Shown: positions 1-64,000 of the stretch, piece by piece
How the letters are laid out: each line of letters begins with the position of its first letter
Position numbering within the stretch: position 1 is the first letter of the stretch
From: Acidobacteriota bacterium
GTDB lineage: Bacteria > Acidobacteriota > Vicinamibacteria > Vicinamibacterales > UBA2999
DNA length: 64,000 nt
Assembly (NCBI GenBank): GCA_030650395.1
Contig: JAUSDY010000097.1
Span: 1-64,000, forward strand
Reading direction: 5' to 3'
The notes under the pieces: model-generated
What the model saw: only the letters and a program-made list of their open reading frames with translations
Database searches by the model: none
What the model was told of the DNA's origin: nothing
Translations under genes and position numbers: made by a program

Positions 1-630
1 TCGATCACCGAAGGCCGCATGCAGGCCCAGCAGATGGACAGCGGCCTCGGCAAGATCATGCGTATCAACAGCGACGGCTCGATTCCCAAGGACAACCCGT
101 TCGTTGGCAAGGAAGGCGTCAGGCCCGAGATCTGGTCGTTCGGCCACCGCAACATCCAGTCGGCGGTGCTGCATCCGACGACGGGCGAGCTGTGGGAGGT
201 CGAGCACGGCACCCGCGGCGGCGACGAGATCAACATCGCGCGCAAGGGCAAAGACTACGGCTGGCCGACCATCGCCTACGGCATCGAGTATCGCGGCGGC
301 GCCATCACCGGCAACATCACGCAGCAGGCCGGCATGGAGCAGCCGCTGTACTACTGGGACCCGATCATCGGTCCGAGCGGCATGACGTTCTACACCGGCT
401 CGTTGTTCCCCGCGTGGCAGGGCAACCTGTTCATCGGCGGCCACGGCACGAGAGACCTGGTCCGGCTCGTCCTCGACGGCGACAAGGTCGTGGGCGAAGA
501 GCGGCTGCTGAAGGATCTACAGCCGAAGCCCGAAGTCATCCGCGACGTGCGGACCGGCCCTGACGGCGCGCTCTATGTCATGAGCGACGGCCCAACGGCC
601 AGAATTCTCAAACTCGTTCCGAAGAAATAG
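1..630 (+). CDS. PQQ-dependent aldose sugar dehydrogenase-like protein, C-terminal part (5' end outside window)
   Basis: The frame is open from base 1 to the stop at 628-630, so the gene starts upstream of the window. The visible 209 residues are the C-terminal half of a six-bladed beta-propeller of the soluble aldose sugar dehydrogenase (YliI/GSDH) family. Typical segments are [13 protein letters not shown], the acidic [17 protein letters not shown] stretch that carries calcium and PQQ contacts in this family, [12 protein letters not shown], and the closing [15 protein letters not shown] blade. Such enzymes oxidise aldoses in the periplasm with PQQ and pass electrons to the respiratory chain. 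No PQQ biosynthesis gene is visible. The family call is firm; the substrate is unknown. Confidence 0.88.
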
Positions 631-672
631 AACAGGAGACCAGGAGGTCAGGAGAAACTTTTCTTACTGATC
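631..672. repeat. AGGAG-rich imperfect hairpin between genes
   Basis: Short repeats of CAGGAG/AGGAGGTCAGGAG are followed by the complementary CTGATCTCCTG, giving an approximately 11-bp stem. The same AGGAGGTCAGGAGAAA core recurs, inverted, at 2518-2565. It may act as a terminator or processing hairpin after the dehydrogenase gene. Function is inferred only from position and symmetry. Confidence 0.5.
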
Positions 673-697
673 TCCTGCACATTTTTCCGGGGGAAGC

Positions 698-1654
698 ATG
701 AAGAAGACAGCAACTCTGACAGCCGGTATTACGCTCGTCGCCACGGCCGCGTTCGCGCAGACTGGCAAGCCGGTCGCCGAGATCGTCGAGCTCGAGCTTC
801 TCACCACGAGCGAGGTTGTCGAAAAACAGCAGAAGGGCGCTGTCAACGTGATCATCGCCAACGGCGGCACGGAAGCGCGCGGGCCGCACAACATCCTCGC
901 GGGCCACACCATCATGTCGCGCCACACGGCGATCGACGCGGCCAAGGCGCTCGGCAACACGCTGGTCGCGCCGGTGCTGCCGATCGACGTCGGCGCCACG
1001 GGCGTCACGGAAGGCACCAAGACCCCGGGCGGCATCACGGTGTCGGGCGAGATCTTCAAGGGCCTCAAGCTGGCCGAAATCGAAAGCATGTATTTCAACG
1101 GCTTCAAGAACATCTTCGTGATGGGCGACCACGGCGCCGGCCAGCGCTTCATGAAAGAAGCGGCCGAGGAGATGGACAAGAAGTACGCGCCGCAGGGCGT
1201 GCGCGTGTACTACATCCCGGACTTCTACACGAAGTATCAGGACGACGTGCAGATCTACTTGTACGAGCACAAGCTGCCGATCGGCGGGCATGGTGCGGTG
1301 ATGGAGACGGCGAAGATGCTTTACCTCGAGCCCGCGCCGGGCGTGTACGTGCGACCGATTTACAAGACGGTGCCGTTCGACCCGACGGGGCAGACGCCGG
1401 AGCAGTGGAAGGCGGCGCGCGAAGCGCGGCTGGCGCGCGAAGCGGCGATGGCCCGCGGCGAAACCGTTGCCGCGCCGCAGCGCGGCGGCGGCGGCGGCCG
1501 CCAGGCCGACCCGAACGCGCCCCCGCGCGTGAACAACGGCTTGTCGGGCGACCCGCATCTGTCGACGAAAGAAATCGGACGCGACATCCAGATGATCGGC
1601 GTGAACGACACCGTCGCGCAGATCAGGAAGCTCTTGGCGGAACAAAAGAAGTAG
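698..1654 (+). CDS. exported creatininase-family protein with altered metal-site residues
   Basis: 318 residues. The first 20 or so form a signal peptide (MKKTATL...ATAAFAQ), so the product is predicted to be periplasmic. The body matches the creatininase fold: [10 protein letters not shown] near residue 50, GDHGAG near 145, and [13 protein letters not shown] near 198, which corresponds to the family's GHAGExETS motif. The family's first metal motif normally reads E-x-H-G-P-H followed by G-T-D. Here those ligand positions read E-A-R-G-P-H and A-G-H, so one His is Arg and the Asp is His. A Gly/Arg-rich insertion ([15 protein letters not shown]) lies near residue 265. Members hydrolyse cyclic or small amides, but the activity of this one is uncertain because of the altered ligands. 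Confidence 0.75.
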
Positions 1655-1728
1655 AACTCATCGCTTCGCGGCTTGTGGCAGCCGGCTATCGCCGGCTCTC
1701 TCTTTTTAACCCTCAGCCTGAGGCGCTT

Positions 1729-1972
1729 GCGCGAAGGAGCATCTCCCGGCGTTCGCGCGCCCGGCGTCTGGGCATCAGTGCCCCGCGATAGGGCTCTCGC
1801 TCCCTTCGACTACGCTCAGGGCAGGCGGCGGCCAACTCTCCCTCGGCGTATTAGGCGCTGGAGCTATGGACGCCAAGAACCGCAAGACGCCTGCGCGGCC
1901 TCCGGTCGATTTGGCGATCGAATTCTTGACATCGCCTCGCTCCAGCTCACGCCGGGAGATGCTCCTTCGCGC
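1729..1972. repeat. MITE-like element, copy A (244 bp)
   Basis: The ends are perfect 23-bp inverted repeats at 1729-1751 and 1950-1972, beginning GCGCGAAGGAGCAT. The interior has no convincing gene. Copy B at 2284-2504 is homologous over its whole length in the opposite orientation: for instance GATGGACGC and CATCGCCTCGCTCCAGCTCACG recur as reverse complements. Size, terminal repeats and lack of coding capacity fit a non-autonomous miniature transposable element. No transposase with matching ends is in the window, so mobility is inferred. Confidence 0.72.
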
Positions 1973-2283
1973 CGGCGCCGCGGCCCACCGACTAAGATGC
2001 ACCACGTGCTCACGTTCTCAGACCAGTCGATTTGCGGGATCGTCATGAACGTCATGGACCGCGCGCCATTGTTTCTTGGTCGGATTGGCGGCGACTCCTT
2101 GATTGCGCCCGTCGACTTCTCGCGCGCGGAGTTGGGATCGGAAGCTGTCGTGGTCACAGTGTTGTTTTACGAAAAACAGTGGCCGGCTGTGGGTGAAGCG
2201 AATTACCGGCAAGTGTCATGGCAGGGCAACAGGCAAGCCGCGATGAAAGCCGGCGCCCAACTGCTTAACCCTGATCGCGGCCA
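1973..2283. other. gene-free spacer between the two MITE-like copies
   Basis: This 311-bp stretch is open in frame on both strands for part of its length, but neither translation resembles a known protein and no good start or ribosome-binding site is present. I see no RNA gene in it. Confidence 0.5.
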
Positions 2284-2504
2284 GCGCGAAGAAGCATTTC
2301 GCGGCGTGAGCTGGAGCGAGGCGATGACAAAGATCAGATCGTCAAATCGACTGGAGCCCACGCAGGCGTCTTGCCGTCTTTGGCGCGTCCATCGCTGAGG
2401 CGATTAATGCGGCGAAGGAGATTTGACCGCCGAGCGAGAGCCCTCCGGCGGAGCAATTCACCCCATCGCCGGGCGCGCGAACGTCGCGAAATGCTTCTTC
2501 GCGC
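2284..2504. repeat. MITE-like element, copy B (221 bp, inverted relative to copy A)
   Basis: Terminal inverted repeats at 2284-2306 and 2482-2504 match at 22 of 23 positions (GCGCGAAGAAGCATTTCGCG core). The interior is about 23 bp shorter than copy A but aligns along its whole length when reverse complemented. Together with copy A it makes a large imperfect inverted repeat spanning 1729-2504. Confidence 0.72.
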
Positions 2505-2517
2505 AGGCCTCACCGTG

Positions 2518-2565
2518 TCAGGAGATCAGGAGAATGGTTTTCTCCTGACCTCCTAACCTCCTGTT
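2518..2565. terminator. AGGAG-repeat hairpin downstream of the bactofilin gene
   Basis: GTCAGGAGATCAGGAGAA pairs with the downstream TTCTCCTGACCTCCTAACC over about 17 bp with two mismatches. It lies just beyond the stop codon of the minus-strand bactofilin gene, where a terminator is expected. There is no clear U-tract. Confidence 0.45.
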
Positions 2566-2576
2566 TAGTTGTTGAT

Positions 2577-2935
2577 TTATTTCGGGCGCGGGCCGGTATC
2601 GATCTTGCCGCTGATCGACGCGCCGTCGTCCATCACGAACTTTGGCGCGGTCACGTCACCTTCGACTGAGGCGGTGGCCTTCAGCTCGACCCTCGACATG
2701 CCGGTCACGTTGCCCTTGACTTTGCCGCTGATCGTCACCGTCTTTGCCACCAGGTCGGCAGTCACGGCGGCGCCAGGGCCGATCGTGAGGCTGTTATCGC
2801 CCAGATCGATCGTACCTTCCACCTGCCCGTCGATCACGAGGTCGCCGAGGAGACGACATCGCCCTTAATCACGATTGACTTGCCGATCCAGCACGCGAGC
2901 CGACGCTCGTCCATCCCACCCTCACGCTTTTCCAT
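2577..2935 (-). pseudogene. bactofilin (polymer-forming cytoskeletal protein) with a -1 frameshift
   Basis: An ATG at 2935-2933 with a GGAAGA ribosome-binding site starts a frame that reads MEKREGGMDERRLACWIGKS then IVIKGDVVSS. It then runs out of frame at about 2846-2851 and stops. One base later in register the bactofilin core continues (DLVIDGQVEGTIDLGDN, then TIGPGAAVTADLVAKTV) to the stop at 2577. The repeated short hydrophobic beta-strands with G-N/D turns are typical of bactofilins, which polymerise into filaments without nucleotide. The gene is 15 bases downstream of the thioredoxin gene and probably cotranscribed with it. A single missing base next to TCCTCGG explains the break: a real mutation, a recoding site or an assembly error. 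Confidence 0.78.
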
Positions 2936-2950
2936 GTGGTCTTCCGCACC

Positions 2951-3412
2951 TCATCGGATGGCCTGTTGCACGAAGGCCTCGATGCTGTCGGCCATCATAG
3001 CGCCTGCGGCGCGCGCGGCCTCCTTGCCGTTCGCAAAAACCGCCAGGGTCGGGATGGACCTGATGCCCATGCGGGCCGCGAGGTCCTGCACGGCGTCAGT
3101 GTCAACCTTGGCCACCACGAGCGTGCCGCCGTTCCTCTTGGCCACCGCCACGATCTGAGGGGCGACCATGCGGCAGGGGCCGCACCACGCCGCCCAGAAG
3201 TCCACCAGCACCGGCACGGGCGACTTCGCCACCAGCGCGTCGAATTGCGCGGAGGTCGCCACGTCCACAGGCTCGGCGGGCGAGGGCAGGTCGGTGTGGC
3301 ATTCGGCGCACCGCGCGGCCTGGTTGACCCGGTCGAATGCGATTCGGTTCTTCTTCCCGCACTTCGGGCAGGCGATCACGATGCCGTGGTCATCGGTTCG
3401 AAGGGTGCTCAT
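2951..3412 (-). CDS. trxC: thioredoxin 2 (zinc-ribbon thioredoxin)
   Basis: 153 residues from the second ATG (MSTLRTDDHG); an earlier in-frame ATG at 3430 is less likely. The N-terminus carries a zinc ribbon with two CxxC pairs (CPKCGKKNR and CAECHTDLP) as in TrxC. The thioredoxin domain follows, with the active site WAAWCGPCRM and the cis-proline loop SIPTLAVF. It reduces cytosolic disulfides, and TrxC proteins are often linked to oxidative stress. The frameshifted bactofilin gene follows on the same strand. Confidence 0.93.
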   Translation of the reverse strand: MSTLRTDDHGIVIACPKCGKKNRIAFDRVNQAARCAECHTDLPSPAEPVDVATSAQFDALVAKSPVPVLVDFWAAWCGPCRMVAPQIVAVAKRNGGTLVVAKVDTDAVQDLAARMGIRSIPTLAVFANGKEAARAAGAMMADSIEAFVQQAIR

Positions 3413-3518
3413 GACCGGTTCGGGATGCAAAGATCGCGCTAGACGGCCGCATTGTCTCCTGGCTGAGACACTTTGCCGCGAATTTCGCTGGTACTTCTCT
3501 TGCTCACTGCCGGGCTAG

Positions 3519-3650
3519 AACGGCCGATGGGGATCGCGTTACGACGACGAGTACCGGAGTGGGTTCCTGTCCGGATACGAAGAAGCGTACCGAAACTCCC
3601 GTGGCCAGGGCCGGGGACAAGGCCGCGGGCAGGGAAGACGCAGGCCCTGA
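3519..3650 (+). pseudogene. possible remnant of a Tyr/Arg/Gly-rich small protein gene
   Basis: Between stop codons at 3516-3518 and 3648-3650 one frame reads RYDDEYRSGFLSGYEEAYRN followed by a repetitive RGQGRGQGRGQG tail. The composition (YR..GF..GYE.AYR) resembles the C-termini of small basic secreted proteins common in this group, but there is no start codon in the fragment. It may be a decayed gene end. The rest of 3413-3665 shows no other feature. Confidence 0.3.
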
Positions 3651-3665
3651 ATCAATTTCCGCGCG

Positions 3666-4817
3666 TCAGTAGGTCTGCCGCGCGACCCATTCGCGATAGA
3701 GCGAGTCGCTCGCGACGTAGCGCCCGCCTTCCTTCATCACGATGTCCTGCCTCACGAGGGCGGCGAGCGCCGACTGCACGCTCGACGCGACGGGCAGGCG
3801 ATGGCGGGTGCGCACGTCGGCCGACAGCAGCTCGGTGCCGTTCTCGAGCACGAGCGCGCGCAGCACGGCGCGCTGCGCCAGGGTCAAACGCTGCCAGGAT
3901 TCCTCGAACACCGTGTGCTGCTCGCCGAGCAGCCGCGTCAACGTGAGGTGCAGATCGTCGAGTCCCGCCGCCTTTCGTCCCCCCGCCTTCACGTCGTCCC
4001 AGGTCTCGTGCGCCAGGCGCTGGACGTCGTACGGGACGTTGGCAGCCAGATCGACGATGGCCTCGCCGAGGCCGGGCTCCGGCCGCATGCCGCCCTTTGA
4101 AAACCGCGCTTCGATCCACTCTGCGAACGTCGCCTTGTCGATCTTCTCGAGGCGCATCACCGGCCCGGCTTTGTAGAAGGGCCGTCGCGGGCCCAGCATG
4201 CGTTCCATCAGCGACGGCTCGGATCCCGCAAAGACGTAACCGACGGCACGCTGGTCCTGCACAGCGGCGCGCAACGCGTGCTCGACGCTGCCGCCGTTGA
4301 ACGCGGTGATCGCCTGGAACTCGTCGAGCGCGATTGCCATGCGCTGCTTGCGGGCCGCCGCGATCCGGCCGGGCAGGGCGAAGACCTCGTTGGCGAGTCT
4401 CGCCGTGTCGCGTGCGGTGCGGACCGACGGGAACGCGACGGCAAACCGCGACGTCCCCATCGAGTCGGAGTCGAAGCGGAGCTCGGGTCGCACCGCCTGC
4501 AGCAGCTCGCCGGCCCAGCGGCGGAGGCGGCCGGCCGGCGTGTCGGCGGCGATCAGCGCCCGGGCGTAGGACTCGAGGAATCCGATGTACGAGCTGGACG
4601 AGGCCACCGTGACCTCGACGGTGAGGATCTTCTGGCGGGCCAGGCCGCGCAAGACGCCGCGCACCAGCGACGACTTGCCGTAGCGGCGTGGCGAGATCAG
4701 GAAGACCTTCTGGCCGGCGGCCAGGTCGCGCCCCAGCCGGGCGCGCTCGGCGTCGCGGTCGGCGAATGCGCCCGAGGTCACGACCTCGCCATAGACGAAC
4801 GGGTTGGCCGGCGCCAT
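3666..4817 (-). CDS. archaeal-type AAA ATPase (Arch_ATPase-like)
   Basis: 383 residues from the ATG at 4817; the frame stays open upstream, but MAPANPFVYGE is the typical start of this family. Walker A is SPRRYGKSS (residues 42-50), Walker B ALDEF (163-167) and a sensor-like VFAGSEPSLMERML follows near 200. A winged-helix region fills the last 90 residues (LTLAQRAVLRALV...VQSALAALVRQDIV). These STAND-related ATPases are poorly characterised and are often linked to mobile elements or to DNA or stress signalling. The gene is divergent from the symporter gene, and a palindrome overlaps its start codon, which suggests local control. Confidence 0.8.
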   Translation of the reverse strand: MAPANPFVYGEVVTSGAFADRDAERARLGRDLAAGQKVFLISPRRYGKSSLVRGVLRGLARQKILTVEVTVASSSSYIGFLESYARALIAADTPAGRLRRWAGELLQAVRPELRFDSDSMGTSRFAVAFPSVRTARDTARLANEVFALPGRIAAARKQRMAIALDEFQAITAFNGGSVEHALRAAVQDQRAVGYVFAGSEPSLMERMLGPRRPFYKAGPVMRLEKIDKATFAEWIEARFSKGGMRPEPGLGEAIVDLAANVPYDVQRLAHETWDDVKAGGRKAAGLDDLHLTLTRLLGEQHTVFEESWQRLTLAQRAVLRALVLENGTELLSADVRTRHRLPVASSVQSALAALVRQDIVMKEGGRYVASDSLYREWVARQTY

Positions 4818-4856
4818 TACGTCATTATACGTAATGATTACCTGAAACAACGTAAT
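4816..4856. promoter_or_regulatory. palindromic operator-like site in the ATPase/symporter divergent region
   Basis: ATTACGT-cattat-ACGTAAT at 4816-4835 is a perfect 7-bp inverted repeat in otherwise GC-rich DNA and overlaps the ATPase start codon. A third half-site (CGTAAT) lies at 4851-4856, just before the symporter ATG at 4867. It probably binds a dimeric regulator acting on both genes. No regulator of its own is adjacent. Confidence 0.5.
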
Positions 4857-4866
4857 ATAGGCCGGC

Positions 4867-6354
4867 ATGGCGATGCTGGTCATCGTGCTGATGTCCGCGT
4901 CGTTCCTGGCGATCGGGTGGGCGGCCACCCGCCGCAACCGCGACGGCTCGGCCGCCGACTTCATCGTCGCCGGGCGCGCCATGCCGTTGTGGCTGGCCAC
5001 CATGACGATGACGGCGACCTGGGTCGACGGCGGCTACCTGCTGGGCACCGCCGAGGGCGTCTACCGCTCGAGCGTGGCCACCGGGCTGCAGGGCGGGGTG
5101 TGCTTCGGGATCAGCCTGATCCTCGGCGGGCTGTTCTTCGCCCGCAAGATGCGCGAGCACGCCTTCACGACCTTGATCGATCCGTTCGAGGCGCGCTTCG
5201 GCCCGCGCTGGGCGGTGGTGTTATCGCTGCCGGCGATGCTGGCGGAAATGTTCTGGAGCGCCGAGCTGCTCGTCGCCCTCGGCGCCACCTTCGGTGTCGT
5301 CCTCAACATGGATCTCAGCACCGCCATCCTGATGTCCGCGGCGGTCGTGACGCTCTACACGATGGCGGGCGGGATGTGGGCGGTGGCCTACACCGACGCG
5401 TTCCAGCTCGCGCTCGTCGGCATCGGCCTGGCGGCGGCGCTGCCGGTGGCGCTCGGCGCGGTAGGCGGGCTGGGCGCGGCGTGGAGCACCTACGCAGCGG
5501 CGCGTCCCGATGCCGCAGTGCTCGTGCCACCGCTCGCAGCCGCGGGCGGGTTCTGGACGAGGCAGGCGATCGTGTCGTGGTGGGACGTCAGCATCATGCT
5601 GATGCTCGGCGGCATTCCGTGGAACTGCTATTTCCAGCGAGTGCTGTCGTGCCGCTCGCCGCGCGATGCCAAGCGGCACTCGATTCTCGCGGGCCTGCTG
5701 ACGATTGCGTTGACGGTACCGCCGCTGCTGTTCGGCCTGGTGGCGTTCGCCTATCCGTGGCCGCCGGAGCTGGCCGCCCGACTGGCCGCCCAGCCGGCCG
5801 ACGCGCTGCCGATGATCTTCAAGTACGTCGTGCCGCCGGCGATCGGACTCTTCGGCCTCGCTGCCATCGTCGGCGCCGTCACATCGAGCTTCTCCGCGTC
5901 GATTCTCTCCGCCGGATCGATGTTCAGCTGGAACACGTGCACGCGGCTGTGGAATCCCGACATCTCGTTCGGGCGAATGAAGCTGGTGATGCGGGCGACG
6001 ATTGCCGCGCTCGGCATCGGCGCGGTGTGGATGGCGCTCGAGGTGCAGAGCGTGCAAGCGCTGTGGTTTTTCACGAGCGACCTGGTGTTCGTGCTGCTGT
6101 TTCCGCAATTAATCAGCGCGCTGTTCGATTCGAAGGCCAATCTCATCGGATCGGTCGCGGCGTTCAGCGTTTCGTTGCTGTTGAGGGTCGGGGGAGGCGA
6201 GCCGCTCTTCGGCATTGCGGCGCTGATCCCGTATCCGGAGTGGATCCCCTTCAAGACGCTCGCGGCCGGGGCCGGTCTCGTGTTGCTGCCCCTGGTGTCG
6301 CGGCTGACGGCCGGCCTGGCCCCGCCGCGCCCGTTGCGCAACCTCGGGTCGTAG
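4867..6354 (+). CDS. sodium:solute symporter (SSS family, choline-transporter-like)
   Basis: 495 residues, almost all hydrophobic, with about 13 predicted membrane segments as usual for the SSS/SLC5 family. The stretch AGRAMPLWLATMTMTATWVDG followed by GYLLGTAEGVY resembles the high-affinity choline transporter branch rather than proline or glucose symporters. EMFWSAELLVALGATF and TSSFSASILSAGSMFSWN are further family-like helices. It is predicted to import a small organic solute with Na+. The gene stands alone and is divergent from the ATPase gene. The family call is strong; the substrate is inference. Confidence 0.85.
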   Translation: MAMLVIVLMSASFLAIGWAATRRNRDGSAADFIVAGRAMPLWLATMTMTATWVDGGYLLGTAEGVYRSSVATGLQGGVCFGISLILGGLFFARKMREHAFTTLIDPFEARFGPRWAVVLSLPAMLAEMFWSAELLVALGATFGVVLNMDLSTAILMSAAVVTLYTMAGGMWAVAYTDAFQLALVGIGLAAALPVALGAVGGLGAAWSTYAAARPDAAVLVPPLAAAGGFWTRQAIVSWWDVSIMLMLGGIPWNCYFQRVLSCRSPRDAKRHSILAGLLTIALTVPPLLFGLVAFAYPWPPELAARLAAQPADALPMIFKYVVPPAIGLFGLAAIVGAVTSSFSASILSAGSMFSWNTCTRLWNPDISFGRMKLVMRATIAALGIGAVWMALEVQSVQALWFFTSDLVFVLLFPQLISALFDSKANLIGSVAAFSVSLLLRVGGGEPLFGIAALIPYPEWIPFKTLAAGAGLVLLPLVSRLTAGLAPPRPLRNLGS

Positions 6355-6370
6355 TCCCGACCGCCGCCGC

Positions 6371-6403
6371 TTGACAGCATCAATTAAATGAACGACCATT
6401 AAT
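6371..6403 (+). promoter_or_regulatory. promoter and TetR-type operator upstream of the efflux operon
   Basis: TTGACA at 6371-6376 is a consensus -35 box. The AT-rich palindrome ATTAAATG-aacga-CCATTAAT at 6383-6403 lies where the -10 region and transcription start should be, six bases before the TetR ATG at 6409. This layout is typical of an autorepressed TetR gene controlling a downstream pump. The -10 box itself is weak. Confidence 0.6.
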
Positions 6404-6408
6404 TTCTT

Positions 6409-7080
6409 ATGGCACGCCCCAAGAACGCCGACGGGCAGCGGACCCGCCAGGCGATCCTGGACGCGGCGCTCGACCTCTTCGCCGAAAAGGGCTTCTTCGG
6501 CACCAGCCTCCGCGACGTCGCGGCGGTGGTCGGCGTCCGCGAAAGCGCGCTCTACAACTACTTCGCCGGCAAGGACGCGCTGTTCGACGCGCTGCTCGCC
6601 GCCCATCAGCACAGCAAGCTCGAGCGCCTGACGCCGCTGGCCGAAGGCCCGATCACCGACGCTGGCGCCCTGTTGCAACAGCTGGCGAATACCACGCTCG
6701 AGGGCTTCGTGGCGCCGCGCGAGCAGAAGCTGTTTCGCATCCTGATGTCGGACGGCATCCGCCTCGCCAAGGTGGGCCGGCTCAACCTCGCCGAGCGCAT
6801 GGGCCACGGCCGACAGCCGCTCCACGACATCATGCGCCGGTTGACCCAAGAGGGCTGGTTGCGGCCGGCCGATGCCACCGTGCTCGCCATGGCGTTTCTC
6901 AGCCCGCTGATCGTGTGGCGGCAACTCCACGCCATCGACGCCGACTTACCGATGATCAAGAACCCGCGCGCCTTTGCACGCCAGCACGTCGAGCAGTTCC
7001 TGCTTGGCGCCGCCGCGTCGAAGCGCGCCGCCCGCAAGCCGTCAACCCGCAAGGCCGCGCCGGCGCGCCGGGCCTCGTGA
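6409..7080 (+). CDS. TetR/AcrR family transcriptional regulator
   Basis: 223 residues. The N-terminal DNA-binding domain is classical: TRQAILDAALDLFAEKGFFG, then TSLRDVAAVVGVRESALYNYF (about residues 10-55). The C-terminal ligand domain ends in a Lys/Arg-rich tail (KRAARKPSTRKAAPARR). It is the first gene of an operon with the membrane fusion protein and RND pump that follow, and an AT-rich palindrome sits directly upstream, so it probably represses its own operon until a pump substrate binds. The inducer is unknown. Confidence 0.92.
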   Translation: MARPKNADGQRTRQAILDAALDLFAEKGFFGTSLRDVAAVVGVRESALYNYFAGKDALFDALLAAHQHSKLERLTPLAEGPITDAGALLQQLANTTLEGFVAPREQKLFRILMSDGIRLAKVGRLNLAERMGHGRQPLHDIMRRLTQEGWLRPADATVLAMAFLSPLIVWRQLHAIDADLPMIKNPRAFARQHVEQFLLGAAASKRAARKPSTRKAAPARRAS

Positions 7081-7100
7081 GAATTCCAGGAGCCGTGCTC

Positions 7101-8285
7101 GTGTTTCGTCCAAGCCTCGTCGTGATGTTCGCCACCGCGCTCGCGGTGTCCGCCTGCAACGCGGATGCGACCCGCGGCACCGCCGCGGCCGACACCGCCG
7201 CCGTCAGCGTTTCCGCCGTTACGGTCAGCGAGCAGCCGATCACCCGCTTCATTCGCGTCAGCGGCACCCTCATGGCGCAGGAAGACGCCGAGGTCGCCGC
7301 CGAAGTTGCCGGCCGCGTCGTCGCGACCCCGGTCGAGCGCGGCAGCCTGGTGCGTAGCAACGACGACCTGATTCGCATTGCCTCGGCCGACGCCGACGCG
7401 CAGGCGCGGGAAGCCCAGGCCAACGCCGCCCAGATCGAGGCCCGGCTCGGCCTCGAGGGGGGCGGCGCCTTTGACGTCGAGCGCGTGCCCGAAGTCGCCA
7501 ACGCCAAAGCGAACCGCCAGCTCGCGCAAAACGACTTCAGCCGGGCGAAACGCCTTTACGACGACAAGCTGCTGTCGCAATCGGAGTTCGACCAGCGCAG
7601 CATGCAGGTCGAAGCCGCCGAACGCCAGTACGACGTCGCGAAGAACGGCGCGGCGCAGCAGTACCAAGCGCTGATGGGCGCCCGCGCCCGCGTGGCGATG
7701 GCGCAGAAGGCGCTCGCCGATACCGTGGTGCGCGCCCCCTTCGCCGGCGCCATCGGCGAACGCTTCGTGTCGGTCGGCGATTACGTCACGAAGGGCACCA
7801 AAGTCGCCTCGGTGCTGCGGATCGATCCGCTGCGGGTTGAGCTGACCGTCCCCGAGCAGTACGTGTCGGCCGTGGCCGTCGGCCGCGCCGTCACCTTCGA
7901 AGTCGACGCTTACCCCGGCGAGACCTTCACCGGAGCGGTGCGATACGTGTCGCCATCGGTGACGGCCGCCACGCGCGCGCTGACGCTCGAAGCCATCGTG
8001 CCCAACACCGCCGGCCGGCTCAAGCCCGGGTTTTTTGCCACGGCGCGGATCGAAGAGGCGCAGAAGCGCCCGGGCATCCTCGTCCCCGCCGCCGCCGTGC
8101 GCACCGTCGCCGGCACGGCGCGCGTCTTCGTGATCGCCGCCGGCCGCGCCGAAGAGCGCATCGTCATGACCGGACAAGTGGTGGGCGATCAGATCGAGAT
8201 CGCGACCGGATTGAAAGGCGGAGAGCGCGTCGCTACCGCCGGATTGGACCAGCTCGTTGACGGCGTTGCCGTCGCGGTGAAGTAG
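7101..8285 (+). CDS. RND efflux periplasmic adaptor (membrane fusion lipoprotein)
   Basis: I choose the GTG at 7101 because AGGAG at 7088-7092 is correctly spaced, although the frame stays open upstream into the TetR gene. The protein starts with a lipoprotein signal ending VSAC. It then shows the HlyD/MFP layout: a lipoyl half (QEDAEVAAEVAGRVVATPVE), a coiled-coil hairpin (AREAQANAAQIEARL...QLAQNDFSRAKRLYDDKLL), the second lipoyl half (VVRAPFAGAIGERFVSVGDY) and a beta-barrel/MPD (PGFFATARIE). It links the inner-membrane RND pump to an outer-membrane channel. No TolC-type gene is adjacent, so the channel must be encoded elsewhere. Confidence 0.9.
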   Translation: MFRPSLVVMFATALAVSACNADATRGTAAADTAAVSVSAVTVSEQPITRFIRVSGTLMAQEDAEVAAEVAGRVVATPVERGSLVRSNDDLIRIASADADAQAREAQANAAQIEARLGLEGGGAFDVERVPEVANAKANRQLAQNDFSRAKRLYDDKLLSQSEFDQRSMQVEAAERQYDVAKNGAAQQYQALMGARARVAMAQKALADTVVRAPFAGAIGERFVSVGDYVTKGTKVASVLRIDPLRVELTVPEQYVSAVAVGRAVTFEVDAYPGETFTGAVRYVSPSVTAATRALTLEAIVPNTAGRLKPGFFATARIEEAQKRPGILVPAAAVRTVAGTARVFVIAAGRAEERIVMTGQVVGDQIEIATGLKGGERVATAGLDQLVDGVAVAVK

Positions 8286-8290
8286 CCGCC

Positions 8291-11200
8291 ATGCAGTGGC
8301 TTGCTGAAATCTGCGTCCGCCGCCCGGTCTTCGCCTGGGTCCTTGTCCTATCGCTGACCGTCGTCGGCCTGTTCGCCTTCGGGCGGCTCGGCGTCGATCG
8401 CTTTCCCAACGTCGACATTCCCACGATCTCGGTGACGACGCGGCTGCCTGGCGCCGCGCCGGAGCAAATTGAAACCGAAGTCACCGACAAGGTCGAAGAG
8501 GCAGTCAACACCATCAGCGCCATCGACACCCTGACCTCGACGTCTTCCGAGGGCATCTCGCAAGTCGTGGTGTCGTTCAAGCTCGAGAAAAACGCGGACG
8601 TCGCCGCGCAGGAAGTGCGCGACCGCATCAACCGCGTGCTCCCGCAGTTGCCGCGTACGGTGCTGCAGCCCACGGTGGAGAAGCTCGACTTTTCGGCAGC
8701 ACCCGTGATTACCGTGGCGGTGACGGCAGACAAGCCGGTCCGCGACATCACGGAGTTTGCCGATCGCGTGTTGCGCCGGCGTCTCGAGAGCTCAGACGGC
8801 GTCGGCCAGGTCGTCGTCATCGGCGGCCGCAAACGGCAGATCAACCTGTGGCTCGATGCGGCGCTGCTGCGCGCGCAGAAGCTGTCGGTCAACGACGTGG
8901 CGCGCGCGCTCCAATCGCAGAACGCCGACGTCCCTGGCGGCCGCATGGATCAGGGCGGCCAGTCGGTCACGCTCCGGACGCGGGGCCGCATCGAGACGCT
9001 CGATGGCTTCGGCGACGTGGTGTTGCGCCAGGTCGATGGCCATCCCGTCCGCCTGAGCGATGTGGCGCGCGTCGAAGACGGCATGGCCGAGCCCCGCACA
9101 CAAGCCAGCGTCAATGGCGCCGCCACCGTGCTGCTGCAGCTCCGCAAGCAGTCGGGCACCAACACCGTTGAAGTCGCCAACAACGTCAAGGCGCGGCTCA
9201 CCGAGCTCGAGGCCATCCTCCCACCCGGTTACCAGCTCCGCATCGTCCGCGACGAGGCGCAGTTCATCGAGGCCTCGATTGCCAGCGTCCAGGAGCATCT
9301 GATCGTTGGCTCGATTCTCGCGGCGATCGTGGTGTGGATTTTCCTCGGCAACTTCCGCTCGACGATGATCGCGGCGATCGCGATTCCGACCTCGATCATC
9401 GCGACCTTCTCGCTGATCTGGTATATGGGCTTCACGCTCAACATGCTGACGATGCTCGCGCTGACGCTGTCGGTCGGCATCGTGATCGACGATGCGATCG
9501 TCGTGCTCGAGAACATCTACCGGTTCATCGAGGAGAAGGGCATGCCGCCCATGCAGGCGGCGGTGGAGGCCACGAAGGAGATTGGGCTGGCGGTGATGGC
9601 CACCACGTTGTCGCTGGTGGCGATCTTTGCGCCGGTCGGCTTCATGAGCGGCATGGTGGGCAAGTTCATGCAGAGCTTCGGCCTGACGATGGCGTTTGCG
9701 GTGCTGGTCTCGCTGTTTGTCAGCTTCACGCTGACGCCGATGATGTCGGCGTACTGGCTCAAGCCGCAGCAGAAAGACCATCGCGATTCCAAGCACAACC
9801 GGTTGTTCGAGCCGCTCGATCGCGGCTACACGCGGATGCTCGAATGGGCGATGGCTCACCGTGGACTGGTCGCGATCGGCGCCGTGCTCGTGCTGCTCTC
9901 CACCGTCCCCTTGTTCTCCATCACAAAGGTCAACTTCACTCCCGAGGACGACCAGTCGCAGTTCGACGTCGCGTTGCGCGCGCCTGAAGGCACCAGCCTG
10001 GCCGCGATGGAAGTGCTCGTCAATCGCCTCGGCACGGCGGTTCGGCAGATTCCCGAGGTGGACTTCACGCTGGTCACCGTGGCCGGCGATGCTGCCGGTA
10101 CGTTGAACACCGCCACGATGCTGGTGCGGCTGCAGCCGATTGAAGACCGCGACCGCGATCAGTTCGCGGTGATGGCCGAAGTACGCGACCGCATTCTGCC
10201 GGACTACATCAAGGCGGGCATGCGCACGGCAGTGCAGGCCGGCGGCGGTCCGGGCGGGGGCGGTGGGGGCAGCATCCAGTACATGATCCAGGGCCCGGAG
10301 CTCGATCAGCTCGAGAACTACAGCAACGCGCTCCTCGAGAAGGCCCGCACGATTCCCGGCCTCGTCGACGTGGACACCACACTCAACGCGGGCAAGCCCG
10401 AGATGTCGGTCTACCTCGATCGCCCCAAAGCGTCTGACCTCGGCGTGCAGATCGCGGATGCGGCCGAAGCACTGCGACTGCTGGTGGCCGGCGATCAGGT
10501 GACGACGTATAACGAGGCCGGCGAGCAGTACGAGGTCCACCTCCGCGCGCAGGACGACAATCGCGGCACGCAGGAGGCCATCGCCGCCCTGCCCGTGCCC
10601 TCGTCGCGGTTAGGCATTGTCTCGCTCGACAACATTGCCACCTTCGCGCGCGGCGACTCGCCGGCGACCATCAGCCGCATGGGACGCCAGCGCCAGGTGA
10701 CACTGAACGCCAACATGCTGCCCGGCACCTCACAGGCAACGGCGCAGGAAGCCATTGAGGCTGCAGCCCGCGAGCTGAACATGGCGCCCGAGTACCGCGC
10801 CGACTTCGCCGGGCGCTCGCGGGAGCTCAATCGCACCGCCACAGCGTTCCTGACGGCGATCGCGCTGTCGTTCATCTTCATGTATCTGATCCTGGCAGCG
10901 CAGTTCGAATCGTGGCTCCATCCCGTGACGATCCTGCTGTCGCTGCCGCTCACGCTGCCGTTCGCGCTGCTGTCGCTCGTCATCTTTCAGCAGTCGCTCA
11001 ACATCTTTTCGGGGCTGGGATTACTGGTGCTGTTCGGCGTCGTGAAGAAGAACTCGATTCTGCAGATCGATCACGCCAACCAGCTGCGTGACAGCGGGAT
11101 GAACACGCACGATGCCGTGGTACAGGCGAGCCGCGACCGGTTGCGGCCGATCCTGATGACGACGCTGGCGTTCGTTGCCGGAATGGTGCCGCTCGTGGTC

Positions 11201-11410
11201 TCGAGCGGCGTCGGCTCGGCCACCAACCACGCCATCGGCTGGGTGGTGATCGGCGGCCAGACCATGGTGCTGTTGGTCACGTTGCTCGTGACGCCGGTCG
11301 CGTACTCGCTGTTTGACCAACTTGCCAACAAGTACAGTGCGTACCGTGCGTACCGTTCCAAGGGTGCGTACAGTGCAAGTACCGAAAGTACTGCACCGTA
11401 CGCACCCTAA
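8291..11410 (+). CDS. RND-type efflux permease (HAE1/MdtB-like)
   Basis: 1,039 residues with the duplicated RND layout: a first membrane helix (FAWVLVLSLTVVGLFAFGRLG), two large periplasmic loops and 12 membrane helices. Proton-relay motifs are present, such as LSVGIVIDDAIVVLENIYR in helix 4 and VLFGVVKKNSILQIDHANQ in the second half. It follows the adaptor gene by 5 bases and forms the pump with it. A Gly-rich loop (GGGPGGGGGGS) lies near residue 650. The last about 25 residues (KYSAYRAYRSKGAYSASTES...) are encoded by a repetitive palindromic sequence and are not typical of the family. Confidence 0.93.
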   Translation: MQWLAEICVRRPVFAWVLVLSLTVVGLFAFGRLGVDRFPNVDIPTISVTTRLPGAAPEQIETEVTDKVEEAVNTISAIDTLTSTSSEGISQVVVSFKLEKNADVAAQEVRDRINRVLPQLPRTVLQPTVEKLDFSAAPVITVAVTADKPVRDITEFADRVLRRRLESSDGVGQVVVIGGRKRQINLWLDAALLRAQKLSVNDVARALQSQNADVPGGRMDQGGQSVTLRTRGRIETLDGFGDVVLRQVDGHPVRLSDVARVEDGMAEPRTQASVNGAATVLLQLRKQSGTNTVEVANNVKARLTELEAILPPGYQLRIVRDEAQFIEASIASVQEHLIVGSILAAIVVWIFLGNFRSTMIAAIAIPTSIIATFSLIWYMGFTLNMLTMLALTLSVGIVIDDAIVVLENIYRFIEEKGMPPMQAAVEATKEIGLAVMATTLSLVAIFAPVGFMSGMVGKFMQSFGLTMAFAVLVSLFVSFTLTPMMSAYWLKPQQKDHRDSKHNRLFEPLDRGYTRMLEWAMAHRGLVAIGAVLVLLSTVPLFSITKVNFTPEDDQSQFDVALRAPEGTSLAAMEVLVNRLGTAVRQIPEVDFTLVTVAGDAAGTLNTATMLVRLQPIEDRDRDQFAVMAEVRDRILPDYIKAGMRTAVQAGGGPGGGGGGSIQYMIQGPELDQLENYSNALLEKARTIPGLVDVDTTLNAGKPEMSVYLDRPKASDLGVQIADAAEALRLLVAGDQVTTYNEAGEQYEVHLRAQDDNRGTQEAIAALPVPSSRLGIVSLDNIATFARGDSPATISRMGRQRQVTLNANMLPGTSQATAQEAIEAAARELNMAPEYRADFAGRSRELNRTATAFLTAIALSFIFMYLILAAQFESWLHPVTILLSLPLTLPFALLSLVIFQQSLNIFSGLGLLVLFGVVKKNSILQIDHANQLRDSGMNTHDAVVQASRDRLRPILMTTLAFVAGMVPLVVSSGVGSATNHAIGWVVIGGQTMVLLVTLLVTPVAYSLFDQLANKYSAYRAYRSKGAYSASTESTAPYAP
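11362..11407. terminator. hairpin inside the RND gene end, shared with a convergent gene
   Basis: GGGTGCGTAC at 11362-11371 pairs perfectly with GTACGCACCC at 11398-11407, and the stem extends imperfectly inward (AGTGCA/TGCACC). It ends exactly at the RND stop codon (11408-11410) and at the stop of the opposite metalloprotease gene (11407-11409). Preceding GTGCGTACC-like units start at about 11335. It is probably a bidirectional terminator that has become coding. Confidence 0.6.
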
Positions 11411-13968
11411 CGTGGGGGTCTTGCGAGCCAATCCTGCGGCATGTCGCCGATCGGCGCGCCCGGCGGCGCCGGTGACGCCGGAATCACCTTCTGCAGATCC
11501 GCAGTCGGACGCTCGAGGAAGCGCTTGATGTCGGCCGCCAGCAACGTGTGCGCCGCTTGATCCGAATCAGTCCTGCCAACCTCCGCGCGCATCCGCGTGG
11601 CCAGCCTCTGTAGCTTGAACGACGCGATCGCCCGCACCTGGCTGTTGGGCGCCGCGCTCGCCAGCCACATGACGCGATCGATGAGCACACGTTCTTCAGC
11701 GCGGCGCACTTCGGCTTCATACGTGCCGGACGTGGTCTGGTCGAACGTGGCCCGGACGAGCTTATCGATCACTTCACCAAGTCCCGGCAGTGATTGATCC
11801 ACAGCGTACTGCGCCACCATGCGGGCCGCGCGGTCCGGCTGCAGCATGAAGCCGATGGTGACGTCGGCGGCAATCGATGCCGGGTTGACGGGGTCAAAAG
11901 CCTCGCCCGTCGTTCTCGGGAACAGCTCGCGATGCATCCCGTAACCTGGCGGGCGGGGTGGGATGAGATCGAGTATTCGCTTCGGGATCGTCAGTTCAGA
12001 TGGCTTCAGCGTGGCCGTCAAGGCGTCGATGGCTTTGCGCTGCATTTCGCCCTTGACCCATTCGACCGGCGTCCGGGTGTCGCCGCGCATCGCGTAGACG
12101 AAGTCCTGCCCACCGATAGACGAGGCGGTGCTCTCCACCGCGTAGCGGTGATACATGTAGATCGGCACCAGCGGTTCTTCGATCATCACCGTCGCCACGC
12201 CGCTGCGAATCGTGTTTGTGCCGATCCGGTCCAGCGCGGCGCGCCGAACCTTCATCAAGCGCGTCAGCTCGTCGGTTTGATTGGCGCCGTTGGTCCACTG
12301 GTCGGCCCGCGGATGAATGTCGATGTCCTGGTTCGTGAAGTAGCGGAGATCCGCCGTCCACGCCTCGTCGAGGATCTTGGTGAGCGCCGGGGCCTCGGTC
12401 TCGCCTTTCGGGAACTCGCGGTAGCCGTAGTTGATGGCGGCCTTGTCCCAGTCGCCGATGTTCTGGTGATAAGCGCGTGACAGATCGATGCGGCCGTCTG
12501 CCTGAAGCTCGGCGAGCGCGACCGGGTAGTCCATCACCGAGATCCAGCCCTTGCTGCTGTCGTAGTAGTTGTGTCCGAGGCCAAGCGTGTGGCCGACCTC
12601 GTGCGCCGACAACTGCCGGATGCGCGCGAGCGCGGTCTCGTAGAGCACGGCCGGGCGTTCGTTGCCGTTGGCATAGGGCGACAGCAGGCCTTCGAAGATC
12701 ATGTAGTCCTGGCGGTCCCGCAGCGACCCCAGGGTCACCGTCGCCTTGATGATCTCGCCGGTGCGGGGATCCGACACCGATCCGCCCGAGCTCCAGCCGC
12801 GGGTCGAGCGATGCACCCAGTTGATCATGTTGTAGCGGATGTCCATCGGGTCGGCGCCCTCGGGCAGCACGTCGACCTTGAACCCGTTGCGGAAGCCCGC
12901 TGCTTCAAACGCCTGGTTCCACCAGGCCGCGCCTTCGATCAGCGCCTTCTTGACGTCTTCGGGCGCGCCCGAATCCACCCAGTATTGAATCGGCTTGATC
13001 GGATCGCTCGTCGCCGCGCTCGGATCTTTCTTCTGCAAGCGGTGACGGCGGATGTAGCGGAACTGCATCGGCTCGCCAATGGGCGTGCTGTAGTCGACAA
13101 ACGAGAGCCCGCCGTATCCTGCTCGCGGATCCTCCACGCGCGGTGAATAGTTGTTATCGGGCAGCTCCACAAACGACGCATGCTCGCGCAGCGTCACCGC
13201 ATCCGGCGTGGGCGTGACGCTGCCGACGCTGCCCGAGAACAAGCCGCCGCCAAATCCGCCGCCGCCCCCGCCGCCTGCGGCGCCAATCGGCGCCGGGCCC
13301 TGGGTCGGACCGCCGCCACCACCACCACCGCCGGCCGCGCCGTCGTTGACGAAGGTGAGCGTCATGTCGACTTCGGTGTTCTTCGGGAAGTTCCTGGTGT
13401 TCGGGAGAAAGAACGCGCTGCGCGTGCGATCGAGGCGGTAGTTGCCCGGCCGCAGCCGGCCCGCCGCATTCTGGACGTCACGCAGGAAGAAGTCGGTCGC
13501 ATCGACCAGCACGCGTCCGCCGGATTCTGCCGCGACCGCAAAACCCCACAGGATCGACTTCGCGAACGAATCCTCAACCGACTTGCGCTCGAGCGGGTTC
13601 TTGCTGCTCGATCGGAACGACTGGTTGGCCTGCACCATCATCACCCGCGGTCCCATTCGCTGGAACTGGACGATGCGGCCTCCGCCGCCCTGGCCGCGAT
13701 CGAGCCCGATGTCGTTCGACCCGAGGCCTGCCGAGAGGCCGGTCGAAAACAGGAAGTCGGAATCGAATCGCGAGATCTCGACGAACAACGCGCCGGTGCG
13801 CTCGTCCCAATAGAGCGGGAAGTAGCCGTCGATTTTTTTCATGCCGCTGGTGCGGTCGTCGACCGACTGCAGCGCGGCGGGTCGTTGTTGCTGCGCGGGT
13901 TGTTGGGCGGTGATGACCGGGCCCGCGAGCAAAAGGGTTCCGACGAGCAAGACTGACTGTTTGAACAT
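11407..13968 (-). CDS. secreted zinc metalloprotease, DUF5117/DUF5118 type
   Basis: 853 residues from the ATG at 13968, preceded by AGGAG; an upstream in-frame start is less likely. A signal peptide (MFKQSVLLVGTLLLAGPVITA) is followed by the long N-terminal DUF5117-like region (YFPLYWDERTGALFVEI). The catalytic motif HEVGHTLGLGH is at residues 456-466, a metzincin-like HExxHxxGxxH. A low-complexity Gly-rich linker occupies about residues 207-241. These large secreted zincins are abundant in Acidobacteriota and Bacteroidota and are thought to be proteases or peptidases of the cell envelope; substrates are not known. Tail-to-tail overlap with the RND gene is 3 bases. Confidence 0.85.
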   Translation of the reverse strand: MFKQSVLLVGTLLLAGPVITAQQPAQQQRPAALQSVDDRTSGMKKIDGYFPLYWDERTGALFVEISRFDSDFLFSTGLSAGLGSNDIGLDRGQGGGGRIVQFQRMGPRVMMVQANQSFRSSSKNPLERKSVEDSFAKSILWGFAVAAESGGRVLVDATDFFLRDVQNAAGRLRPGNYRLDRTRSAFFLPNTRNFPKNTEVDMTLTFVNDGAAGGGGGGGGPTQGPAPIGAAGGGGGGGFGGGLFSGSVGSVTPTPDAVTLREHASFVELPDNNYSPRVEDPRAGYGGLSFVDYSTPIGEPMQFRYIRRHRLQKKDPSAATSDPIKPIQYWVDSGAPEDVKKALIEGAAWWNQAFEAAGFRNGFKVDVLPEGADPMDIRYNMINWVHRSTRGWSSGGSVSDPRTGEIIKATVTLGSLRDRQDYMIFEGLLSPYANGNERPAVLYETALARIRQLSAHEVGHTLGLGHNYYDSSKGWISVMDYPVALAELQADGRIDLSRAYHQNIGDWDKAAINYGYREFPKGETEAPALTKILDEAWTADLRYFTNQDIDIHPRADQWTNGANQTDELTRLMKVRRAALDRIGTNTIRSGVATVMIEEPLVPIYMYHRYAVESTASSIGGQDFVYAMRGDTRTPVEWVKGEMQRKAIDALTATLKPSELTIPKRILDLIPPRPPGYGMHRELFPRTTGEAFDPVNPASIAADVTIGFMLQPDRAARMVAQYAVDQSLPGLGEVIDKLVRATFDQTTSGTYEAEVRRAEERVLIDRVMWLASAAPNSQVRAIASFKLQRLATRMRAEVGRTDSDQAAHTLLAADIKRFLERPTADLQKVIPASPAPPGAPIGDMPQDWLARPPR

Positions 13969-14024
13969 GACCACTCCTGGCCGCAATTCCTGCGGCGAGT
14001 GGTCATTCTACTTTCTCTTGACGC

Positions 14025-14348
14025 CTAGGCCGTCGCCTCCGAGACGTCGCGGCCGACCCGCAACCGCCTCATGCAATACACCGAGAAACAAATCACCGCG
14101 GCGTTGGCCATCAGGAACGTCGCCACGCGAACCCATGCGTGGCCAGGCTGAGGCAACGGTTGGGCCACGATCTCGCGCGCCTTTGCCGCCTGTTGTATCC
14201 ATGCCTCGGATCGGCTCTTCGGATTGCCCTTGCCGCGCGGCTCAAAGAACGACTGTCGCTGCTTCGCCATCTCGCGCGCCGCATCGTCCGGCGTCAGACG
14301 GCCGCGCTGCGTGTACTGGCTCGGGTTGACCTTGTTCTCTCTGCTCAT
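14025..14348 (-). CDS. small single-pass membrane protein, function unknown
   Basis: 107 residues. The N-terminal two thirds are polar and basic (DDAAREMAKQRQSFFEPRGK, then GNPKSRSEAWIQQAAKAREI). One hydrophobic segment near residues 76-93 (VATFLMANAAVICFSVYCM) is followed by RRLR, so the N-terminus is likely outside or the protein is tail-anchored. The gene is 11 bases downstream of the Vms1-like gene and probably in one operon with it. I do not recognise a family. Confidence 0.6.
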   Translation of the reverse strand: MSRENKVNPSQYTQRGRLTPDDAAREMAKQRQSFFEPRGKGNPKSRSEAWIQQAAKAREIVAQPLPQPGHAWVRVATFLMANAAVICFSVYCMRRLRVGRDVSEATA

Positions 14349-14359
14349 TGAATGTGCTC

Positions 14360-15517
14360 CTAGATGCGGTATCGCAACAGCGCGCCAACGCCGCCGACAT
14401 CCGCCAAAAGATTTGCGTCTTCGATGAAGCGAACCCGCGCGGCGGTTTGCTGGGCGCGGGTCACGAGCTCGTCCGACAGTTTGAGGCGGCTCTCATCGGC
14501 CGGGCCCTGCGGCGCCGACGTGTCGGCCACCACTTCGCCAGGCGCGGAGTCGTCTGGCAGGTTCTGCATTGGCTTCAGCGTTTCGGGAGAGGCGGCGATG
14601 ACGAGCTCGTCGACCTGCCCATTCTGGAGCGCGCGCATCGTCGCTTCCGTGCCCGCGACGCCGAGGCCGCCGCTCCGCCAGGCGTTCAGCATCTCTTCGA
14701 CTTTTTCGATGTCGGTCTCGGCGTCTTTGTCGCGCAGCGCGTCGAGCGACGCCTGGAGGATCTCCTGCTCTCCCGCAGTGCGATCCCATTTGGTGATGTC
14801 GACCAGTTTCTCGGTGAGCTGCTTCGGCAGCTCATTGCGGAGGATGCTGAGCGCCACTTCGTCGCCGGCGATCACGATGTGCTGCAGCTGTTCTTCCCGA
14901 ACCAGCTTGTCGAGCGTCTCGATCACTTCCTTGATGTGTTTCTCGTGCACGTTGTCGGCACGGCGCTGATAGCGCGCCTGCGACCATCCGCCCTTCGAGG
15001 TCCGCCGGGTCTTCTTGCTGGTCACCTGTTCGGTGCGCTCGGTGCTGCCGAGTCCGAACACGAAGATCTGCGCCTTATTGGTGTCGAGGATCACGGCCGC
15101 GTATCGCGGATAGGTGTCGATGAGCCGCGCCAGCGGATAGAGGTGTGGGACCGAGCCGATGAAGAGCCAGTGCTGATCGATCGGCGCGTCAACCTGGATG
15201 GCTTCGAAGAGGCCGGCGCCGGCGCTCGCAAAAATCGCGACGCCCTTGCTCGAACGGTTGACCTCATTGCCGAGGTAGGCGCGAATGCGTTCGTGGTCCT
15301 GCTCGAAGCTCTGGCGTTCGGGTGAAGCGTTGGGCAGGCCCTTCGCCCGATCGGCAAACGCTTTTCGGATGAAGGTGTCGTGGTTCTCCCGGCCGTTGTT
15401 GGCGGCAGAGAGGTCGAGGTAAAGGCTGACGACGGGAAACGGGCTGGGTTCTGCTGCGGCCAGAACTTCCAGTCGCTGACTCAAAGACTGCACGGACACG
15501 GGTATTGTCTCGGCCAT
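14360..15517 (-). CDS. Vms1/eRF1-like protein (bacterial release-factor-related family)
   Basis: 385 residues. The protein has the layout of bacterial homologues of archaeo-eukaryotic release factors: an N-terminal domain with PVVSLYLDLS, a middle domain with the loop KGGWSQARYQRR (residues 175-186), and an L7Ae-like C-terminal domain (VDELVIAASPETLKP). The GGxSQxR loop corresponds to the GGQ-type loop with which Vms1/ANKZF1 cleave peptidyl-tRNA on stalled ribosomes, and the Gln is kept. A role in ribosome rescue or tRNA cleavage is therefore plausible but not shown for the bacterial forms. It is divergent from the gene at 15566. Confidence 0.72.
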   Translation of the reverse strand: MAETIPVSVQSLSQRLEVLAAAEPSPFPVVSLYLDLSAANNGRENHDTFIRKAFADRAKGLPNASPERQSFEQDHERIRAYLGNEVNRSSKGVAIFASAGAGLFEAIQVDAPIDQHWLFIGSVPHLYPLARLIDTYPRYAAVILDTNKAQIFVFGLGSTERTEQVTSKKTRRTSKGGWSQARYQRRADNVHEKHIKEVIETLDKLVREEQLQHIVIAGDEVALSILRNELPKQLTEKLVDITKWDRTAGEQEILQASLDALRDKDAETDIEKVEEMLNAWRSGGLGVAGTEATMRALQNGQVDELVIAASPETLKPMQNLPDDSAPGEVVADTSAPQGPADESRLKLSDELVTRAQQTAARVRFIEDANLLADVGGVGALLRYRI

Positions 15518-15565
15518 ACCTCTGCCATCTGCAAGGGCGGTGCCCGAGATAGACTCGTTTCAGTT

Positions 15566-18500
15566 GTGCGGTGGCTGTTCCTTCTTGCGTATGCGTGTTC
15601 GGGACTCGCCGGGCTCATCTATGAGGTGAGCTGGACGCGCCTTCTCACCCTTTACATCGGGCACACCACCGCGGCCGCAAGCGCTGTGGTGGCGGCGTTT
15701 CTTGGCGGGCTGGCGCTCGGCGCCGGCGCGGGCGGGGCGATCGCGTCGCGGCTTTCTCCCAGGCGCAGCCTGCAGATCTATATCGCGCTCGAGCTGGCCG
15801 TCGCCGTTCTCGCATTGCTGCTTCCGATCGAGCTTTCGGCGCTCAAGCCTTTGCTGAGGTGGGCGTACGGCGATGGCGCGCCGGGCCTGCTGTTTCCAGC
15901 GGTGCGCGTGTTGTCTTGCCTGGTGATGGTGTTCGTTCCGGCGCTCGCCCTTGGCGCCACCTTTCCCATGGCCATCCGTTGGTACGCGCGTGATGCGGCC
16001 GAGCCGGCGCGGCAGAGCAGCGCGTTGTATTTCGTCAACACCGTTGGTGCGGCCGTGGGCTCACTGCTCGCGGGTTTCGTGCTCATCCCGGCGCTGGGGA
16101 TTGCGGGAACGACGCGCGTCGGGATCGCCGCCAGCGTGGTCGCGGCACTACTTGTATGGATTGTGTTGGGTAGGGGTCAGATGCCGGGCTCCGGCCCGCC
16201 TTCGCTCGCGAATACTCATGCGAGCTTCGGCGAGGTCGCGCCGAAGCGGCCTTCGGCCGCGAAGGCGGAGCTCCGGGCTCCGGGCTCCGACAAAGCCTCC
16301 AGAGGCCGGCAGCCGAATTCCGGAGCCCGGCAATCGCTCGCCATCGCCGTGCTGGGACTATCCGGCTTCGCCGCGCTGATGCACGAGATCGCGTGGACGC
16401 GCATCCTTTCTCTTGTGCTCGGTCCGACCACGTATGCTTTTGCGGCCACGCTCGCGGCGGTGATTACCGGCGTTGCTGTGGGTTCCGGGCTCGGCACATG
16501 GATCGTCGGACGCACGCGGCATCCATCGGCGTGGCTCTCGTTCACGCTGGCCGCCGCCGCGCTGACCGCGACGTGGACGTATTCGCTCGCGGGCGCGCGC
16601 ATTCCGCTGCTGGTCGCAACCGAAGTCGCGAGCGCTTCAAACCTGTTCGATCAACTACTGAGGCAGGGCAGCCTCTTGACGGTCGCACTGATCCTGCCGA
16701 CCGCGGCCTGCCTCGGTGCCGCCTTCCCGTTCGCTCTGGCGATGGTCGGCAGCAGCTTGTCCGCCGTAGCTTCAGCGGAGGCGGAGCCCGCCGAACGGTT
16801 CGGCATGGTCTACGCCGTCAACACCATTGGCGCCGTTTCGGGATCGCTCGCTGCCGGGTTCTTCTTCATTCCGCGCTTCGGTCTTCAACCCACGCTCACG
16901 GTTGTCAGCGGCTGCTTGATCGCGGCGGCTCTCGTCGTGATCGCCTGTGGGCCGCTGTCACGTAACGCTCGAGTCGCGGGGATATTGGCCGCGGCGGCCG
17001 CCGGGGCCATGATCGTGTTCAGCCCGCCGTGGGATCGAGCGCTGCTGGCGAGCGGCGTTTACATGTACGCGCCGTACGTCCCGAAGGATCTCGATCTATC
17101 GACGTTGCTCAAGGCCGGAACGCTGCTGTATTACCGCGAAGGCGCGGCAGCCACGGTGTCCGTGAAAAGACTCACCGGCACCACGACGCTCGCGGTCGAC
17201 GGCAAGGTCGACGCCTCGAACCGCAGCGACATGCTGACGCAGAAGATGGTGGCGCACCTGCCGCTGTTGCTGCACGACAACCCGCGCGAGGTGATGATCG
17301 TCGGGCTCGGCAGCGGCGCGACGGTCGGCTCAGCTCTGCGCCATCCAATTACGCGCGCCGACGTGCTCGAGATCTCGCCCGAGGTCGTGGCGGCGTCGCA
17401 GTTCTTCGTCGCCGAAAACTACCACGCGCTGGAGGACCCGCGCACCAACTTGATCGTCGGCGACGGCCGATCGCATCTGCTGCTGACCAACCGCACCTAC
17501 GACGTCATCATTTCCGAGCCGTCGAATCCCTGGATCGCCGGCGTAGCGGCGCTCTTCACGCGCGAATTCTTCAGCGGCGCGCGCGACCGGCTCGCCGCCG
17601 GCGGCATCATGTGCCAGTGGGCCAACGCCTACAACATCAGCGACGCCGACCTCCGGTCGATTGCCGCTACCTTCAAGTCGGTGTTTCCGAACGGCAGCGT
17701 GTGGCTGGTGGGCGGAGACGACGTGCTGTTCGTCGGTTCGGAGGCGCCGATCGAGGCGAGGCTCGCCAACATCGAGCGAAATTGGAACAGGCCGGGCGTG
17801 GCCGGCGACCTTGCCAAGGTGTCGGTGCTCGATACCTTCTCGATCCTGTCGCTCTACATGGGCGGGCCGGCAGAGCTCGATAGCTATTCGCAGGGTGCCC
17901 GCACGTTCTCCGACGATCGCATGACGCTCGAGTTCTCGGCGCCGCGCGAGCTGCATCGCCGCAGCGGCGGCGAGAATGCCGCGACGCTCGGAACGCTGCT
18001 GGGCAAGGAAGGCGGGCCCGAGGTGGTCCGGCAGGTCAGGGCCACTGCCGGTGCCGTTGAATGGCGTCACCGCGCACAGATGATGGCCAAGGCCGACGTG
18101 CACGGGGCGGCTTACGATGATTACGTGCGCGCGCTCACCATCGACCCGGCCGATCGCGACACGCTCGAGGGCTTTGTGAAAACGGCGATGGTGTCGCGCC
18201 GGAGCGCGGATGCGTTGGCATGGATCAAGTCACTGGCCGCGGCCCGACCGCCATCGGCGGATGTCTCGGTTGCCGTCTCGAAGCTGCTGGCGTCGATCGA
18301 GTCACGGCCGGACGCACTGGCAGCGGCGCACGAAGCGACCCTCGTCATGCCGCTTCAGCCAGCCGCCTTGGAGCAGCTCGCCTCCCTTCACGCCGACGCC
18401 GGCGATACCGTGCAGCTCGATGCCGTGGTGGCGCGCCTGCGGCAGGCTGCACCGAATCGGCCGGGCACCGAGTTCTACGCGGCGGTCGCTGCATTTCTTC

Positions 18501-18802
18501 ACGGCCGCGAGGCCGAAGCTGTCGAACTGGCGCAACGCGCGATCGCGATCGATCCGGCGTTCGCTCCGGTCTACGACTTGATCGGCGCCGCTTACACAAA
18601 GCTCGATCGGCCAGCGGAGGCGCGCCAGGCCTTCGAAAAGTCATTAAGCTTCGACGCGCACGACAGCACCGCGTACACCAACCTCGGGCTGCTGGAGCTT
18701 GCGGCCGGCAACCGCGCCCGAGCGGCGCAATACTTTGCCGAGGCGCTGTGGCTTGCGCCGGAATCACAGACGGCCCGGCAGGGCTTGTCCCAATCGCAGT
18801 AG
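15566..18802 (+). CDS. membrane-bound spermidine-synthase-like protein with TPR tail
   Basis: About 1,078 residues from the GTG at 15566; the frame is open further upstream, but only across the start of the divergent gene. Two blocks of membrane helices (WLFLLAYACSGLAGLIYEVS... and LAIAVLGLSGFAALMHEIAW...) are followed by a soluble spermidine synthase-like Rossmann domain (MIVGLGSGATVGSA, GDGR, SEPSNPWIAG) and then TPR-type repeats (DLIGAAYTKLDRPAEARQAF). Fused MFS/spermidine synthases of this kind are common in environmental bacteria, but the reaction is unproven and SEPSNP replaces the usual catalytic segment. The linker between the two membrane blocks is encoded by a palindromic repeat element (see 16183-16331). 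Confidence 0.75.
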   Translation: MRWLFLLAYACSGLAGLIYEVSWTRLLTLYIGHTTAAASAVVAAFLGGLALGAGAGGAIASRLSPRRSLQIYIALELAVAVLALLLPIELSALKPLLRWAYGDGAPGLLFPAVRVLSCLVMVFVPALALGATFPMAIRWYARDAAEPARQSSALYFVNTVGAAVGSLLAGFVLIPALGIAGTTRVGIAASVVAALLVWIVLGRGQMPGSGPPSLANTHASFGEVAPKRPSAAKAELRAPGSDKASRGRQPNSGARQSLAIAVLGLSGFAALMHEIAWTRILSLVLGPTTYAFAATLAAVITGVAVGSGLGTWIVGRTRHPSAWLSFTLAAAALTATWTYSLAGARIPLLVATEVASASNLFDQLLRQGSLLTVALILPTAACLGAAFPFALAMVGSSLSAVASAEAEPAERFGMVYAVNTIGAVSGSLAAGFFFIPRFGLQPTLTVVSGCLIAAALVVIACGPLSRNARVAGILAAAAAGAMIVFSPPWDRALLASGVYMYAPYVPKDLDLSTLLKAGTLLYYREGAAATVSVKRLTGTTTLAVDGKVDASNRSDMLTQKMVAHLPLLLHDNPREVMIVGLGSGATVGSALRHPITRADVLEISPEVVAASQFFVAENYHALEDPRTNLIVGDGRSHLLLTNRTYDVIISEPSNPWIAGVAALFTREFFSGARDRLAAGGIMCQWANAYNISDADLRSIAATFKSVFPNGSVWLVGGDDVLFVGSEAPIEARLANIERNWNRPGVAGDLAKVSVLDTFSILSLYMGGPAELDSYSQGARTFSDDRMTLEFSAPRELHRRSGGENAATLGTLLGKEGGPEVVRQVRATAGAVEWRHRAQMMAKADVHGAAYDDYVRALTIDPADRDTLEGFVKTAMVSRRSADALAWIKSLAAARPPSADVSVAVSKLLASIESRPDALAAAHEATLVMPLQPAALEQLASLHADAGDTVQLDAVVARLRQAAPNRPGTEFYAAVAAFLHGREAEAVELAQRAIAIDPAFAPVYDLIGAAYTKLDRPAEARQAFEKSLSFDAHDSTAYTNLGLLELAAGNRARAAQYFAEALWLAPESQTARQGLSQSQ
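16183..16331. repeat. in-frame copy of a dispersed palindromic repeat inside the membrane/synthase fusion gene
   Basis: Perfect 12-bp ends GCCGGGCTCCGG (16183-16194) and CCGGAGCCCGGC (16320-16331) enclose hairpin DNA with the core CCGAAGCGGCCTTCGGCCGC then GAAGGCGGA. That core also occurs in the intergenic repeats at 20224, 20917 and 49327. It encodes about 50 low-complexity residues (PGSGPPSLANTHASFGEVAP...) between the two membrane blocks. A repeat insertion that kept the frame is the simplest explanation. Confidence 0.62.
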
Positions 18803-18811
18803 GTCGATCGC

Positions 18812-19753
18812 ATGGATTCGCCCATTCAAGGCTTGCATCACGTCACGGCGACTGTTGACCAGGCTCAGGCGGACCTCGACTTCTGTATCGAGACGCTGGG
18901 TCTTCGACTGGTGAAGAAGACCGTCAACTTCGACAATCACCTCGTCTATCACTTCTATTACGGCGACGAACGCGGCACGCCGGGGACCGTGTGGACCACG
19001 TTTCCCTACAAGGGCCATGGCGTGCCCGTGGGCAGCAACGGCGCCGGCCAGATCACCGTCACGTCGTTCTCGGTGCCTGCAGGCTCGCTCGGTTGGTGGA
19101 AGGCGAGGTTGAAAGCCCGCGGCGTCGCGGTGGACGACGCGCCGCCCCGCTTCGGCGAAGAATCCGTCGTATGCGTCGATCCGTCAGGATTGTCGATCGA
19201 GCTGGTCGCTACCGGCCGCGATCTTCGCCGGCCATGGACACGCGATGTCGGCGCCGACGCCGCGATCCGCGGCTTGCATAGCGTGACGATGACCATCGCG
19301 TCGCCGGCCGAGACCATCGTGTTCATGACGGACCTGCTGGGCTTCAAGACCGTCGACGAAATCGAGGGCCGCACCCGGCTCGCGGTCAACGGCGACGAGC
19401 CCGGTAAAGCGATCGACATCGTCCACGCGCCCGGTGCCCCGCGCGGGCGCAACGGCCTCGGCACCGTCCATCACGTGGCGATGGCGGTGCCGGCCGCCGA
19501 CGATCAGCTGCGGATGCGGGAAGAGCTGCTGCGCTGGGGTGCCAAAGTCACCGAGGTGCGCGACCGGCAATACTTCCAGTCGATTTACTTTCGCGAGCCC
19601 GGAGGCGTGTTGTTCGAGATTGCAACCGTGCGGCCGGGGTTTGAAGTCGACGAATCCGCGGCGTGGCTCGGCCGCGATCTGAAACTGCCGCCGTGGGAAG
19701 AGCCCAACCGATCGGAGATCGAGGCTGGCTTGGATGCGATCGTCTATCGCTAG
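18812..19753 (+). CDS. ring-cleaving dioxygenase (VOC superfamily, MhqO-like)
   Basis: 313 residues made of two vicinal-oxygen-chelate halves. Likely metal ligands are His9/10 (GLHHVTATV), His220 (GTVHHVAMAV) and Glu269 (GVLFEIATV), the 2-His-1-Glu pattern of extradiol-type VOC enzymes. The length and the opening IQGLHHVTATVDQAQADLDF fit the MhqO/MhqA group that cleaves hydroquinones. It begins 9 bases after the TPR protein gene, so it may share a transcript, although no functional link is obvious. Substrate is inferred from family only. Confidence 0.85.
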   Translation: MDSPIQGLHHVTATVDQAQADLDFCIETLGLRLVKKTVNFDNHLVYHFYYGDERGTPGTVWTTFPYKGHGVPVGSNGAGQITVTSFSVPAGSLGWWKARLKARGVAVDDAPPRFGEESVVCVDPSGLSIELVATGRDLRRPWTRDVGADAAIRGLHSVTMTIASPAETIVFMTDLLGFKTVDEIEGRTRLAVNGDEPGKAIDIVHAPGAPRGRNGLGTVHHVAMAVPAADDQLRMREELLRWGAKVTEVRDRQYFQSIYFREPGGVLFEIATVRPGFEVDESAAWLGRDLKLPPWEEPNRSEIEAGLDAIVYR

Positions 19754-19771
19754 GTGCCCTGCGCCCTTTGG

Positions 19772-20203
19772 TCAGTTTCGCGTCACGTGCGCCGACACCG
19801 CGAGCCACTTTCCGCCGCGTCGCGCCCAGACATCCGTGTATCGGCCCGATGCGGCGCGGCCGTCGGCCAGCGTGTACGTGGTGCGCGCATGAATGATCGC
19901 GAAGTCGCCCATCAGCCGCACGTTCACGTCGTGGGCCTTGAGGTTGGCAATCGTCACGGGCACCGTGGTCTGGCGCAGGAACTGCGCGCGATCGATCAGC
20001 GACCCGTCGGGATTCGAGCAGAGAAAATCGTCCGACAGGATTTCGCTGAAGCGCTTCACGTCCGAGTGCTGCACCGAGTGAATGTAATCCGCGTTGAGGG
20101 CGGTAAGCACCTCAAGGTCCGGGCGCTGAGCGTTCGTCATGACCGCTGATGCTAGCAGCACGGCCGCAATCGTGCAGCCGCGGACGACGAGCTGGTTACG
20201 CAT
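19772..20203 (-). CDS. exported SnoaL/DUF4440-like (NTF2-fold) protein
   Basis: 143 residues from the ATG at 20203, which has AGGAGA correctly placed. Signal peptide MRNQLVVRGCTIAAVLLASA ends near TNAQ. The rest is an NTF2-like cone fold: ALNADYIHSVQHSDVKRFSE then ILSDDFLCSNPDGSLIDRAQ, closing with YTDVWARRGGKWLAVSAHVT. Members are small secreted proteins of mostly unknown function. The whole upstream spacer to the next gene is a hairpin repeat. Confidence 0.8.
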   Translation of the reverse strand: MRNQLVVRGCTIAAVLLASAVMTNAQRPDLEVLTALNADYIHSVQHSDVKRFSEILSDDFLCSNPDGSLIDRAQFLRQTTVPVTIANLKAHDVNVRLMGDFAIIHARTTYTLADGRAASGRYTDVWARRGGKWLAVSAHVTRN

Positions 20204-20223
20204 GTCTTCTCCTGGAGATGAAC

Positions 20224-20300
20224 AGGCGGGACTAACCGCCTCCGCCAAGGCTACGGCGAGTCTCGCCGAAGCGCTTCGCGCGAAGGCGGAAGTCCCGCCT
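20224..20300. repeat. dispersed palindromic repeat, intergenic copy 1
   Basis: AGGCGGGACT (20224-20233) and AGTCCCGCCT (20291-20300) are perfect 10-bp ends. The core reads CCGAAGCGCTTCGCGCGAAGG then CGGAAGT. It fills the space between two minus-strand genes and would lie in the leader of the NTF2-like gene. Confidence 0.65.
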
Positions 20301-20909
20301 CTACAAACGTTTGTACGATATTTCCGGAAACATCGGCAGTCCTGCCAGTTCGATGATGCCGATCAGCCCTTCTCGCTCGTGGAACTCGCGGCTGTCGCGA
20401 TTGATGACGACCGTGTTCTTGTGGCCGGGCGCCAGCCGCCGGAATTCTGCGTCGATCAGTCGGAACCGCCGCACCATGTTCTCGGCGCTTTCGTGCGGCC
20501 GGTTGCGGAGCCGGATGTGCTTTTCAATGGTGTCGCTGCTCGACGTCAGGACGATCGTCTTGTCGGGGTCCCACCAGTCGCCGATCGGCAGCACCGCCCG
20601 CAGCGCATCGTGATGCTGTTCCGGATACTCGGCGATGTGCGCTTCGAGCGTAATGCGCGCGCCCTCGAAGAAAATCACCTTGCCCGGCCGATCGTTCTCC
20701 GCTGCATCGCGATAGTTGGCGTCGTAGAGACGCGCGAAGTACTCCGTCACGCCGACCGCGTTCTCACCGTCGGCGATGTCCTGCAGCACGCGCGGATCCC
20801 ACACGCCCTTCTCGCCTTCGCCGTAGGAGCCGTTGTGATAGAGGTCGGCAAGCTGACGCACCAGCGTGCTCTTGCCGACCCCAGGTCCCCCAACGATTGC
20901 GACGCGCAT
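20301..20909 (-). CDS. P-loop kinase, deoxynucleoside-kinase-like
   Basis: 202 residues. Walker A GGPGVGKST at residues 7-15 opens the protein. VIFFEGARITLEAHI and a lid-like arginine-rich stretch (KHIRLRNRPHESAENMVRRF) resemble the nucleoside/nucleotide kinase fold. I cannot assign a substrate. It sits in a run of minus-strand genes, 67 bases after the LVIVD gene, and is bounded on both sides by copies of the same hairpin repeat. It could also be a member of the generic AAA_28/NRK-type ATPases. Confidence 0.6.
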   Translation of the reverse strand: MRVAIVGGPGVGKSTLVRQLADLYHNGSYGEGEKGVWDPRVLQDIADGENAVGVTEYFARLYDANYRDAAENDRPGKVIFFEGARITLEAHIAEYPEQHHDALRAVLPIGDWWDPDKTIVLTSSSDTIEKHIRLRNRPHESAENMVRRFRLIDAEFRRLAPGHKNTVVINRDSREFHEREGLIGIIELAGLPMFPEISYKRL

Positions 20910-20916
20910 GGTGTCA

Positions 20917-20972
20917 GGACAAACCTTCCACCTTCGCGCTCCAGCGCTTCGGCGGACAGGAAAGGTTAGTCC
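20917..20972. repeat. dispersed palindromic repeat, intergenic copy 2
   Basis: GGACAAACCTT (20917-20927) pairs with AAGGTTAGTCC (20962-20972) with one mismatch. Read on the minus strand the core is CCGAAGCGCTGGAGCGCGAA then GGTGGAAGG, matching copies 1 and 3. It fills the spacer between the LVIVD and kinase genes. Confidence 0.62.
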
Positions 20973-20976
20973 CCAC

Positions 20977-22890
20977 CTATCTCAGGCGCGCGGTGCGGCC
21001 CTTGATCGTTGCCGCCAGCGCCTTGATCCGCTCCGCCGTGCGGCCCGTAGCCGCCGCCGCGTCGGCTTCGAGCGACGTAGCGAGCGCATCAGCCTGGTCG
21101 AGCGTCGCCGCGGCGCTGCGCTCCTTGCCGGTGCGAATGTCGTCGATCTTGTCGAGCGCCTGCTTCACCGCGCCGGCCCTCGCCGGCGCGAGGCCCTTCG
21201 ACCGATTCAGCTGATCGAGATACGCGCGCGCCACCACCGTCGCCGCCGGCCACTTAATCAGGGGCTGTTCCTGCGCGTTGAAGTCTTCGAAGCGCACCAG
21301 CATGGCCGAGTCGATTTCGTTCTGCGACAGGAACTCGCTCGGCTTCAGGCGGAAAATGTCCATACCGCGCGAGATCTCGGACGCGTAAATGTTGCCGTTG
21401 TACCAGTAGGTCGACCAGTAGCCGCCGATGATCAGGTTCTTCGGGTCGATCGGGCCGCGGTCGTAATACGCAATCTCGACCGGCCTGGTGGAATCAGTGA
21501 AGTCGAACACCGACAACCCGCCCTGATACCAACCTTGCACCATGATGTCGCGGCCGGGCACCGGGATGGTCGACCCGTTGTGCGCGACGCAGTTTTCGGT
21601 TTCGGTCTGCGCCGCCGGCATCTTGAAGTAGCCGCCGAACTTCATTTTGCCGTCGACGATGTCGAAGATGGCGTTGGCGCCCCAGGTGGGCAGGTCGGTC
21701 GACCGGCAGCGCGGACGCGTGCCGCCGCCCCACTCGTCGGTGAACACAATCTTGGTGCCGTCGTTGTTGAAGGTCGCCGAGTGCCAGTAGGCAAAATTCT
21801 TGTCGCTGACGTGATCGAGCCGCTTCGGGTTCTTGGGATCCTTGATGTCGAGCAGGATGCCGTTACCCGAGCACGCGCCCGCCGCCAGGCCGACCTCAGG
21901 GAACACCGTGATGTCGTGGCATTGGTTGGTCGTGCTGGTGCGCTGCGAGCCGGGACCATGGTCGCCGCCCGCCCACAGGCCGGCGACGGCGCCGGTGGAC
22001 GTGTCGGCAAAAATGCGCGGCCGGTTGACGATACGCGCCTTTTCGGGCGCGGCGAGCGGCACTTCGATCACGTCGATGCTGAAGAGCGCGGTTTCCGGGT
22101 TCTCCTTGGGATCGCCGCCGACGCATCCGGTGAGCTCGTCACCCGAACGGACCGGGCCGGTGCCGGATCCGTAGACAAAAATGCTCTCCGTGTTCTTCGG
22201 ATCGGTGACCAGCGTATGCGTGTGCGAGCCACGGCAGGTCTGAATGGCTGCGACCTGTTTCGGCTTGCGCAAGTCGCTGATGTCGAAAATGCGGATGCCG
22301 CGGAAGCGCTCGCTGCTGACCGGCGTGGCCACGCCCTGCACGCCGCAATCGATGCGGCCGCGGTTCTGCTCGACCGACATGAACAGCAGGTTGCCGTGCA
22401 CCGAAACGTCGCCCTGCCCGCCGGGGCAGACGATCGACGCGATCAACTTCGGGTTCTTGCCGCTCTCGATGTCGTAGGTGTTGAAGCCATGGAAGTTGCC
22501 CAGGAACATGTTGGTCCCGCGGAAGGCGAGATCCGAGTTGGCAAAATCCAACCCGCCGGGATACGGCGGCGCAGCCGGTGTGCCAGTCGCGGGGGCGGCG
22601 GGCACGGCGGGAGGCGGCGCGGGCGCGGCCGGTTGCGGCGACGCGTTGGCCGGACGCTCCGCCGGCAGCGGGTCGCCCGCGGGCGCGCTGGGATTGTAAA
22701 ACCCCTCCGGCCTCGGCATCGTCGAGACCAGCTCCATGTTCCTGGCCGCGACGCCGGCGTCACGCAGCCCTGGCTTCAAGCCGACGCGCGGATCCTTGGG
22801 GTCCGGCGCGGCCTGCTGCGCGTAGCCGCCGATTGCGGCAGACACGAGCACGGCCGAAACACACAACACTTTGACCGCAGCGGATTTCAT
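20977..22890 (-). CDS. secreted LVIVD-repeat protein
   Basis: 637 residues with a signal peptide (MKSAAVKVLCVSAVLVSAAIG) and then a Pro/Ala-rich linker (APAPPPAVPAAPATGTPAAP). The body contains beta-propeller repeats of the LVIVD type: RGIRIFDISDLRKPKQVAAI, GILLDIKDPKNPKRLDHVSD, GGLSVFDFTDSTRPVEIAYY. The C-terminal 120 residues look helical. The function of LVIVD proteins is unknown; they are cell-surface or periplasmic. The start overlaps the DUF305 gene stop by ATGA, so translation is coupled. Confidence 0.82.
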   Translation of the reverse strand: MKSAAVKVLCVSAVLVSAAIGGYAQQAAPDPKDPRVGLKPGLRDAGVAARNMELVSTMPRPEGFYNPSAPAGDPLPAERPANASPQPAAPAPPPAVPAAPATGTPAAPPYPGGLDFANSDLAFRGTNMFLGNFHGFNTYDIESGKNPKLIASIVCPGGQGDVSVHGNLLFMSVEQNRGRIDCGVQGVATPVSSERFRGIRIFDISDLRKPKQVAAIQTCRGSHTHTLVTDPKNTESIFVYGSGTGPVRSGDELTGCVGGDPKENPETALFSIDVIEVPLAAPEKARIVNRPRIFADTSTGAVAGLWAGGDHGPGSQRTSTTNQCHDITVFPEVGLAAGACSGNGILLDIKDPKNPKRLDHVSDKNFAYWHSATFNNDGTKIVFTDEWGGGTRPRCRSTDLPTWGANAIFDIVDGKMKFGGYFKMPAAQTETENCVAHNGSTIPVPGRDIMVQGWYQGGLSVFDFTDSTRPVEIAYYDRGPIDPKNLIIGGYWSTYWYNGNIYASEISRGMDIFRLKPSEFLSQNEIDSAMLVRFEDFNAQEQPLIKWPAATVVARAYLDQLNRSKGLAPARAGAVKQALDKIDDIRTGKERSAAATLDQADALATSLEADAAAATGRTAERIKALAATIKGRTARLR

Positions 22891-23558
22891 TTCTTCTCCT
22901 TGATCGCGTTGAGCATGGCGCCCATGCGCCCGATTTCCATGCGCTGGTCGGCGTCGACGTCAGCGGCAAAGGCGTTGATGTCGGATTCCTGGCCGGCACG
23001 CGGCGAGTTGAACAGTTCTTCCACCATAGTGATGGCGCCCTGGTGGTGTTTGATCATGCCTTCGAGAAACAGGCGATCGAATTCGGTGCCCTTGGCCGCG
23101 GCCAAAGCGGTCATCTCTTCGGGCGTGAGCATGCCGGGCATCATCCCGCCGGGCGTGTGATGCGCGTGCTCGTCGGGCAGCGCCGCGCCGCGGGCGGTCA
23201 GCCACGAGCGCATCATCTTGATCTCGTCCTGCTGCGACACGTCGATGCGCATGCCGAGCTTTTTCATGTCCTCGTTTTGCGAGTGCGACGGGATCAACGC
23301 CACCATCTCGACGGCTTGGGCGTGGTGGCCGATCATTCCCTGCATGAACTTGATGTCAGCGGGCGTGGCGCCCACTTTCGAGAGGTCGGTGGCCTGCGCA
23401 ACGCCAATGACGCGGCTGGCCTCACCCGGCGCGCCGGGCTGAAGGATTGGCGCCGGCTGCGTTTGCGGGGAAGAGCCGGCACTACCCGCCGTCTTGCACG
23501 ACACGGCGGCCATCGCTGCCAACAAGACGAGGGCGGCCCGGCGATTTAGGGGGTTCAT
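22887..23558 (-). CDS. DUF305 lipoprotein
   Basis: 223 residues from the ATG at 23558; a GTG at 23576 is an alternative, and neither has a strong ribosome-binding site. The lipoprotein signal ends AAMAAVSC. The DUF305 domain is a ferritin-like helical bundle with two histidine-rich repeats, GMIGHHAQAVEMVALI and GMIKHHQGAITMVEEL, plus MRSWL between them. These proteins are periplasmic and often found with copper or other metal handling genes. Here the partner is the LVIVD protein gene that overlaps by four bases. Confidence 0.88.
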   Translation of the reverse strand: MNPLNRRAALVLLAAMAAVSCKTAGSAGSSPQTQPAPILQPGAPGEASRVIGVAQATDLSKVGATPADIKFMQGMIGHHAQAVEMVALIPSHSQNEDMKKLGMRIDVSQQDEIKMMRSWLTARGAALPDEHAHHTPGGMMPGMLTPEEMTALAAAKGTEFDRLFLEGMIKHHQGAITMVEELFNSPRAGQESDINAFAADVDADQRMEIGRMGAMLNAIKEKK

Positions 23559-23613
23559 CAATAGGAAAGAATACACCGTGGGTATGGGTGCCTCACAAAA
23601 CAGTTAAGATCAA

Positions 23614-24000
23614 ATGGTGATCCGTGCCGCTCTCGCCGCCACCGTCCTGGTCCTCACCGTCGCCTGCTCAGGACCCCTCAACGTCTCGAACATCCAGGTG
23701 GGCCGGGCCCTCAATCCGGATGGCAGCATCTCGACGCCAACCACGCTCTTCAAGCACAACGAAACGGTGTATGTGTCGGTGTTGACCGATGCCGCCGGAT
23801 CAGGGGTCATCGGCGTGAAGTGGATGTTCGGCAGCCAGGTGATCGACGAGCCCACCAAGAAGGTGTCGTTCAAGGGTCCGGACGCCACGGAGTTTCATTT
23901 GCAGAACTCGGGCGGTTTTCCGTCTGGCGACTACAGTGTCGAGGTCTTTATCGATGGTGTCTCCGTCGGCAAGCGGGCGTTCAAGGTCGACGACAGGTAG
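23614..24000 (+). CDS. small lipoprotein, function unknown
   Basis: 128 residues. A lipobox (VLTVAC) near residue 18 follows a hydrophobic stretch. The rest is beta-rich (FKHNETVYVSVLTDAAGSG, then FPSGDYSVEVFIDGVSVGKR) and looks like one immunoglobulin-like domain, as in many acidobacterial envelope lipoproteins. It is divergent from the DUF305 gene, so the 23559-23613 spacer should hold two promoters. Confidence 0.7.
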   Translation: MVIRAALAATVLVLTVACSGPLNVSNIQVGRALNPDGSISTPTTLFKHNETVYVSVLTDAAGSGVIGVKWMFGSQVIDEPTKKVSFKGPDATEFHLQNSGGFPSGDYSVEVFIDGVSVGKRAFKVDDR

Positions 24001-24017
24001 CGCTGTACTTGAGTGGT

Positions 24018-24071
24018 CGATCTCAGATCTCAGATTTCAGATCTCAGATCCATCGTAGATCTCAGATCTTA
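24018..24071. repeat. AGATCTCAG-type micro-repeat array
   Basis: Copies of GATCTCAGAT/TTTCAGAT follow each other between two convergent genes. The 19-mer CAGATCTCAGATTTCAGAT at 24024-24042 is repeated exactly at 45024-45042, 21 kb away. AGATCT is itself palindromic, so the array can fold in several ways; a role in termination is inferred. Confidence 0.55.
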
Positions 24072-24454
24072 GGATTGATGGTGTCACGGGTGAACGATCG
24101 CCGATCGCGGACATTCAGCGCGACGCTGAGCACCAGTGCGATGGCGAAGATGCTTACCGTCAACCCATCGGCCCACGCGCGCGTCACGTCAAGGCCCGTG
24201 AGCTCCGCGAGCAGAAGCTGGGTATACGATGCGGGATCGCGATAACCAAGCCTTTCCCGCACCTGCCAGTGCCAGTCGGTGAACGGACAATAGCCCCATC
24301 CGTACCACACGCCGAGGCCGAACCACGACACTGCGGTGAGTGCGATCGACACGAGATGCCAGCGGCGCGTCCGCCGCCAGATCCAGCCAATGCAGATGAA
24401 GACGATCCAGGACGTATGCACCACGAAGAAGCCGACGTTGAGCGCTTCGTCCAT
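24062..24454 (-). CDS. integral membrane protein, possibly DUF2784 family
   Basis: 130 residues with four predicted membrane segments (FFVVHTSWIVFICIGWIW, LVSIALTAVSWFGLGVWYGW, a third near residues 80-90 that is weak, and VSIFAIALVLSVALNV). The loop YCPFTDWHWQVRERLG resembles the CPLT loop of DUF2784 proteins. The function is unknown. It is convergent with the lipoprotein gene, separated by a repeat array. Confidence 0.55.
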   Translation of the reverse strand: MDEALNVGFFVVHTSWIVFICIGWIWRRTRRWHLVSIALTAVSWFGLGVWYGWGYCPFTDWHWQVRERLGYRDPASYTQLLLAELTGLDVTRAWADGLTVSIFAIALVLSVALNVRDRRSFTRDTINPKI

Positions 24455-24500
24455 GGGTTGGTTGTGCGATAGGCGCTAATATGACACCGGGGAGAATCCC

Positions 24501-25505
24501 ATGAAGACGAAAACGGTCTTGGCGGCAGGCGTGGCGGCAGCCATGCTGACTGTGATGTCGGCCAGTGCCCAGCAACCGGTGCCGCCCGTAAACGCGATGG
24601 TGCCGGAAATGCCGAAACAGACCACCCGCACCGGCAAGCATATCAACCGCGTCATAGACATGTGGCTCAAGGGCCAGCCCGTCTATTACGCGCAGATTAG
24701 TGGCGGCGGGTATGACAAAGGCAAGGAGATGGCGGCTACCAAGGCCGACTACATCACCTATGAAATGGAGCACGGCCCGCTCGACTTCAAGGAACTGCGG
24801 GAGTTCATGCGCGGTCTTGTGGAGGCCGGCCCGACCCGCACCGGACACAAGACCCCAGCGGTGATCGTCACGTTGCCCATTTCCGGCACCACCGACGCTT
24901 TGCGCGCCAATGCCTGGATGATCCAGCAGACCCTGGCCGCCGGCGTGCACGGCATCCTGCTGTGCAACGCCGAAAGCCCGGAAGCCGCCCGCTTGATGAT
25001 CGAAGCCGCGCGCTATCCGTTCGCGCCGCACGTTGAGGGCCTGGCGCAGGGCAGCCGCGGCAACGGCTCACAGGCCTACGCGTCGAGCGTTTGGGGCGTG
25101 ACCCCCCAGGAATACATGCGCATCGCCGATCCCTGGCCGATGAACCCGGATGGCGAACTAATGTTCGGCCTGAAGATCGAGAATCCGCGCGCCGACGCCA
25201 ATGTCGAAACCTCGGTCCGCGTGCCCGGTATCGCCTTCGCGGAATGGGGTCCGGGCGATCATGGCTTCTTCATCATGGGGCGCCCCGGCACCTATCAGGG
25301 TGGCGGCGAAGCGTCACCCCAAATGGCGGCCGTGCGGCGCCGTGTGCTCAACGCCACCAAGGCGGCGGGGATCAAGTTCCTCAATGCCTGCAACGAAGAC
25401 ACCGTGATCGATCAGATCAAGGACGGCACCATGATCTGCACGGGGGGAGACTCGCCGGCCGCGGACAAAGGCCGCGCCTTTACCAAGCGCACCGATCCCT
25501 GGTGA
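24501..25505 (+). CDS. exported HpcH/HpaI-type aldolase
   Basis: 334 residues. The N-terminus is a clear signal peptide (MKTKTVLAAGVAAAMLTVMS, then ASAQ), which is unusual because this pyruvate-dependent aldolase/lyase family normally works in the cytosol. The (beta/alpha)8 body keeps family landmarks: DYITYEMEHGPLDF, ILLCNAESPEAARLMI, KIENPRADANVE near 235 and GIAFAEWGPGDHGFFI, which carries the conserved Asp. The usual reaction is aldol cleavage of 4-hydroxy-2-keto acids to pyruvate and an aldehyde with a divalent metal. Whether it is active in the periplasm is unknown. Confidence 0.82.
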   Translation: MKTKTVLAAGVAAAMLTVMSASAQQPVPPVNAMVPEMPKQTTRTGKHINRVIDMWLKGQPVYYAQISGGGYDKGKEMAATKADYITYEMEHGPLDFKELREFMRGLVEAGPTRTGHKTPAVIVTLPISGTTDALRANAWMIQQTLAAGVHGILLCNAESPEAARLMIEAARYPFAPHVEGLAQGSRGNGSQAYASSVWGVTPQEYMRIADPWPMNPDGELMFGLKIENPRADANVETSVRVPGIAFAEWGPGDHGFFIMGRPGTYQGGGEASPQMAAVRRRVLNATKAAGIKFLNACNEDTVIDQIKDGTMICTGGDSPAADKGRAFTKRTDPW

Positions 25506-25511
25506 TCAAAA

Positions 25512-25535
25512 AGAACGCGCTGTTCTGATTTTATT
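25512..25535 (+). terminator. weak terminator-like hairpin after the aldolase gene
   Basis: AGAAC (25512-25516) and GTTCT (25522-25526) form a 5-bp stem followed by GATTTTATT. It lies just after the aldolase stop codon. The stem is short, so this is a tentative call. Confidence 0.3.
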
Positions 25536-25583
25536 CGTATCTGAGCGCGAGGATCGGATCGATCCGGCTCGTGCTGATCGACC
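25531..25583 (-). pseudogene. 3' remnant of an orphan ABC permease gene (left border of the island)
   Basis: On the minus strand this reads STSRIDPILALRYE and a stop, which is the conserved C-terminus of MacB/FtsX-type orphan permeases. The intact permease at 42452 ends SRIDPILALRYE. Only about 14 codons remain. The 40 bases at 25532-25571 differ from 42453-42492 at only two positions. Confidence 0.72.
25532..25571. repeat. 40-bp direct repeat, left copy (possible attachment site)
   Basis: Matches 42453-42492 at 38 of 40 positions in the same orientation. It covers the last codons of an orphan permease gene. The two copies bracket the restriction/toxin region. They could be att-like sites or products of recombination between paralogues. 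Confidence 0.55.
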
Positions 25584-25728
25584 CTAAAGGCTGCCGTGCC
25601 TGGCGGCGACTGCCACGAAGAAGCTCGACACACGCATCGCGGAAGAAACGGCAAAAAAGTAGGCGAAACAAGCATTAGGCTTCTCGGGTCCAGTTTGGGG
25701 TTTGCAGGAGTAAGCTACCCACCGACGC
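25572..25728 (+). other. gene debris before hsdR
   Basis: A plus-strand frame ending TKKLDTRIAEETAKK and a stop at about 25660 looks like the 3' end of a lost gene. No start codon or upstream body is present. The remainder is the hsdR leader. Confidence 0.35.
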
Positions 25729-28509
25729 ATGTCCGATCTCGCACCGGAGGCAAAAGCTCGGGAACAGATCGACGCGCAGTTGAAGGCTGCTGGCTGGACT
25801 CTCCAGGACTACACACGCTATGACGGCTCCGCGGCGAGGGCGATCGCGCTTCGCGAAATTCCCGTTAAGGGTGGCCGGTGCGACTACATGCTGCTACTCG
25901 ATCGCGGTCCCGTCGGCGTTATCGAAGCCAAGAAGGTGGGGACGAAACTGTCGATGGTGGCGGAGCAGTCCGGCTTCTATGGCGCAAACGTCCCAGATTT
26001 CCTGAAGCAACCGCTTGGGGTACTTCCGTTCTGCTACGAATCCACTGGTGTCGAGACGTTCTTCCGTGACGAACGCGATCCTGCTCCAAGGTCACGTCAG
26101 ATCTTCGCGTTTCATCGGCCCGAGACGCTCGCGGACTGGCTGAGCGAACCCGATACGCTGCGCGCCCGCCTGACCCGCATGCCTCCACTCGCAACAGCCG
26201 GGATGCGCGGCTGCCAGGTCGAGGGCATCACCAGCCTTGAGGCGTCCTTTGCCGACGCGCGTCCGCGGGCGCTCATCCAAATGGCCACCGGCGCCGGCAA
26301 GACCTATACGGCCTGCGCGTTCATCTACCGGCTCATCAAGTACGCCGGGGCGAAGCGCGTGCTGTTCCTGGTGGACCGCGGCAATCTCGGTCGACAGGCC
26401 ACGTCCGAGTTCCACCAGTTCGTGACGCCAGACACCGGCCGCAAGTTCACCGAGCTGTACAACGTCCAGCACCTCACATCAAATCAGTTGGACTCGGTCT
26501 CGCGCGTCACGATCTGCACGATCCAACGTCTCTATTCAATGCTGCGAGGCGAGGAGTTAAACGAGGACATCGACGAGAAGTCCGGCTTCGAACTCGCTGC
26601 CGCCGACAACCGCCATCGCGACGTGGCCTACAACCCGGCCATTCCGATAGAGGCCTTCGACTTTATCGTCACGGACGAATGCCATCGATCCATTTACAAC
26701 TTGTGGCGACAGGTACTCGACTATTTCGACGCGTTTCTCATCGGCCTCACCGCTACGCCGTCGAAGCAGACTATTGGATTTTTCAATCAGAACCTCGTCA
26801 CCGAGTATAACCACGAGCGCGCGGTCGCCGATGGCGTCAACGTCGGCTACGACGTGTATCGCATCAAGACGGAGGTCACCGAGCGGGGCGCAACGGTCGA
26901 GAAGGGCTTCTATGTGGACAAGCGCCACAAGGAGACGCGTGCCAGGCGCTGGGAGCAGCTCGACGAGGACTTCACGTACAGCCCCACCGATGTCGACCGC
27001 TCCGTCGTCGTCCCCTCGCAGATCCGAACGGTGCTTCAGGCGTTCAAGGAGGCGCTGTTCACCGAGCTTTTTCCCGGTCGCACGCTGGTGCCGAAGACAC
27101 TCATCTTTGCCAAAGACGACTCGCACGCAGAGGACATCGTGCACCTGGTCCGCGAGGTGTTCGGCAAGGGCAACGACTTCGCCAAGAAGATCACTTACAA
27201 AGCCTACGATCCGGAAACGAAGCGCTATGAGAAGTCCGAAACGCTAATTCAGGAGTTCCGCACGTCGCCGCAACTCCGTATCGCCGTCACGGTGGACATG
27301 ATTGCCACCGGCACAGACATCAAACCCATCGAGTGCTTGGTGTTTCTACGCGATGTGCGCAGCCGCGTTTACTTCGAGCAAATGAAGGGCCGCGGCACTC
27401 GTGTGCTTACACCGACAGATCTGCAGGCGGTGAGCGGCGCCGATGCCCAAGCGAAGACGCATTTCGTTGTCGTAGATGCTGTCGGCGTGTGCGAAAGCGA
27501 CAAGACGGATTCCCGGCCGCTCGAACGCAAGCGCAATGTGCCGTTCGACCGGCTGCTGCTCGGCGTCGCGCTCGGCAAGCGCGACGAGGACTCGCTCACC
27601 AGTCTTGCAGGACGACTTGCCAGACTGGATCGCGAGATCTCGCCCGCCGATCGCGCGCAGGTGGAAGACCTCAGCGGCCGGACCATTTCCACGATGGCCT
27701 CGACGCTGCTTCGCGCCATCGATCCCGACGTGGTTGCGCAGGTTGCGACCGGTAGGCCCGGCGCCAGCCGAGAAGAAGTGTCCCTGGAGACCTTCGAATC
27801 AACCCAGAAGAAGCTCATGGACGAGGCTTGCGCTCCGTTCGACAAACCCGAATTGCGCGACGTGCTCGCCAAGGCCAAGCAGGTGGCCGAGCAGACGATC
27901 GACGTCGTCACGATAGACGAAGTCGTGGGGCAGGGCTTCGATGTTGCAGCCAAGGAGAAGGCCGAGAGCCTTGTGACGTCATTCCGCGACTACATCGAGA
28001 AGAACCACGCCGAGATCACGGCGCTGCAGATTCTCTACAGCCGGCCGTATCAGCAGCGACTGACGGAGAAGATGCTCAAAGAGCTCGAGCGCAAACTGCG
28101 AGACGCGAACGCCACCTGGAACGAGGAACTGCTCTGGAAGGCGTTCGCCACAGCGGCTCCGCAGAAGGTGAAGGGCCGGTCAGCAGTCAATCGCTTCGCT
28201 GACCTCGTGCCTCTCGTGCGCTTCGCGCTCGAGCAGCAACCGGTGCTGGAGCCGTTCGCAGAATCGGTGAACGCCCGCTTCGATCGCTGGCTGGCCGCGA
28301 AGGCAGGCGCGGGGACGACGTTCACTGACGACCAGCGCGCCTGGCTCGAACTCATCCGCGACCACATCGCGACCAGCCTTAGTATCGAGTCCGGAGATTT
28401 CGACTTCGCGCCGTTCAATCAGCGCGGCGGCCTCGGGCGTGCGGCGCAGCTCTTTGGTGCCGGCTTAGACGAACTGATCGATGAACTCAATGAAGTGCTC
28501 GCGGCATGA
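25729..28509 (+). CDS. hsdR: type I restriction enzyme, R (endonuclease/translocase) subunit, EcoEI type
   Basis: 926 residues. The N-terminal nuclease domain has the PD-(D/E)xK pattern: Asp52 (GGRCDYMLLLD) and EAKK at 66-69. The superfamily 2 helicase motor follows with Walker A ATGAGKT (186-192), DECH box (316-319), LIGLTATPSKQ and TVDMIATGTDIKPIE, then motif VI MKGRGTRV. A C-terminal EcoEI-type helical region binds the methylase core. The subunit pumps unmethylated DNA and cuts it far from the site. It overlaps hsdS by ATGA. All key motifs are present, so it should be active if HsdM and HsdS are made. Confidence 0.96.
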   Translation: MSDLAPEAKAREQIDAQLKAAGWTLQDYTRYDGSAARAIALREIPVKGGRCDYMLLLDRGPVGVIEAKKVGTKLSMVAEQSGFYGANVPDFLKQPLGVLPFCYESTGVETFFRDERDPAPRSRQIFAFHRPETLADWLSEPDTLRARLTRMPPLATAGMRGCQVEGITSLEASFADARPRALIQMATGAGKTYTACAFIYRLIKYAGAKRVLFLVDRGNLGRQATSEFHQFVTPDTGRKFTELYNVQHLTSNQLDSVSRVTICTIQRLYSMLRGEELNEDIDEKSGFELAAADNRHRDVAYNPAIPIEAFDFIVTDECHRSIYNLWRQVLDYFDAFLIGLTATPSKQTIGFFNQNLVTEYNHERAVADGVNVGYDVYRIKTEVTERGATVEKGFYVDKRHKETRARRWEQLDEDFTYSPTDVDRSVVVPSQIRTVLQAFKEALFTELFPGRTLVPKTLIFAKDDSHAEDIVHLVREVFGKGNDFAKKITYKAYDPETKRYEKSETLIQEFRTSPQLRIAVTVDMIATGTDIKPIECLVFLRDVRSRVYFEQMKGRGTRVLTPTDLQAVSGADAQAKTHFVVVDAVGVCESDKTDSRPLERKRNVPFDRLLLGVALGKRDEDSLTSLAGRLARLDREISPADRAQVEDLSGRTISTMASTLLRAIDPDVVAQVATGRPGASREEVSLETFESTQKKLMDEACAPFDKPELRDVLAKAKQVAEQTIDVVTIDEVVGQGFDVAAKEKAESLVTSFRDYIEKNHAEITALQILYSRPYQQRLTEKMLKELERKLRDANATWNEELLWKAFATAAPQKVKGRSAVNRFADLVPLVRFALEQQPVLEPFAESVNARFDRWLAAKAGAGTTFTDDQRAWLELIRDHIATSLSIESGDFDFAPFNQRGGLGRAAQLFGAGLDELIDELNEVLAA

Positions 28510-29912
28510 GTGCGCTCAGGACAAAGACGGCCGACAGCGATTGGCCACGTGTCCGTCTAAGCGATGTCGCCGATTCGATTCAGTATGGCCACACCGCAAG
28601 CGCGATAGGTCGTGACAAAGGGCCAAGATTTCTGCGCATCACCGATATTCAAGATGGGCGCGTTGATTGGGCGGCCGTACCATCCTGCGACATTTTGGCC
28701 ACTGAAGTTCCGAAGTATCGACTCCGTTCTGGCGATCTGGTTTTTGCTCGCACCGGGGCGACGACCGGCAAGAGCTATCTGATCGGGGATTGCCCTGAAG
28801 CAGTGTTCGCGTCGTACTTGATTCGCGTCCGTGTCTCGACAGCGGTTAGCGCTCGGTATTTGGCAGCCTTCTTCCAGAGCGCCGATTATTGGCAACAGAT
28901 CGAACGGGGCAAGCGGGGGATTGGGCAGCCCAATGTTAACGGCCGGACTCTGGGTGATGTGGTGTTGCCATTGCCTTCGATTGGCGTACAGCAGGAGGTC
29001 GTCGCGGAGATCGAGAAACAGTTCACGCGACTGGACGCTGGCGTGGCGGCGCTGCGGCGCGTGCAGGCCAACCTCAAGCGCTACCGCGCCGCCGTCCTTA
29101 ATGCCACCTTCGAAGGCCATCTGGTTCCAACGGAAGCCGAAGTCGCACGAACGGCTGGTGGTGAGTACGAAACAGGTGAGCAACTCCTTCAGCGCATTCT
29201 CACGGAGCGGTACAAAAAGGCAACTGGACAACGCAAGCGCAAAGAGCCGGCAGCTTCGGACGACGCGGGCCTTCCGAATCTCCCGATGGGCTGGACATGG
29301 GCGAACTTGGATCAACTGTCATGGGCGTCGTCCTACGGCACGTCCGCGAAATGCGGTTACGAGAATCCAGGCCCAGCGGTGCTCCGTATCCCCAACATCG
29401 CCAATGGCCGAATTGATCTGGCCGATCTGAAGTTCGCCGGGTCGCAGTCGCGCATTGAAAAGGGCGATGAGCTGGAGCCTGGCGACTTGCTGATCATCCG
29501 CACGAATGGAAGTAGGAACCTCATTGGCCGATCTGCCGTCGTGAGGCAGCCACTGAACCCAGCCGCCACATACGCTTCGTACCTGATTCGCTTCAGACTC
29601 GTTCGCGAGCCACGGCTCTTCGCCTGGCTGGCCACGATTTGGAACTGCAGTTTTCTGCGGGCGTGGATCGAGCGGCGGGCCGCGACATCAGCGGGGCAAC
29701 ACAACATCAGCATGAGTGTTCTCGCGACCCTCCCGATTCCTCTTCCGCCAATCAATGAGCAGAAGCGGATCGCCGACGAGGTTAGCCGTCTGTTCAGTGT
29801 CGTCGATGAGGCCGAAACGATCGTTGCGCTCAATCTTCAGCGCGCCACGCGTCTCCGGCAGTCGGTCTTGCAGCGGGCGTTCTCCGGAGCCGTGGCCCCT
29901 TCTCGTGCCTGA
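28506..29912 (+). CDS. hsdS: type I restriction enzyme, S (specificity) subunit
   Basis: 468 residues with two target-recognition domains of the Methylase_S type. The first (residues 1-160) runs from WPRVRLSDVADSIQYGHTAS to VVLPLPSIGVQQEVVAEIEK. The second (about 260-430) runs from MGWTWANLDQLSWASSYGTS to LATLPIPLPPINEQKRIADE. Each is followed by a conserved dimerisation helix (FTRLDAGVAALRRVQANLKR and LFSVVDEAETIVALNLQR). It sets a bipartite DNA target for HsdM and HsdR. The start overlaps the hsdR stop by four bases. Both domains are full length; the target sequence cannot be predicted from the sequence alone. Confidence 0.94.
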   Translation: MSALRTKTADSDWPRVRLSDVADSIQYGHTASAIGRDKGPRFLRITDIQDGRVDWAAVPSCDILATEVPKYRLRSGDLVFARTGATTGKSYLIGDCPEAVFASYLIRVRVSTAVSARYLAAFFQSADYWQQIERGKRGIGQPNVNGRTLGDVVLPLPSIGVQQEVVAEIEKQFTRLDAGVAALRRVQANLKRYRAAVLNATFEGHLVPTEAEVARTAGGEYETGEQLLQRILTERYKKATGQRKRKEPAASDDAGLPNLPMGWTWANLDQLSWASSYGTSAKCGYENPGPAVLRIPNIANGRIDLADLKFAGSQSRIEKGDELEPGDLLIIRTNGSRNLIGRSAVVRQPLNPAATYASYLIRFRLVREPRLFAWLATIWNCSFLRAWIERRAATSAGQHNISMSVLATLPIPLPPINEQKRIADEVSRLFSVVDEAETIVALNLQRATRLRQSVLQRAFSGAVAPSRA

Positions 29913-30176
29913 GGTCCTGCGGCAGACGATCAAGGATCGCGGCACCTCCTGCGTTGAGCCTCGCCCAGGGGACGTGGGCAGTTGTCTTGCGATGCTCAAC
30001 CTGTGTCTCCGCACACAACGCCGGATTTGGCGACTGTCGCGACCCCTCGCGCCCTCGCGGGGATCGCGTGGATCGACAGCCAAGTCGGACGGGTGTTCCG
30101 GAGACCATCGGCATGAAATCAGCGTGACCTGCCCTGTCACAGCCTTGGTACACTCTGCGGCAACGAGGGACATCCC
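29913..30176 (+). other. non-coding spacer between hsdS and the DUF5131 gene
   Basis: 264 bases without a credible gene. The last 60 contain CTGTCACAG and a TACACT hexamer at about 30150, and GAGGGA lies just before the next ATG. A promoter for the four inserted genes may start here; no strong -35 box is seen. Confidence 0.35.
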
Positions 30177-30965
30177 ATGAGCGACAACTCCAAGATCGAG
30201 TGGACCGACGCGACGTGGAATCCGGTGCGCGGGTGCACCAAGGTCAGCCCGGGCTGCAAACACTGCTACGCCGAGACGTTCGCTGAACGTTTTCGCGGTG
30301 TCCCAGGGCATCCGTTCGAGTTCGGCTTCGACCTGCGCCTCGTTCCTGAAAAGCTGACCGACCCACTGCGCTGGGCTACTCCGCGCATGATCTTTGTCAA
30401 CTCGATGAGCGACCTGTTTCACACGGACGTGCCAGACGACTACATCGAGGCCGTCGCACAAGTCATGATGCAGGCCAACTGGCACACGTACCAGATCCTT
30501 ACCAAGCGTGGCGACCGCATGCGCGCCTTGCTGCGTGGCAAGCTCAAAGATGCCGCGCGCCAGTCGCATATCTGGTGGGGCGTCAGCGTCGAGAACCGCA
30601 AGCACGGCCTGCCACGCATAGCTGAGCTTCGGGACAGCCCTGCCCGGGTTCGATTCCTTTCGATCGAGCCGCTGCTTGAAAATCTCGGGCGCATCAACCT
30701 CCGCGGTATTCACTGGGTCATTGTCGGTGGCGAAAGCGGCGCTGGCGCACGACCAATGTCGGCCGAGTGGGTGCGAGGCATCAAGGACCAATGCAAGAAT
30801 GCGGAGATCCCGTTCTTCTTCAAACAATGGGGCGGCGTCCGCAAAAAAGAAACCGGTCGCGAGCTGGACGGGCGAACGTACAGCCAGTTTCCTGACAGGA
30901 GCCGGGCGCCCGTGCTGAGCCTGGCGTCACGCCAGGCTTTGGCCGTTCAGTTGACTGCCGGGTAG
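30177..30965 (+). CDS. DUF5131 (phage Gp37/Gp68 family) three-Cys-motif protein
   Basis: 262 residues. The opening IEWTDATWNPVRGC, then TKVSPGCKHCYAETFAERF, is diagnostic. The three cysteines (Cys20, Cys27, Cys30; Cx6CxxC) may bind a metal or iron-sulfur cluster, and the barrel-like body (MIFVNSMSDLFHTDVPDDYI, IWWGVSVENRKHGLPRI, FLSIEPLLENLG, HWVIVGGESGAGARPM) recalls radical SAM folds. The gene is followed after 3 bases by tcmP, its usual partner. The biochemical function is not established. In this window the pair sits between the specificity and methylase genes of a type I restriction system. Confidence 0.88.
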   Translation: MSDNSKIEWTDATWNPVRGCTKVSPGCKHCYAETFAERFRGVPGHPFEFGFDLRLVPEKLTDPLRWATPRMIFVNSMSDLFHTDVPDDYIEAVAQVMMQANWHTYQILTKRGDRMRALLRGKLKDAARQSHIWWGVSVENRKHGLPRIAELRDSPARVRFLSIEPLLENLGRINLRGIHWVIVGGESGAGARPMSAEWVRGIKDQCKNAEIPFFFKQWGGVRKKETGRELDGRTYSQFPDRSRAPVLSLASRQALAVQLTAG

Positions 30966-30968
30966 GAC

Positions 30969-32039
30969 ATGCCCAAAGCGGGGTTTCACGATAAACCGTT
31001 TGACGAAGCAACTCTGACAAAGCTGCAGCTTTTCGAGCTCTACGCTCGGGAGTGGCTGCCGGTCTTCCTGTCGACAGCCGTCAGGCCTGAAGTCCACCTG
31101 TTTGACTTCTTCGCAGGCCCCGGCACCGATTCATCGGGAGTGAGCGGCAGCCCCCTTCGTCTTCTGAAGCAAGTCCGGGACTACTCCAATCTCGCTCAGA
31201 AGTCTGGGGTGAGCGTCCACGTCCATCTATTTGACGCCGATCCCGCTAAGATCGCGGCGCTCGATCGGAATATCGATGCGCGTGGCCTACGGCTGCCGAC
31301 CGTTCATCTTGAAGTCAAGGCGCTGCCATTCGAGCAAGCGCTTCAACGGTCGTGGCCCACGATCTCGAATTCCAGAGCAGCCAAGCTCCTCCTGATGGAC
31401 CAGTTCGGAATTGACCATGTCACTCCCGAAGTGTTCGTGCAGCTCGCGTCTGCGCCGACATGCGATTTTCTCTTCTTTGTCTCGTCGGCCACTTACTATC
31501 GCTTTCAGAATCATCCAGCCATCAAGCAGAAAATCAGTCGGCCTGATGACCATTACCAGACGCATGTCGCCGTCCTCGATTTCTATCGAGGCCTCCTCCC
31601 GGCTACACAGCGATTCTATTTGAGCCCCTTTTCCCTGAAGAAGGGATCCAACATCTACGGAGTTGTCTTCGGATCTGCGCATCCACGCGGCATGGACAAG
31701 TTCCTTCAAGTGGCTTGGGCTCAAGACGAAATCAACGGCGAGGCGGACTTCGACATCAATCGGGAGAATATTCGTGCCGACCAGATGCTTCTACCGATTC
31801 CAGGGTTCCGACCGAGCAAAGTCAGCGCGTTTGAAGCGGACCTCGAACAGCGGTTGCGCGACGGCCTTCTTACCAATGAGGCTGAGGTTGTTCAGGTGTG
31901 CTTCGATCACGGCGTGCGAAGACAGCACGCCGAGCCAGTGCTGAAGAGGCTCAAGGCCGAAGGCGTGATCGATCTCGGATTCCGAGTCCCGGACATCAAG
32001 AAGCTGGATTCACCAAGACCGATTCGCCGGACTCGATAG
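30969..32039 (+). CDS. tcmP: three-Cys-motif partner protein TcmP
   Basis: 356 residues. The N-terminal signature KAGFHDKPFDEATLTKLQLF and the DFFAGPGTDSSG loop (residues 46-57) place it in the TcmP family, named for co-occurrence with three-Cys-motif proteins such as the DUF5131 gene just upstream (3-base gap, no strong ribosome-binding site, so probably translationally coupled). LFDFFAGPG resembles a methyltransferase motif I, and LLLMDQFGIDHVT fits the position of motif IV, so a SAM-dependent methyltransferase-like fold is plausible. No experimentally proven role is known to me. Confidence 0.85.
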   Translation: MPKAGFHDKPFDEATLTKLQLFELYAREWLPVFLSTAVRPEVHLFDFFAGPGTDSSGVSGSPLRLLKQVRDYSNLAQKSGVSVHVHLFDADPAKIAALDRNIDARGLRLPTVHLEVKALPFEQALQRSWPTISNSRAAKLLLMDQFGIDHVTPEVFVQLASAPTCDFLFFVSSATYYRFQNHPAIKQKISRPDDHYQTHVAVLDFYRGLLPATQRFYLSPFSLKKGSNIYGVVFGSAHPRGMDKFLQVAWAQDEINGEADFDINRENIRADQMLLPIPGFRPSKVSAFEADLEQRLRDGLLTNEAEVVQVCFDHGVRRQHAEPVLKRLKAEGVIDLGFRVPDIKKLDSPRPIRRTR

Positions 32040-32073
32040 CGCTCCTCGCAAGATGCTCTAGACTGACTTAGCC

Positions 32074-33273
32074 ATGGCCTCAATTCCCGCCGACGTCAAT
32101 CCAGATCTCCTGATCTGGGCGCGCGAAGAGAGCGGCTATCCGTCCGACTTGGTCGCCAAGCGGATCGGAGTCAGAGTCGAACGCCTGGCGGAGTGGGAGG
32201 GAGGCGATAGGAAACCGACCGTCCGCCAGGTTCAGGAACTCGCGAAAAGCTACCACCGGTCGTTCGGCGTGTTCTTCCTGCCACAGCGGCCAACCATCCC
32301 GCCACTGGCCGCGGAGTATCGACGACTACCCGGTGTCCTCCCCGGCGTCGAGTCGCCGGAGTTCCGGCTGGCGCTGCGTCAGATGTCGCTGCGTCGCGAG
32401 AGAACAATAGAGCTGAATGACGAACTCGCGGTCACGGGCACGGAGTTCACAACTCCCGCGCACATATCTGAAGGACCTGCGGCTGTCGGACGGCGATTGC
32501 GCGATCTGCTGGGCGTGACGGTGGCGCGGCAGATGGCGTGGCGCGACGAGTGGCAGGCGTGGCGGGAATGGCGATCAGCGGTCGAAAACATTGGCGTATT
32601 GGTCTTCCAGTTTCCGAAGGTGCCGCTCGGCCAAGTGCGTGGGGTTTCGCTACTCAGCTTTCCTTCGCCCGTCATCGGCATCAACAGCAAGGAACTGTCG
32701 GCGGGCGCTCGCATCTTTACCCTTTTGCATGAGCTGGTTCATGTCGCCTTGGCGCTCGGGCAAGAGGAGCGCGTTGCGCTCCGTGAAGGTCGAAACGAAT
32801 CGCAGTGGGCCGAGGTCGAACGCTTCGCGGAGGAGGCGGCCAGCGAGGCGGTGATTCCTGAGGACGCTCTCAGAGCCGCATTGCGCACTAGCAGGGCCTC
32901 TGCTGACGGCTGGGATATCGCGCAAGTCCGGAGCTTGGCTGCGAGGTTCCGCGTGACGCCACTTGCGATGGCCACTCGCCTGCGGGCTGCGGGCGAAATG
33001 ACCTGGGAAGTCTATGCGCGCTGGAAGGATGCCTGGACCGAGTACGTCTCGAACTTGAAAGCCAGAACCGGCGGCATGGCTACCCCGGTCGATAAGGCGC
33101 TGAGCCGAGGAGGGCGACCGTTCGCCCAACTCGTGCTTGAGGCGCTCGATGCCAATCGAATTACGGCCGTGGACGCCAGTCGCTACCTGGACCTCCGATT
33201 CGATCACATCGCAACCCTCCGAACCGAGCTCGTCGCAACCACGGGCGTACCCGGCGTCGACGACGGCAGCTAG
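32074..33273 (+). CDS. XRE-type regulator fused to ImmA/IrrE metallopeptidase
   Basis: 399 residues. An N-terminal helix-turn-helix (about 12-62: LLIWAREESGYPSDLVAKRI...VRQVQELAKSYHRSF) is followed by an ImmA/IrrE zinc peptidase domain with LLHELVHVAL (HELVH 219-223) and the downstream acidic helix EVERFAEEAASEAVIPEDAL. Such COG2856 proteins cleave repressors in integrative elements or act as the antitoxin half of toxin-antitoxin pairs. The PIN-like DUF4411 gene follows after 14 bases, the usual arrangement for this pair. Hence it probably neutralises or controls that toxin; cleavage of another repressor is the alternative. Confidence 0.88.
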   Translation: MASIPADVNPDLLIWAREESGYPSDLVAKRIGVRVERLAEWEGGDRKPTVRQVQELAKSYHRSFGVFFLPQRPTIPPLAAEYRRLPGVLPGVESPEFRLALRQMSLRRERTIELNDELAVTGTEFTTPAHISEGPAAVGRRLRDLLGVTVARQMAWRDEWQAWREWRSAVENIGVLVFQFPKVPLGQVRGVSLLSFPSPVIGINSKELSAGARIFTLLHELVHVALALGQEERVALREGRNESQWAEVERFAEEAASEAVIPEDALRAALRTSRASADGWDIAQVRSLAARFRVTPLAMATRLRAAGEMTWEVYARWKDAWTEYVSNLKARTGGMATPVDKALSRGGRPFAQLVLEALDANRITAVDASRYLDLRFDHIATLRTELVATTGVPGVDDGS

Positions 33274-33287
33274 CGCGCAGGCTATCG

Positions 33288-33761
33288 ATGTACTCGATCG
33301 ACACCAGTGTCTTCATGGATTGGCAAGCGAGGTACTACCCACTCGATCTGTTTCCGTCTCTTGAAACCAGGTTCGACGAGCTGATCGCAGCTGGCAACTG
33401 TCGCGCTGTTCAGCTAGTGAAGGAGGAAATCGACGCTGTCGGAACGCCTGGACTGCGGACGTGGGCCAAGAACCGCGCTGCGCTTTTTGTTCCGATTGCG
33501 CCGGACGTTCAGGCCGCAGGAGCCACCATCGAGGCCTCCTATCCTGACCTGATGGATCCAAAGGGCCTTCACGAATCCGCGGACGCCTACGTTATTGCCC
33601 TCGCCCAGATAAACAGCGGTACTGTCGTTAGCCAAGAAACATCAGCCGCTGAAAAACGAAATACGAAGCGAACGCATTTCATTCCCGACGTCTGCCGAGA
33701 CCTGGGAATACCCTGCATCAATCTGTTTGGCCTGATGCGTAGCGAAGGCTGGAAGTTCTAG
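33288..33761 (+). CDS. DUF4411 PIN-like protein (probable toxin)
   Basis: 157 residues. Acidic residues fit the PIN nuclease pattern: Asp5 (YSIDTSVFMD), Glu47 (VKEEID) and Asp99 (HESADAYVIALA), with a terminal VVSQE strand near 113-117. DUF4411 proteins are typically encoded directly after XRE-ImmA/IrrE proteins and are considered RNase-type toxins. hsdM follows after 8 bases, so toxin and methylase are likely on one transcript. RNase activity is inferred. Confidence 0.82.
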   Translation: MYSIDTSVFMDWQARYYPLDLFPSLETRFDELIAAGNCRAVQLVKEEIDAVGTPGLRTWAKNRAALFVPIAPDVQAAGATIEASYPDLMDPKGLHESADAYVIALAQINSGTVVSQETSAAEKRNTKRTHFIPDVCRDLGIPCINLFGLMRSEGWKF

Positions 33762-33769
33762 ACCGTCCG

Positions 33770-35236
33770 ATGAGCCCATCCGCCCTCGTTCAGAAACTCT
33801 GGAACTACTGCAACATCCTCCGAGACGACGGCCTGTCGTACGGTGACTACGTTGAGCAACTGACGTATCTGCTGTTCCTCAAGATGGCGGACGAGCAAAG
33901 TCGACCTCCGCACAACCGGCCGACGCCGATTCCGAAGGGCTTCGGCTGGCGAGCGCTGCTGAAACTTGATGGCGATGACCTGGAGACGCACTATCGCCAT
34001 ACACTTGAGGAACTCGGCAAGCGCCCCGCAATGCTCGGCCTGATCTTTCGCAAGGCGCAGAACAAGATTCAAGACCCCGCTAAGCTGCGCAGGCTCATAG
34101 TCGATCTGATCGACAAGGAAGAGTGGTCGCGCCTTGACGCCGACGTTAAGGGAGACGCCTATGAGGGCCTGCTGCAGAAGAACGCAGAGGACGTCAAGGG
34201 CGGCGCGGGCCAGTATTTCACGCCGCGCGCCCTCATTGCGGCCATGGTGGACGTGATGGCGCCGCAGCCTGGCCAGTCGATTTGTGATCCTGCATGCGGT
34301 ACGGGCGGCTTCTTGCTCGCTGCGCACGACTACCTGTCAATGAATCACAAGCTCGATCGGGAACAGAAGAAGAAACTGAAGAGCGGCACACTGTTGGGGA
34401 TCGAGCTCGTGGACAGTGTCGCGAGACTGTGCGCGATGAATCTGCTGTTGCACGGCATCGCCGGCGGCTCAGACAGCGATCTGCCGGTCATCGGCGGGCG
34501 TGATGCGCTGGCTGCGAAGCACGGCGAGTACGACATCGTCCTCGCCAACCCGCCCTTTGGCAAGAAGAGCAGCGTCACGATTGTCAACGACGCCGGCGAT
34601 CAGCAGCGCGAATCCCTCATCATCAACCGCGACGATTTCTGGGCGACTACCAGCAACAAGCAGCTCAACTTCTTGCAGCACATCTTCACCATCCTCAAAC
34701 AGCATGGCCGCGCGGCCGTTGTGTTGCCAGACAACGTGCTGTTCGAAGGTGGTGCCGGCGAGACGATCCGCCGCCAACTGCTGAATCAGGCCGACGTTCA
34801 CACACTGCTGCGCCTGCCCACCGGCATCTTCTACGCACAAGGCGTGAAGGCCAATGTGTTGTTCTTCGATCGGAAGCCGGCGCGGGAGAAGCCGTGGACC
34901 GATGCTCTCTGGATCTATGACCTCCGTACAAACTTCCACTTCACCCTGAAAGAGAATCCTCTCAAGCGTGCCGACCTTGACGACTTCGTAAAGTGCTGCA
35001 ATCCGAAGAATCGCCACAACCGAAAGGATAGCGAGCGGTTCAAGCGCTTCAGCTACGAAGACCTCACGAAGCGCGACAAGGTGAATCTCGATATCTTCTG
35101 GCTGAAGGATGAATCGTTGGAAGAGTCAGCAAATCTGCCGGCGCCTGGCGTCATCGCCGCGGAGATCGCCGAGGACCTGCAGGCTGCGCTTGAACAATTT
35201 GCGGCGATTGCCGACGACCTGAAGGCGCCGCGCTAA
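33770..35236 (+). CDS. hsdM: type I restriction enzyme, M (adenine methylase) subunit
   Basis: 488 residues. The N-terminal helical HsdM_N domain (LVQKLWNYCNILRDDGLSYG) is followed by the N6-adenine methyltransferase core: SAM motif I DPACGTGG (173-180) and catalytic NPPF (260-263). GAGQYFTPRALIAAMVDVM just before motif I is also typical. With HsdS it marks host DNA, and with HsdR it completes the restriction complex. Unusually it is last in the cluster, about 3.9 kb downstream of hsdS, behind four unrelated genes. No strong ribosome-binding site is seen, so expression may depend on the upstream PIN-like gene. Confidence 0.95.
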   Translation: MSPSALVQKLWNYCNILRDDGLSYGDYVEQLTYLLFLKMADEQSRPPHNRPTPIPKGFGWRALLKLDGDDLETHYRHTLEELGKRPAMLGLIFRKAQNKIQDPAKLRRLIVDLIDKEEWSRLDADVKGDAYEGLLQKNAEDVKGGAGQYFTPRALIAAMVDVMAPQPGQSICDPACGTGGFLLAAHDYLSMNHKLDREQKKKLKSGTLLGIELVDSVARLCAMNLLLHGIAGGSDSDLPVIGGRDALAAKHGEYDIVLANPPFGKKSSVTIVNDAGDQQRESLIINRDDFWATTSNKQLNFLQHIFTILKQHGRAAVVLPDNVLFEGGAGETIRRQLLNQADVHTLLRLPTGIFYAQGVKANVLFFDRKPAREKPWTDALWIYDLRTNFHFTLKENPLKRADLDDFVKCCNPKNRHNRKDSERFKRFSYEDLTKRDKVNLDIFWLKDESLEESANLPAPGVIAAEIAEDLQAALEQFAAIADDLKAPR

Positions 35237-35281
35237 TCACTAAGGCCGTAACGGCAGAATCGAATCAATTGCTCCAAACTC

Positions 35282-35636
35282 TCACAGTCTTGTTTCCCTA
35301 GGCGTGATCAGGACATCAACACCGTTACCCCTGAGATTTGCCTCTACCCGGACCGCCAGAGGGGGCAGGTGCTTCCCTCTGCTCTCCCACCAGTCAAGAT
35401 TCTCGTCGACGTCCAGTGAGCCATAACCAGCGGCGAAGACGCGGTAAATCACCGACTGCTGGGGAACTCTCATGTTTGTCGGTACGACCAATCCAGCATT
35501 TCGCGCGGCCTCATTTGGACTTGAATGAACTGCGCGGAGCAGACCTGTTGGGGCCTCAACGAAGCCGAGCCCTGGCTGGTCCTGCAAAAGACGCTGGTCC
35601 TTGCGCAAGCCAAGTTCAGCCCGAATTAACACACAT
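35282..35636 (-). pseudogene. ImmA/IrrE-type peptidase gene, 3' fragment cut off by IS21
   Basis: Without the insertion, these codons (LIRAELGLRKDQRLLQDQPG to DVLITPRETRL and stop) follow directly after codon 226 of the gene at 38326-39003. The frame crosses the 7-bp target duplication without a break. The fragment has no start codon of its own other than a GTG created at the junction. It is convergent with hsdM, 45 bases from its stop. Confidence 0.85.
35630..35636. repeat. target-site duplication of the IS21-family element, left copy
   Basis: CACACAT, identical to 38326-38332 at the other end. Seven bases is within the 4-8 bp range for IS21 family elements. It shows that the insertion was a single transposition event. 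Confidence 0.9.
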
Positions 35637-35741
35637 TGTTAGCGAACGGTCAAATGCGGCCACTCCCGAACGTCTGAAAACCGGCCACGGCAGGTAAGGG
35701 AATTCAGGCATCCTGAAGGGTTTCCCCCTTGGAGGATGTCG

Positions 35742-37313
35742 ATGACCAATTACCTGAAGATGCCGAAGAAACAACAAGTTATCGCCCTGCTGGCCCTCGG
35801 CTGGAGTTACCGTCGGATTGAAGCCGAGACCGGTGTCCATCGCGAGACGGTCGCCGGCTACGATCCGAACCGCGCGCCAAAACCGGCCAAAACGTTCCCC
35901 GGCTCTGATCCGTCCCCACCGGGCGCCACCGGCGAGGACCGGACCGCCGACGATTCAAATCCGGCCACAACGTTCGCCGGCTCGCCCGCAAATCCGGCCA
36001 AAACGTTCCCCGGCTCGGCGCCGCGGCGACGATTCTCCGCGGCGGTCTATCGCGCGGCGATCACCGAAAAACTCGACGCGGGGTTGAGCCTCCAGCGCGT
36101 CTGGCAGGACCTCGTCGAAGAGTACGGCTACGGCGCCAGTTATGAATCGGTGAAGCGGTTTGTGCGGACGCTCACGCCCACGCGCCGCGCCGTGGGCGTC
36201 TTTCATTGCGCGCCAGGCGCCGAGGCACAGGTCGACTTCTTCCAGGGCGCGCCCACGCTCGAGCCCACGACGGGTGAGTGGCGTCGGCCGTGGGTCTTTC
36301 GCATGACGCTCGGTCACTCGCGGCACGGCTACGAAGAAGCCGTCTGGGATCAGAAGCTCGCGACGTTTCTGCGTCTGCACGAACGGGCGTTTCGTGATCT
36401 CGGCGGCGTGGCCCTCGTGATTCGCCACGATAATCTAAAAGCCGCCGTCGTGCGCGCGTGCTTCTACGATCCCGACAGTCACGAGGTCTACCTCGCGTTC
36501 GCCGCCCACTGGGGCTTCACGCCGCTGCCGACCCGGCCCCGCTACCCGCAGGAAAACGGCAAGCAAGAGCGGAGCGGCGGCTACGTCAAAGACAACGCGC
36601 TGAAGGGGCGACGCTTCGACAGCTTGGACGCGCAGAACGCCTTTCTGCGACACTGGAATCGGACCATTGCGCGGCTGCGGATCCACGGGACGACGCGTCG
36701 CCAGGTGTGGACGCACTTCGTCGAGGCCGAGCAACGCGCCCTCCAGCCGCTCGCCGCGACGGCGTTCCCCATCTTCACCAGCGGCGCGCGGACGGTGCAC
36801 GCCGACGGCCATGTCGAAGTCGACGGCAGCTTCTATCCCGTGCCGCTCGCGCTGCTCGGCCAGGGCGTGCGCGTGCAGTGGGACGCGCACCTGGTCCGCG
36901 TCTTCCACACCGACACCCTCGTCGCCGTCCACGCGAAAGTCGCGGCCGGGCTGTTTGCGCCGCGCGCCGGGGAGGCCGAGGCCTCGACGCGACAACAGGC
37001 GTATGTCGACCACCTCCTCGGCCGGTGCGCGCGCGTCGGTCCGGCCCTGCGGCTGTGGGCCGACGCGGCGATCCTCGCGCGAGGCGTGCGGGCGATTCGT
37101 CTGATTCAAGGCGTGCTCAGCCTGACGCGGCGGCATCCGCGCGAGCGCGTACTCCACGCGGTCGCCCAGGCGCACACCCATCAACTCTTTCGCTACCAGC
37201 TGGTGCGGCGCCTCGTCGAGGCCGCGCCGGCTCCGTCCGCGCCCTCGCTCGTCGCCGACGATCCGGCGATTCGCCCGATGACCCAGTACACCTTGGAGGA
37301 CTTTCTCAAATGA
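35742..37313 (+). CDS. istA: IS21-family transposase IstA
   Basis: 523 residues from the ATG at 35742, which has GGAGG at the right distance; the ATG at 35736 directly abuts the Shine-Dalgarno. A helix-turn-helix (QVIALLALGWSYRRIEAETG) is followed by a linker with PAKTFPGS-type repeats (about residues 48-95), longer than usual. The DDE catalytic core then has Asp in EAQVDFFQGAP, Asp in LVIRHDNLKAAVV and Glu in GKQERSGGYVKDNAL. It cuts and joins the element's ends, with IstB as regulator. All three acidic residues are present. Confidence 0.95.
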   Translation: MTNYLKMPKKQQVIALLALGWSYRRIEAETGVHRETVAGYDPNRAPKPAKTFPGSDPSPPGATGEDRTADDSNPATTFAGSPANPAKTFPGSAPRRRFSAAVYRAAITEKLDAGLSLQRVWQDLVEEYGYGASYESVKRFVRTLTPTRRAVGVFHCAPGAEAQVDFFQGAPTLEPTTGEWRRPWVFRMTLGHSRHGYEEAVWDQKLATFLRLHERAFRDLGGVALVIRHDNLKAAVVRACFYDPDSHEVYLAFAAHWGFTPLPTRPRYPQENGKQERSGGYVKDNALKGRRFDSLDAQNAFLRHWNRTIARLRIHGTTRRQVWTHFVEAEQRALQPLAATAFPIFTSGARTVHADGHVEVDGSFYPVPLALLGQGVRVQWDAHLVRVFHTDTLVAVHAKVAAGLFAPRAGEAEASTRQQAYVDHLLGRCARVGPALRLWADAAILARGVRAIRLIQGVLSLTRRHPRERVLHAVAQAHTHQLFRYQLVRRLVEAAPAPSAPSLVADDPAIRPMTQYTLEDFLK

Positions 37314-38056
37314 ATGCTCAACTCTCGACCCGTCTCCGCCATCTCCGTCTCTCCGGCATGGTCGAAGCGCTTCCCGGCCGCGTCGCCCAGGCCGAGGCCG
37401 CGCCGCTCCCGCACCTCGAATTCCTCGAGCTCCTCGTCGAGGACGAACTCACCCGTCGGGCCGACCGGCTCTATGCGCGTCGGCTCAAGCAGGCCGGCAT
37501 CGTGACCGTGAAGACGCTGGCCGATTTCGAGTGGGCCTTCAATCCGAAGCTCCCGAAGGTGAAACTCGTCGAGCTCGCCAGTGCGCGCTTTGTCCAGACC
37601 CACGCCGGCGTCTTGCTCATTGGGCCGCCGGGCGTCGGCAAATCGCACCTCGCGACGGCGATCGCGGTCGGCGCCATCCGCGCCGGCCGGCGGGTCCTGA
37701 TCCGCAGCACCTTCGATTTGGTCGCCGACTTCGCCGAAGCCGAGGCCACCGGGGCGCGCCGCGCCCTCGTGCAGCAGCTGACACGCGTCGACCTCCTCGT
37801 CCTCGAGGATTTCGGGATGAAGAGACTCGGCGCGACCGCCGCGGAGGATCTCTTGGAAATCTTCGTCCGTCGGCACGAAGCCGCGTCGACGCTCATTACG
37901 ACGAATCGGCCCACGCAGGACTGGGGCATCTTTCTCGGCGACGTGCCGGCCGCCACCGCGATCCTCGATCGCTTCTTGGCCCACGCCGAGATTGTGCCCA
38001 TGACGGGCAAGAGCTACCGCTTCCGGCAACGCGCCAGCGCCCCGCCCGAGGCGTGA
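37310..38056 (+). CDS. istB: IS21-family helper ATPase IstB
   Basis: 248 residues starting at the ATG that overlaps the istA stop (ATGA); the much longer open frame upstream is only a shadow of istA. An N-terminal helical domain (LRLSGMVEALPGRVAQAEAA) leads to a DnaA/DnaC-like AAA+ domain with Walker A GPPGVGKSH (105-113), Walker B LLVLEDFG and TLITTNRPTQDW. IstB activates IstA and helps target DNA selection. Intact. Confidence 0.95.
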   Translation: MNAQLSTRLRHLRLSGMVEALPGRVAQAEAAPLPHLEFLELLVEDELTRRADRLYARRLKQAGIVTVKTLADFEWAFNPKLPKVKLVELASARFVQTHAGVLLIGPPGVGKSHLATAIAVGAIRAGRRVLIRSTFDLVADFAEAEATGARRALVQQLTRVDLLVLEDFGMKRLGATAAEDLLEIFVRRHEAASTLITTNRPTQDWGIFLGDVPAATAILDRFLAHAEIVPMTGKSYRFRQRASAPPEA

Positions 38057-38325
38057 CGACGGCCCATGGACGCTGCCGGAGCCGTGGACGCACAGCACGC
38101 GCCCACCGCTCCTTGGAAAACCCCAAAACGGTTTTCCACAAGCGCCCACCGGCGCAATCGTTTTCTGTCGGGAACGAAGAACGGCAGGGGACACTTCTAT
38201 TTCGCTTGGACAAGAAACAGCGCCCGCGCTTGTGTGTGGGAAGGAATCAGACGATACTCAACGCCCCTACCGCGTGGCCGGTTTTCAAACGTTCTTCAGT
38301 GGCCGCATTTAGACGTTCGGTGACA
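38057..38325. other. non-coding right end of the IS21-family element
   Basis: After the istB stop, about 215 bases carry no gene. The last 53 bases form the right terminal inverted repeat. The flanking sequence resumes at 38326 with the target duplication. Confidence 0.8.
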
Positions 38326-38332
38326 CACACAT
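38326..38332. repeat. target-site duplication of the IS21-family element, right copy
   Basis: CACACAT, identical to 35630-35636. Confidence 0.9.
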
Positions 38333-39003
38333 GGCCGTGGCCACGCCCGCACGAGCCCGATAACAGCGGATTGTTTGCTTGCCTCTGGAGCGAGTCGTAC
38401 CCGAAGCTCCTCGATTCTTCTGAATGAAATCGGGCCAATGGCGTACTTGGCGATCAACTCCGGGAAGAAAGCGAACTTCCCAGCAATGACGTCCATTAAT
38501 CCCTCTTCTGGATCCTTGTGCTCGGGAAGGACATGAGTACGACAGAACCTCAGACGCATCTGGGGTGTAAGTGTCAAGAGGTGCGCGAGTTCATGCCATT
38601 TAGAGAAGTAGGACCTAAAACGTTTCGCGCCACGGCAATCGATTAAGGAGACAAACTTGCGGTCTCCCTTCCCACCCCTTTGAAGGCCAAACGTAATCGC
38701 ATAGACGTCTGGACCGAGCTGATGTTCAAGGTCAGCGAACGACACTTCTCCGCGACCAGAATACTCATCGCGGACCCGAAGCAACGTTTTGTCGCTGTCT
38801 ATCTCGATGAAGAGCGTGTCGAGTTTGATTGCGGCCAGCTGTAACAGGTCGGTAGGCGTAGCACAGCCATGCTCTTGAATGAACGCACGAATTTTCTTCT
38901 GGCACAAGCGGATGATGGCACCCACTGGGTCCCCGTCGTGCTTCGCACCTAGGTCGGCTGCAAGTCTCCAGAGGCGAGGGTCATTCTTCAGGTTCGATGC
39001 CAT
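38326..39003 (-). pseudogene. ImmA/IrrE-type peptidase gene, 5' part (interrupted by IS21 insertion)
   Basis: 226 codons from the ATG at 39003 to the insertion point. A zinc-peptidase motif KWHELAHLLTL (HELAH 137-141) and a later EEGLMDVIAGKFAF helix identify the ImmA/IrrE superfamily. The N-terminal region (DPRLWRLAADLGAKHDGDPV, GCATPTDLLQLAAIKLDTLF) has the usual helical lead. Joined to 35282-35629 the full protein is 341 residues. The start overlaps the XRE gene by 23 bases, so the two are an operon. The catalytic part is upstream of the break, so a truncated product may be made, but the C-terminal third is replaced by about 10 read-through residues from the IS. Confidence 0.85.
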
Positions 39004-39412
39004 CGGAGTACACCTTCGTAATCGCCAGGTAGAGTCGCTTCCACTCGTCGACACTTCTCTCACGCGTCGCTTGGGTTGCTCGTCGAGCAACAACCGCTTG
39101 GTGCGCGTCGAGCAGTGTCATCGTTTCCGAGTAGCTCAACCCTAGTTGCTCCGCCGCCTCCGACAGTGTTCGCGGAATCGTGACCGGTTCACGCTCACGT
39201 TCTTCACGACCAGTCTCGCCCCGCAATAGGTAGTCCAGCGACGCGCCCAATACACCTGCAATCCTGAGCACGTAGTCGGTACTGATGTTCCGCTTGTTGT
39301 TCTCTACTTCGCTGAGGAACCCCTTACTAATTTTTGTTTCCAGCGCTAACCGCTCCTGCGTCCAATTGCGCCTTTCTCTAACTTCTTTGATTCGGTCACC
39401 GATTGTAGGCAC
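38981..39412 (-). CDS. XRE-family regulator
   Basis: 143 residues. The Cro/CI helix-turn-helix occupies residues 6-62 (IKEVRERRNWTQERLALETK, then ISKGFLSEVENNKRNISTDY). The second half has a short Arg/Glu-rich linker and a helix. It is the first gene of the operon with the interrupted ImmA/IrrE peptidase, which presumably cleaves it. It is divergent from the DUF2188 gene, and paired CGCTATAC repeats in the shared promoter region are likely its binding sites. With the peptidase broken, repression may now be permanent. Confidence 0.9.
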   Translation of the reverse strand: MPTIGDRIKEVRERRNWTQERLALETKISKGFLSEVENNKRNISTDYVLRIAGVLGASLDYLLRGETGREEREREPVTIPRTLSEAAEQLGLSYSETMTLLDAHQAVVARRATQATRERSVDEWKRLYLAITKVYSDGIEPEE

Positions 39413-39476
39413 GCAGGCAGTTCCTCTGAGCGGCAGATGGTAGCACAGAGATGAGAACCAACGTCTTCAAAAACAG

Positions 39477-39524
39477 TTGCACCAAAACAAGAGGTTCGCT
39501 ATACTTGTACTATTCTCGCTATAC
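39477..39524 (+). promoter_or_regulatory. sigma70-type promoter with two operator repeats spaced 20 bp
   Basis: TTGCAC (39477-39482), a 17-base spacer and TATACT (39500-39505) make a strong housekeeping promoter toward the DUF2188 gene. CGCTATAC occurs at 39497-39504 and again at 39517-39524, exactly 20 bases apart, so both face the same side of the helix. The first copy overlaps the -10 box. They are good candidates for XRE repressor binding. Minus-strand promoter elements for the XRE gene probably overlap. Confidence 0.65.
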
Positions 39525-39580
39525 ACGCATACAAGAATTCGTCTTGTGTGATGTCGAGCGTCGGCAAGAGGAGCGAAACC

Positions 39581-39811
39581 ATGGCGAAACGGCAGGGGCC
39601 AGTGATGGTTACCCACAAAGGCAACCGCTGGCCGGTAAAGCAGGATGGCCAGACCATTTCAGTGCATCGAACGCAGAAGGCAGCGAACGAAGTCGGCCGA
39701 CGTGAAGCGATCAAGGACGGCGTAGAACGAATCACGCAAGGTCGCGACCACAAGTTCGTGAGCAAAGACAGCTACGGATCCGAATCCAAAGTCCGGGACA
39801 CGGAACACTAG
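39581..39811 (+). CDS. DUF2188 family small protein
   Basis: 76 residues from the ATG at 39581, preceded by GAGGAG; an earlier in-frame start at 39548 lacks a site. Family features are the short beta-strands VMVTHKGNRWPVKQDG, the helix QKAANEVGRREAI and the closing RDHKFVSKDSYGSES. DUF2188 proteins are small, basic and of unknown function, frequent in mobile regions. It is first in line before the two unknown genes that follow. Confidence 0.78.
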   Translation: MAKRQGPVMVTHKGNRWPVKQDGQTISVHRTQKAANEVGRREAIKDGVERITQGRDHKFVSKDSYGSESKVRDTEH

Positions 39812-39822
39812 ACGGAGGGGTG

Positions 39823-40824
39823 ATGTTCATTTACTCGAATCCGACTGGCGACCCAGCCCTCGAAGGAGAGGCACTCGAGTCTTATCGAGCACAAGTGCAC
39901 CAGCAGTACTCGCGCTGCGCAGCCCACAGAAAGTCGGCTTTCACCCACCTCCACGCTTTCGATGGCGTCCAGACGACTGCGATCGACCACGTAACTTGGC
40001 CTGCCTTCCCAAAGGTTAGCAGCGGGATCGATCTGGCTCAGATCGATCAGCAACGAAGCGACCTTCAGGACGAGTACGTTGAGTGGTGTGCGGATCGCAG
40101 CGGCGGCCGTGTTTCTCGGGTCACATTCACGACCGAATTCCATGAGCCCTTTTTGATCCTTGCTCGGCAAGGACTGGCGGCAGCGGTTGACGGGATTAGG
40201 AATCTTTATCCCAATTCTCATCCCACTGGCCGAGAGCTTTTCGGCATCGACGACTCGCAGATCGAGCAGTTGTCCCCGGATGACAGAGAACAGACGTTTC
40301 AGAACCATGTCCAGAGAAACCCCTGGAACAACGGTGAATTCGGGATCCTGTTTCTTACTCACCGGAGCAATAACATGTTCGCTCTCTTCGAACTGGCGAA
40401 CGATTGTGCGACGCCGAACCTGTCGCTCGCAGCCTCCGACGTCTGCGCCAAGACCAATTGCGCTGTCGGCCGCAATTCCGACCCCGCGGTGTGCCAGGCC
40501 TTGCAACTGATCGCGAGAGCCGATCGAAGTCTCGCTCTCACAGACGCACCAGGCGTGACCATACGTAAGCTCGGTGGAGTTTGGGAACTCAACGGCGTTC
40601 AGATCGACGTCAACGCGCCAGCTGCGAATGTCTGGCAGGTTAGTCGTAACCGTCGTCGGGGAGTGCTTGAAGTTTCTGCCGGCCTCACGCTCGCTGGCGA
40701 GCCGATTAGATCAGGTGCCCAGGTCGCCAAAGCCCTACAAGTAGGCGTCTCTGTACTTTCAGCCCCTGACGCCGACCTTCCGTTTTGGGCCCGACGCGGC
40801 AACGAATCGACCAGAAGGGTCTGA
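39823..40824 (+). CDS. unrecognised cytosolic protein, partner of the haem protein gene
   Basis: 333 residues from the ATG at 39823, with GGAGG upstream. There is no signal peptide or membrane segment. Cysteines cluster in one stretch of about 35 residues (DCATPN, DVCAKTNCAVG, DPAVCQ), possibly for metal or disulfide binding. Other notable stretches are AIDHVTWPAFPKVSSGIDLA, NPWNNGEFGILFLTHRSNN and GVWELNGVQIDVNAPAANVW. I do not recognise a family. It lies between a DUF2188 gene and an exported CxxCH protein gene (16-base gap), probably all in one operon. Confidence 0.6.
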   Translation: MFIYSNPTGDPALEGEALESYRAQVHQQYSRCAAHRKSAFTHLHAFDGVQTTAIDHVTWPAFPKVSSGIDLAQIDQQRSDLQDEYVEWCADRSGGRVSRVTFTTEFHEPFLILARQGLAAAVDGIRNLYPNSHPTGRELFGIDDSQIEQLSPDDREQTFQNHVQRNPWNNGEFGILFLTHRSNNMFALFELANDCATPNLSLAASDVCAKTNCAVGRNSDPAVCQALQLIARADRSLALTDAPGVTIRKLGGVWELNGVQIDVNAPAANVWQVSRNRRRGVLEVSAGLTLAGEPIRSGAQVAKALQVGVSVLSAPDADLPFWARRGNESTRRV

Positions 40825-40840
40825 GAAGGACAAATCAACG

Positions 40841-42412
40841 ATGAACGCCCATAGATTCCTTTTGCTAATACTCGTCTGTATGTTTGGAGCCAGTGCTTTT
40901 GTTTCGACCAGACAAGAGGGCCTGCGGAAACAGCTTCGCGTGTCAGACGTCCCTTCAGTCATGACCGAAGCAGAGCTGATGGAGTTGGAAGACCCATTCT
41001 TCAGGCTTGTCCTGAAGCAGCCGGGACAAATGACGAGCCTTTCGGCCATCGAGGATCGGCTTCAGCCAAATCGTTCGCAGCGTCAAGTTTTCGTCGTGTC
41101 CGAAGACATTGCGCGGAGTTCACATGGCCAACGGCGCATGGTTGTCTCCTTTGATGGAACCAGCAGCGCGGGACCATTGGACGGGAACGTCATGCTGTCT
41201 GTGTTTTTTGATCCTAATGGACCCGACGGCCAGCCTATCGAGGCTTGGGGCTGGGATGAAAGGCGTGGTCGCTATAACTATTACAAACTCGATTCGTCCC
41301 CTAGTCAGCAACAGATGTTTTGGACGTTTCGGGGCTCTTCGGATTTGGCCGATCACAAGTCACCTTCCGAAAGGCAGGGAACCTGCCTGAGTTGCCATAT
41401 CAACGGTGCCCCGATTATGAAGGAATTGTTCTTTCCCTGGAACAATTGGGACTCGTTCAAATTTCGGGCTCAGTACCTCAGGCCCTCAGGCTTGAGTCCT
41501 TGGCCCATTGCGCGCTCGCCTCGCCTGACCCAGCTTTCTGGTGCTGAGAGCCTTGAGGGGATGATCATGTCTTCGCTCGACCGGTTCAATCGGAGACGGG
41601 TTGCCGACCTGGTCAGTCCGACCGACAGCCGCCGGTTCGACGCGCGACTGGTGTTGAAGCCGATATTCGCCACCACGGAAGTAAATATTGTTAGCGCCGA
41701 TGTTGAGTCGGGTATGCACCCGTTTCAAGCGCCGCGAACTGGACGGCCGACGAGCGAGGTGGTAGTGCCCTCTTCGTTCTTCTTGAATGTGGCGCTCCTT
41801 TCAACCCTTGGCATCTCGGAAGCCAATCGCTTCAACGGGTTGGCCCGACTCAATCCTGAGGAGTACTCTCGTCTCATAAGCGAGACGCGAACTTTGTTTG
41901 ACGACGAGGTCGGGGATACGCTGTTCGCATGGTTCACGCCGGAGCCAAGTCATATTGACAACAACTATGTTGCCGGATTGATTAGTAGTGGACTGGTGTC
42001 GCGAGACCTAATTGCGGCGGCCCAGCTTGTTGATTTGGAGCGTCCGGTCCTCTCAGCAGACAGAGAATCTTTACTATCCGTAATCCCCGCCCGAGTCGCC
42101 TTGGGTGGAGACGGCGCGGCGTTGAAGTCGTCTGTGCTCGAATTGGCAAGACTGCAGAAGCCTGATTCAACATCTCCAACGGCGTTCTTTGTGGAAACTC
42201 TCGCGTCCGGGCAGGCCATTGAACGCCTCCGTTTGCGTGTAGTTGAGTACCTCGATCGCGAAACCAAGGCACTCGGAGATCCAGCGACTAGGTCGACGGA
42301 ACTCTCGCGCCTCTATCAATTGTTGCTTCGACGGCGACGCGACGTATTGCGGCACCCGGAACTCTCCGCACTCGATGAGACCGGGGGGCTCCTATTTCCC
42401 TTGCCAAAGTGA
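40841..42412 (+). CDS. exported protein with one c-type haem motif, function unknown
   Basis: 523 residues. An N-terminal hydrophobic signal (FLLLILVCMFGASAFV) suggests export. A single haem c attachment motif CLSCH is at residues 182-186 (GTCLSCHINGAP). FWTFRGSSDLADHKSPSERQ just before it and LFFPWNNWDSFKFRAQYL after it look like conserved cores. The C-terminal 250 residues are mainly helical. The protein is far larger than a cytochrome c, so it may be a redox enzyme or haem-carrying scaffold. It is the last gene before the right border repeat of the island. Not recognised further. Confidence 0.62.
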   Translation: MNAHRFLLLILVCMFGASAFVSTRQEGLRKQLRVSDVPSVMTEAELMELEDPFFRLVLKQPGQMTSLSAIEDRLQPNRSQRQVFVVSEDIARSSHGQRRMVVSFDGTSSAGPLDGNVMLSVFFDPNGPDGQPIEAWGWDERRGRYNYYKLDSSPSQQQMFWTFRGSSDLADHKSPSERQGTCLSCHINGAPIMKELFFPWNNWDSFKFRAQYLRPSGLSPWPIARSPRLTQLSGAESLEGMIMSSLDRFNRRRVADLVSPTDSRRFDARLVLKPIFATTEVNIVSADVESGMHPFQAPRTGRPTSEVVVPSSFFLNVALLSTLGISEANRFNGLARLNPEEYSRLISETRTLFDDEVGDTLFAWFTPEPSHIDNNYVAGLISSGLVSRDLIAAAQLVDLERPVLSADRESLLSVIPARVALGGDGAALKSSVLELARLQKPDSTSPTAFFVETLASGQAIERLRLRVVEYLDRETKALGDPATRSTELSRLYQLLLRRRRDVLRHPELSALDETGGLLFPLPK

Positions 42413-42451
42413 GATCATTGGCTTGATTGGCTGGGAGGCAGGAAACGAAGC

Positions 42452-44950
42452 CTATTCGTATCTCAGCGCCAGGATCGGATCGATCCGGCTCGCACGACGC
42501 GCCGGGATCATTCCTGCTATCACTGACACCACCGACAACAACACGACGGTCGAGACAGCGATCCATGGATCGCCCGGTAGAATGCCGTACAACTGCGACG
42601 ACACGTAGCGTCCCAGCGCGATCGCCGAGGGGATGCCGACCGCGAGGCCGATCACCAGCAGCAACAGCACTTCTTTCATCACCAGCCAGACCAGGCCGTG
42701 CGGCGCGGCGCCGAGCGCCAGCCGGATGCCGAGCTCCTTGCGGCGGCGCGCGACGATGAAGGCCATGACGCCGTAGAGGCCGATCGAGGCCAGTAAGGTG
42801 GCGAGCAGGCCGAACCCGGCCGACAGCATAGCGATCAGCCGATCGCTCAGCAGCGTTTCATCGAGCTGCCCCTGCAGCGTCTTCATGTCGAACACCGGCA
42901 TGCCGGCATCGAGCCGCTTCACTTCGCCTCGCACCAGGTTAAATGCGCCGCTCGACGCGTCAGTGGTGCGCATGTAGAACGTCACGCCGCCGCGGCCCCA
43001 GTTTGGGATGAAGACCTGGCGCCTGACGCCTTCGCGCGGCCCTTCGTACAACGAGTCGGCGGCGACGCCGACGATCTCGATGGTGAGCTTCGACTCGGGT
43101 CCCACGCTAAAGCCGATTCGCCGGCCGACCGCGCTCTTGTCCTTGAAGAAGTGCCTGGCGAACCTCTGGTTCACGATCGCGACCGTCGCGTCCTGCTTCG
43201 CGTCGACGCGCGTGAAGTCACGCCCCTCGAGCATCGGGATGCCCATGGTCTCGAAATAGCGCGGCGACAACGAGTTCATGAACGCCTGCATATCTTCGCC
43301 GTCCTTGGCCTCGTGACCTTCGACCGACATGCTGCTGTCCCATTCGCTGCCGGCGAGGATCGGCACGGCCGCCATCGCGATCGATTTCACACCAGGCGAG
43401 GAGCCCAGCCGGTCGAGCAGCTCGTTGTAGAAGTTGATGCCCTGCTGGTTCTCGTAGCCGCCGAGCGCCGGGTTCAACTGGAACGTCACCAGGTTGTCGA
43501 GCTTCACGCCGGTGTCGGTGGTCTGCAAGTTCTGCAGGCTGCGCACGAACAAGCCAGCGCCAAACAGCAGCATGAAGCTGAGCGCGACTTGCGCGGCGAC
43601 CAGGCCCTTGCGGAGGTACAGCGAACCACCCGACCCGGCGATGGCGCCCACCGTGTCTTTCAGCGTGGCCCACTGATCGGGCTTGCTGGCGCGCAGGGCC
43701 GGAAGCAATCCGAAAATCACGCCGGTAAGCAGCGTCAACGAGAACGTGAAGAGCAGGATGCGCAGGTCGGGTGTCGGCTGGATCAACAGCGGTTGATCGG
43801 AGGGGATGAGCGCGAGCAGCCCGCGCGTCAGCGCCATCGACAGCAAGATGCCGAACGCGCCGCCGACAAGCGACAGCAACACGCTTTCGGTGAGGAGCTG
43901 GCGGATCAACTGGCCGCGCGTGGCGCCGAGCGACAGCCGCACGGCGATCTCGCGCTGGCGCATGAAGCCGCGCGCGATCAGCAGGTTGGCCACGTTCGCG
44001 CACGCGATCAGCAGCACCAGGCCGACCATCGCCATCAGCACCACGAGCGCGGTGGAGAAGTCGTTGCGCAGCGACGAGTAGCCCATCGCGGCCTTTTCGA
44101 CCCTCAGCTTGCCCGTCATGAACTGGTCGCGCTGAAACTGCGACCAATCTTTCGCGCCCGGCAGCGTCATCTCGTGCTGGCGGATCTGCGTGAACAGCCC
44201 CTGCATCGGCGCTTGCGCGCTGTCGGCGGTGTAACCGGGCTTGAGCCGCGCGAACACCTGCACCCACCGGGTGCGTTCGTTCGACATGTGCACCCATTCC
44301 CACTCGGGCACGACCGCCGGCTTCATCAGGATCGGAACGCGGATCTGCGGCGCGCGCGCCGGGTCGATGCCGGCAAATCCTTCGGCCGACACGCCGACGA
44401 TCGACATCGGGTAGTTGTTGACCAGGATCTTCTTGCCGACGACCGCGGGGTCGCGGTTGAAGCGCGTGTTCCAGTAGTGATGGCTGAGCACGACCACCGG
44501 GTGGCCCTGGTAGATCTGATCGTCCTCCTGCGAATTGAAGACGCGGCCGAGCGCCGGGCCGACGCCGAGCATGGTGAAGAAGTTGCCCGACACCATTTCC
44601 ACCTCGACGCGCTCGGTCTGGTTGTCGACGCTGATCGACGCGCTGGCCAGGCGCCGCGCCAGGACTTCTGCCAGCGGCTCGCCGCGCTTCCGGTACTCCT
44701 CGTAGATCGGGTACGAGTGCATCCGCGAGCCCATGTTGCTGCCGCTATGCGGTCCTTGCTGATAGAGCATCACCAGCTCATCCGGGTTCTTGACCGGCAG
44801 CTTGCGCAAGAGAATCTGGTCGATCAGCGTGAAAATCGCGGTATTGGCGCCGATTCCGAGCGCCAGCGACAGGATGGCGACGATCGAAAAGAGCGGGCTG
44901 CGGAAGAGCCCGCGAACGGCGAGCTTGAGGTCGTTACTCGGTAAGGTCAC
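42452..44950 (-). CDS. MacB/FtsX-type orphan ABC permease (acidobacterial type)
   Basis: 832 residues from a GTG. The MacB periplasmic core domain follows the first helix (FSIVAILSLALGIGANTAIF). FtsX-type helices come in two groups (LVVLMAMVGLVLLIACANVA, NLLIARGFMRQREIAVRLSL, and near the C-terminus LSAGFGLLATLLASIGLYGV). There is no ATPase domain and no ATPase gene next to it, as usual for the duplicated orphan permeases expanded in Acidobacteriota. A role in envelope transport or mechanotransmission is assumed. The C-terminus IDPILALRYE gives the border repeat described at 42453-42492. Confidence 0.88.
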   Translation of the reverse strand: MTLPSNDLKLAVRGLFRSPLFSIVAILSLALGIGANTAIFTLIDQILLRKLPVKNPDELVMLYQQGPHSGSNMGSRMHSYPIYEEYRKRGEPLAEVLARRLASASISVDNQTERVEVEMVSGNFFTMLGVGPALGRVFNSQEDDQIYQGHPVVVLSHHYWNTRFNRDPAVVGKKILVNNYPMSIVGVSAEGFAGIDPARAPQIRVPILMKPAVVPEWEWVHMSNERTRWVQVFARLKPGYTADSAQAPMQGLFTQIRQHEMTLPGAKDWSQFQRDQFMTGKLRVEKAAMGYSSLRNDFSTALVVLMAMVGLVLLIACANVANLLIARGFMRQREIAVRLSLGATRGQLIRQLLTESVLLSLVGGAFGILLSMALTRGLLALIPSDQPLLIQPTPDLRILLFTFSLTLLTGVIFGLLPALRASKPDQWATLKDTVGAIAGSGGSLYLRKGLVAAQVALSFMLLFGAGLFVRSLQNLQTTDTGVKLDNLVTFQLNPALGGYENQQGINFYNELLDRLGSSPGVKSIAMAAVPILAGSEWDSSMSVEGHEAKDGEDMQAFMNSLSPRYFETMGIPMLEGRDFTRVDAKQDATVAIVNQRFARHFFKDKSAVGRRIGFSVGPESKLTIEIVGVAADSLYEGPREGVRRQVFIPNWGRGGVTFYMRTTDASSGAFNLVRGEVKRLDAGMPVFDMKTLQGQLDETLLSDRLIAMLSAGFGLLATLLASIGLYGVMAFIVARRRKELGIRLALGAAPHGLVWLVMKEVLLLLVIGLAVGIPSAIALGRYVSSQLYGILPGDPWIAVSTVVLLSVVSVIAGMIPARRASRIDPILALRYE
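42453..42492. repeat. 40-bp direct repeat, right copy (inside the permease 3' end)
   Basis: Matches 25532-25571 at 38 of 40 positions. Both copies run in the same orientation, 16.9 kb apart. Confidence 0.55.
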
Positions 44951-44984
44951 AGGGGGTTAGACGAGGCCCCGCTGCGCGGGGTTG

Positions 44985-45042
44985 GACACGTTCCGATCTC
45001 AGACACGTTCCGATCTCAGATGGCAGATCTCAGATTTCAGAT
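44985..45042. repeat. 17-bp tandem repeat followed by AGATCTCAG micro-repeats
   Basis: ACACGTTCCGATCTCAG is repeated in tandem at 44986-45002 and 45003-45019. CAGATCTCAGATTTCAGAT at 45024-45042 is identical to 24024-24042. The region lies upstream of both a minus-strand permease gene and a plus-strand small gene. A GC-rich hairpin (CCCCGCTGCGCGGGG) is at about 44967-44981. Confidence 0.6.
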
Positions 45043-45105
45043 TTTAGGCGCCAACCGTGAACCGCCGGGGCCCGTCTCACGTATGAATCTAGAGTCGGAG
45101 GCCAA

Positions 45106-45270
45106 ATGTTGTTTTTGAACCGTCTTTTTGGAAAGAGTGAACCGCCCAAGCAGCGGGTCCAGGTTTGCGTGGAATGTGGCATGCCGGTGGCAGACCACAA
45201 GCAATGGTGCTCGATCCTGCAGGGCAAGATCGAGATGCAGCGCAAGACCGCGGAACAAAAGACGGCGTAA
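45106..45270 (+). CDS. 54-residue zinc-ribbon-like protein
   Basis: The ATG at 45106 is preceded by GGAG, and the frame runs MLFLNRLFGKSEPPKQRVQV then CVECGMPVADHKQWC to a TAA at 45270. Cys-x2-Cys, a His and a final Cys (CVECG...HKQWC) suggest a compact metal-binding knuckle. The C-terminal half is a charged helix (KIEMQRKTAEQK). Proteins this small are usually missed. The function is unknown. A palindromic array follows directly. Confidence 0.62.
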   Translation: MLFLNRLFGKSEPPKQRVQVCVECGMPVADHKQWCSILQGKIEMQRKTAEQKTA

Positions 45271-45274
45271 GCCC

Positions 45275-45403
45275 AGGTTCCTCACGGAGGTTCCGCACGA
45301 CGGTTCCTTACGAAGGTTCCGGCCGACGGTTCCTCCGGCGAAGAACCCTCGTCAAGAACCCTCGTGAGGAACCCCCGTGAGGAACCTCCGTGGGGAACCT
45401 CCG
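45275..45403. repeat. 13-bp periodic palindromic array (5 forward + 5 inverted units)
   Basis: GGTTCC occurs at 45276, 45289, 45302, 45315 and 45328, then its complement (A/G)GAACC at 45342, 45355, 45368, 45381 and 45394. All steps are exactly 13 bases. The whole array can fold back on itself. It fills the space between two converging genes and touches the permease stop codon at 45404. Probably a bidirectional terminator. Confidence 0.8.
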
Positions 45404-47848
45404 TTATTCCGACCGCAACGCCTGCATTACGTCTACACGCGCGGCCCGCGCGGCTGGCATCAACGACGCCAGGATCGCGGCGGACACGAGCACGACCGCA
45501 GCGCCCAACAGGGGCAGCGCGCCCGGCATCGTCACTTCTGTTAGATAAGCCCCGATCAACTGCGCCAGCGCGAGGCCCCCGACGATGCCGGCGACGACGC
45601 CGGCGCCGGCGATGATCGCGCCCTCGCTCAGGATGCCTTTCAGCAGGCTCGTAGGCGTCGAGCCGATTGCGAGGCGGACGCCGAACTCGCGCGTCCGTGC
45701 GCTCACCGAAAACGCCAGCACGCCCGCCACTCCCACCACCGCAATCAGCAGCGCGACCCCCGCAAAGCCGCCGAACACGAGCGCGTTCAGTCGATTCGGC
45801 GCGAGCACTTCTGCGCGCACGTCGTCCAGCGTTGCGGCTTTCTCAACCGGCTGCTCCGCCGACATGCTGCGGATGATCTTGGTGATCGGCGGCACGAGGG
45901 CATACGGATCCGTCTTGGCGTGGACGAACAGCCGGCCCTGGAACATCTCCTGTTCCATCGGGTGATACACCGTGACCACCGGACCCGGCACGACGTTCTC
46001 GTCGTCCAGATCGGCGGCGACGCCGATGATCCGGCGCGGGCCGTTGCTGACGCCGATGAACTTGGTGACCGGATCGGTCCAGAAGAAACTGCGGTTGACG
46101 GCATCCCCGTTCGGGAACATCCGCTTGGCCAGGCTCTCACTGACGATCACCACCTTTTGGCTGTCGGTGCGATCGTCGGCATTGAAGTCGCGCCCGGCGA
46201 CAATCGGGACGCCGAGCGAGCGGAAGAATCCCGGTGACACCGTGCGGAAGTTCGCGCGCGGATCGTCCTCGCCGTCGGCTTTCTTGTAGCCCTCGACCAT
46301 GAACTGCGCCGCAAAGAACGCGCCGGCGTCGCGCCACGGCACCGCCGTGCCAAGCGCCACCTGCTCGACGCCGGGCAGCTCGCCGATCTGTCGGATCATC
46401 TCCCGGTAGAAAGGCAGGGTCTGTGCCGGCGGCCGCTCGTAGTTCACGGGCACGTTCACCGCGAGCACGTTGTGGGTATTCATGCCGGGCTGCGTGCGCT
46501 GCAGCGCAATCGAGGTCGTGATCAGCATGCCCGCGCCCGCCAGCAGCACGAACGAGGCGGCGATCTGCGTGATCGCGAAAACGCGCAGCCGGCGATTGGT
46601 ACCCGTGGTGATGCGCACGCTGCCGGTCGAAAGGCCGAAGCCATTGGTCGCGTCCGCGGATGGCAACCGTGGCACGAAGGCGAGCAGCACCGCCGCCACG
46701 AGCGCGAGGCCGACGCCGACCCAGAGCAGCGTCGAATCGACCGTCAGATCCAGCGCACGCACCGAGTAGCGCGACGCGTAGCGCGCCAGCACCGCGACCA
46801 TGGGCCTGGCGATGATCACGCCGAGGATCGCACCGGCGCCGCAGAGCACCAGGCTCTCGGCCAGCAGCGTGCGGCGCAGCGCCGCCCGGCCGGCGCCGAG
46901 CGCGGCGCGGATCGCCAGCTCGCCCTCGCGACGCACCGACCGCGCGAGGATCAGGTTGGCGACGTTGGAGCACGCGATGATGAAGATCAAGCCCGACGCC
47001 GCCAGCAACACGAGCAACACCGTCCGCGCCGGTGACGTGATCTGATCGCGCAGCTGCACCGCCTCGATCCGGAAGTCGTCCTTCACTGGATAGGCTTCGG
47101 CATGCTCGGCGAGAATGGCGCCGTGCGCGGTCCGCAACTCGGCGCGCGCCTGTTCGAGACTGGCGCCCGGCGACAAGCGGCCGAACAACTCGGTCATGCG
47201 GTGCACGCGCCCCTCTTGCATGGTGGCCGCCATGTGATGAGAGCTGGTGACGACGTTGGCGATGACCTCGGTCTGGGCGGGATACGGAATCGAGGGCTCG
47301 AGCACGCCGACGATCGTGACCGCGCGGTCGCCGAGCTTGATCGTCTTGCCGACGACCGATTCGTCGCTGTTGAGCGTCGTGCTCCAGAACCGGTGCGTGA
47401 GGACCGCGGCCGGCGCGGCCTGCGGGCCATCGTCGGTGGCATCGAGCAGCCGCCCGCGCACCGGACGCAGGCCCATCACGCTGAAGTACGAGCCGCCGAC
47501 GACCCCGGCCTTGACGACCCGCGGCTCGCCGAGCCCCACCAGCGTGAAGTCGAGCGTCGAGAAATCACCGAACGCCGCAATGGTGGTAACGCGCGAGCGC
47601 AGATCGCGGATCTCCGGCACCGAGAAGTTGGCGTTCACGGCGTTGCGGCCATGGGCAGTCTGCCGGATGTAGATCAGCCGCTCCTCGTCGTCGTTGACGA
47701 GCGGCCGCAGCAGCACGCCGCGGACGACGCTGAAGATCGCGGCGTTGGCGCCGATGCCGAGTGCGAGCGTGAGGATCACCGTGACGGCGAGTCCCTTGAC
47801 TCTCGCAAGCGATCGGAGGGCGTAGCGAGTGTCGGTCAGAATGCTCAT
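45404..47848 (-). CDS. MacB/FtsX-type orphan ABC permease, second copy
   Basis: 814 residues from an ATG. Same layout as the permease at 42452: first helix VTVILTLALGIGANAAIFSV, MacB core domain, FtsX helices (TVLLVLLAASGLIFIIACSN then VANLILARSVRREGELAIRA; ALVFGGFAGVALLIAVVGVA) and the conserved end RVDVMQALRSE. The two permeases are clearly paralogues but only distantly alike. No ATPase subunit is adjacent. The substrate and role are unknown. Confidence 0.88.
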   Translation of the reverse strand: MSILTDTRYALRSLARVKGLAVTVILTLALGIGANAAIFSVVRGVLLRPLVNDDEERLIYIRQTAHGRNAVNANFSVPEIRDLRSRVTTIAAFGDFSTLDFTLVGLGEPRVVKAGVVGGSYFSVMGLRPVRGRLLDATDDGPQAAPAAVLTHRFWSTTLNSDESVVGKTIKLGDRAVTIVGVLEPSIPYPAQTEVIANVVTSSHHMAATMQEGRVHRMTELFGRLSPGASLEQARAELRTAHGAILAEHAEAYPVKDDFRIEAVQLRDQITSPARTVLLVLLAASGLIFIIACSNVANLILARSVRREGELAIRAALGAGRAALRRTLLAESLVLCGAGAILGVIIARPMVAVLARYASRYSVRALDLTVDSTLLWVGVGLALVAAVLLAFVPRLPSADATNGFGLSTGSVRITTGTNRRLRVFAITQIAASFVLLAGAGMLITTSIALQRTQPGMNTHNVLAVNVPVNYERPPAQTLPFYREMIRQIGELPGVEQVALGTAVPWRDAGAFFAAQFMVEGYKKADGEDDPRANFRTVSPGFFRSLGVPIVAGRDFNADDRTDSQKVVIVSESLAKRMFPNGDAVNRSFFWTDPVTKFIGVSNGPRRIIGVAADLDDENVVPGPVVTVYHPMEQEMFQGRLFVHAKTDPYALVPPITKIIRSMSAEQPVEKAATLDDVRAEVLAPNRLNALVFGGFAGVALLIAVVGVAGVLAFSVSARTREFGVRLAIGSTPTSLLKGILSEGAIIAGAGVVAGIVGGLALAQLIGAYLTEVTMPGALPLLGAAVVLVSAAILASLMPAARAARVDVMQALRSE

Positions 47849-47947
47849 GACTGCTGCAGCTCCACGACGAGATCGTCGAGCCGATCGTGGCCCGGTCGGC
47901 CTGCGGGTCGGTCTCGCCGAGTAAAAGCTGACAGGAGGGCCAGAAGA

Positions 47948-49213
47948 TCAGGCGCGCATGTCCTCGTCTTTGGTCTCTCTCGTCGCCAGCAGACCGAGCA
48001 GCGAGACGATCGCTACCGCCGAGAGGTAGTAACCGACGTAGCTCAGGCCGTAATTCTGCGCCAGCCACGTCGCCGCGTACGAGGAGAGCGTGGCGCCGAA
48101 GATTCCGGCCACGTTGAACGCGATCGAGCTGCCCGTGTACCGCACGGATGTTGGAAACATCTCCGAGAGTACTGTTCCGAGCGGACCGTAGACCAGCCCG
48201 GTGAGGCCGAACCCGAGGGCGAGCATGGCCATCGCGCCGATCGTGCCCGACGCAAACAGCGCCGGCATCACGAGCCCGAAGGCCACGGCGAGCAGCGTCA
48301 TCCAGATCATCGCCTTCCGCCGGCCGTGCTCCGCCACCTTCCCCGCAAACGGAATCGTCGCGGCGAAGAACAGGATGCCAAACAGCTGCATCATCAGGAA
48401 CTGCGTGCGCGTGTAGCCGAGCGCGGTCGTGCCCCATGACAGCGTGAACACCGACATCAGGTAGAACAGCGCGTAGGCCACGATCGAGATCAAGATGCCG
48501 AGAATCAGCGCGCGCGAGTGGTGCCGGAACACTTCGACCAAGGGAATCTTGACGCGCGCCTGGCGGCTGACGGCTGCCGCAAAAATCGGCGTCTCGGTGA
48601 TCGTGAGCCGCACGTACAGCCCGAGCGCGACCAGCACGGCGCTGGCGAGAAACGGAATGCGCCACCCGAAGTTGAAGAACTGCTCGTCGGTCAGGAATTG
48701 CGAAAGCGCCAGGAACGTGCTGCCGGAAAACAGGAAGCCGATCGGCGCACCGAGCTGCGGGAACATCCCGTACCACGCGCGCTTGCCGGGCGGAGCGTTC
48801 TCGGTGGCCAGCAGCACCGCGCCTCCCCACTCGCCGCCGAGGCCGATGCCCTGGCCGAACCGGCACAGCGCGAGCAGCAGCGGCGCGGCAATCCCGATGG
48901 TGGCATAGGTCGGCAGCACGCCTATCATCACCGTCGAAATTCCCATCGTCAGCAGCGCGGCAACGAGCGTGGTCTTGCGGCCGATGCGGTCGCCGAAATG
49001 GCCAAACAGCACCGACCCGATCGGCCGCGCGATAAACGCGATCGCAAACGTCGCCAGCGAAGCGAGCGTGGCCGTCGCGGGGTCGGAGGAAGGGAAGAAC
49101 AGCCTTGGAAATACCAGTACTGCGGCGGTGGCGTAGATGTAGAAGTCAAAAAACTCGATCGTCGTCCCGATCAGGCTGGCGAACAGGACCTGGCCGGCCG
49201 TATTGACCTTCAT
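47948..49213 (-). CDS. MFS transporter, metabolite:H+ symporter (MHS) type
   Basis: 421 residues with 12 predicted membrane helices. The opening ASLIGTTIEFFDFYIYATAA and the loop SVLFGHFGDRIGRKTTLVAA are hallmarks of the MHS branch (ProP, ShiA, KgtP relatives), as is GQGIGLGGEWGGAVLLATEN. These carriers import organic acids or betaines with protons. The gene stands alone between the second orphan permease and the S9 peptidase; no catabolic neighbour points to the substrate. Confidence 0.9.
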   Translation of the reverse strand: MKVNTAGQVLFASLIGTTIEFFDFYIYATAAVLVFPRLFFPSSDPATATLASLATFAIAFIARPIGSVLFGHFGDRIGRKTTLVAALLTMGISTVMIGVLPTYATIGIAAPLLLALCRFGQGIGLGGEWGGAVLLATENAPPGKRAWYGMFPQLGAPIGFLFSGSTFLALSQFLTDEQFFNFGWRIPFLASAVLVALGLYVRLTITETPIFAAAVSRQARVKIPLVEVFRHHSRALILGILISIVAYALFYLMSVFTLSWGTTALGYTRTQFLMMQLFGILFFAATIPFAGKVAEHGRRKAMIWMTLLAVAFGLVMPALFASGTIGAMAMLALGFGLTGLVYGPLGTVLSEMFPTSVRYTGSSIAFNVAGIFGATLSSYAATWLAQNYGLSYVGYYLSAVAIVSLLGLLATRETKDEDMRA

Positions 49214-49326
49214 CAGCCGGGCAGTCTACCACCCCAGCTTGGCACCCCATAAAGGGGTGCCCTACGACTGGAGGTAGACGTGGCGCGAGCGGCCAATTGG
49301 TATTAGAGTGCGCGCATGGTGCGTAG

Positions 49327-49379
49327 GGCGGAACTTTCTTGTCCACCGAAGCGCGAAGCGCGAAGGTGGAAGTTCCGCC
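49327..49379. repeat. dispersed palindromic repeat, intergenic copy 3
   Basis: GGCGGAACTT (49327-49336) and AAGTTCCGCC (49370-49379) form perfect 10-bp ends. The core CCGAAGCGCGAAGCGCGAAG then GTGGAAGT matches the copies near 20.2 and 20.9 kb. It lies directly before the S9 peptidase ribosome-binding site, so it will be in that mRNA leader. Confidence 0.65.
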
Positions 49380-49394
49380 AATAGCGAGGTTCTT

Positions 49395-51527
49395 ATGAAG
49401 CAATTGGCCACCGTCGCCGTCGTTTCTCTCCTTCTCGCAGGCTCGATCTCCGGCCAGGCGCCCAAGCGTGCCCTGACGGTCGAGGACTACTACCGCATCA
49501 AGACGATCGGCGACGCGCAGCTCTCGCCCAACGGCCAATGGGTGTCGTATTCGCTGTCGACGAGGATCGAAGACGACAACACGACGTCGACCGAGACTTA
49601 CGTGGTCAACGCCGACGGCTCTGGCACGGCGCGCCGCATCACGCATGCGGGCAACAACGTGGCGAGCCCGCGATGGACCGACGACAACCTGTTGTCGTAC
49701 ACGCTGGCCGCGCGGGTGCCGAGCGCGATTTTTATCGGCGGGCCAGCAACGGATGCGCGGGCGCCGCGCGCGAATGGCGCACGTTGGAAAGTCGCGGTCG
49801 ACACGCCGAACGCGACGCCGGTTGAAGCGCCGGCCGTGCCCGCGGGCGTCACCAGCGCCGATGGGAAATGGATCGCGCAGGCCAAAGACGGTGCACGGTC
49901 CACCCCCGCCGCACCGGCGGCGACAGAGTTCGAGCAGCGTCATGCGGATCGGTTCAAGGGCCGAACGTTCGACTGGATGCGGTTCCAGGCAGACGGCCAG
50001 GACTATCCCACACCGGATCCGCGGCTGAGGCCGGCCGCCGAGATCACGATCGCTACGGTCGAGGGCGGCACGCCCAAGGCGATCACGTCGCTCGGCATGC
50101 GGCCCGCGAATGTCGCGTGGCATCCCAACGGAACCGTCATCGCCTTCACCGCTGATGAAGGATGGAAGAACGAGCAGGGTTACGAGCATCCCGACATCTA
50201 CACCGTCACGACCGAGGGCAAGGTGAGCCGTCTCACGACCGACGGCTACGCGTGGAGCTCGCTGGCGTACTCGTCCGATGGCCGCTTCCTGCTGGCCGAA
50301 CGCACATTCGGTACCGACATGATCATCAAGCAGCGGCTGAATCACGGCGGCTCCGACGATCTGATCCTCAAATCCACTGCTGGGGGCGCGGACATCAATC
50401 TCACCGCGTCGTGGGATCTCGAACCGAATGCACCGCGCTGGTCGCCGGATGGCCGGTATGTCTACTTCACGGCGGAGAAGGGCGGCACCACGCACTTGTT
50501 CCGCGTGGCTGCCCGAGCCGACGCTTCAGTCGAACAGGTGACGCAAGGCGAGCGGCGGTTGAACGCGATCACGTTCGACAAGGCAATGACCCGCATCGCT
50601 TACACGGTCGGCACCTATGACAGCCCGTCCGAGCTGTGGACGGCCGGCATCGACGGCAAAGGCGAGCGGCAGCTCACCAACGTGTCCGCGGACATTCGCG
50701 CCGAGATCGGCATCACCAAGACCGAGCAGCTGACGTGGAAGAGCAACGATGGCACGGCGATCGAAGGCTGGTTGACGCAGCCGTACGGATACGATCGCAC
50801 GAAGGGACCGTACCCGCTCGTGGTGTTCAACCACGGCGGCCCGCACTCGGCGGTCGGCTACGGCTTCAACTTCAAGCAGCAGTACTTCGCCGCCAACGGT
50901 TACTTCGTCCTCGACACCAACTTCAGAAGCTCCACCGGGTACGGCGACGCGTTCAAGTGGGGCACGTGGGGCGCGTGGGGAACGAAAGACGGCCAGGACG
51001 TCGTTTCGGGCATCGACCACGTGCTCGCGGCCTACCCCGTCGATCGAGCCAGGGTCGCCACGATGGGCCACTCGTACGGCGGCTTCATGACCAACTGGTT
51101 GATCACGCAGTATCCCGACCGCTTCGCTGCGGCCGCTTCCGGCGCCGGCATTTCCAACTGGTTCAGCGACTACGGCACGGCCGACATCTACCGCACCAAG
51201 GAAACCGAGTTCTTCGGGGCGCCATGGGACGAGCGCGCCATCGCGCGGATGATCGCGCAGTCGCCGTTGATGCAGGCCGGGAAGGTCCGGACCCCGACGC
51301 TCTTCATCCAGGGCGAGATGGATCAGCGCGTGCCGTACGAAGAGGGCGAGCAGATGTATTTCGCCATCAAGCGGCAGGGCGTACCGGCAAAGATGATCCA
51401 GTACGCGGGTCAGCCGCACGGCATCAGCGGCCACTGGAACAACGTGCACCGCATGTTGAACGAGCTGAAGTGGATCGACAGTTACGTCAAGAAGGGATCG
51501 GCCACCAGCACCTCGGCACGACAATAG
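49395..51527 (+). CDS. exported S9-family prolyl oligopeptidase-type peptidase
   Basis: 710 residues from the ATG at 49395, preceded by GAGG; an earlier start at 49308 would run through the hairpin repeat. A signal peptide (MKQLATVAVVSLLLAGSISG) leads to an N-terminal beta-propeller with TolB/DPP-like blades (DAQLSPNGQWVSYSLS, NAPRWSPDGRYVYFTAEKGG). The C-terminal alpha/beta hydrolase has Ser560 in GHSYGGFM, Asp643 in QGEMDQRVP and His675 in QPHGISG. It is expected to cleave peptides in the periplasm. Confidence 0.92.
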   Translation: MKQLATVAVVSLLLAGSISGQAPKRALTVEDYYRIKTIGDAQLSPNGQWVSYSLSTRIEDDNTTSTETYVVNADGSGTARRITHAGNNVASPRWTDDNLLSYTLAARVPSAIFIGGPATDARAPRANGARWKVAVDTPNATPVEAPAVPAGVTSADGKWIAQAKDGARSTPAAPAATEFEQRHADRFKGRTFDWMRFQADGQDYPTPDPRLRPAAEITIATVEGGTPKAITSLGMRPANVAWHPNGTVIAFTADEGWKNEQGYEHPDIYTVTTEGKVSRLTTDGYAWSSLAYSSDGRFLLAERTFGTDMIIKQRLNHGGSDDLILKSTAGGADINLTASWDLEPNAPRWSPDGRYVYFTAEKGGTTHLFRVAARADASVEQVTQGERRLNAITFDKAMTRIAYTVGTYDSPSELWTAGIDGKGERQLTNVSADIRAEIGITKTEQLTWKSNDGTAIEGWLTQPYGYDRTKGPYPLVVFNHGGPHSAVGYGFNFKQQYFAANGYFVLDTNFRSSTGYGDAFKWGTWGAWGTKDGQDVVSGIDHVLAAYPVDRARVATMGHSYGGFMTNWLITQYPDRFAAAASGAGISNWFSDYGTADIYRTKETEFFGAPWDERAIARMIAQSPLMQAGKVRTPTLFIQGEMDQRVPYEEGEQMYFAIKRQGVPAKMIQYAGQPHGISGHWNNVHRMLNELKWIDSYVKKGSATSTSARQ

Positions 51528-51555
51528 AGTCTGCCACTCCTTCCCAAGAAACATC

Positions 51556-53208
51556 TCAAGGGGAGGAACGCACGGGGACGAGCTCAATCTGCCTGGCCTG
51601 ATCCGCGTACCAGGCCGCGTTGGCGTCCGACATGAAGCCCTCTGTCACGAGCGCGCGCCCGGCTGCTTGCACGCATTCCACGTAGCGATTCCGCGTCAGC
51701 GATTCGCTGGCCGGAAGCAGTCCGAGCCGCCGCCACGCCTGGGTCGGGCTTTCGCGCTCGTCCCATACGCCGTTGCGGTTCATGTCCACGAACACATTTG
51801 AGGCGTCGAGTGGCTCCAGGCCATGGCCGGTGAATGCCGCAAACGACGTCGTTCCCGCGACGCTGTTGGGGTAGGGGAAATACACACCGAGCGGACACGC
51901 CACTTCCGGGAACGCCAGAGCGGGGCGCGTGTTCGCGCCGGCGCGGCCGCTCGTGTCCGGGGCGTCCGATCGCGATGCGGGCGGCGCGATGCCGCGATCG
52001 ACCCAGGCATCGAGCATGTCGATGAAGCGGTCCATCACCTTGGACATGTCGAGAATCTGCACCGCCCCCCGTCGCCCGTCCGGTAAATTCTCGCCGCCCG
52101 AGTGGCTGATGCTACGCACCTCGTACATCCGGTGCTTCGCCGTCAGGCCCTTTTCCGCCAGAATCCTCGCGTTGCTCCGCTTGTTAGCGAGATAGCTCGA
52201 CGACATGTAGTCGGGTTTCTTCGAGGGCCAGATGTTGTTGTACATCTGGTGCGAGATATCGAGCTGCGGCACGAACGCCGCCCTGTCGGCGTCGGTCGTG
52301 AGGAGCACGTCCTTGCCATCTTTCATCAAGACCGGCAACCACCCACCTGCCGCGCCATCGTCCGCGAGAATGCCGTCGAAGAACGCCCCGCCGTCGCGAT
52401 CGCGGTTCAAGCCAGGCGTGTAGTTCAGTCCGCGCCCGATGCGCGCCCCCGCCGAGTGCCCGTAAAGATACGTCCGTGACGGACGCCGGCCCAGCCGGTC
52501 GGCGATGAGATTGTGCGCGACCGAGGCGAAGTCCATGATGTAGCGCGCGGAGTCGTTGAAGGCGACGTCGTCGACCGTGGTGCCGTTGTCGAGCGTGGCG
52601 AGGATCTCGCCCAGACCTTCCGAAGATGTCCTGCGGGTTTTGACGAGGGCGAAGCCCTTCGACAGCATCAGCAAGTCGTACTTGTTGAGACCGGCGAGGG
52701 GGCGGGCGGGATCCAGGTTCTGGTCCCAGGCCTTGAGGTTTCCTTCCTTGAACGACGTGCCACGGCCATGCACGGTGACCCAGTTCTTGCCGTTCCACGC
52801 GCCGGGGCTGCTCGGAAAGATGACGGTCATGGCCGCGCCCTTGTCCCGTTGGTATTTCGCGACGGCGAAAAACCGTTCACCCGCGTCGGCGGTCTGCGGA
52901 AACACGAGGTCGGGTGCGTTGGTGAGGTATTCCTTGTAGTCGCCGGTTCTCGTCACGAAGCCGTCGACGCTGCCGTCCAGACCGATGTCAAGGCGACGAA
53001 AAGCTCGCCCCTCAATTGTCAGGGCGGTGTCCTGCATCAGACAGGAGGCCGGTCCGACCTTTTGCCCGCGCACATCGCGAGCCGTCGCGAGAAATCTGTC
53101 GCACGAGGCCACGCTCCCGGTCTGGGCGCTGACGCCCATCACGAGTGCGATCGCGCCGAGCGCAGAGACCAACACCGCGCGCCCCACCGAGCGCAGCAAT
53201 CCTTGCAT
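51556..53208 (-). CDS. exported alpha/beta hydrolase, tannase/feruloyl-esterase-like
   Basis: 550 residues from the ATG at 53208, with GGAGG upstream. Signal peptide MQGLLRSVGRAVLVSALGAI. The nucleophile region reads YLYGHSAGARIGRGLNYTPG; FFDGILADDGAAGGWLPVLM follows. The fold resembles secreted esterases, but the exact family is uncertain, and the disulfide-linked catalytic pattern of true tannases is not evident. The C-terminal half has CPLGVYFPYPNSVAGTTSFA and NVFVDMNRNGVWDE. It is the last gene before the aromatic-acid region and could release phenolic acids from plant esters. Confidence 0.6.
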   Translation of the reverse strand: MQGLLRSVGRAVLVSALGAIALVMGVSAQTGSVASCDRFLATARDVRGQKVGPASCLMQDTALTIEGRAFRRLDIGLDGSVDGFVTRTGDYKEYLTNAPDLVFPQTADAGERFFAVAKYQRDKGAAMTVIFPSSPGAWNGKNWVTVHGRGTSFKEGNLKAWDQNLDPARPLAGLNKYDLLMLSKGFALVKTRRTSSEGLGEILATLDNGTTVDDVAFNDSARYIMDFASVAHNLIADRLGRRPSRTYLYGHSAGARIGRGLNYTPGLNRDRDGGAFFDGILADDGAAGGWLPVLMKDGKDVLLTTDADRAAFVPQLDISHQMYNNIWPSKKPDYMSSSYLANKRSNARILAEKGLTAKHRMYEVRSISHSGGENLPDGRRGAVQILDMSKVMDRFIDMLDAWVDRGIAPPASRSDAPDTSGRAGANTRPALAFPEVACPLGVYFPYPNSVAGTTSFAAFTGHGLEPLDASNVFVDMNRNGVWDERESPTQAWRRLGLLPASESLTRNRYVECVQAAGRALVTEGFMSDANAAWYADQARQIELVPVRSSP

Positions 53209-53312
53209 CGAAGACCTCCCTGTCGCCCAGATCCGACCTTGACATCCTGGCGTTTTGGCGACAACTTTACCGCGCCCCATGGTACGACGAAGCGGGCACG
53301 GAGGACACGGAT

Positions 53313-54464
53313 TTGAACCAGGACGTATCGCGGCGCCGATTTCTTCAGACCGCTGCCGGGATCCCGCTCGCGGGCTTGACGATGGATGCGTCTGGCGCAC
53401 AGTCCACCGCTCGAGCCAAGCCAGCCGCGCCACCGCTGCCGCAGAAAATCAGCCCGCCGAACATCGGCGGCGGCGGCCGCGTCGAACGTGATTTCTATGG
53501 GGACTGGTTACAACGATCGGGCGTGCCGATCATCGAGGGTTACTCCATCCTGGACGCGGCGACCCAGGAACTCAAGCCGTGGCCGGAGATTGGCGGCCGC
53601 GGCCTCTATTGCCGCTTCTCGGGCAACGTCCACATGGACGCGATGATCATGGAGATTCCGGCGGGGAAGGCGCTGACCCCCGGCAAACACATGTACGAGC
53701 AGTTGGTGTATGTGCTGAGCGGGCGCGGCTACACGCGCGTCGAACAGGGTGGCAAGTTCAACAACGTGCGATGGGCAGAGGGAAGCCTGTTTGCGCCGCC
53801 TCTCAACGCCGAACATCGCCACTACAACGACGACAGCGGAAAGCCGGCCCGTCTGCTGGCAGTCACGACGCTTCCGCTGACGCTGCAGTTGGTGGGCAAC
53901 GTCGACTTCGTGTCGAAGACGCGGTTCGATTTCACCGATCGTTACAACGGGCAGGAAGAGTACTTCACCAAACGCCAGCGGATTCGGCAGCGGTGGGACA
54001 AGGCGAACCTGGTGCCCGACATCCGCAACGCCGAAGTCGTCAAATGGGAAGAGCGCGGCGGCGACAATGCCAGTATGTTCTACGACATGGGCGGCAACAC
54101 GATTTTGGAGCCGCACATTTCAGAGTTCGGTGTCGGCGAGTACAAGCTCGCGCATCGCCATCCGTACGAGGCCGTCATTCTCATCCTCAGCGGCGACGGG
54201 TTCAGCATTGCCGGGAAGAACGATCTGCTCAAGGACTACGTGAAGATGGACTGGCAGCGCAATTCCATCGTCTCGCCTCCGTACTTCTGGTATCACCAGC
54301 ACTTCAACACCGGTACCGTGCCGGCGCGCTATTTTGCCGTGACCGAGGGCGACTTTCCGAAGCGGCTGGGCATTCCGCTGGAAGTCGAGCAGATCGAGGC
54401 GAACCGCGAAGACCCGGCCATCCGCAAGTTGTTCGATGCCGAGCTCGCGAAGAAAAAACGATAA
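53313..54464 (+). CDS. Tat-exported double-cupin protein
   Basis: 383 residues. I choose the TTG at 53313 because GGAGG lies 8 bases upstream and the next residues form a Tat signal (NQDVSRRRFLQTAAGIPLAG). Two cupin barrels follow: one around GKHMYEQLVYVLSGRGYTRV and one around EYKLAHRHPYEAVILILSGD. The layout recalls gentisate dioxygenase-type bicupins, but few metal-binding His are visible in the first barrel. It may be an extracytoplasmic dioxygenase or a binding protein. It stands at the start of the aromatic region and is divergent from the hydrolase gene. Confidence 0.72.
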   Translation: MNQDVSRRRFLQTAAGIPLAGLTMDASGAQSTARAKPAAPPLPQKISPPNIGGGGRVERDFYGDWLQRSGVPIIEGYSILDAATQELKPWPEIGGRGLYCRFSGNVHMDAMIMEIPAGKALTPGKHMYEQLVYVLSGRGYTRVEQGGKFNNVRWAEGSLFAPPLNAEHRHYNDDSGKPARLLAVTTLPLTLQLVGNVDFVSKTRFDFTDRYNGQEEYFTKRQRIRQRWDKANLVPDIRNAEVVKWEERGGDNASMFYDMGGNTILEPHISEFGVGEYKLAHRHPYEAVILILSGDGFSIAGKNDLLKDYVKMDWQRNSIVSPPYFWYHQHFNTGTVPARYFAVTEGDFPKRLGIPLEVEQIEANREDPAIRKLFDAELAKKKR

Positions 54465-54467
54465 GCC

Positions 54468-55145
54468 TCACCCGAGTTTCGAGCGATGGTAGTCCCACGT
54501 CTTGGTGAACAAGTTCGCCGACCATAGATTGGCGCGACAGGCCTGCTGTTCCGCGTCGCTGAACACGTAGGGTTCGCCGATTTGCATGGCCATGTACTGG
54601 CGGCGGGCGTTTTCCTCGAGATACGTGGCCAGCGCGAAGCACTCGATCATATCCCCGCCCACCACCACGGCGCCGTGTGCCTTGAGCAGGATTGCGCGCG
54701 CCTGACCCAGCGTCGCGGCCAGCTGTTCGCCCATGGCTTTTGTGTTGATCGAGAGGGGCGAGTCCATCACCGGAATGTCGCCGAGCAGGCCGCCTTGCGC
54801 GTAGACCGGCCTGAACGTGGCCCCGACCATCGTGAGCAGCGTGGACCACCGCGGGTGCGTGTGCATCACGACTTTCACGTCCGGACGGGCGCGGTAGATT
54901 TCAGCATGGATGTGGAATTCGAGTGGCGGGCGAGCGGTGCCCTCGAGGAGACCACCGTCACGATCGACGACGACGATGTCGGGCGGTGTCAGGACGCTCC
55001 GCACCGACGCGCCTGAGTTGATGTAGAAGGAACCCGCGTCCCGCAGGGCGCTGCAGTGGCCGCTGTGGTCGACGATTTCCGCTCGCTCGAGCATGCGGAT
55101 CGCGTCCACCAGGGTCTGCTTCACCTCTGTCGGAGTCATTTCCAT
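54468..55145 (-). CDS. class II aldolase/adducin-family protein (1 of 3)
   Basis: 225 residues. Zinc-binding pattern of the family: HTHPRW near residue 99 and KAHGAVVVGGD near 155; the acidic/His pair in EFHIHAEIYRARPDVKVV is also present. The family includes fuculose-phosphate aldolases and 3,4-dihydroxyphthalate decarboxylase (PhtC), the latter fitting this neighbourhood. It is convergent with the cupin gene and divergent from the Pht5-like gene. Decarboxylase activity is an inference from context. Confidence 0.82.
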   Translation of the reverse strand: MEMTPTEVKQTLVDAIRMLERAEIVDHSGHCSALRDAGSFYINSGASVRSVLTPPDIVVVDRDGGLLEGTARPPLEFHIHAEIYRARPDVKVVMHTHPRWSTLLTMVGATFRPVYAQGGLLGDIPVMDSPLSINTKAMGEQLAATLGQARAILLKAHGAVVVGGDMIECFALATYLEENARRQYMAMQIGEPYVFSDAEQQACRANLWSANLFTKTWDYHRSKLG

Positions 55146-55233
55146 GTCTTCCTCTCGGCGTGAACGCGGCCCGTGCCATTATTCACCAAACACGGGCCGC
55201 CTGACCGCGAGTCCGCGGAAGGAGCGAGGAGAC

Positions 55234-56226
55234 GTGTCGAAACTCAGGCTCACGCTGGCGTGCTGCAACTACGATCGGACGCGTGCGCTCGTCGACGGCC
55301 GCGTGCGCCCGGACGGCATCGATCTGAACCACCTTGATCTGCCGGTCGAAGAGACGTTTTTCCGCATGCTCCGGCACCGGGAATTCGATGTCGCGGAGAT
55401 GTCGCTCTCGTCGTACGTGATGTCGCTGTTCCAGCCGGAGCGCCCGTTCATTGCCATCCCGGTGTTTCCCTCGCGCGCGTTTCGACATTCGGGCATCTAC
55501 ATCAACGCCGGCAGCGGCATCCGCGAGCCGAAAGACCTGATCGGCCGCAAGGTCGGTACGCCCGAGTACCAGTTGACCGCCGCGGTGTGGATTCGCGGCA
55601 TTCTGGCCGAGCATTACGGCGTGCCGGTCGAGAGCGTCACCTACTACACCGGCGGCCAGGAGGAGCGGGGCCGCCCTGAAAAGCTCCGCCTCGAATTGCC
55701 ACCGGGGATTCACGTGGAGCGCATCGGTCCGACCGACACCTTATCCTCGATGCTCGCCAGCGGAACGATCGATGCCCTGTACGCCCCGCGCGCACCGTCC
55801 AGCCTGTACACCAGTCCGGGCACGGTGACGCGCCTGTTCGCGGATTTCATGACGGTTGAACGCGACTATTTTCGTCAGACTGCCATCTTCCCAATCATGC
55901 ACACGCTCGTGATTCGCCGGGACGTGTACGAGCGCGACCGGTGGGTCGCGCAGTCGCTCTACAAGGCGTGGTGCGCGGCGCAGCAGGACACCTACCGGGA
56001 TCTCCGAGAAACGGCGGCGCTGAAGACGATGCTGCCCTGGCTCGTGGCCCACGTCGAGGAGACACGGCGCGAGATGGGCGACGATTTCTGGCCCTACGGA
56101 CTGGAACCGAATCGCCGCGTGTTGGAGACATTTCTCCGCTATTCGCACGAGCAAGGGCTCTCAAAGAACCTGTTGTCGCCCGACCAGCTGTTCGCGCCAG
56201 AGGCGTTGGAGTCTTTCAAGATCTGA
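55234..56226 (+). CDS. 4,5-dihydroxyphthalate decarboxylase-like protein (Pht5 family)
   Basis: 330 residues from the GTG at 55234, with AGGAG upstream; the frame is open further up but overlaps the divergent aldolase gene. The body is a periplasmic-binding-protein-like fold: LTLACCNYDRTRALVDGRVR, EFDVAEMSLSSYVMSLFQPE, LIGRKVGTPEYQLTAAVWIR, IDALYAPRAPSSLY. This family includes Pht5, which decarboxylates 4,5-dihydroxyphthalate to protocatechuate. No signal peptide is present, which favours an enzyme over a transport binding protein. Its place next to PCA-pathway genes supports this. Confidence 0.82.
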   Translation: MSKLRLTLACCNYDRTRALVDGRVRPDGIDLNHLDLPVEETFFRMLRHREFDVAEMSLSSYVMSLFQPERPFIAIPVFPSRAFRHSGIYINAGSGIREPKDLIGRKVGTPEYQLTAAVWIRGILAEHYGVPVESVTYYTGGQEERGRPEKLRLELPPGIHVERIGPTDTLSSMLASGTIDALYAPRAPSSLYTSPGTVTRLFADFMTVERDYFRQTAIFPIMHTLVIRRDVYERDRWVAQSLYKAWCAAQQDTYRDLRETAALKTMLPWLVAHVEETRREMGDDFWPYGLEPNRRVLETFLRYSHEQGLSKNLLSPDQLFAPEALESFKI

Positions 56227-56230
56227 TTTA

Positions 56231-57691
56231 TCAGAGCGATAGCCCTATCATCGGCCACCAGAACGGGACAATGAGCAGCAGCAAGACGAACTCAATCACC
56301 GTCAGCGCCAGGCCCATCTTGAACATGTCCTTTGGTGTGAAGCAGCCGAACGAGTAGCCGACCACGAGCACGGCCGTCTGATAGATGAAGATCTTTCCGC
56401 CCGCGCCGAAGGTCCAGATCATGCCGAGCGTGAGCGGGTCGACGTGATGGGTGTGCGCCAGCTGCATCAACACCGGGAGCGAGGTGGCCAGCATCGAAAT
56501 CTCGTCGCCCAGGAAGATGTGATACACAAAGCCCGTCCAGTACAGCACCGGCACCGATGTCCACGGGCTGTCGATGTACGGCGCCAGCCAGTCGAACGCG
56601 ACATCGGTCATGATCTTCAGGGCGCCGGTCTCTCGGAGAATGTCACCGGTGCTGATGGCTGCAGCCACGAAGATGATCGTCAGGAAATTGACCTTCTTGA
56701 CATCATCGATGTCGAGGACGCCGATGCCCGGCACCGTGGCGAGCAGCCCGATGCCGATGCCAATCATGGGCGCGGGAATGTGATGAATGAAGTCGGTCAT
56801 CCAGAGCCCCATCGCCAGGATCATGAGTGCCGCGGACCGCATCTCTAAGGCCGACAGCGGGCCGATTCGCTGTAACTCCTCGTTCAGGAAGCGGGCGCCG
56901 CCAGGCGGCCCCGCAATCTCCGGCGGGAAGAGCCAGATCGTCAGGCGCCACGCCAGAAAGATCGTCACGATATCCACGGGCAGGAACGCGAGCGCCCAAT
57001 GGCTCCACAGCACTTCCACCTGGCCGGCCCGTTCGATCACGCCGCGCGCGGTGATCGACGAGGCGCCGGCGATGAGCATCTTGTCGAAAATCGTGGCGGT
57101 GTACGTGATCGTGAGGAGCATGCCGCGCGCGATGTTGCTGCTTTTCGCCACGCCGAACACGTCGATGATGCCCATCGCCACCGAGCCCATGATGACGACA
57201 CGCGCCACACCGGACGGCACGAGCAGGGTGAGGATGAAGTCCGAAACGATCAGACCCAGCAGCAGGCGTGAATACGTGCTGCCCAGCCGCCGCATGACGC
57301 TGAACGCCAGCCGCCGCGCCAGGCCCGACTTGGTGGCCATCATGCCGAACAGCATGGCGCCGAAGAGGAACCATGGCGTGGTGTTGGAGAAGCCGGCAAA
57401 CGCGATCGGGAATGGCACGACGCCAAGCGCCCACGCCAGATAGAGGCCGATCAAACCGATGATCGCCGGATCGAGGACGTGGGTCATCCAGCCGAGAAGG
57501 ACGAACGCCATCAATGCGAGGCCGTGCTGCGCGTGCGGCTCGAGTCCCCACGGACCAAACCAGACGGCCAGTGGCACCGCGACGACCGCGATGCCGGCCA
57601 CGGCGCGCGCGCGACCCTGAAGGCCGGCGTGGGTCTGCGGGGCGGTGCCAGGCGAGGGCGGAACGCGCAATTCCTGTGAGCTGTCAGACAT
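56231..57691 (-). CDS. DASS/SLC13-family anion transporter
   Basis: 486 residues from the ATG at 57691; upstream in-frame sequence overlaps the divergent gene and lacks a site. About 12 membrane helices with family-typical stretches: AFAGFSNTTPWFLFGAMLFG, IARGMLLTITYTATIFDKML (with the SNT-like region NTT), and near the C-terminus MIWTFGAGGKIFIYQTAVLV. DASS carriers import di- or tricarboxylates with Na+. Here the likely substrate is an aromatic acid such as phthalate, given the neighbours. Confidence 0.85.
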   Translation of the reverse strand: MSDSSQELRVPPSPGTAPQTHAGLQGRARAVAGIAVVAVPLAVWFGPWGLEPHAQHGLALMAFVLLGWMTHVLDPAIIGLIGLYLAWALGVVPFPIAFAGFSNTTPWFLFGAMLFGMMATKSGLARRLAFSVMRRLGSTYSRLLLGLIVSDFILTLLVPSGVARVVIMGSVAMGIIDVFGVAKSSNIARGMLLTITYTATIFDKMLIAGASSITARGVIERAGQVEVLWSHWALAFLPVDIVTIFLAWRLTIWLFPPEIAGPPGGARFLNEELQRIGPLSALEMRSAALMILAMGLWMTDFIHHIPAPMIGIGIGLLATVPGIGVLDIDDVKKVNFLTIIFVAAAISTGDILRETGALKIMTDVAFDWLAPYIDSPWTSVPVLYWTGFVYHIFLGDEISMLATSLPVLMQLAHTHHVDPLTLGMIWTFGAGGKIFIYQTAVLVVGYSFGCFTPKDMFKMGLALTVIEFVLLLLIVPFWWPMIGLSL

Positions 57692-57769
57692 GGGGACGAG
57701 AGGATACTCCGGAACCCCGGAACGGCGATGTATCATGGCACTCCAAAAACTCTCCGGTGGAGGTGGGCT

Positions 57770-58573
57770 GTGATTGCGTACCGCAAGAAGTCGGCGCTCC
57801 TTTTCGTTGTCGCTCTCGCGGCGGTCGTCACGGCGGCGGGCGGCGTGCGGGCCACGGAGCAGAGCCGCTCGCTCACGACAGACGTCGAACTGCTCAAAGT
57901 GAAGATCGCGCAGGCCACGCGGATGTTGGCGCGCGAGGGGATTATCGCCTCGTCCGGCCACGTCAGCGCGCGCATTCCGGGTACCGATCGCGTGGTGATC
58001 GGTCCGGCCGACGTGACGCGAGACATCCTGACCGGCGCCGACATCGTGACGGTGGATCTGAATTCGAGAAAAATCAGCGGCAAACGCCGGGAGCCGCTCG
58101 AGACGGAAATCCATACGGGCATTTACCGCGCGCGGCGGGACGTCATGGCCGTCGTGCACAGCCATGCGGTCCATTCAGTCGTCTTTTCCGTCACAAAAAA
58201 ACCGATTCTGCCGATCAGCGTCCACGGCGCCATCTTCGCCGACGGTGTGCCGACCTTCGAGCACGTGGGTCACGTCAACACGCGCGATCTGGGCGACGGC
58301 CTGGCGCGGGCGCTCGGCCTTCATCGCGCCGTCCTGGTCAAGATGCACGGCGCCGCCATCGTTGGCGCGTCGATCGAAGAGGCGTTTGTTGCCGCGCTGC
58401 AACTCGAGGAGAACGCCGAAAAGCAGCTCTGGGCCGCGGCCACCGGCACGGTCGAGCCGATGACCGCGGAAGAGGCGGCTCGCAGCGTGCGGCAATCGTT
58501 CCAGCCCTCCAGTATTCAAAAACGTTGGCAGTACTACCAGGATCTCGAGCGCGTGGCGACGCCGCCCCGCTGA
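57770..58573 (+). CDS. exported class II aldolase-family protein (2 of 3)
   Basis: 267 residues from the GTG at 57770, which has GGAGG before it; an ATG at 57728 lacks a site. The N-terminus is a signal peptide (RKKSALLFVVALAAVVTAAG, then GVRA), rare for this fold. The catalytic region keeps ETEIHTGIYRARRDVMAVVH then SHAVHS (HSH) and LVKMHGAAIVG, as in active members. A periplasmic class II aldolase or decarboxylase is unusual; a cytosolic form with an N-terminal anchor is an alternative. It is the first gene of a plus-strand operon with the next three. Confidence 0.8.
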   Translation: MIAYRKKSALLFVVALAAVVTAAGGVRATEQSRSLTTDVELLKVKIAQATRMLAREGIIASSGHVSARIPGTDRVVIGPADVTRDILTGADIVTVDLNSRKISGKRREPLETEIHTGIYRARRDVMAVVHSHAVHSVVFSVTKKPILPISVHGAIFADGVPTFEHVGHVNTRDLGDGLARALGLHRAVLVKMHGAAIVGASIEEAFVAALQLEENAEKQLWAAATGTVEPMTAEEAARSVRQSFQPSSIQKRWQYYQDLERVATPPR

Positions 58574-58589
58574 GGGTGCGGAGGACGGC

Positions 58590-59339
58590 ATGGCTGCGCT
58601 AGCCCAGGCCCTCGACGAGCTGGTCACGGCCAATCACATTCTGGCGCGTGAGGGCGTGGTGGACGCGTTTGGTCATGTCAGCATCCGCCACCCCGAGTTC
58701 GCGGACCGTTTCATTCTGGCGCGGGCCCGGGCGCCGGAATGTATCGAGGTCGAGGACCTGATGGAATTCACGCTCGATGGCGCGCCGATCGAGCCGGCCG
58801 GCCGCAAGCCGTACGCGGAGCGGTTCATTCACGCTGGCGTGTATCAGGCGCGCCCCGATGTCCGGTCGGTCGTTCACAACCACAGCCCCAGCGTCATTCC
58901 GTTCGGCATCACCGGCACGCCGCTCCGGCCGGTCATGCACATGTGCGCGTCGATGGGGGCAGAGGTGCCGCTGTGGGATTCGCGCACCAGTTTCGGCGAC
59001 ACCAATCTGCTGGTCACGAATCTGGCGATGGCGGGCGACCTGGCGTCGGCACTCGGCGGCGGTGCTGTCGCACTGATGCGGGGGCACGGCTGCGTGGTGG
59101 CCGGCCGGTCGCTACGCGAAGTGGTGTTCAATTCCGTCTACCTCGAACTAAACGCCAACCTGCAGTGGAAGGCGCATACGCTCGGCACGATCAACTACCT
59201 GAGCGACGGGGAGGTCGAGGCGATCCTCAGCACCCGCGCGTCGTTCACGTACGAGCGCGCCTGGGAATACTGGTGCGGGCGCGCCGGGCGCGCCTACGAC
59301 CCTCAGCCGATGTCGGGACCCCTCGTCGAGCGCGACTGA
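58590..59339 (+). CDS. class II aldolase/adducin-family protein (3 of 3)
   Basis: 249 residues. Family landmarks: GVVDAFGHVSIRHPE, AERFIHAGVYQARPDVRSVV then HNHSPSVIPF, and LMRGHGCVVAGRSLREVVFN. It lacks a signal peptide, unlike its neighbour. It follows that gene by 16 bases and precedes the monooxygenase by one base. In Arthrobacter-type phthalate pathways a class II aldolase homologue (PhtC) decarboxylates 3,4-dihydroxyphthalate to protocatechuate; this protein could do a comparable step. Confidence 0.84.
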   Translation: MAALAQALDELVTANHILAREGVVDAFGHVSIRHPEFADRFILARARAPECIEVEDLMEFTLDGAPIEPAGRKPYAERFIHAGVYQARPDVRSVVHNHSPSVIPFGITGTPLRPVMHMCASMGAEVPLWDSRTSFGDTNLLVTNLAMAGDLASALGGGAVALMRGHGCVVAGRSLREVVFNSVYLELNANLQWKAHTLGTINYLSDGEVEAILSTRASFTYERAWEYWCGRAGRAYDPQPMSGPLVERD

Positions 59340-59340
59340 A

Positions 59341-60963
59341 GTGAAGCCGCGGATCACGACCGATGTCCTCATCGTGGGGGGCGGGCCCGTCGGGCTGATC
59401 CTGGCCGTCGATCTTGGCCGCCGGGGTATCCGCTGCACGCTGGTTGACAAGAAACCGGCGCCGGAATTCCTGCCGAAGATGGAGCGGTGCAACGCCCGCA
59501 CCATGGAAATCTTCCGCCGGATGGGATTGGCCGACAAGGTCCGGGCGGCCGGCCTGCCGAGCGACGTGCCGATGGACGTGTATGTCGCGCTCGCCTTGAA
59601 CGAGCCGCCGCTGCTGCGGCTGCCGTATCCCTCGGTGGCCGAGGCGCGGGCCGACAGTGCCGCATGCCACGACGGCTCGATGCCGCTCGAGCCGTATCAA
59701 CTCATTTCGCAGTACACGCTCGAGCCCTTGCTCAAGGCCGAAGCCGAACAACTGGCCAGCGTCACAGTCCGCTTTGAGTGCGAATTCCTCTCGCTATCAC
59801 AGCACGCCGAGTACGTCACGGCCGCGGTGCGCGCCAGCGATGGCGCCGTCTCGGAGATCACCGCGCACTACGTCGTCGGCTGCGATGGTGGATCGAGCAC
59901 GGTGCGCAGGCAGCTCGGGATTCCGCTTCGCGGCGAAGGCAACCTGCTGCAGCTCTGTCAGGCGCTCTACTATTGTCCTGACCTGGTCGACCTGCTGCCG
60001 ATCGGCGACGGGCCGGGCAAGGGCCGTCACTACCACATGGCGGATGCGCAATCGACGTTCCTGATCATGCAGGACTCGACCAGGCACTGGACGCTGCATG
60101 CGGCGGTCGAGTGCCCGGAAGACATGGCCGCGCACTTCGAGCGGACGGTGGGCGTGCCGGTCCGATACGAGATGCTCCACGCCGGCCACTGGAAGCTGAA
60201 CCTGCTCCTGGCCGAACACTATCAACGCGGCCGGGTGTTCCTGGCCGGCGACGCGGTGCATCTTGTCATTCCCACCGGCGGACTGGGCATGAACACCGGT
60301 GTGGGCGACGCGATCGATCTCGGCTGGAAACTGGCGGCGATGTTGCGGGGCTGGGGCGGACCGAATCTTCTGGCGTCGTACGAGATCGAGCGCCGGCAAG
60401 TCGGCGACCGCGTTCTCGGCGCCTCGCGCCATGCGTGGCTCGGCCGCCGCAAGTGGCGCGCGCAGTACCGCCCGAACATCCGTGAGGCAACGCCAGAAGG
60501 GCAGAGCACGCGCGACAACCTGGCGCGTGTGGCCGAGGTCGAACAGCGGAAGAGCAACGAGATGATTGGCGCCGAACTGGGCTATCGCTACGTGGGTTCG
60601 CCAATCATCTGGGAGGAGCCGGGCGGCCCCGAGCACCTCTTTCGAGAGTACGTTCCCACGACGTGGCCGGGAGCGCGACTGCCGCACGTGTGGCTCGAGA
60701 ACCAGACCGCCATCCAGGACCTGATCGGCGGCGGATATGCGCTGCTACGGCTGGGCGGAACGCCGGCGGACATGTCAGGACTGGAGGGCGCGATGCGAGC
60801 GTGTGGTGCGCCACTACAGGTGCTGACGATCGATGGCGGCGCCGCGCGAGACGTGTATGGGTTCGACCTTATCCTGCTGCGACCGGACATGCACGTCGCG
60901 TGGCGCGGCCAGACGGCGCCACCCGATGCCCACCAGCTCGTGGCCCTCGTGACGGGGCATTGA
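59341..60963 (+). CDS. FAD-dependent aromatic hydroxylase
   Basis: 540 residues from a GTG one base after the previous stop. FAD-binding motifs of class A flavoprotein monooxygenases are complete: VLIVGGGPVGLILAVDLGRR near the N-terminus, the DG motif VVGCDGGSSTVRRQLG near 180, and GD motif VFLAGDAVHLVIPTGGLGMN then TGVGDAIDLGWK near 300. A C-terminal thioredoxin-like domain (LLRLGGTPAD...DLILLRPDMHVAW) matches the larger MhpA/phenol hydroxylase type. It adds an OH to an aromatic ring with NAD(P)H and O2. Substrate not known. Confidence 0.92.
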   Translation: MKPRITTDVLIVGGGPVGLILAVDLGRRGIRCTLVDKKPAPEFLPKMERCNARTMEIFRRMGLADKVRAAGLPSDVPMDVYVALALNEPPLLRLPYPSVAEARADSAACHDGSMPLEPYQLISQYTLEPLLKAEAEQLASVTVRFECEFLSLSQHAEYVTAAVRASDGAVSEITAHYVVGCDGGSSTVRRQLGIPLRGEGNLLQLCQALYYCPDLVDLLPIGDGPGKGRHYHMADAQSTFLIMQDSTRHWTLHAAVECPEDMAAHFERTVGVPVRYEMLHAGHWKLNLLLAEHYQRGRVFLAGDAVHLVIPTGGLGMNTGVGDAIDLGWKLAAMLRGWGGPNLLASYEIERRQVGDRVLGASRHAWLGRRKWRAQYRPNIREATPEGQSTRDNLARVAEVEQRKSNEMIGAELGYRYVGSPIIWEEPGGPEHLFREYVPTTWPGARLPHVWLENQTAIQDLIGGGYALLRLGGTPADMSGLEGAMRACGAPLQVLTIDGGAARDVYGFDLILLRPDMHVAWRGQTAPPDAHQLVALVTGH

Positions 60964-60966
60964 GAC

Positions 60967-61989
60967 ATGAGCCGTAAAATCGACGTCTTCAACCACATCT
61001 TCCCGAAACCGTTCTTCGAGCGGCTGCAGGAGGTGATCGTCAACCGAGGCGCCATCAAGCGCTGGCTCCACATTCCTTTTCTGTACGACCTCGACGTGCG
61101 TTTCCGGATGCTCGACGAATTTGGTCCGGACTACCGCCAGATCCTGTCTCTGTCGGCGCCGCCCATCGAATCGATCAACCCGGACCGGCAGGTCACGATC
61201 GATCTCGCGACCCTCGCCAACGACTCAATGGCCGACCTCGTCCGCCTGCATCCGGACCGATTCCCCGGATTCATCGCCTCGCTGCCGCTCAACGATCCCG
61301 ACGCGAGCGTGGCCGAACTTCACCGTGCCGTGAACACGCTCGGCGCGCTCGGCGTGCAGGTGTTCTCCAATGTGAACGGCGTCGCGCTGGACGACGAGCG
61401 CTACTTTCCGTTATTTGAAACGGCCGACCGGCTGCAGTGCCCGCTGTTGCTCCATCCCGCGCGCGGCGCGGCGTTTGCGGATTACGCCACCGAGACCAAG
61501 TCGAAGTACGAGATCTGGTGGACTTTCGGCTGGCCCTACGAAACCAGCGCCGCCATGCAGCGGCTGGTATTTTCACGACTGTTCGACCGTCTCCCGACCA
61601 TCAAGATCGTGGTGCACCACCTCGGCGCCATGATCCCGTATTTCGAAGGAAGAATCGGCTACGGCCTGGACCAGTTCGGCGCACGCACAGCCGACGAAGA
61701 CTACGGCGCGCTGCTCGCATCGTTGGAGAAGCGTCCCTACGACTACTTCAAGATGTTCTGGGCGGACACGGCGGTGTTCGGCAGCCGCGCGGCCACAGAA
61801 TGCGGACTGACGTTCTTCGGCCCCGATCGGGTCGTCTTTGCGTCAGACGCCCCGTTCGATCCCGAAGGCGGGCCGATGTACATCCGCGAAACCATCAAGG
61901 TGATCGACACCCTCGCGATCGCGGAATCTGACCGCGACAAGATCTATTGGCGCAATGCCGAGCAGCTGTTCCACCGGACCTTCCAGTGA
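60967..61989 (+). CDS. amidohydrolase 2 family, ACMSD/decarboxylase-like, first metal His replaced
   Basis: 340 residues. The fold and motifs match the ACMSD-type TIM barrel of non-oxidative decarboxylases (aminocarboxymuconate semialdehyde, gamma-resorcylate): LLLHPARGAAFA, KIVVHHLGAMIPYFEGRI, VVFASDAPFDPEGGPMYI. The first motif reads KIDVFNHIF where the family usually has DxHxH, so one metal ligand position is Phe. Some related proteins share this change, so it may mark a subgroup. It starts 3 bases after the monooxygenase gene. It may decarboxylate the hydroxylated product, if a metal is still bound. Confidence 0.8.
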   Translation: MSRKIDVFNHIFPKPFFERLQEVIVNRGAIKRWLHIPFLYDLDVRFRMLDEFGPDYRQILSLSAPPIESINPDRQVTIDLATLANDSMADLVRLHPDRFPGFIASLPLNDPDASVAELHRAVNTLGALGVQVFSNVNGVALDDERYFPLFETADRLQCPLLLHPARGAAFADYATETKSKYEIWWTFGWPYETSAAMQRLVFSRLFDRLPTIKIVVHHLGAMIPYFEGRIGYGLDQFGARTADEDYGALLASLEKRPYDYFKMFWADTAVFGSRAATECGLTFFGPDRVVFASDAPFDPEGGPMYIRETIKVIDTLAIAESDRDKIYWRNAEQLFHRTFQ

Positions 61990-61990
61990 G

Positions 61991-62045
61991 GTCCGGGGTT
62001 CCTGCGATCCGACGACCCGACGAAGCGGAACCCGGAACCCCGGAC
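61991..62045. terminator. 12-bp hairpin between converging operons
   Basis: GTCCGGGGTTCC (61991-62002) pairs perfectly with GGAACCCCGGAC (62034-62045). It sits between the amidohydrolase stop (61989) and the pcaL stop (62052). Its place and symmetry fit a bidirectional terminator; no U-tract. Confidence 0.65.
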
Positions 62046-62051
62046 GCGATC

Positions 62052-63191
62052 CTATCGCTCCCGCTCCTCGACTGCGATGTGAAATCCTGTGTTGGCGGCT
62101 GGAACACCCGCGTAGATCGCGGTGTGCAGCAAGACCTCTTCGAGGTCGCACCACTCCAGCTCGCGCGCCAGGCCGGTCCGCACGTGCAGGCGGAACTCTT
62201 CCCATCGCCCCAGGGCAGCGGCGATCGCAATCGTCAGCAGTCGGCGCGAGCGCACATCCAGCCCAGGCCTGGCCCAGATCGTCCCCCACGCGTACTGCGT
62301 GATCAGGTCCTGAAAATCCGGGCTGGGGCTGGTGGCGAGCGCTCGATCGACATGCTCGTCGCCGAGCACCGCGCGGCGCATCCGAAGTCCTACCGCTCGA
62401 TCGCCCATCTCGCTGGGCAGCAAAAAATCGACCAACGCGGCGGTGAACGAGCGCGGTGCCTCGAGGTTTGAGAGATGCGCGGTCGGAAGGTGTACCGCGC
62501 GCGCGCCGGCAATGGCATTCGCCAGGACGTCGCCGTGCCCGGACCACGGCAACGAGACGTCGAGGTTGCCGCTGATGATGAGAATGGGCAGGCGAATGTC
62601 GCCGAGCACGGCCGTCAAATTCACGTCCCGAATCGCTGTACAGCATCCCGCGTACCCCGCCGGGTCGGTCGCCAGCAGCGTGCGCCGCGCCGCTGCAACG
62701 GTTGGCGGATCCGCCGCGAGGCGACGAGGCGAAAAGAAACGGCCCATGACCGCGTCGGCGACGGCCGCCATCCCGCTGCTGAGCACCGCCTGCCGTCGTG
62801 CCTCCATCCGTTCGGCCCCCGGTCGCGGCGAGGTGTTGGCGAGCACGGCAGCCGTCAGGCGCGTCGGCGCATGCGAGGCAAGCCAAAGGCCAATCATTCC
62901 GCCGAGCGACAGGCCGCAGAAAGCAAACCGGTCGATCGCCAGGGCGTCGGCGAGCGCGAGGGCATCGCGCCCGAGCTGCTCGATGCGATAGTCGCCGGGC
63001 GTTGCGGTCGATGCGCCGTGACCGCGGGTGTCGTAGCGCAGCACGCGAAAGTGTGCCGAGAGGTCCGCGGCCTGCGCGTCCCACATCCCGTGGTCCTGTC
63101 CGAGCGAGTGAGACAGCATCAGGACCGGCCGATCGTCGCGGCCATCCATCCGGTAGTAACACGTCAAATCGCCGAGGCTCAGTAAGGGCAC
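62052..63191 (-). CDS. pcaL: fused 3-oxoadipate enol-lactonase / 4-carboxymuconolactone decarboxylase
   Basis: 379 residues from a GTG two bases after the pcaB stop, with GGAG placed correctly. The first 255 residues are an alpha/beta hydrolase (PcaD): HSLGQDHGMWD, nucleophile Ser95 in FCGLSLGGMIG, GNLDVSLPW and TAHLSNLEAP with the His. The last 120 are a carboxymuconolactone decarboxylase domain (PcaC): MRRAVLGDEHVDRALA, ITQYAWGTIWARPGLDVRSR, LEWCDLEEVLLHTAIYAGVP. The fusion carries out the steps from 4-carboxymuconolactone to 3-oxoadipate in the protocatechuate branch. Translation is coupled to pcaB. Confidence 0.92.
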   Translation of the reverse strand: MPLLSLGDLTCYYRMDGRDDRPVLMLSHSLGQDHGMWDAQAADLSAHFRVLRYDTRGHGASTATPGDYRIEQLGRDALALADALAIDRFAFCGLSLGGMIGLWLASHAPTRLTAAVLANTSPRPGAERMEARRQAVLSSGMAAVADAVMGRFFSPRRLAADPPTVAAARRTLLATDPAGYAGCCTAIRDVNLTAVLGDIRLPILIISGNLDVSLPWSGHGDVLANAIAGARAVHLPTAHLSNLEAPRSFTAALVDFLLPSEMGDRAVGLRMRRAVLGDEHVDRALATSPSPDFQDLITQYAWGTIWARPGLDVRSRRLLTIAIAAALGRWEEFRLHVRTGLARELEWCDLEEVLLHTAIYAGVPAANTGFHIAVEERER

Positions 63192-63193
63192 GG

Positions 63194-64000
63194 TTACTCC
63201 GAAGTCCCGGGGTTGCGGAGTTCGTCAAGGAGACGCCTGCGCAGCTCGTCGGCGGCGCCCAGATACGCTTCTGGCGAGTCCATACTCGAGAGCTCGATGG
63301 GCGTGAGGGCGGCCGCGGCTTCGGCGTTCGCCGCGAGCGCCGCCGCGAACGGCTGGCCGTCACGGCGTGCGGTGGCCAGGGCGTCGGCGATGATACAACG
63401 CGCGGCCTCACGGCCCAGCGCGGGGGCGAGCAGCATCATCGCGCGCTCGGCGAATACGACGCCGCCAGTGGCCGCAAGGTTGGCGCGCATGCGATCCGCA
63501 TCCACGCGGAGCGAGCCGACCGCATCTCGAACCGACGCGAGTGCGGCGCCCGTGGCCTGCACCACGGCCACGAGGGTAGGCGCTTCGGCAGCCCAGGCCC
63601 CCACGCCACGCTCGTGCTCATGCGGCATGGCTGCGAGAAATGCGGCGACCAGTCCGGGTACACGGGTCGCAGCCGCGAGCGCAATTCCGCAGGCGACGGG
63701 GTTTTGCTTATGGGGCATCGTCGATGACCCCCCGCCTGGTTCGGCCACCTCGGCCACCTCGTGCTGCATCAGCAGCGTCACGTCGCGGGCGATCTTGGCC
63801 AGCGTAGCGCAGTAGACGCCACATGCCGTCACGAGTGACGCGAGGCGATCGCGGTGCGCGTGCCACGGCGCCCCGGGGTCTTTCAGATCGAGCTCCCGCG
63901 CCAGTTCCGCCGCGACGGCGGGGCCGTGCGGGCCGAGCGCGGCGAGTGTACCGCTCGCGCCGCCGAATTGCAGCACACACGCGCCGTGTCCCGCCGCGAT
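63194..64000 (-). CDS. pcaB: 3-carboxy-cis,cis-muconate cycloisomerase, C-terminal part (5' end outside window)
   Basis: The frame is open to base 64000. The visible 268 residues are the C-terminal part of the fumarase/argininosuccinate lyase superfamily, with the signature GGGSSTMPHKQNPVACGIAL. QFGGASGTLAALGPHG and PGLVAAFLAAMPHEHERGVG are typical of PcaB. The enzyme lactonises beta-carboxymuconate to 4-carboxymuconolactone, the substrate of the downstream fusion protein. It must be followed upstream (outside the window) by at least the start of the gene. Confidence 0.92.
   Translation of the reverse strand: MAAGHGACVLQFGGASGTLAALGPHGPAVAAELARELDLKDPGAPWHAHRDRLASLVTACGVYCATLAKIARDVTLLMQHEVAEVAEPGGGSSTMPHKQNPVACGIALAAATRVPGLVAAFLAAMPHEHERGVGAWAAEAPTLVAVVQATGAALASVRDAVGSLRVDADRMRANLAATGGVVFAERAMMLLAPALGREAARCIIADALATARRDGQPFAAALAANAEAAAALTPIELSSMDSPEAYLGAADELRRRLLDELRNPGTSE

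Follow-up and report, generated by a model that had tools for sequence, protein, structure and literature searches.

A type I restriction operon carrying four additional genes

Within the 64,000-nucleotide stretch of DNA analysed here (the window), the forward strand between positions 25729 and 35236 carries seven co-directional ORFs in the order hsdR-hsdS-DUF5131-tcmP-XRE/M78-DUF4411-hsdM, as given by the ORF list and family profile matches. The EcoEI-like restriction subunit gene hsdR (25729..28509; EcoEI_R_C 7e-42, ResIII 3e-34) overlaps by 4 bp the specificity subunit gene hsdS (28506..29912; Methylase_S 8e-13, PADLOC Specificity_I 2e-78), and hsdM, encoding the N6-adenine methyltransferase subunit, lies at 33770..35236 (N6_Mtase 7e-67, PADLOC MTase_I 1e-193). 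The 3857-bp interval between hsdS and hsdM (29913..33769) holds two modules, i.e., DUF5131 (30177..30965) with tcmP (30969..32039), and an XRE/M78 gene (32074..33273) with DUF4411 (33288..33761). All seven genes of the preliminary description were thus recovered in place, in its order and on a single strand. Its statement that the gaps are mostly tiny holds for five of the six intergenic distances (-4, 264, 3, 34, 14 and 8 bp in gene order), which span -4 to 34 bp, but not for the 264 bp between hsdS and DUF5131, an interval that could accommodate a promoter. In a search bearing on a separate promoter for hsdM, promoter-like sites (2 vs. 2.2 expected) and terminator-like sites (9 vs. 9.1) were found at chance level, with consensus sequences that may not fit this phylum. 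No RNA elements were detected at Rfam gathering scores, no tRNA in the window and no repeats within 28400-34200.

HsdR (GAGKT, DECH and D...EAK) and HsdM (NPPF and DPACGTG) retain their catalytic motifs and, together with HsdS, make up what is by sequence a type I restriction-modification gene set, whose HsdR2M2S complex would restrict unmethylated DNA in the usual manner. The closest known type is the EcoEI/EcoAI-like group, which we take to be type IB: the EcoEI_R_C domain is present in the window HsdR, which also matches the EcoAI-family R model, whereas the operon departs from this group in its order (R-S-cargo-M) and in NCBIfam scores that fall under the curated equivalog cut-offs.

The first module comprises two genes separated by 3 bp that match the B and A models of PADLOC PDC-M30, DUF5131 being PDC-M30B (1e-103; PF07505 7e-100) and tcmP PDC-M30A (2e-98; TIGR04474 2e-34). 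By these profile matches the pair is a member of this candidate defence system and is already catalogued, contrary to the earlier suggestion of an undescribed system. No functional study of DUF5131-TcmP or PDC-M30 was found in the open-licence literature. DUF5131 is present at 39 of 41 TcmP loci in one TcmP set. The predicted fold of DUF5131 matches spore photoproduct lyase (Z 13.5 over 195-197 residues, at only 10-11% identity) and a viperin-like enzyme (Z 11.5); the Foldseek match is weak (best E 1.3e-3), and a profile search of solved-structure sequences returned nothing. Its CX6CX2C motif contains three Cys invariant in 38/38 aligned rows, the usual radical-SAM spacing being CX3CX2C. This model suggests a radical-SAM-like barrel with three Cys in the CX6CX2C spacing and a putative [4Fe-4S] site. 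TcmP is predicted to adopt a class I SAM methyltransferase-like fold, with RlmJ as the best VIA match (Z 16.9 over 210 residues) and absent from Foldseek's own top 50; for neither protein did sequence comparison reveal relatives of weight among solved structures. RlmJ-type enzymes carry a DPPY motif IV. TcmP has DQFG in its place (in 39 rows, D144 and G147 never vary and Q145 is conserved in at least 90%), which makes methylation by RlmJ-type chemistry doubtful. TcmP may work like a SAM methyltransferase but is not classed as RlmJ. A C-terminal winged helix-turn-helix is possible, the GMT-wHTH match (4e-4) falling below the cut-off.

The second module pairs a fusion of an XRE HTH and an M78/ImmA-like metallopeptidase, a probable antitoxin or regulator (Peptidase_M78 1e-13, HTH_3 4e-6), with a PIN-like DUF4411 protein, a probable toxin (PF14367 1e-30). 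The M78 protein keeps the HELVH (HEXXH) motif and DUF4411 the Asp of the PIN DTS motif, and homologues of both occur together in PDB 9vzy, which contains an HTH protein and a DUF4411 protein (9vzy_A 5e-32; 9vzy_D 1e-23). On these grounds, i.e., adjacency, retained motifs and homology to a solved complex, the genes qualify as a candidate HTH/M78-PIN toxin-antitoxin-like pair. In PDB 9vzz, where the DUF4411 chain is listed alone, an Ala takes the position at which 9vzy and the window have the DTS Asp, a difference that hints at a toxicity of DUF4411 countered by its partner. No paper on 9vzy/9vzz was found in the open-licence literature.

The hsdS-hsdM interval in related operons

Related loci were picked by HsdM similarity and not by cargo. 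A first HsdM listing gave 46 places, from which 35 stretches were taken, with the window, a further piece of a contig already represented and weak matches (32-38% identity) set aside; all 34 places of a second listing were taken. The resulting 69 genome loci divide into 30 clade-1 loci whose hsdS and hsdM share a contig, 24 of clade 2, and 15 with cut contigs or no detected hsdS, the last including several of the nearest HsdM relatives (82-84%). Of 67 matching plasmid records, eight were opened and seven were usable, so that clade 1 amounts to 38 loci (30 genome loci, 7 plasmid loci and the window). Plasmid locus L158 has a VapC gene directly before hsdM and no hsdS. The clades were first set by HsdM score and gene order, clade 1 having the layout R-S-[gap]-M; in an HsdM tree of 62 rows the two layouts separate once, with a support of only 79 and long-branch warnings (this and all other trees are quick ones).

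In clade 1 the hsdS-hsdM gap reaches at least 400 bp in 30/38 loci and is empty in the remaining eight. Gaps of this size are found at the other hsd junctions in 12/34 (clade 1, R-S), 4/23 (clade 2, M-S) and 6/24 (clade 2, R-M) cases. Hence, the assumption that hsdM, hsdS and hsdR usually lie adjacent fails for the HsdM clade of the window. Proteins matching Pfam, PADLOC or the window proteins were found in 25 of the 30 occupied gaps, among them Septu PtuA/PtuB (5e-186/6e-84), DarT with Macro, GmrSD (2), AAA_21 with RloB, Schlafen AlbA_2 (2), DUF3800 (2), PIN and others. In four further gaps the scanned cargo proteins had no match, and for one more (L131, with ORFs up to 101 aa) length was the sole ground for calling it occupied. 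In this type I clade, the hsdS-hsdM interval is a recurrent defence cargo gap. The main cargo listing covered the hsd strand only and is thus a weak test of whether all cargo is co-directional; five opposite-strand ORFs were scanned and gave no Pfam match.

In an HsdM tree of 39 rows, seven changes account for the eight empty gaps, and among loci with complete gaps the closest HsdM relatives of the window have either an empty gap (L120, 80%) or other cargo (L192, 82%; L195, 83%). Partial copies of hsd ends lie inside 4 of 32 gaps searched, derived from the hsdM 5' end in L078 (88 bp, 97.7%) and L200 (192 bp, 88%) and from the hsdS 3' end in L192 (36 bp, 92%, with a cargo set on either side) and L193 (200 bp, 100%). 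In this search, 30-bp self-matches reflect the overlap of the query with the gap, and three 11-bp matches are no more than expected by chance. No such duplication was found in the window.

The cargo could alternatively serve as an addiction device, i.e., the toxin pair or other cargo would keep an ordinary hsd operon in place or buffer the loss of hsdM, with no new system involved. Consistent with this, DUF4411 ends 8 bp before hsdM, and toxin-antitoxin-like or PIN proteins turn up repeatedly in this interval (L125, L139 and L201; a PIN protein in L195; DarT with Macro in L199). However, much of the cargo is not toxin-antitoxin-like and 8/38 gaps are empty, which leaves this explanation unlikely, though it is the strongest of the alternatives.

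Separate occurrence of the two modules

The four inserted genes had been described as two recognised pairs, and each pair indeed recurs separately with type I systems. XRE/M78-DUF4411 without DUF5131-TcmP separates hsdS from hsdM in L125, L139 (plus one more gene) and L201, whereas DUF5131-TcmP without XRE/M78-DUF4411 occurs in the hsd operons of L085 (hsdS-hsdM; hsdS in two ORFs and the contig ending inside hsdM) and L099 (hsdS-hsdR, in an M-S-cargo-R layout). The genes are thus not a one-off insertion of pairs that never accompany type I systems. Among the loci examined, the window and L085 are the only ones with DUF5131-TcmP between hsdS and hsdM; the pair also precedes hsdM sequence in L078, which starts inside DUF5131, and in L080, which has only an hsdM fragment, and DUF5131 is absent from the 30 other clade-1 genome loci. 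As to mobile elements, TcmP had no match in 50,697 phage records and matched 5 of 72,556 plasmid records. Three of these five were inspected (a second Leptospira and one Streptomyces record being left out), and none of the three carries a type I hsd operon. On one of them, Leptospira p74, a type ISP enzyme precedes tcmP-DUF5131. The nearest relatives of the window M78 protein (70%) are two copies whose 19-20 kb stretches showed no hsd match. Some hsd match was found on 6/20 M78 stretches, and M78 directly follows hsdS in L177, L182 and L184.

A composite, co-evolved system, along the lines of one reading in the preliminary description, would have the toxin pair guarding the restriction genes, with DUF5131-TcmP providing a further layer of modification for use by the same complex. 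The co-direction of the seven genes and their mostly short gaps agree with this reading, as do two same-family genomes where members of both module families sit side by side away from hsd, in L047 (tcmP-DUF5131-XRE/M78-DUF4411) and L173 (XRE/M78-DUF4411-DUF5131, near the contig end), a neighbourhood that pure chance pairing of the modules would not predict. Nevertheless, no second locus among those examined has both modules inside hsd or the order hsdS...tcmP...DUF4411...hsdM as a conserved unit, and each module occurs in hsd operons alone. Likewise, the M78-DUF4411 pair is found at 1/81 TcmP loci (counting one duplicate, L070 and L093 being the same contig) and DUF5131 at 1/20 M78 loci. The carriers are also scattered on the trees: the 39-row HsdM tree requires four changes for four M78-DUF4411 carriers and two for two DUF5131-TcmP carriers, and the M78 tree four changes for the four embedded copies (those inside hsdS-hsdM gaps only). 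An obligate composite is rejected on this separate occurrence and scatter, and a composite system in general is very improbable. The separability of the modules across hsd operons points to two stacked, swappable modules. Equally improbable is functionless, chance debris of a mobile low-GC island, which would fit the lower G+C (0.59-0.62 at 24-36 kb and 0.56 at 38-42 kb vs. 0.63-0.70 elsewhere), the IS21 transposase downstream (35736) and the absence of the window HsdM from 5/5 other same-genus genomes searched (E 1e-40), but not seven open frames with all checked motifs retained or a gap filled in 30/38 relatives, oftener than other junctions.

Proposed functions and relation to known systems

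Quite probably, then, the locus is an EcoEI-like type I operon whose hsdS-hsdM interval is a cargo gap holding two separately acquired modules in tandem. The cargo is probably co-transcribed with hsdM, given that both share one orientation and only 8 bp separate them. Since a cell with HsdR needs the methylase, selection would disfavour any cargo blocking hsdM. In module 2, the HTH/M78 protein would repress the PIN ribonuclease and keep it inactive in a complex until stress or phage attack frees the toxin, a mechanism that we regard as reasonably likely. More tentatively, and with rather more doubt than belief, DUF5131 in module 1 would use a [4Fe-4S] cluster coordinated by the three Cys to generate a 5'-deoxyadenosyl radical and alter a nucleic acid base, while TcmP, through its methyltransferase fold and possible winged helix, would bind or methylate the same nucleic acid; between them they would modify nucleic acid in a way that distinguishes phage from host or poisons infection. 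The cargo would have an antiphage effect. The broadest proposal seems improbable when taken as a whole: DUF5131-TcmP would be a not-yet-described two-enzyme nucleic-acid editing defence, combining radical-SAM base chemistry with a methyltransferase-like, winged-helix partner, and, jointly, the hsdS-hsdM interval an operon-internal capture site, where recombination in the flanking hsdS 3' and hsdM 5' ends would swap or stack new defence modules, with selection against the silencing of hsdM.

Once the interval is recognised as a defence cargo gap, what looked like one odd system becomes a rule that can be tested, and unknown genes found there in this clade become good antiphage candidates. DUF5131-TcmP, in turn, gains a concrete chemical hypothesis, i.e., a radical-SAM and a methyltransferase-fold protein acting on nucleic acid.

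Compared with PDC-M30, the window pair has both the A and B genes side by side and no difference was found; the PDC series is credited to Payne et al. (2024, bioRxiv 10.1101/2024.01.29.577857), as cited in PMC12988326. Module 2, a fused XRE-M78 protein beside a PIN-family DUF4411, resembles the HTH/COG2856 (M78) and PIN toxin pairs of Makarova et al. (2009, PMC2701414), and differs from these and from PDB 9vzy in its position inside an hsd operon. There are published precedents for the embedding of defence genes in type I operons, and the window is a further example of this known packing. In the E. coli RptR-RMS-DarTG2-M48 island, DarTG2 is inserted between hsdS and hsdR of a type I operon (PMC12255303), and TgvAB of V. 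cholerae VPI-2 is placed, like RloF, between hsdR and hsdS (PMC11411939). Both share with the window a defence or toxin module between the hsd genes of a type I operon, whereas the window insertion lies between hsdS and hsdM, comprises two modules and involves other families.

The type I operon and its hsdS-hsdM interval

The seven co-directional genes of the preliminary description, hsdR-hsdS-DUF5131-tcmP-XRE/M78-DUF4411-hsdM (25729-35236, + strand), were borne out in that order, every name being confirmed by profile search and the motifs sought in the operon proteins being present; the locus is real and well described. hsdR and hsdS overlap by 4 bp, and the later gaps of the operon measure, in order, 264, 3, 34, 14 and 8 bp. 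G+C, which is 0.63-0.70 over the rest of the window, falls to 0.59-0.62 at 24-36 kb, where the operon lies, and to 0.56 at 38-42 kb. A search of five congeneric genomes at E 1e-40 gave no match to the window's HsdM. Directly after the operon lie an IS21 transposase gene, istA, identified by profile match, and an istB-like ATPase gene recognized by eye (35736-38056). Further on, at 38296-39412 on the minus strand, an XRE regulator gene (38981-39412) overlaps and precedes the gene for a 265-aa protein that contains WHELAHLL; the two look like another ImmA-like metallopeptidase pair, and the 265-aa protein has no match in Pfam, NCBIfam or PADLOC.

To avoid selection by cargo, comparison loci (L-numbers) were anchored on HsdM similarity. 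Matches at E 1e-40 or better occurred in 40 of 396 genomes of the window's phylum, and matches at 1e-100 in 32 of 387 genomes from the phylum to which L085 (a Verrucomicrobia record) belongs, giving a survey of 69 genome stretches and 8 plasmids. These loci split into two layouts, hsdR-hsdS-hsdM (clade 1, which includes the window; HsdM identity 47-83% among the loci used) and hsdR-hsdM-hsdS (clade 2); a 62-row HsdM tree parts them by one change with a support of 79. In clade 1, 30/38 loci have 400 bp or more between hsdS and hsdM and 8/38 have under 200 bp, and gaps of 400 bp or more are found at 12/34 clade 1 hsdR-hsdS, 4/23 clade 2 hsdM-hsdS and 6/24 clade 2 hsdR-hsdM junctions, all given as counts without a probability because the loci are related. 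The reading of the hsdS-hsdM interval as a gap that holds cargo fits.

In 25 of the 30 occupied clade 1 gaps the cargo has a match. XRE/M78-DUF4411 is present in the window, L125, L139 and L201; elsewhere the gap holds Septu (L126; PtuA 5e-186, PtuB 6e-84), further AAA_21 ATPases with a second gene after them (L135, L161, L162), AAA_21 (L196), AAA_21 with RloB (L192), GmrSD (L192, L155), DarT with Macro (L199), PIN (L195), Schlafen AlbA_2 (L127, L129), ATPase_2/AAA (L128, L200), DUF4062 (L198), DUF3800 (L193, L202), DUF3037 (L204), HTH_17 (L203), HIRAN (L156), DUF4357 (L157, with GIY-YIG under the cut-off) or an AAA protein of 1949 aa whose Cap4-nuclease match falls just under the cut-off (L206). 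The scanned cargo proteins of L132, L149, L160 and L208 have no match, and the remaining occupied gap, L131, has short ORFs only. In L139, an 807-aa protein without a Pfam or PADLOC match is encoded between hsdS and XRE/M78-DUF4411 (8619-11042); its gene is a candidate for an undescribed defence gene.

Partial copies of the flanking hsd ends were found in 4 of 32 gaps searched. Two are of the hsdM 5' end: in the 1603-2576 region of L078 (88 bp, 97.7%, E 3e-43), the copy immediately follows tcmP, with small ORFs and the full hsdM after it, and in L200 it occupies slot positions 2363-2553 (192 bp, 88%, E 3e-52). The others are of the hsdS 3' end, in L192 between GmrSD and the RloB set (36 bp, 92%, E 2e-9) and in L193 (200 bp, 100%). 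Such copies resemble scars, left by recombination within the conserved flanks, that separate stacked cargo, a process by which one module could be stacked onto another. No partial copy was found in the window gap.

Independence of the two modules

The operon had been proposed to form one composite system in which the toxin guards the restriction genes. This reading fails, since DUF5131-TcmP and XRE/M78-DUF4411 are independent modules, both across the loci compared and on trees, their carriers being scattered over the HsdM and M78 phylogenies. Specifically, on a 39-row HsdM tree XRE/M78-DUF4411 takes 4 changes for 4 carriers, DUF5131-TcmP 2 for 2 and empty gaps 7 for 8, and on the M78 tree the four in-gap copies take 4 changes. 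The closest HsdM relatives with a complete gap, L120 (80%), L192 (82%) and L195 (83%, a partial row), have an empty gap, GmrSD with RloB, and PIN, respectively; further relatives at 82-84% sit on cut contigs. Independence is countered, however, by the adjacency of both module families in L047 (9691-12979) and L173 (9419-12082), two other genomes of the window's family, where a DUF5131 gene adjoins a divergent XRE/M78-DUF4411 on stretches with no hsd match. Such adjacency outside hsd occurs at 1 of 81 TcmP loci (one duplicate, L070/L093, included) and 1 of 20 M78 loci.

XRE/M78 relatives occur in 34/396 genomes of the window's phylum, the closest (L165 and L166, 70%) having no hsd match along their 19- and 20-kb stretches. 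Of 20 M78 stretches, six (L167, L176, L177, L182, L183, L184) have an hsd match, and in three of these M78 directly follows hsdS; the M78-DUF4411 pair therefore favours type I company. Additionally, the gene directly upstream of XRE/M78 in L165 (12583-17160) and L168 (5858-11098) encodes a large helicase that has an MTES_1575 nuclease domain. XRE/M78-DUF4411 appears to travel alongside several defence genes.

For the other module, a TcmP-alignment scan with one genome per species gave 41 loci, 39 of which have a DUF5131 gene and 19 of which belong to the window's subfamily, with DUF5131 first (identity 45-63%, L117 being matched over 35 residues only). L085 reads hsdS (in two ORFs)-DUF5131-tcmP-hsdM up to the contig end, and hsdM sequence follows tcmP on the cut or broken loci L078 and L080. 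A Flavobacteriales record of the other TcmP subfamily (L099, 5146-16201) has the order hsdM-hsdS-662-aa ORF-tcmP-DUF5131-279-aa ORF-hsdR; thus, DUF5131-TcmP is, together with two further genes, embedded in a different hsd layout too. At other loci the neighbours are DUF1156, HNH, SNF2 helicase or HSDR_N proteins. In the phylum sample TcmP exceeded the cut-off in 38/297 genomes; an hsd match is present on 3 of its 40 TcmP stretches (L042, L049, L071), and the window's gene order on none. Among individual neighbourhoods, Leptospira biflexa p74 (L032, 3037-9937) carries the pair in opposite order, tcmP and then DUF5131, behind a type ISP enzyme, a further restriction gene found next to this module. 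A DUF1156 protein, by Pfam match, follows DUF5131-tcmP in L090 (2570-3592), the neighbour in L091 (12367-15207) begins with nearly identical residues, and that in L112 (11241-14030) has no Pfam match.

Possible activities and published precedents

DUF5131 and TcmP match models B and A, respectively, of the PADLOC candidate defence pair PDC-M30. All 38 of 38 DUF5131 rows share three invariant cysteines, spaced CX6CX2C in the window. The predicted DUF5131 model (mean pLDDT 91) gave only weak matches by Foldseek alone (best E 1.3e-3); its best VIA match is spore photoproduct lyase (Z 13.5, 195-197 residues, rmsd 2.9), with viperin-like enzymes ranking lower (Z 11.5). The TcmP model (pLDDT 84) has a class I methyltransferase fold, with histamine methyltransferase (1.8e-6) and Trm1 (1.9e-6) on top in Foldseek, RlmJ (Z 16.9, 210 residues, rmsd 2.9) outranking Trm1 (Z 14.9, 243 residues, rmsd 4.3) in VIA, and a hint of a C-terminal wHTH under the cut-off. 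TcmP is not filed as RlmJ because it has DQFG at the motif where RlmJ has DPPY. Because of these fold matches of predicted models, nucleic-acid chemistry is favoured for the pair, which DUF5131 as a radical-SAM enzyme would carry out with its methyltransferase-fold partner.

No functional study of the pair was found in the open-licence literature. tcmP appears beside hna in an expression table (PMC12445080), PDC candidates are described as products of guilt-by-embedding (PMC12988326), and PDC-M30 was predicted in 32 P. aeruginosa strains, 68.8% of them phage-resistant (PMC10855318).

The XRE/M78-DUF4411 module has a match to each partner in PDB 9vzy (HTH protein 5e-32, DUF4411 1e-23). In the DUF4411 chain of 9vzz, Ala replaces the Asp of DTS, as expected if wild-type DUF4411 were toxic, and HTH-protease-PIN sets were predicted earlier (Makarova et al., 2009; PMC2701414).

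Defence genes inside type I operons are already published. DarTG2 is reported as embedded between the hsdS and hsdR of such an operon (PMC12255303), and an account of TgvAB as embedded defence genes in VPI-2 also cites the Campylobacter RloF, located between hsdR and hsdS (PMC11411939). As described there, the DarTG2 and TgvAB cases resemble the window operon in that defence genes are embedded in a type I operon; the site differs, however, being hsdS-hsdR for DarTG2 and hsdR-hsdS for RloF, whereas the window's cargo lies between hsdS and hsdM.

What the first reader, a model, noticed from the sequence alone, without database searches (positions are those of the whole stretch)
35282..39003. IS21 insertion cleanly splits an ImmA/IrrE-type peptidase gene
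A 7-bp duplication (CACACAT) flanks the element. Removing the element and one copy leaves 226 + 115 codons in one uninterrupted frame with the HELAH motif at 137-141. This shows a recent insertion that probably inactivated the anti-repressor protease of the XRE operon, which may lock the repressor on its operator.
Basis: seen in the sequence. Interest (0 to 1): 0.68.

Follow-up and report, generated by a model that had tools for sequence, protein, structure and literature searches.

The report
Jumping gene cuts immune-switch protease
A bacterial jumping gene has landed inside the gene for a protease that probably switches on a neighbouring operon when it senses DNA damage; it cuts off the sensor half and leaves the cutting half, a recent and mostly ordinary gene disruption in a controller type that is already known.

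Summary
A 2,689-bp IS21 element (35637-38325) lies between two CACACAT copies. Joining the flanks gives one 341-codon frame with HELAH at 137-141. A second copy of the element in this genome, with its own 7-bp duplication, splits a NaeI-type restriction endonuclease gene.

Pfam recognises nothing in the protein, but the predicted fold is PprI/IrrE and CapP, and PADLOC's capP model hits 19 of 26 family members. The insertion falls on the first strand of the C-terminal GAF-like sensor domain. The catalytic part stays open as a 235-codon frame, so 'sensor cut off' fits better than 'protease destroyed'.

In relatives the XRE-protease pair stands next to CBASS, ubiquitin-like and restriction genes, with a shared operator (TATAGCGAAC) over the divergent promoter. 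In this genome the paired operator occurs once, in front of DUF2188 and two unknown genes. No expression data exist. The IS disruption is ordinary; the diverged CapH/CapP-like family with its operator is the useful part.

The parts
35637..38325 (+). IS21-family insertion sequence, 2,689 bp, imperfect 53-bp terminal inverted repeats (83%)
35630..35636 (.). target duplication CACACAT, left copy
38326..38332 (.). target duplication CACACAT, right copy
35736..37313 (+). istA transposase, 525 aa
   Evidence: NF033546 3.8e-66
37310..38056 (+). istB helper ATPase, 248 aa
   Evidence: NF038214 1.2e-65
38326..39003 (-). codons 1-226 of the CapP/PprI-like protease: catalytic (HELAH 137-141) and helical parts; as it stands the frame runs on 9 codons into the IS (stop at 38296-38298)
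35282..35636 (-). codons 227-341 and stop: almost all of the GAF-like sensor domain (35630-35636 is the duplicated stretch)
38981..39412 (-). XRE-type repressor, 143 aa, CapH/DdrO-like partner
   Evidence: PF01381 6.5e-15; conserved next to the protease in all 24 distinct uninterrupted relatives
39494..39523 (-). operator: two TATAGCGA half-sites 20 bp apart, the only such pair in the genome
39477..39505 (+). probable divergent promoter TTGCAC-17-TATACT (8 of 12; weak by itself, supported by position in relatives)
39581..39811 (+). DUF2188 protein (PADLOC candidate PDC-S16), first gene of the divergent operon
   Evidence: PF09954 7e-10; PDC-S16 8.9e-12
39820..40824 (+). second gene of the divergent operon, unknown
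   Evidence: no Pfam match; relatives on Rhizobium plasmids
40841..42412 (+). third gene of the divergent operon, unknown
   Evidence: no Pfam match; relative on a Rhizobium plasmid

Best explanation
An IS21 element recently inserted into the protease gene of a CapH/CapP-like (PprI-DdrO-like) two-gene controller. In the intact system the XRE protein represses a divergent operon through TATAGCGAAC sites that cover its -10 region. On DNA damage the protease, activated through its C-terminal GAF-like domain (probably by single-stranded DNA, as in PprI and CapP), cuts the XRE protein and the operon is expressed. Here the IS separates the catalytic part (226 residues plus 9 from the IS) from the GAF-like sensor; the XRE gene, the operator and the divergent operon are intact. 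The operon should therefore stay repressed and not respond to damage, whether the short protease is made with only basal activity or is degraded. Shown: anatomy, duplication, full-length relatives, predicted fold, operator conservation, immune neighbours in relatives. Inferred: cleavage of XRE, ssDNA as signal, stability of the short product, loss of induction.
For: Duplication and frame; a second copy with identical ends and its own duplication; 24 distinct uninterrupted relatives, each with an XRE gene 45-58% identical directly upstream; alignment continuous across the junction. Fold of relative L051 (pLDDT 91): Foldseek PprI 3.7e-9, IrrE 7.8e-8, CapP 1.6e-7; VIA Z 17.1 for CapP (239 residues, 4.1 A) and 15.8 for PprI. 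PADLOC capP model hits 19 of 26 members, best 2.7e-6. Residue 226, last before the IS, is the first residue of strand 226-233 of the GAF-like domain. Operator half-site within one mismatch in 18 of 24 upstream regions against 3.2% of control windows; divergent promoter of 10/12 or better in 10 of 24 against 1.5% of shuffles. Genes beside the cassette in relatives: CD-NTase, SAVED, ThiF/E2/JAB, AAA, type I restriction genes. GAF-less PprI keeps basal but loses ssDNA-stimulated cleavage. Loss of a related protease is tolerated in S. mutans.
Against: No expression, cleavage or binding data. The window's divergent operon (DUF2188 plus two unknown genes) is not a known immune operon, and its own promoter is weak by consensus (8/12). 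The short product may be unstable. Profile searches against PDB sequences and Pfam give nothing, so kinship to CapP/PprI rests on fold, gene order and a weak PADLOC match; the restored window protein itself has no PADLOC match at E 0.1.
Confidence: 0.7

Rival explanations
1. Plain loss of function: the interrupted protein is not made or is degraded, the XRE repressor is never cleaved and the operon is permanently off.
For: Truncated proteins with a disordered foreign tail are often unstable (inference; tail pLDDT 40). Deletion of the related ImmA is tolerated. GAF-less PprI hardly rescues a knock-out strain.
Against: The catalytic part keeps an open frame, all nearly invariant residues of the HExxH region and a confident predicted fold; GAF-less PprI is still active in vitro.
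Confidence: 0.4
2. Deregulation: without the sensor domain the protease cuts XRE constitutively, so the divergent operon is always on.
For: In some proteases the regulatory domain restrains activity; the catalytic part is kept.
Against: In PprI the GAF-like domain is needed for activation and its removal leaves only basal activity; constitutive immune operons are likely to be costly.
Confidence: 0.12
3. The insertion is an assembly artefact: the IS was joined to the wrong flanks from its second copy, or is present in only part of the population.
For: The genome is a draft of 180 contigs and the other copy was left broken at contig ends.
Against: The duplication and the reading frame match only between the two C52 flanks, and CAATGAG matches only between C11 and C33. 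Partial presence in the population cannot be excluded.
Confidence: 0.05

Closest known systems
CapH/CapP controllers of CBASS and other immune operons (Lau et al. 2022, as cited in PMC13373217; CapP structure 7T5T)
   Same: [quoted passage not shown] immune operons as neighbours; fold match Z 17.1; weak capP profile matches in 19 of 26 members
   Different: Sequence too far for Pfam, NCBIfam or PDB profile searches; operator TATAGCGAAC (not compared with known CapH operators); in the window the divergent operon is not a recognised immune system and the protease gene is split
PprI(IrrE)/DdrO of Deinococcus (8SLM, 8SLN, 3DTE)
   Same: Fold over peptidase, helical and GAF-like parts; separate small XRE-type repressor
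   Different: Here a tight local two-gene operon with one operator pair in the genome instead of a regulon of repair genes
ImmR/ImmA of ICEBs1 and TnSmu1
   Same: Two-gene repressor and anti-repressor protease logic
   Different: Here a protease with a GAF-like sensor domain; no conjugative element genes were noted beside the cassette (not searched for as such)
IS21 family insertion sequences
   Same: istA, istB, long imperfect terminal repeats, 7-bp duplication
   Different: Nothing unusual; the closest near-full-length relatives in the class are 73% identical

Membership tests
IS21 family | istA transposase and istB helper ATPase | tested here: met
   NF033546 3.8e-66; NF038214 1.2e-65, PF01695 7.1e-61
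IS21 family | Terminal inverted repeats and short target duplication | tested here: met
   53-bp ends 83% identical; 7-bp duplications at two sites
CapH/CapP controller | XRE gene directly upstream of a HExxH protease gene | tested here: met
   window and all 24 distinct uninterrupted relatives
CapH/CapP controller | Protease with CapP fold: peptidase plus GAF-like domain | tested here: met
   predicted model of relative L051: VIA Z 17.1 to 7T5T over residues 29-340
CapH/CapP controller | Sequence match to the capP profile | tested here: inconclusive
   19 of 26 members match, best 2.7e-6; restored window protein none at E 0.1
CapH/CapP controller | Adjacent immune operon | tested here: met
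   in relatives: CBASS, ThiF/E2, restriction genes; in the window the island holds restriction genes but the divergent operon itself is of unknown function
CapH/CapP controller | ssDNA-activated cleavage of the repressor | not testable with these tools
   needs protein biochemistry
Peptidase family M78 as defined by Pfam PF06114 | Match to the Pfam model | tested here: not met
   no match for the restored protein, its two pieces or four relatives; the fold agrees nonetheless

The most novel reading that the evidence does not exclude
The insertion made a natural sensor-less immune-switch protease that is still expressed and cuts its repressor at a basal rate without responding to damage, so the host keeps the operon at a fixed low level; together with the same IS in the NaeI gene, one mobile element has disabled two immunity functions in one genome.
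Probability: 0.2. Interest if true: 0.5.

Novelty: new member of a known kind. Interest (0 to 1): 0.36.

Why it matters
The insertion itself is an everyday event. What is useful is a diverged CapH/CapP-like family in Acidobacteriota, Desulfobacterota and a few others that Pfam and NCBIfam do not recognise, with a conserved operator that points to the operon it guards (CBASS, ubiquitin-like and restriction operons in relatives). The split copy is a natural domain truncation that could test whether the GAF-like domain acts as an activator, as reported for PprI.

Tried and rejected
Searches with the restored protein against Pfam, NCBIfam, PADLOC, PDB sequences, plasmids, phages and the window's own class found nothing; viral contigs and plasmids gave nothing with the family either. 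The phylum search and the alignment-based scan did. Preference of this IS for immune genes: both copies here hit such genes or islands, but related elements elsewhere in the class do not do so consistently, and intolerance of insertions in essential genes gives the same bias; rejected as unproven. A half-site-like TTAGCGAAC in the IS end (two mismatches to the operator): a site that close occurs in 17% of random 260-bp stretches, so chance. A wider regulon of the XRE protein: the paired operator occurs once in the genome; single 10-mers are not informative. A consensus promoter and terminator scan of the region found nothing above chance.

Full report
Observation. The element is 35637-38325, flanked by CACACAT at 35630-35636 and 38326-38332; the joined flanks read 341 codons and a stop on the minus strand, with HELAH at 137-141. 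As the DNA stands, the first part reads 226 own codons and 9 codons of IS sequence before a stop. istA and istB are intact. The genome (5.41 Mb, 180 contigs) holds one further copy: the last 138 bases of contig C11 are the left end of the element and the first 138 bases of C33 are its right end, both 100% identical, and both flanks carry CAATGAG. This fixes the ends of the element, gives a 7-bp duplication at both sites, and shows that the C52 copy was not put together from the wrong flanks. Intact transposition genes, perfect duplications, identical ends and two undecayed half genes all speak for a recent event.

Is the restored protein real? Neither holds. Four genomes of the phylum and 22 loci of the GTDB collection (one shared) encode relatives. 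In 24 distinct loci one uninterrupted frame of 325-363 codons covers residues from about 1-21 to 334-338 of the 341, at 32-48% identity; one further locus (L058) is in three pieces. Most are in Acidobacteriota and Desulfobacterota. The window's own genome belongs to the same phylum as G397, whose contig (same length, 250,194 bases) is titled Acidobacteria. No relative was found in the window's own class (193 genomes), so the cassette was probably acquired (inference). The alignment runs through the junction in the conserved stretch PC[IV]L.

What the protein is. The predicted structure of relative L051 (pLDDT 91.0, pTM 0.87) supports it: best Foldseek matches are PprI (3.7e-9), IrrE (7.8e-8) and CapP (1.6e-7), and the structural aligner gives CapP Z 17.1 (239 residues, 4.1 A) and PprI Z 15.8; a Mycobacterium tuberculosis regulator follows at 12.8, and everything after that is at 8.0 or less. 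The C-terminal part alone also matches many PAS/GAF-type sensor domains. PADLOC's capP model matches 19 of 26 members, best 2.7e-6. Residue 226, the last before the IS, is the first residue of strand 226-233, the first strand of the GAF-like domain. The 235-residue frame that remains is predicted with pLDDT 89.5 and still aligns with CapP at Z 10.8 over 164 residues; the added residues at the end are of low confidence (Foldseek E-values for this shorter model are weak, 0.015 at best).

What it controls. In the window and all 24 distinct uninterrupted relatives the XRE gene (45-58% identical) lies directly upstream, abutting or overlapping. Upstream of the XRE gene there is a conserved site TATAGCGAAC, within one mismatch in 18 of 24 regions (window included) against 3.2% of control windows from the same loci (the consensus was read from the same set, so the contrast is somewhat flattered). 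It covers the -10 of a promoter that points away from the XRE gene (typically TTGACA-16/17-TATA): 10 of 24 loci score at least 10/12 on that strand against 1.5% of shuffles. The window's own version is weaker (TTGCAC-17-TATACT, 8/12) and not above chance alone. Its two half-sites are 20 bp apart at 39494-39523, and this pair occurs nowhere else in the genome. Genes beside the cassette in relatives include immune genes: CD-NTases (SMODS, DncV-like), SAVED, patatin, ThiF/E2/JAB/multi-ubiquitin, AAA proteins, and type I restriction genes. In the window the cassette is at the end of an island with HsdR, HsdS, DUF5131, TcmP, an XRE-M78 fusion, DUF4411 and HsdM, and the divergent operon is DUF2188 plus two genes of unknown function.

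How it works and what the insertion does. By analogy with PprI-DdrO and CapP-CapH, damage-derived ssDNA activates the protease, which cuts the repressor (PMC10904395, PMC13373217). In PprI, a protein without the GAF-like domain cuts as well as the full one when no ssDNA is present, but neither binds ssDNA nor is stimulated by it, and hardly rescues a knock-out. The insertion here makes nearly the same cut. So the expected outcome is an operon that no longer answers to damage. A plain null would give the same outward result, and removal of the related ImmA is tolerated in S. mutans.

The second copy. On C33 and C11 the two halves of a gene match Pfam NaeI at profile positions 16-75 and 73-263, next to a Vsr endonuclease gene, a C5 DNA methylase gene and, on the other side, an HNH endonuclease gene. 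The pieces were searched apart and not joined. Related elements in other genomes of the class do not sit in immune genes consistently, so no targeting is claimed.

Verdict. Real, recent, and well explained: an ordinary IS21 disruption inside a diverged CapH/CapP-like controller. New member of a known kind.

Noticed in passing
L011 5164-5913 and L010 122-466 (genome contigs C11 end, C33 start): The second copy of the same IS21 element splits a NaeI-type restriction endonuclease gene beside vsr and a C5 DNA methylase gene, with a CAATGAG duplication.
   Followed up: yes
39820-40824 and 40841-42412: Two genes of unknown function without Pfam match form a pair that recurs, in swapped order, on a Rhizobium ruizarguesonis symbiotic plasmid (29-30% identity).
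   Followed up: partly
25729-35236: A type I restriction system has its hsdR and hsdS genes separated from hsdM by DUF5131, TcmP, an XRE-M78 fusion and DUF4411; the last two look like an antitoxin-toxin pair.
   Followed up: partly
L058 8046-9118: The relative in a Formivibrio assembly is in three pieces, a decayed copy or an assembly error.
   Followed up: no
L082 2-775 and 4812-4863: An end of a related IS21 element lies some 4 kb from a DUF5131-like gene in another genome of the class.
   Followed up: no
L036 6284-13889: In one relative the XRE-protease pair is followed on the same strand by hsdM, hsdS and hsdR, so the arrangement towards the neighbouring immune genes is not always divergent.
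   Followed up: partly
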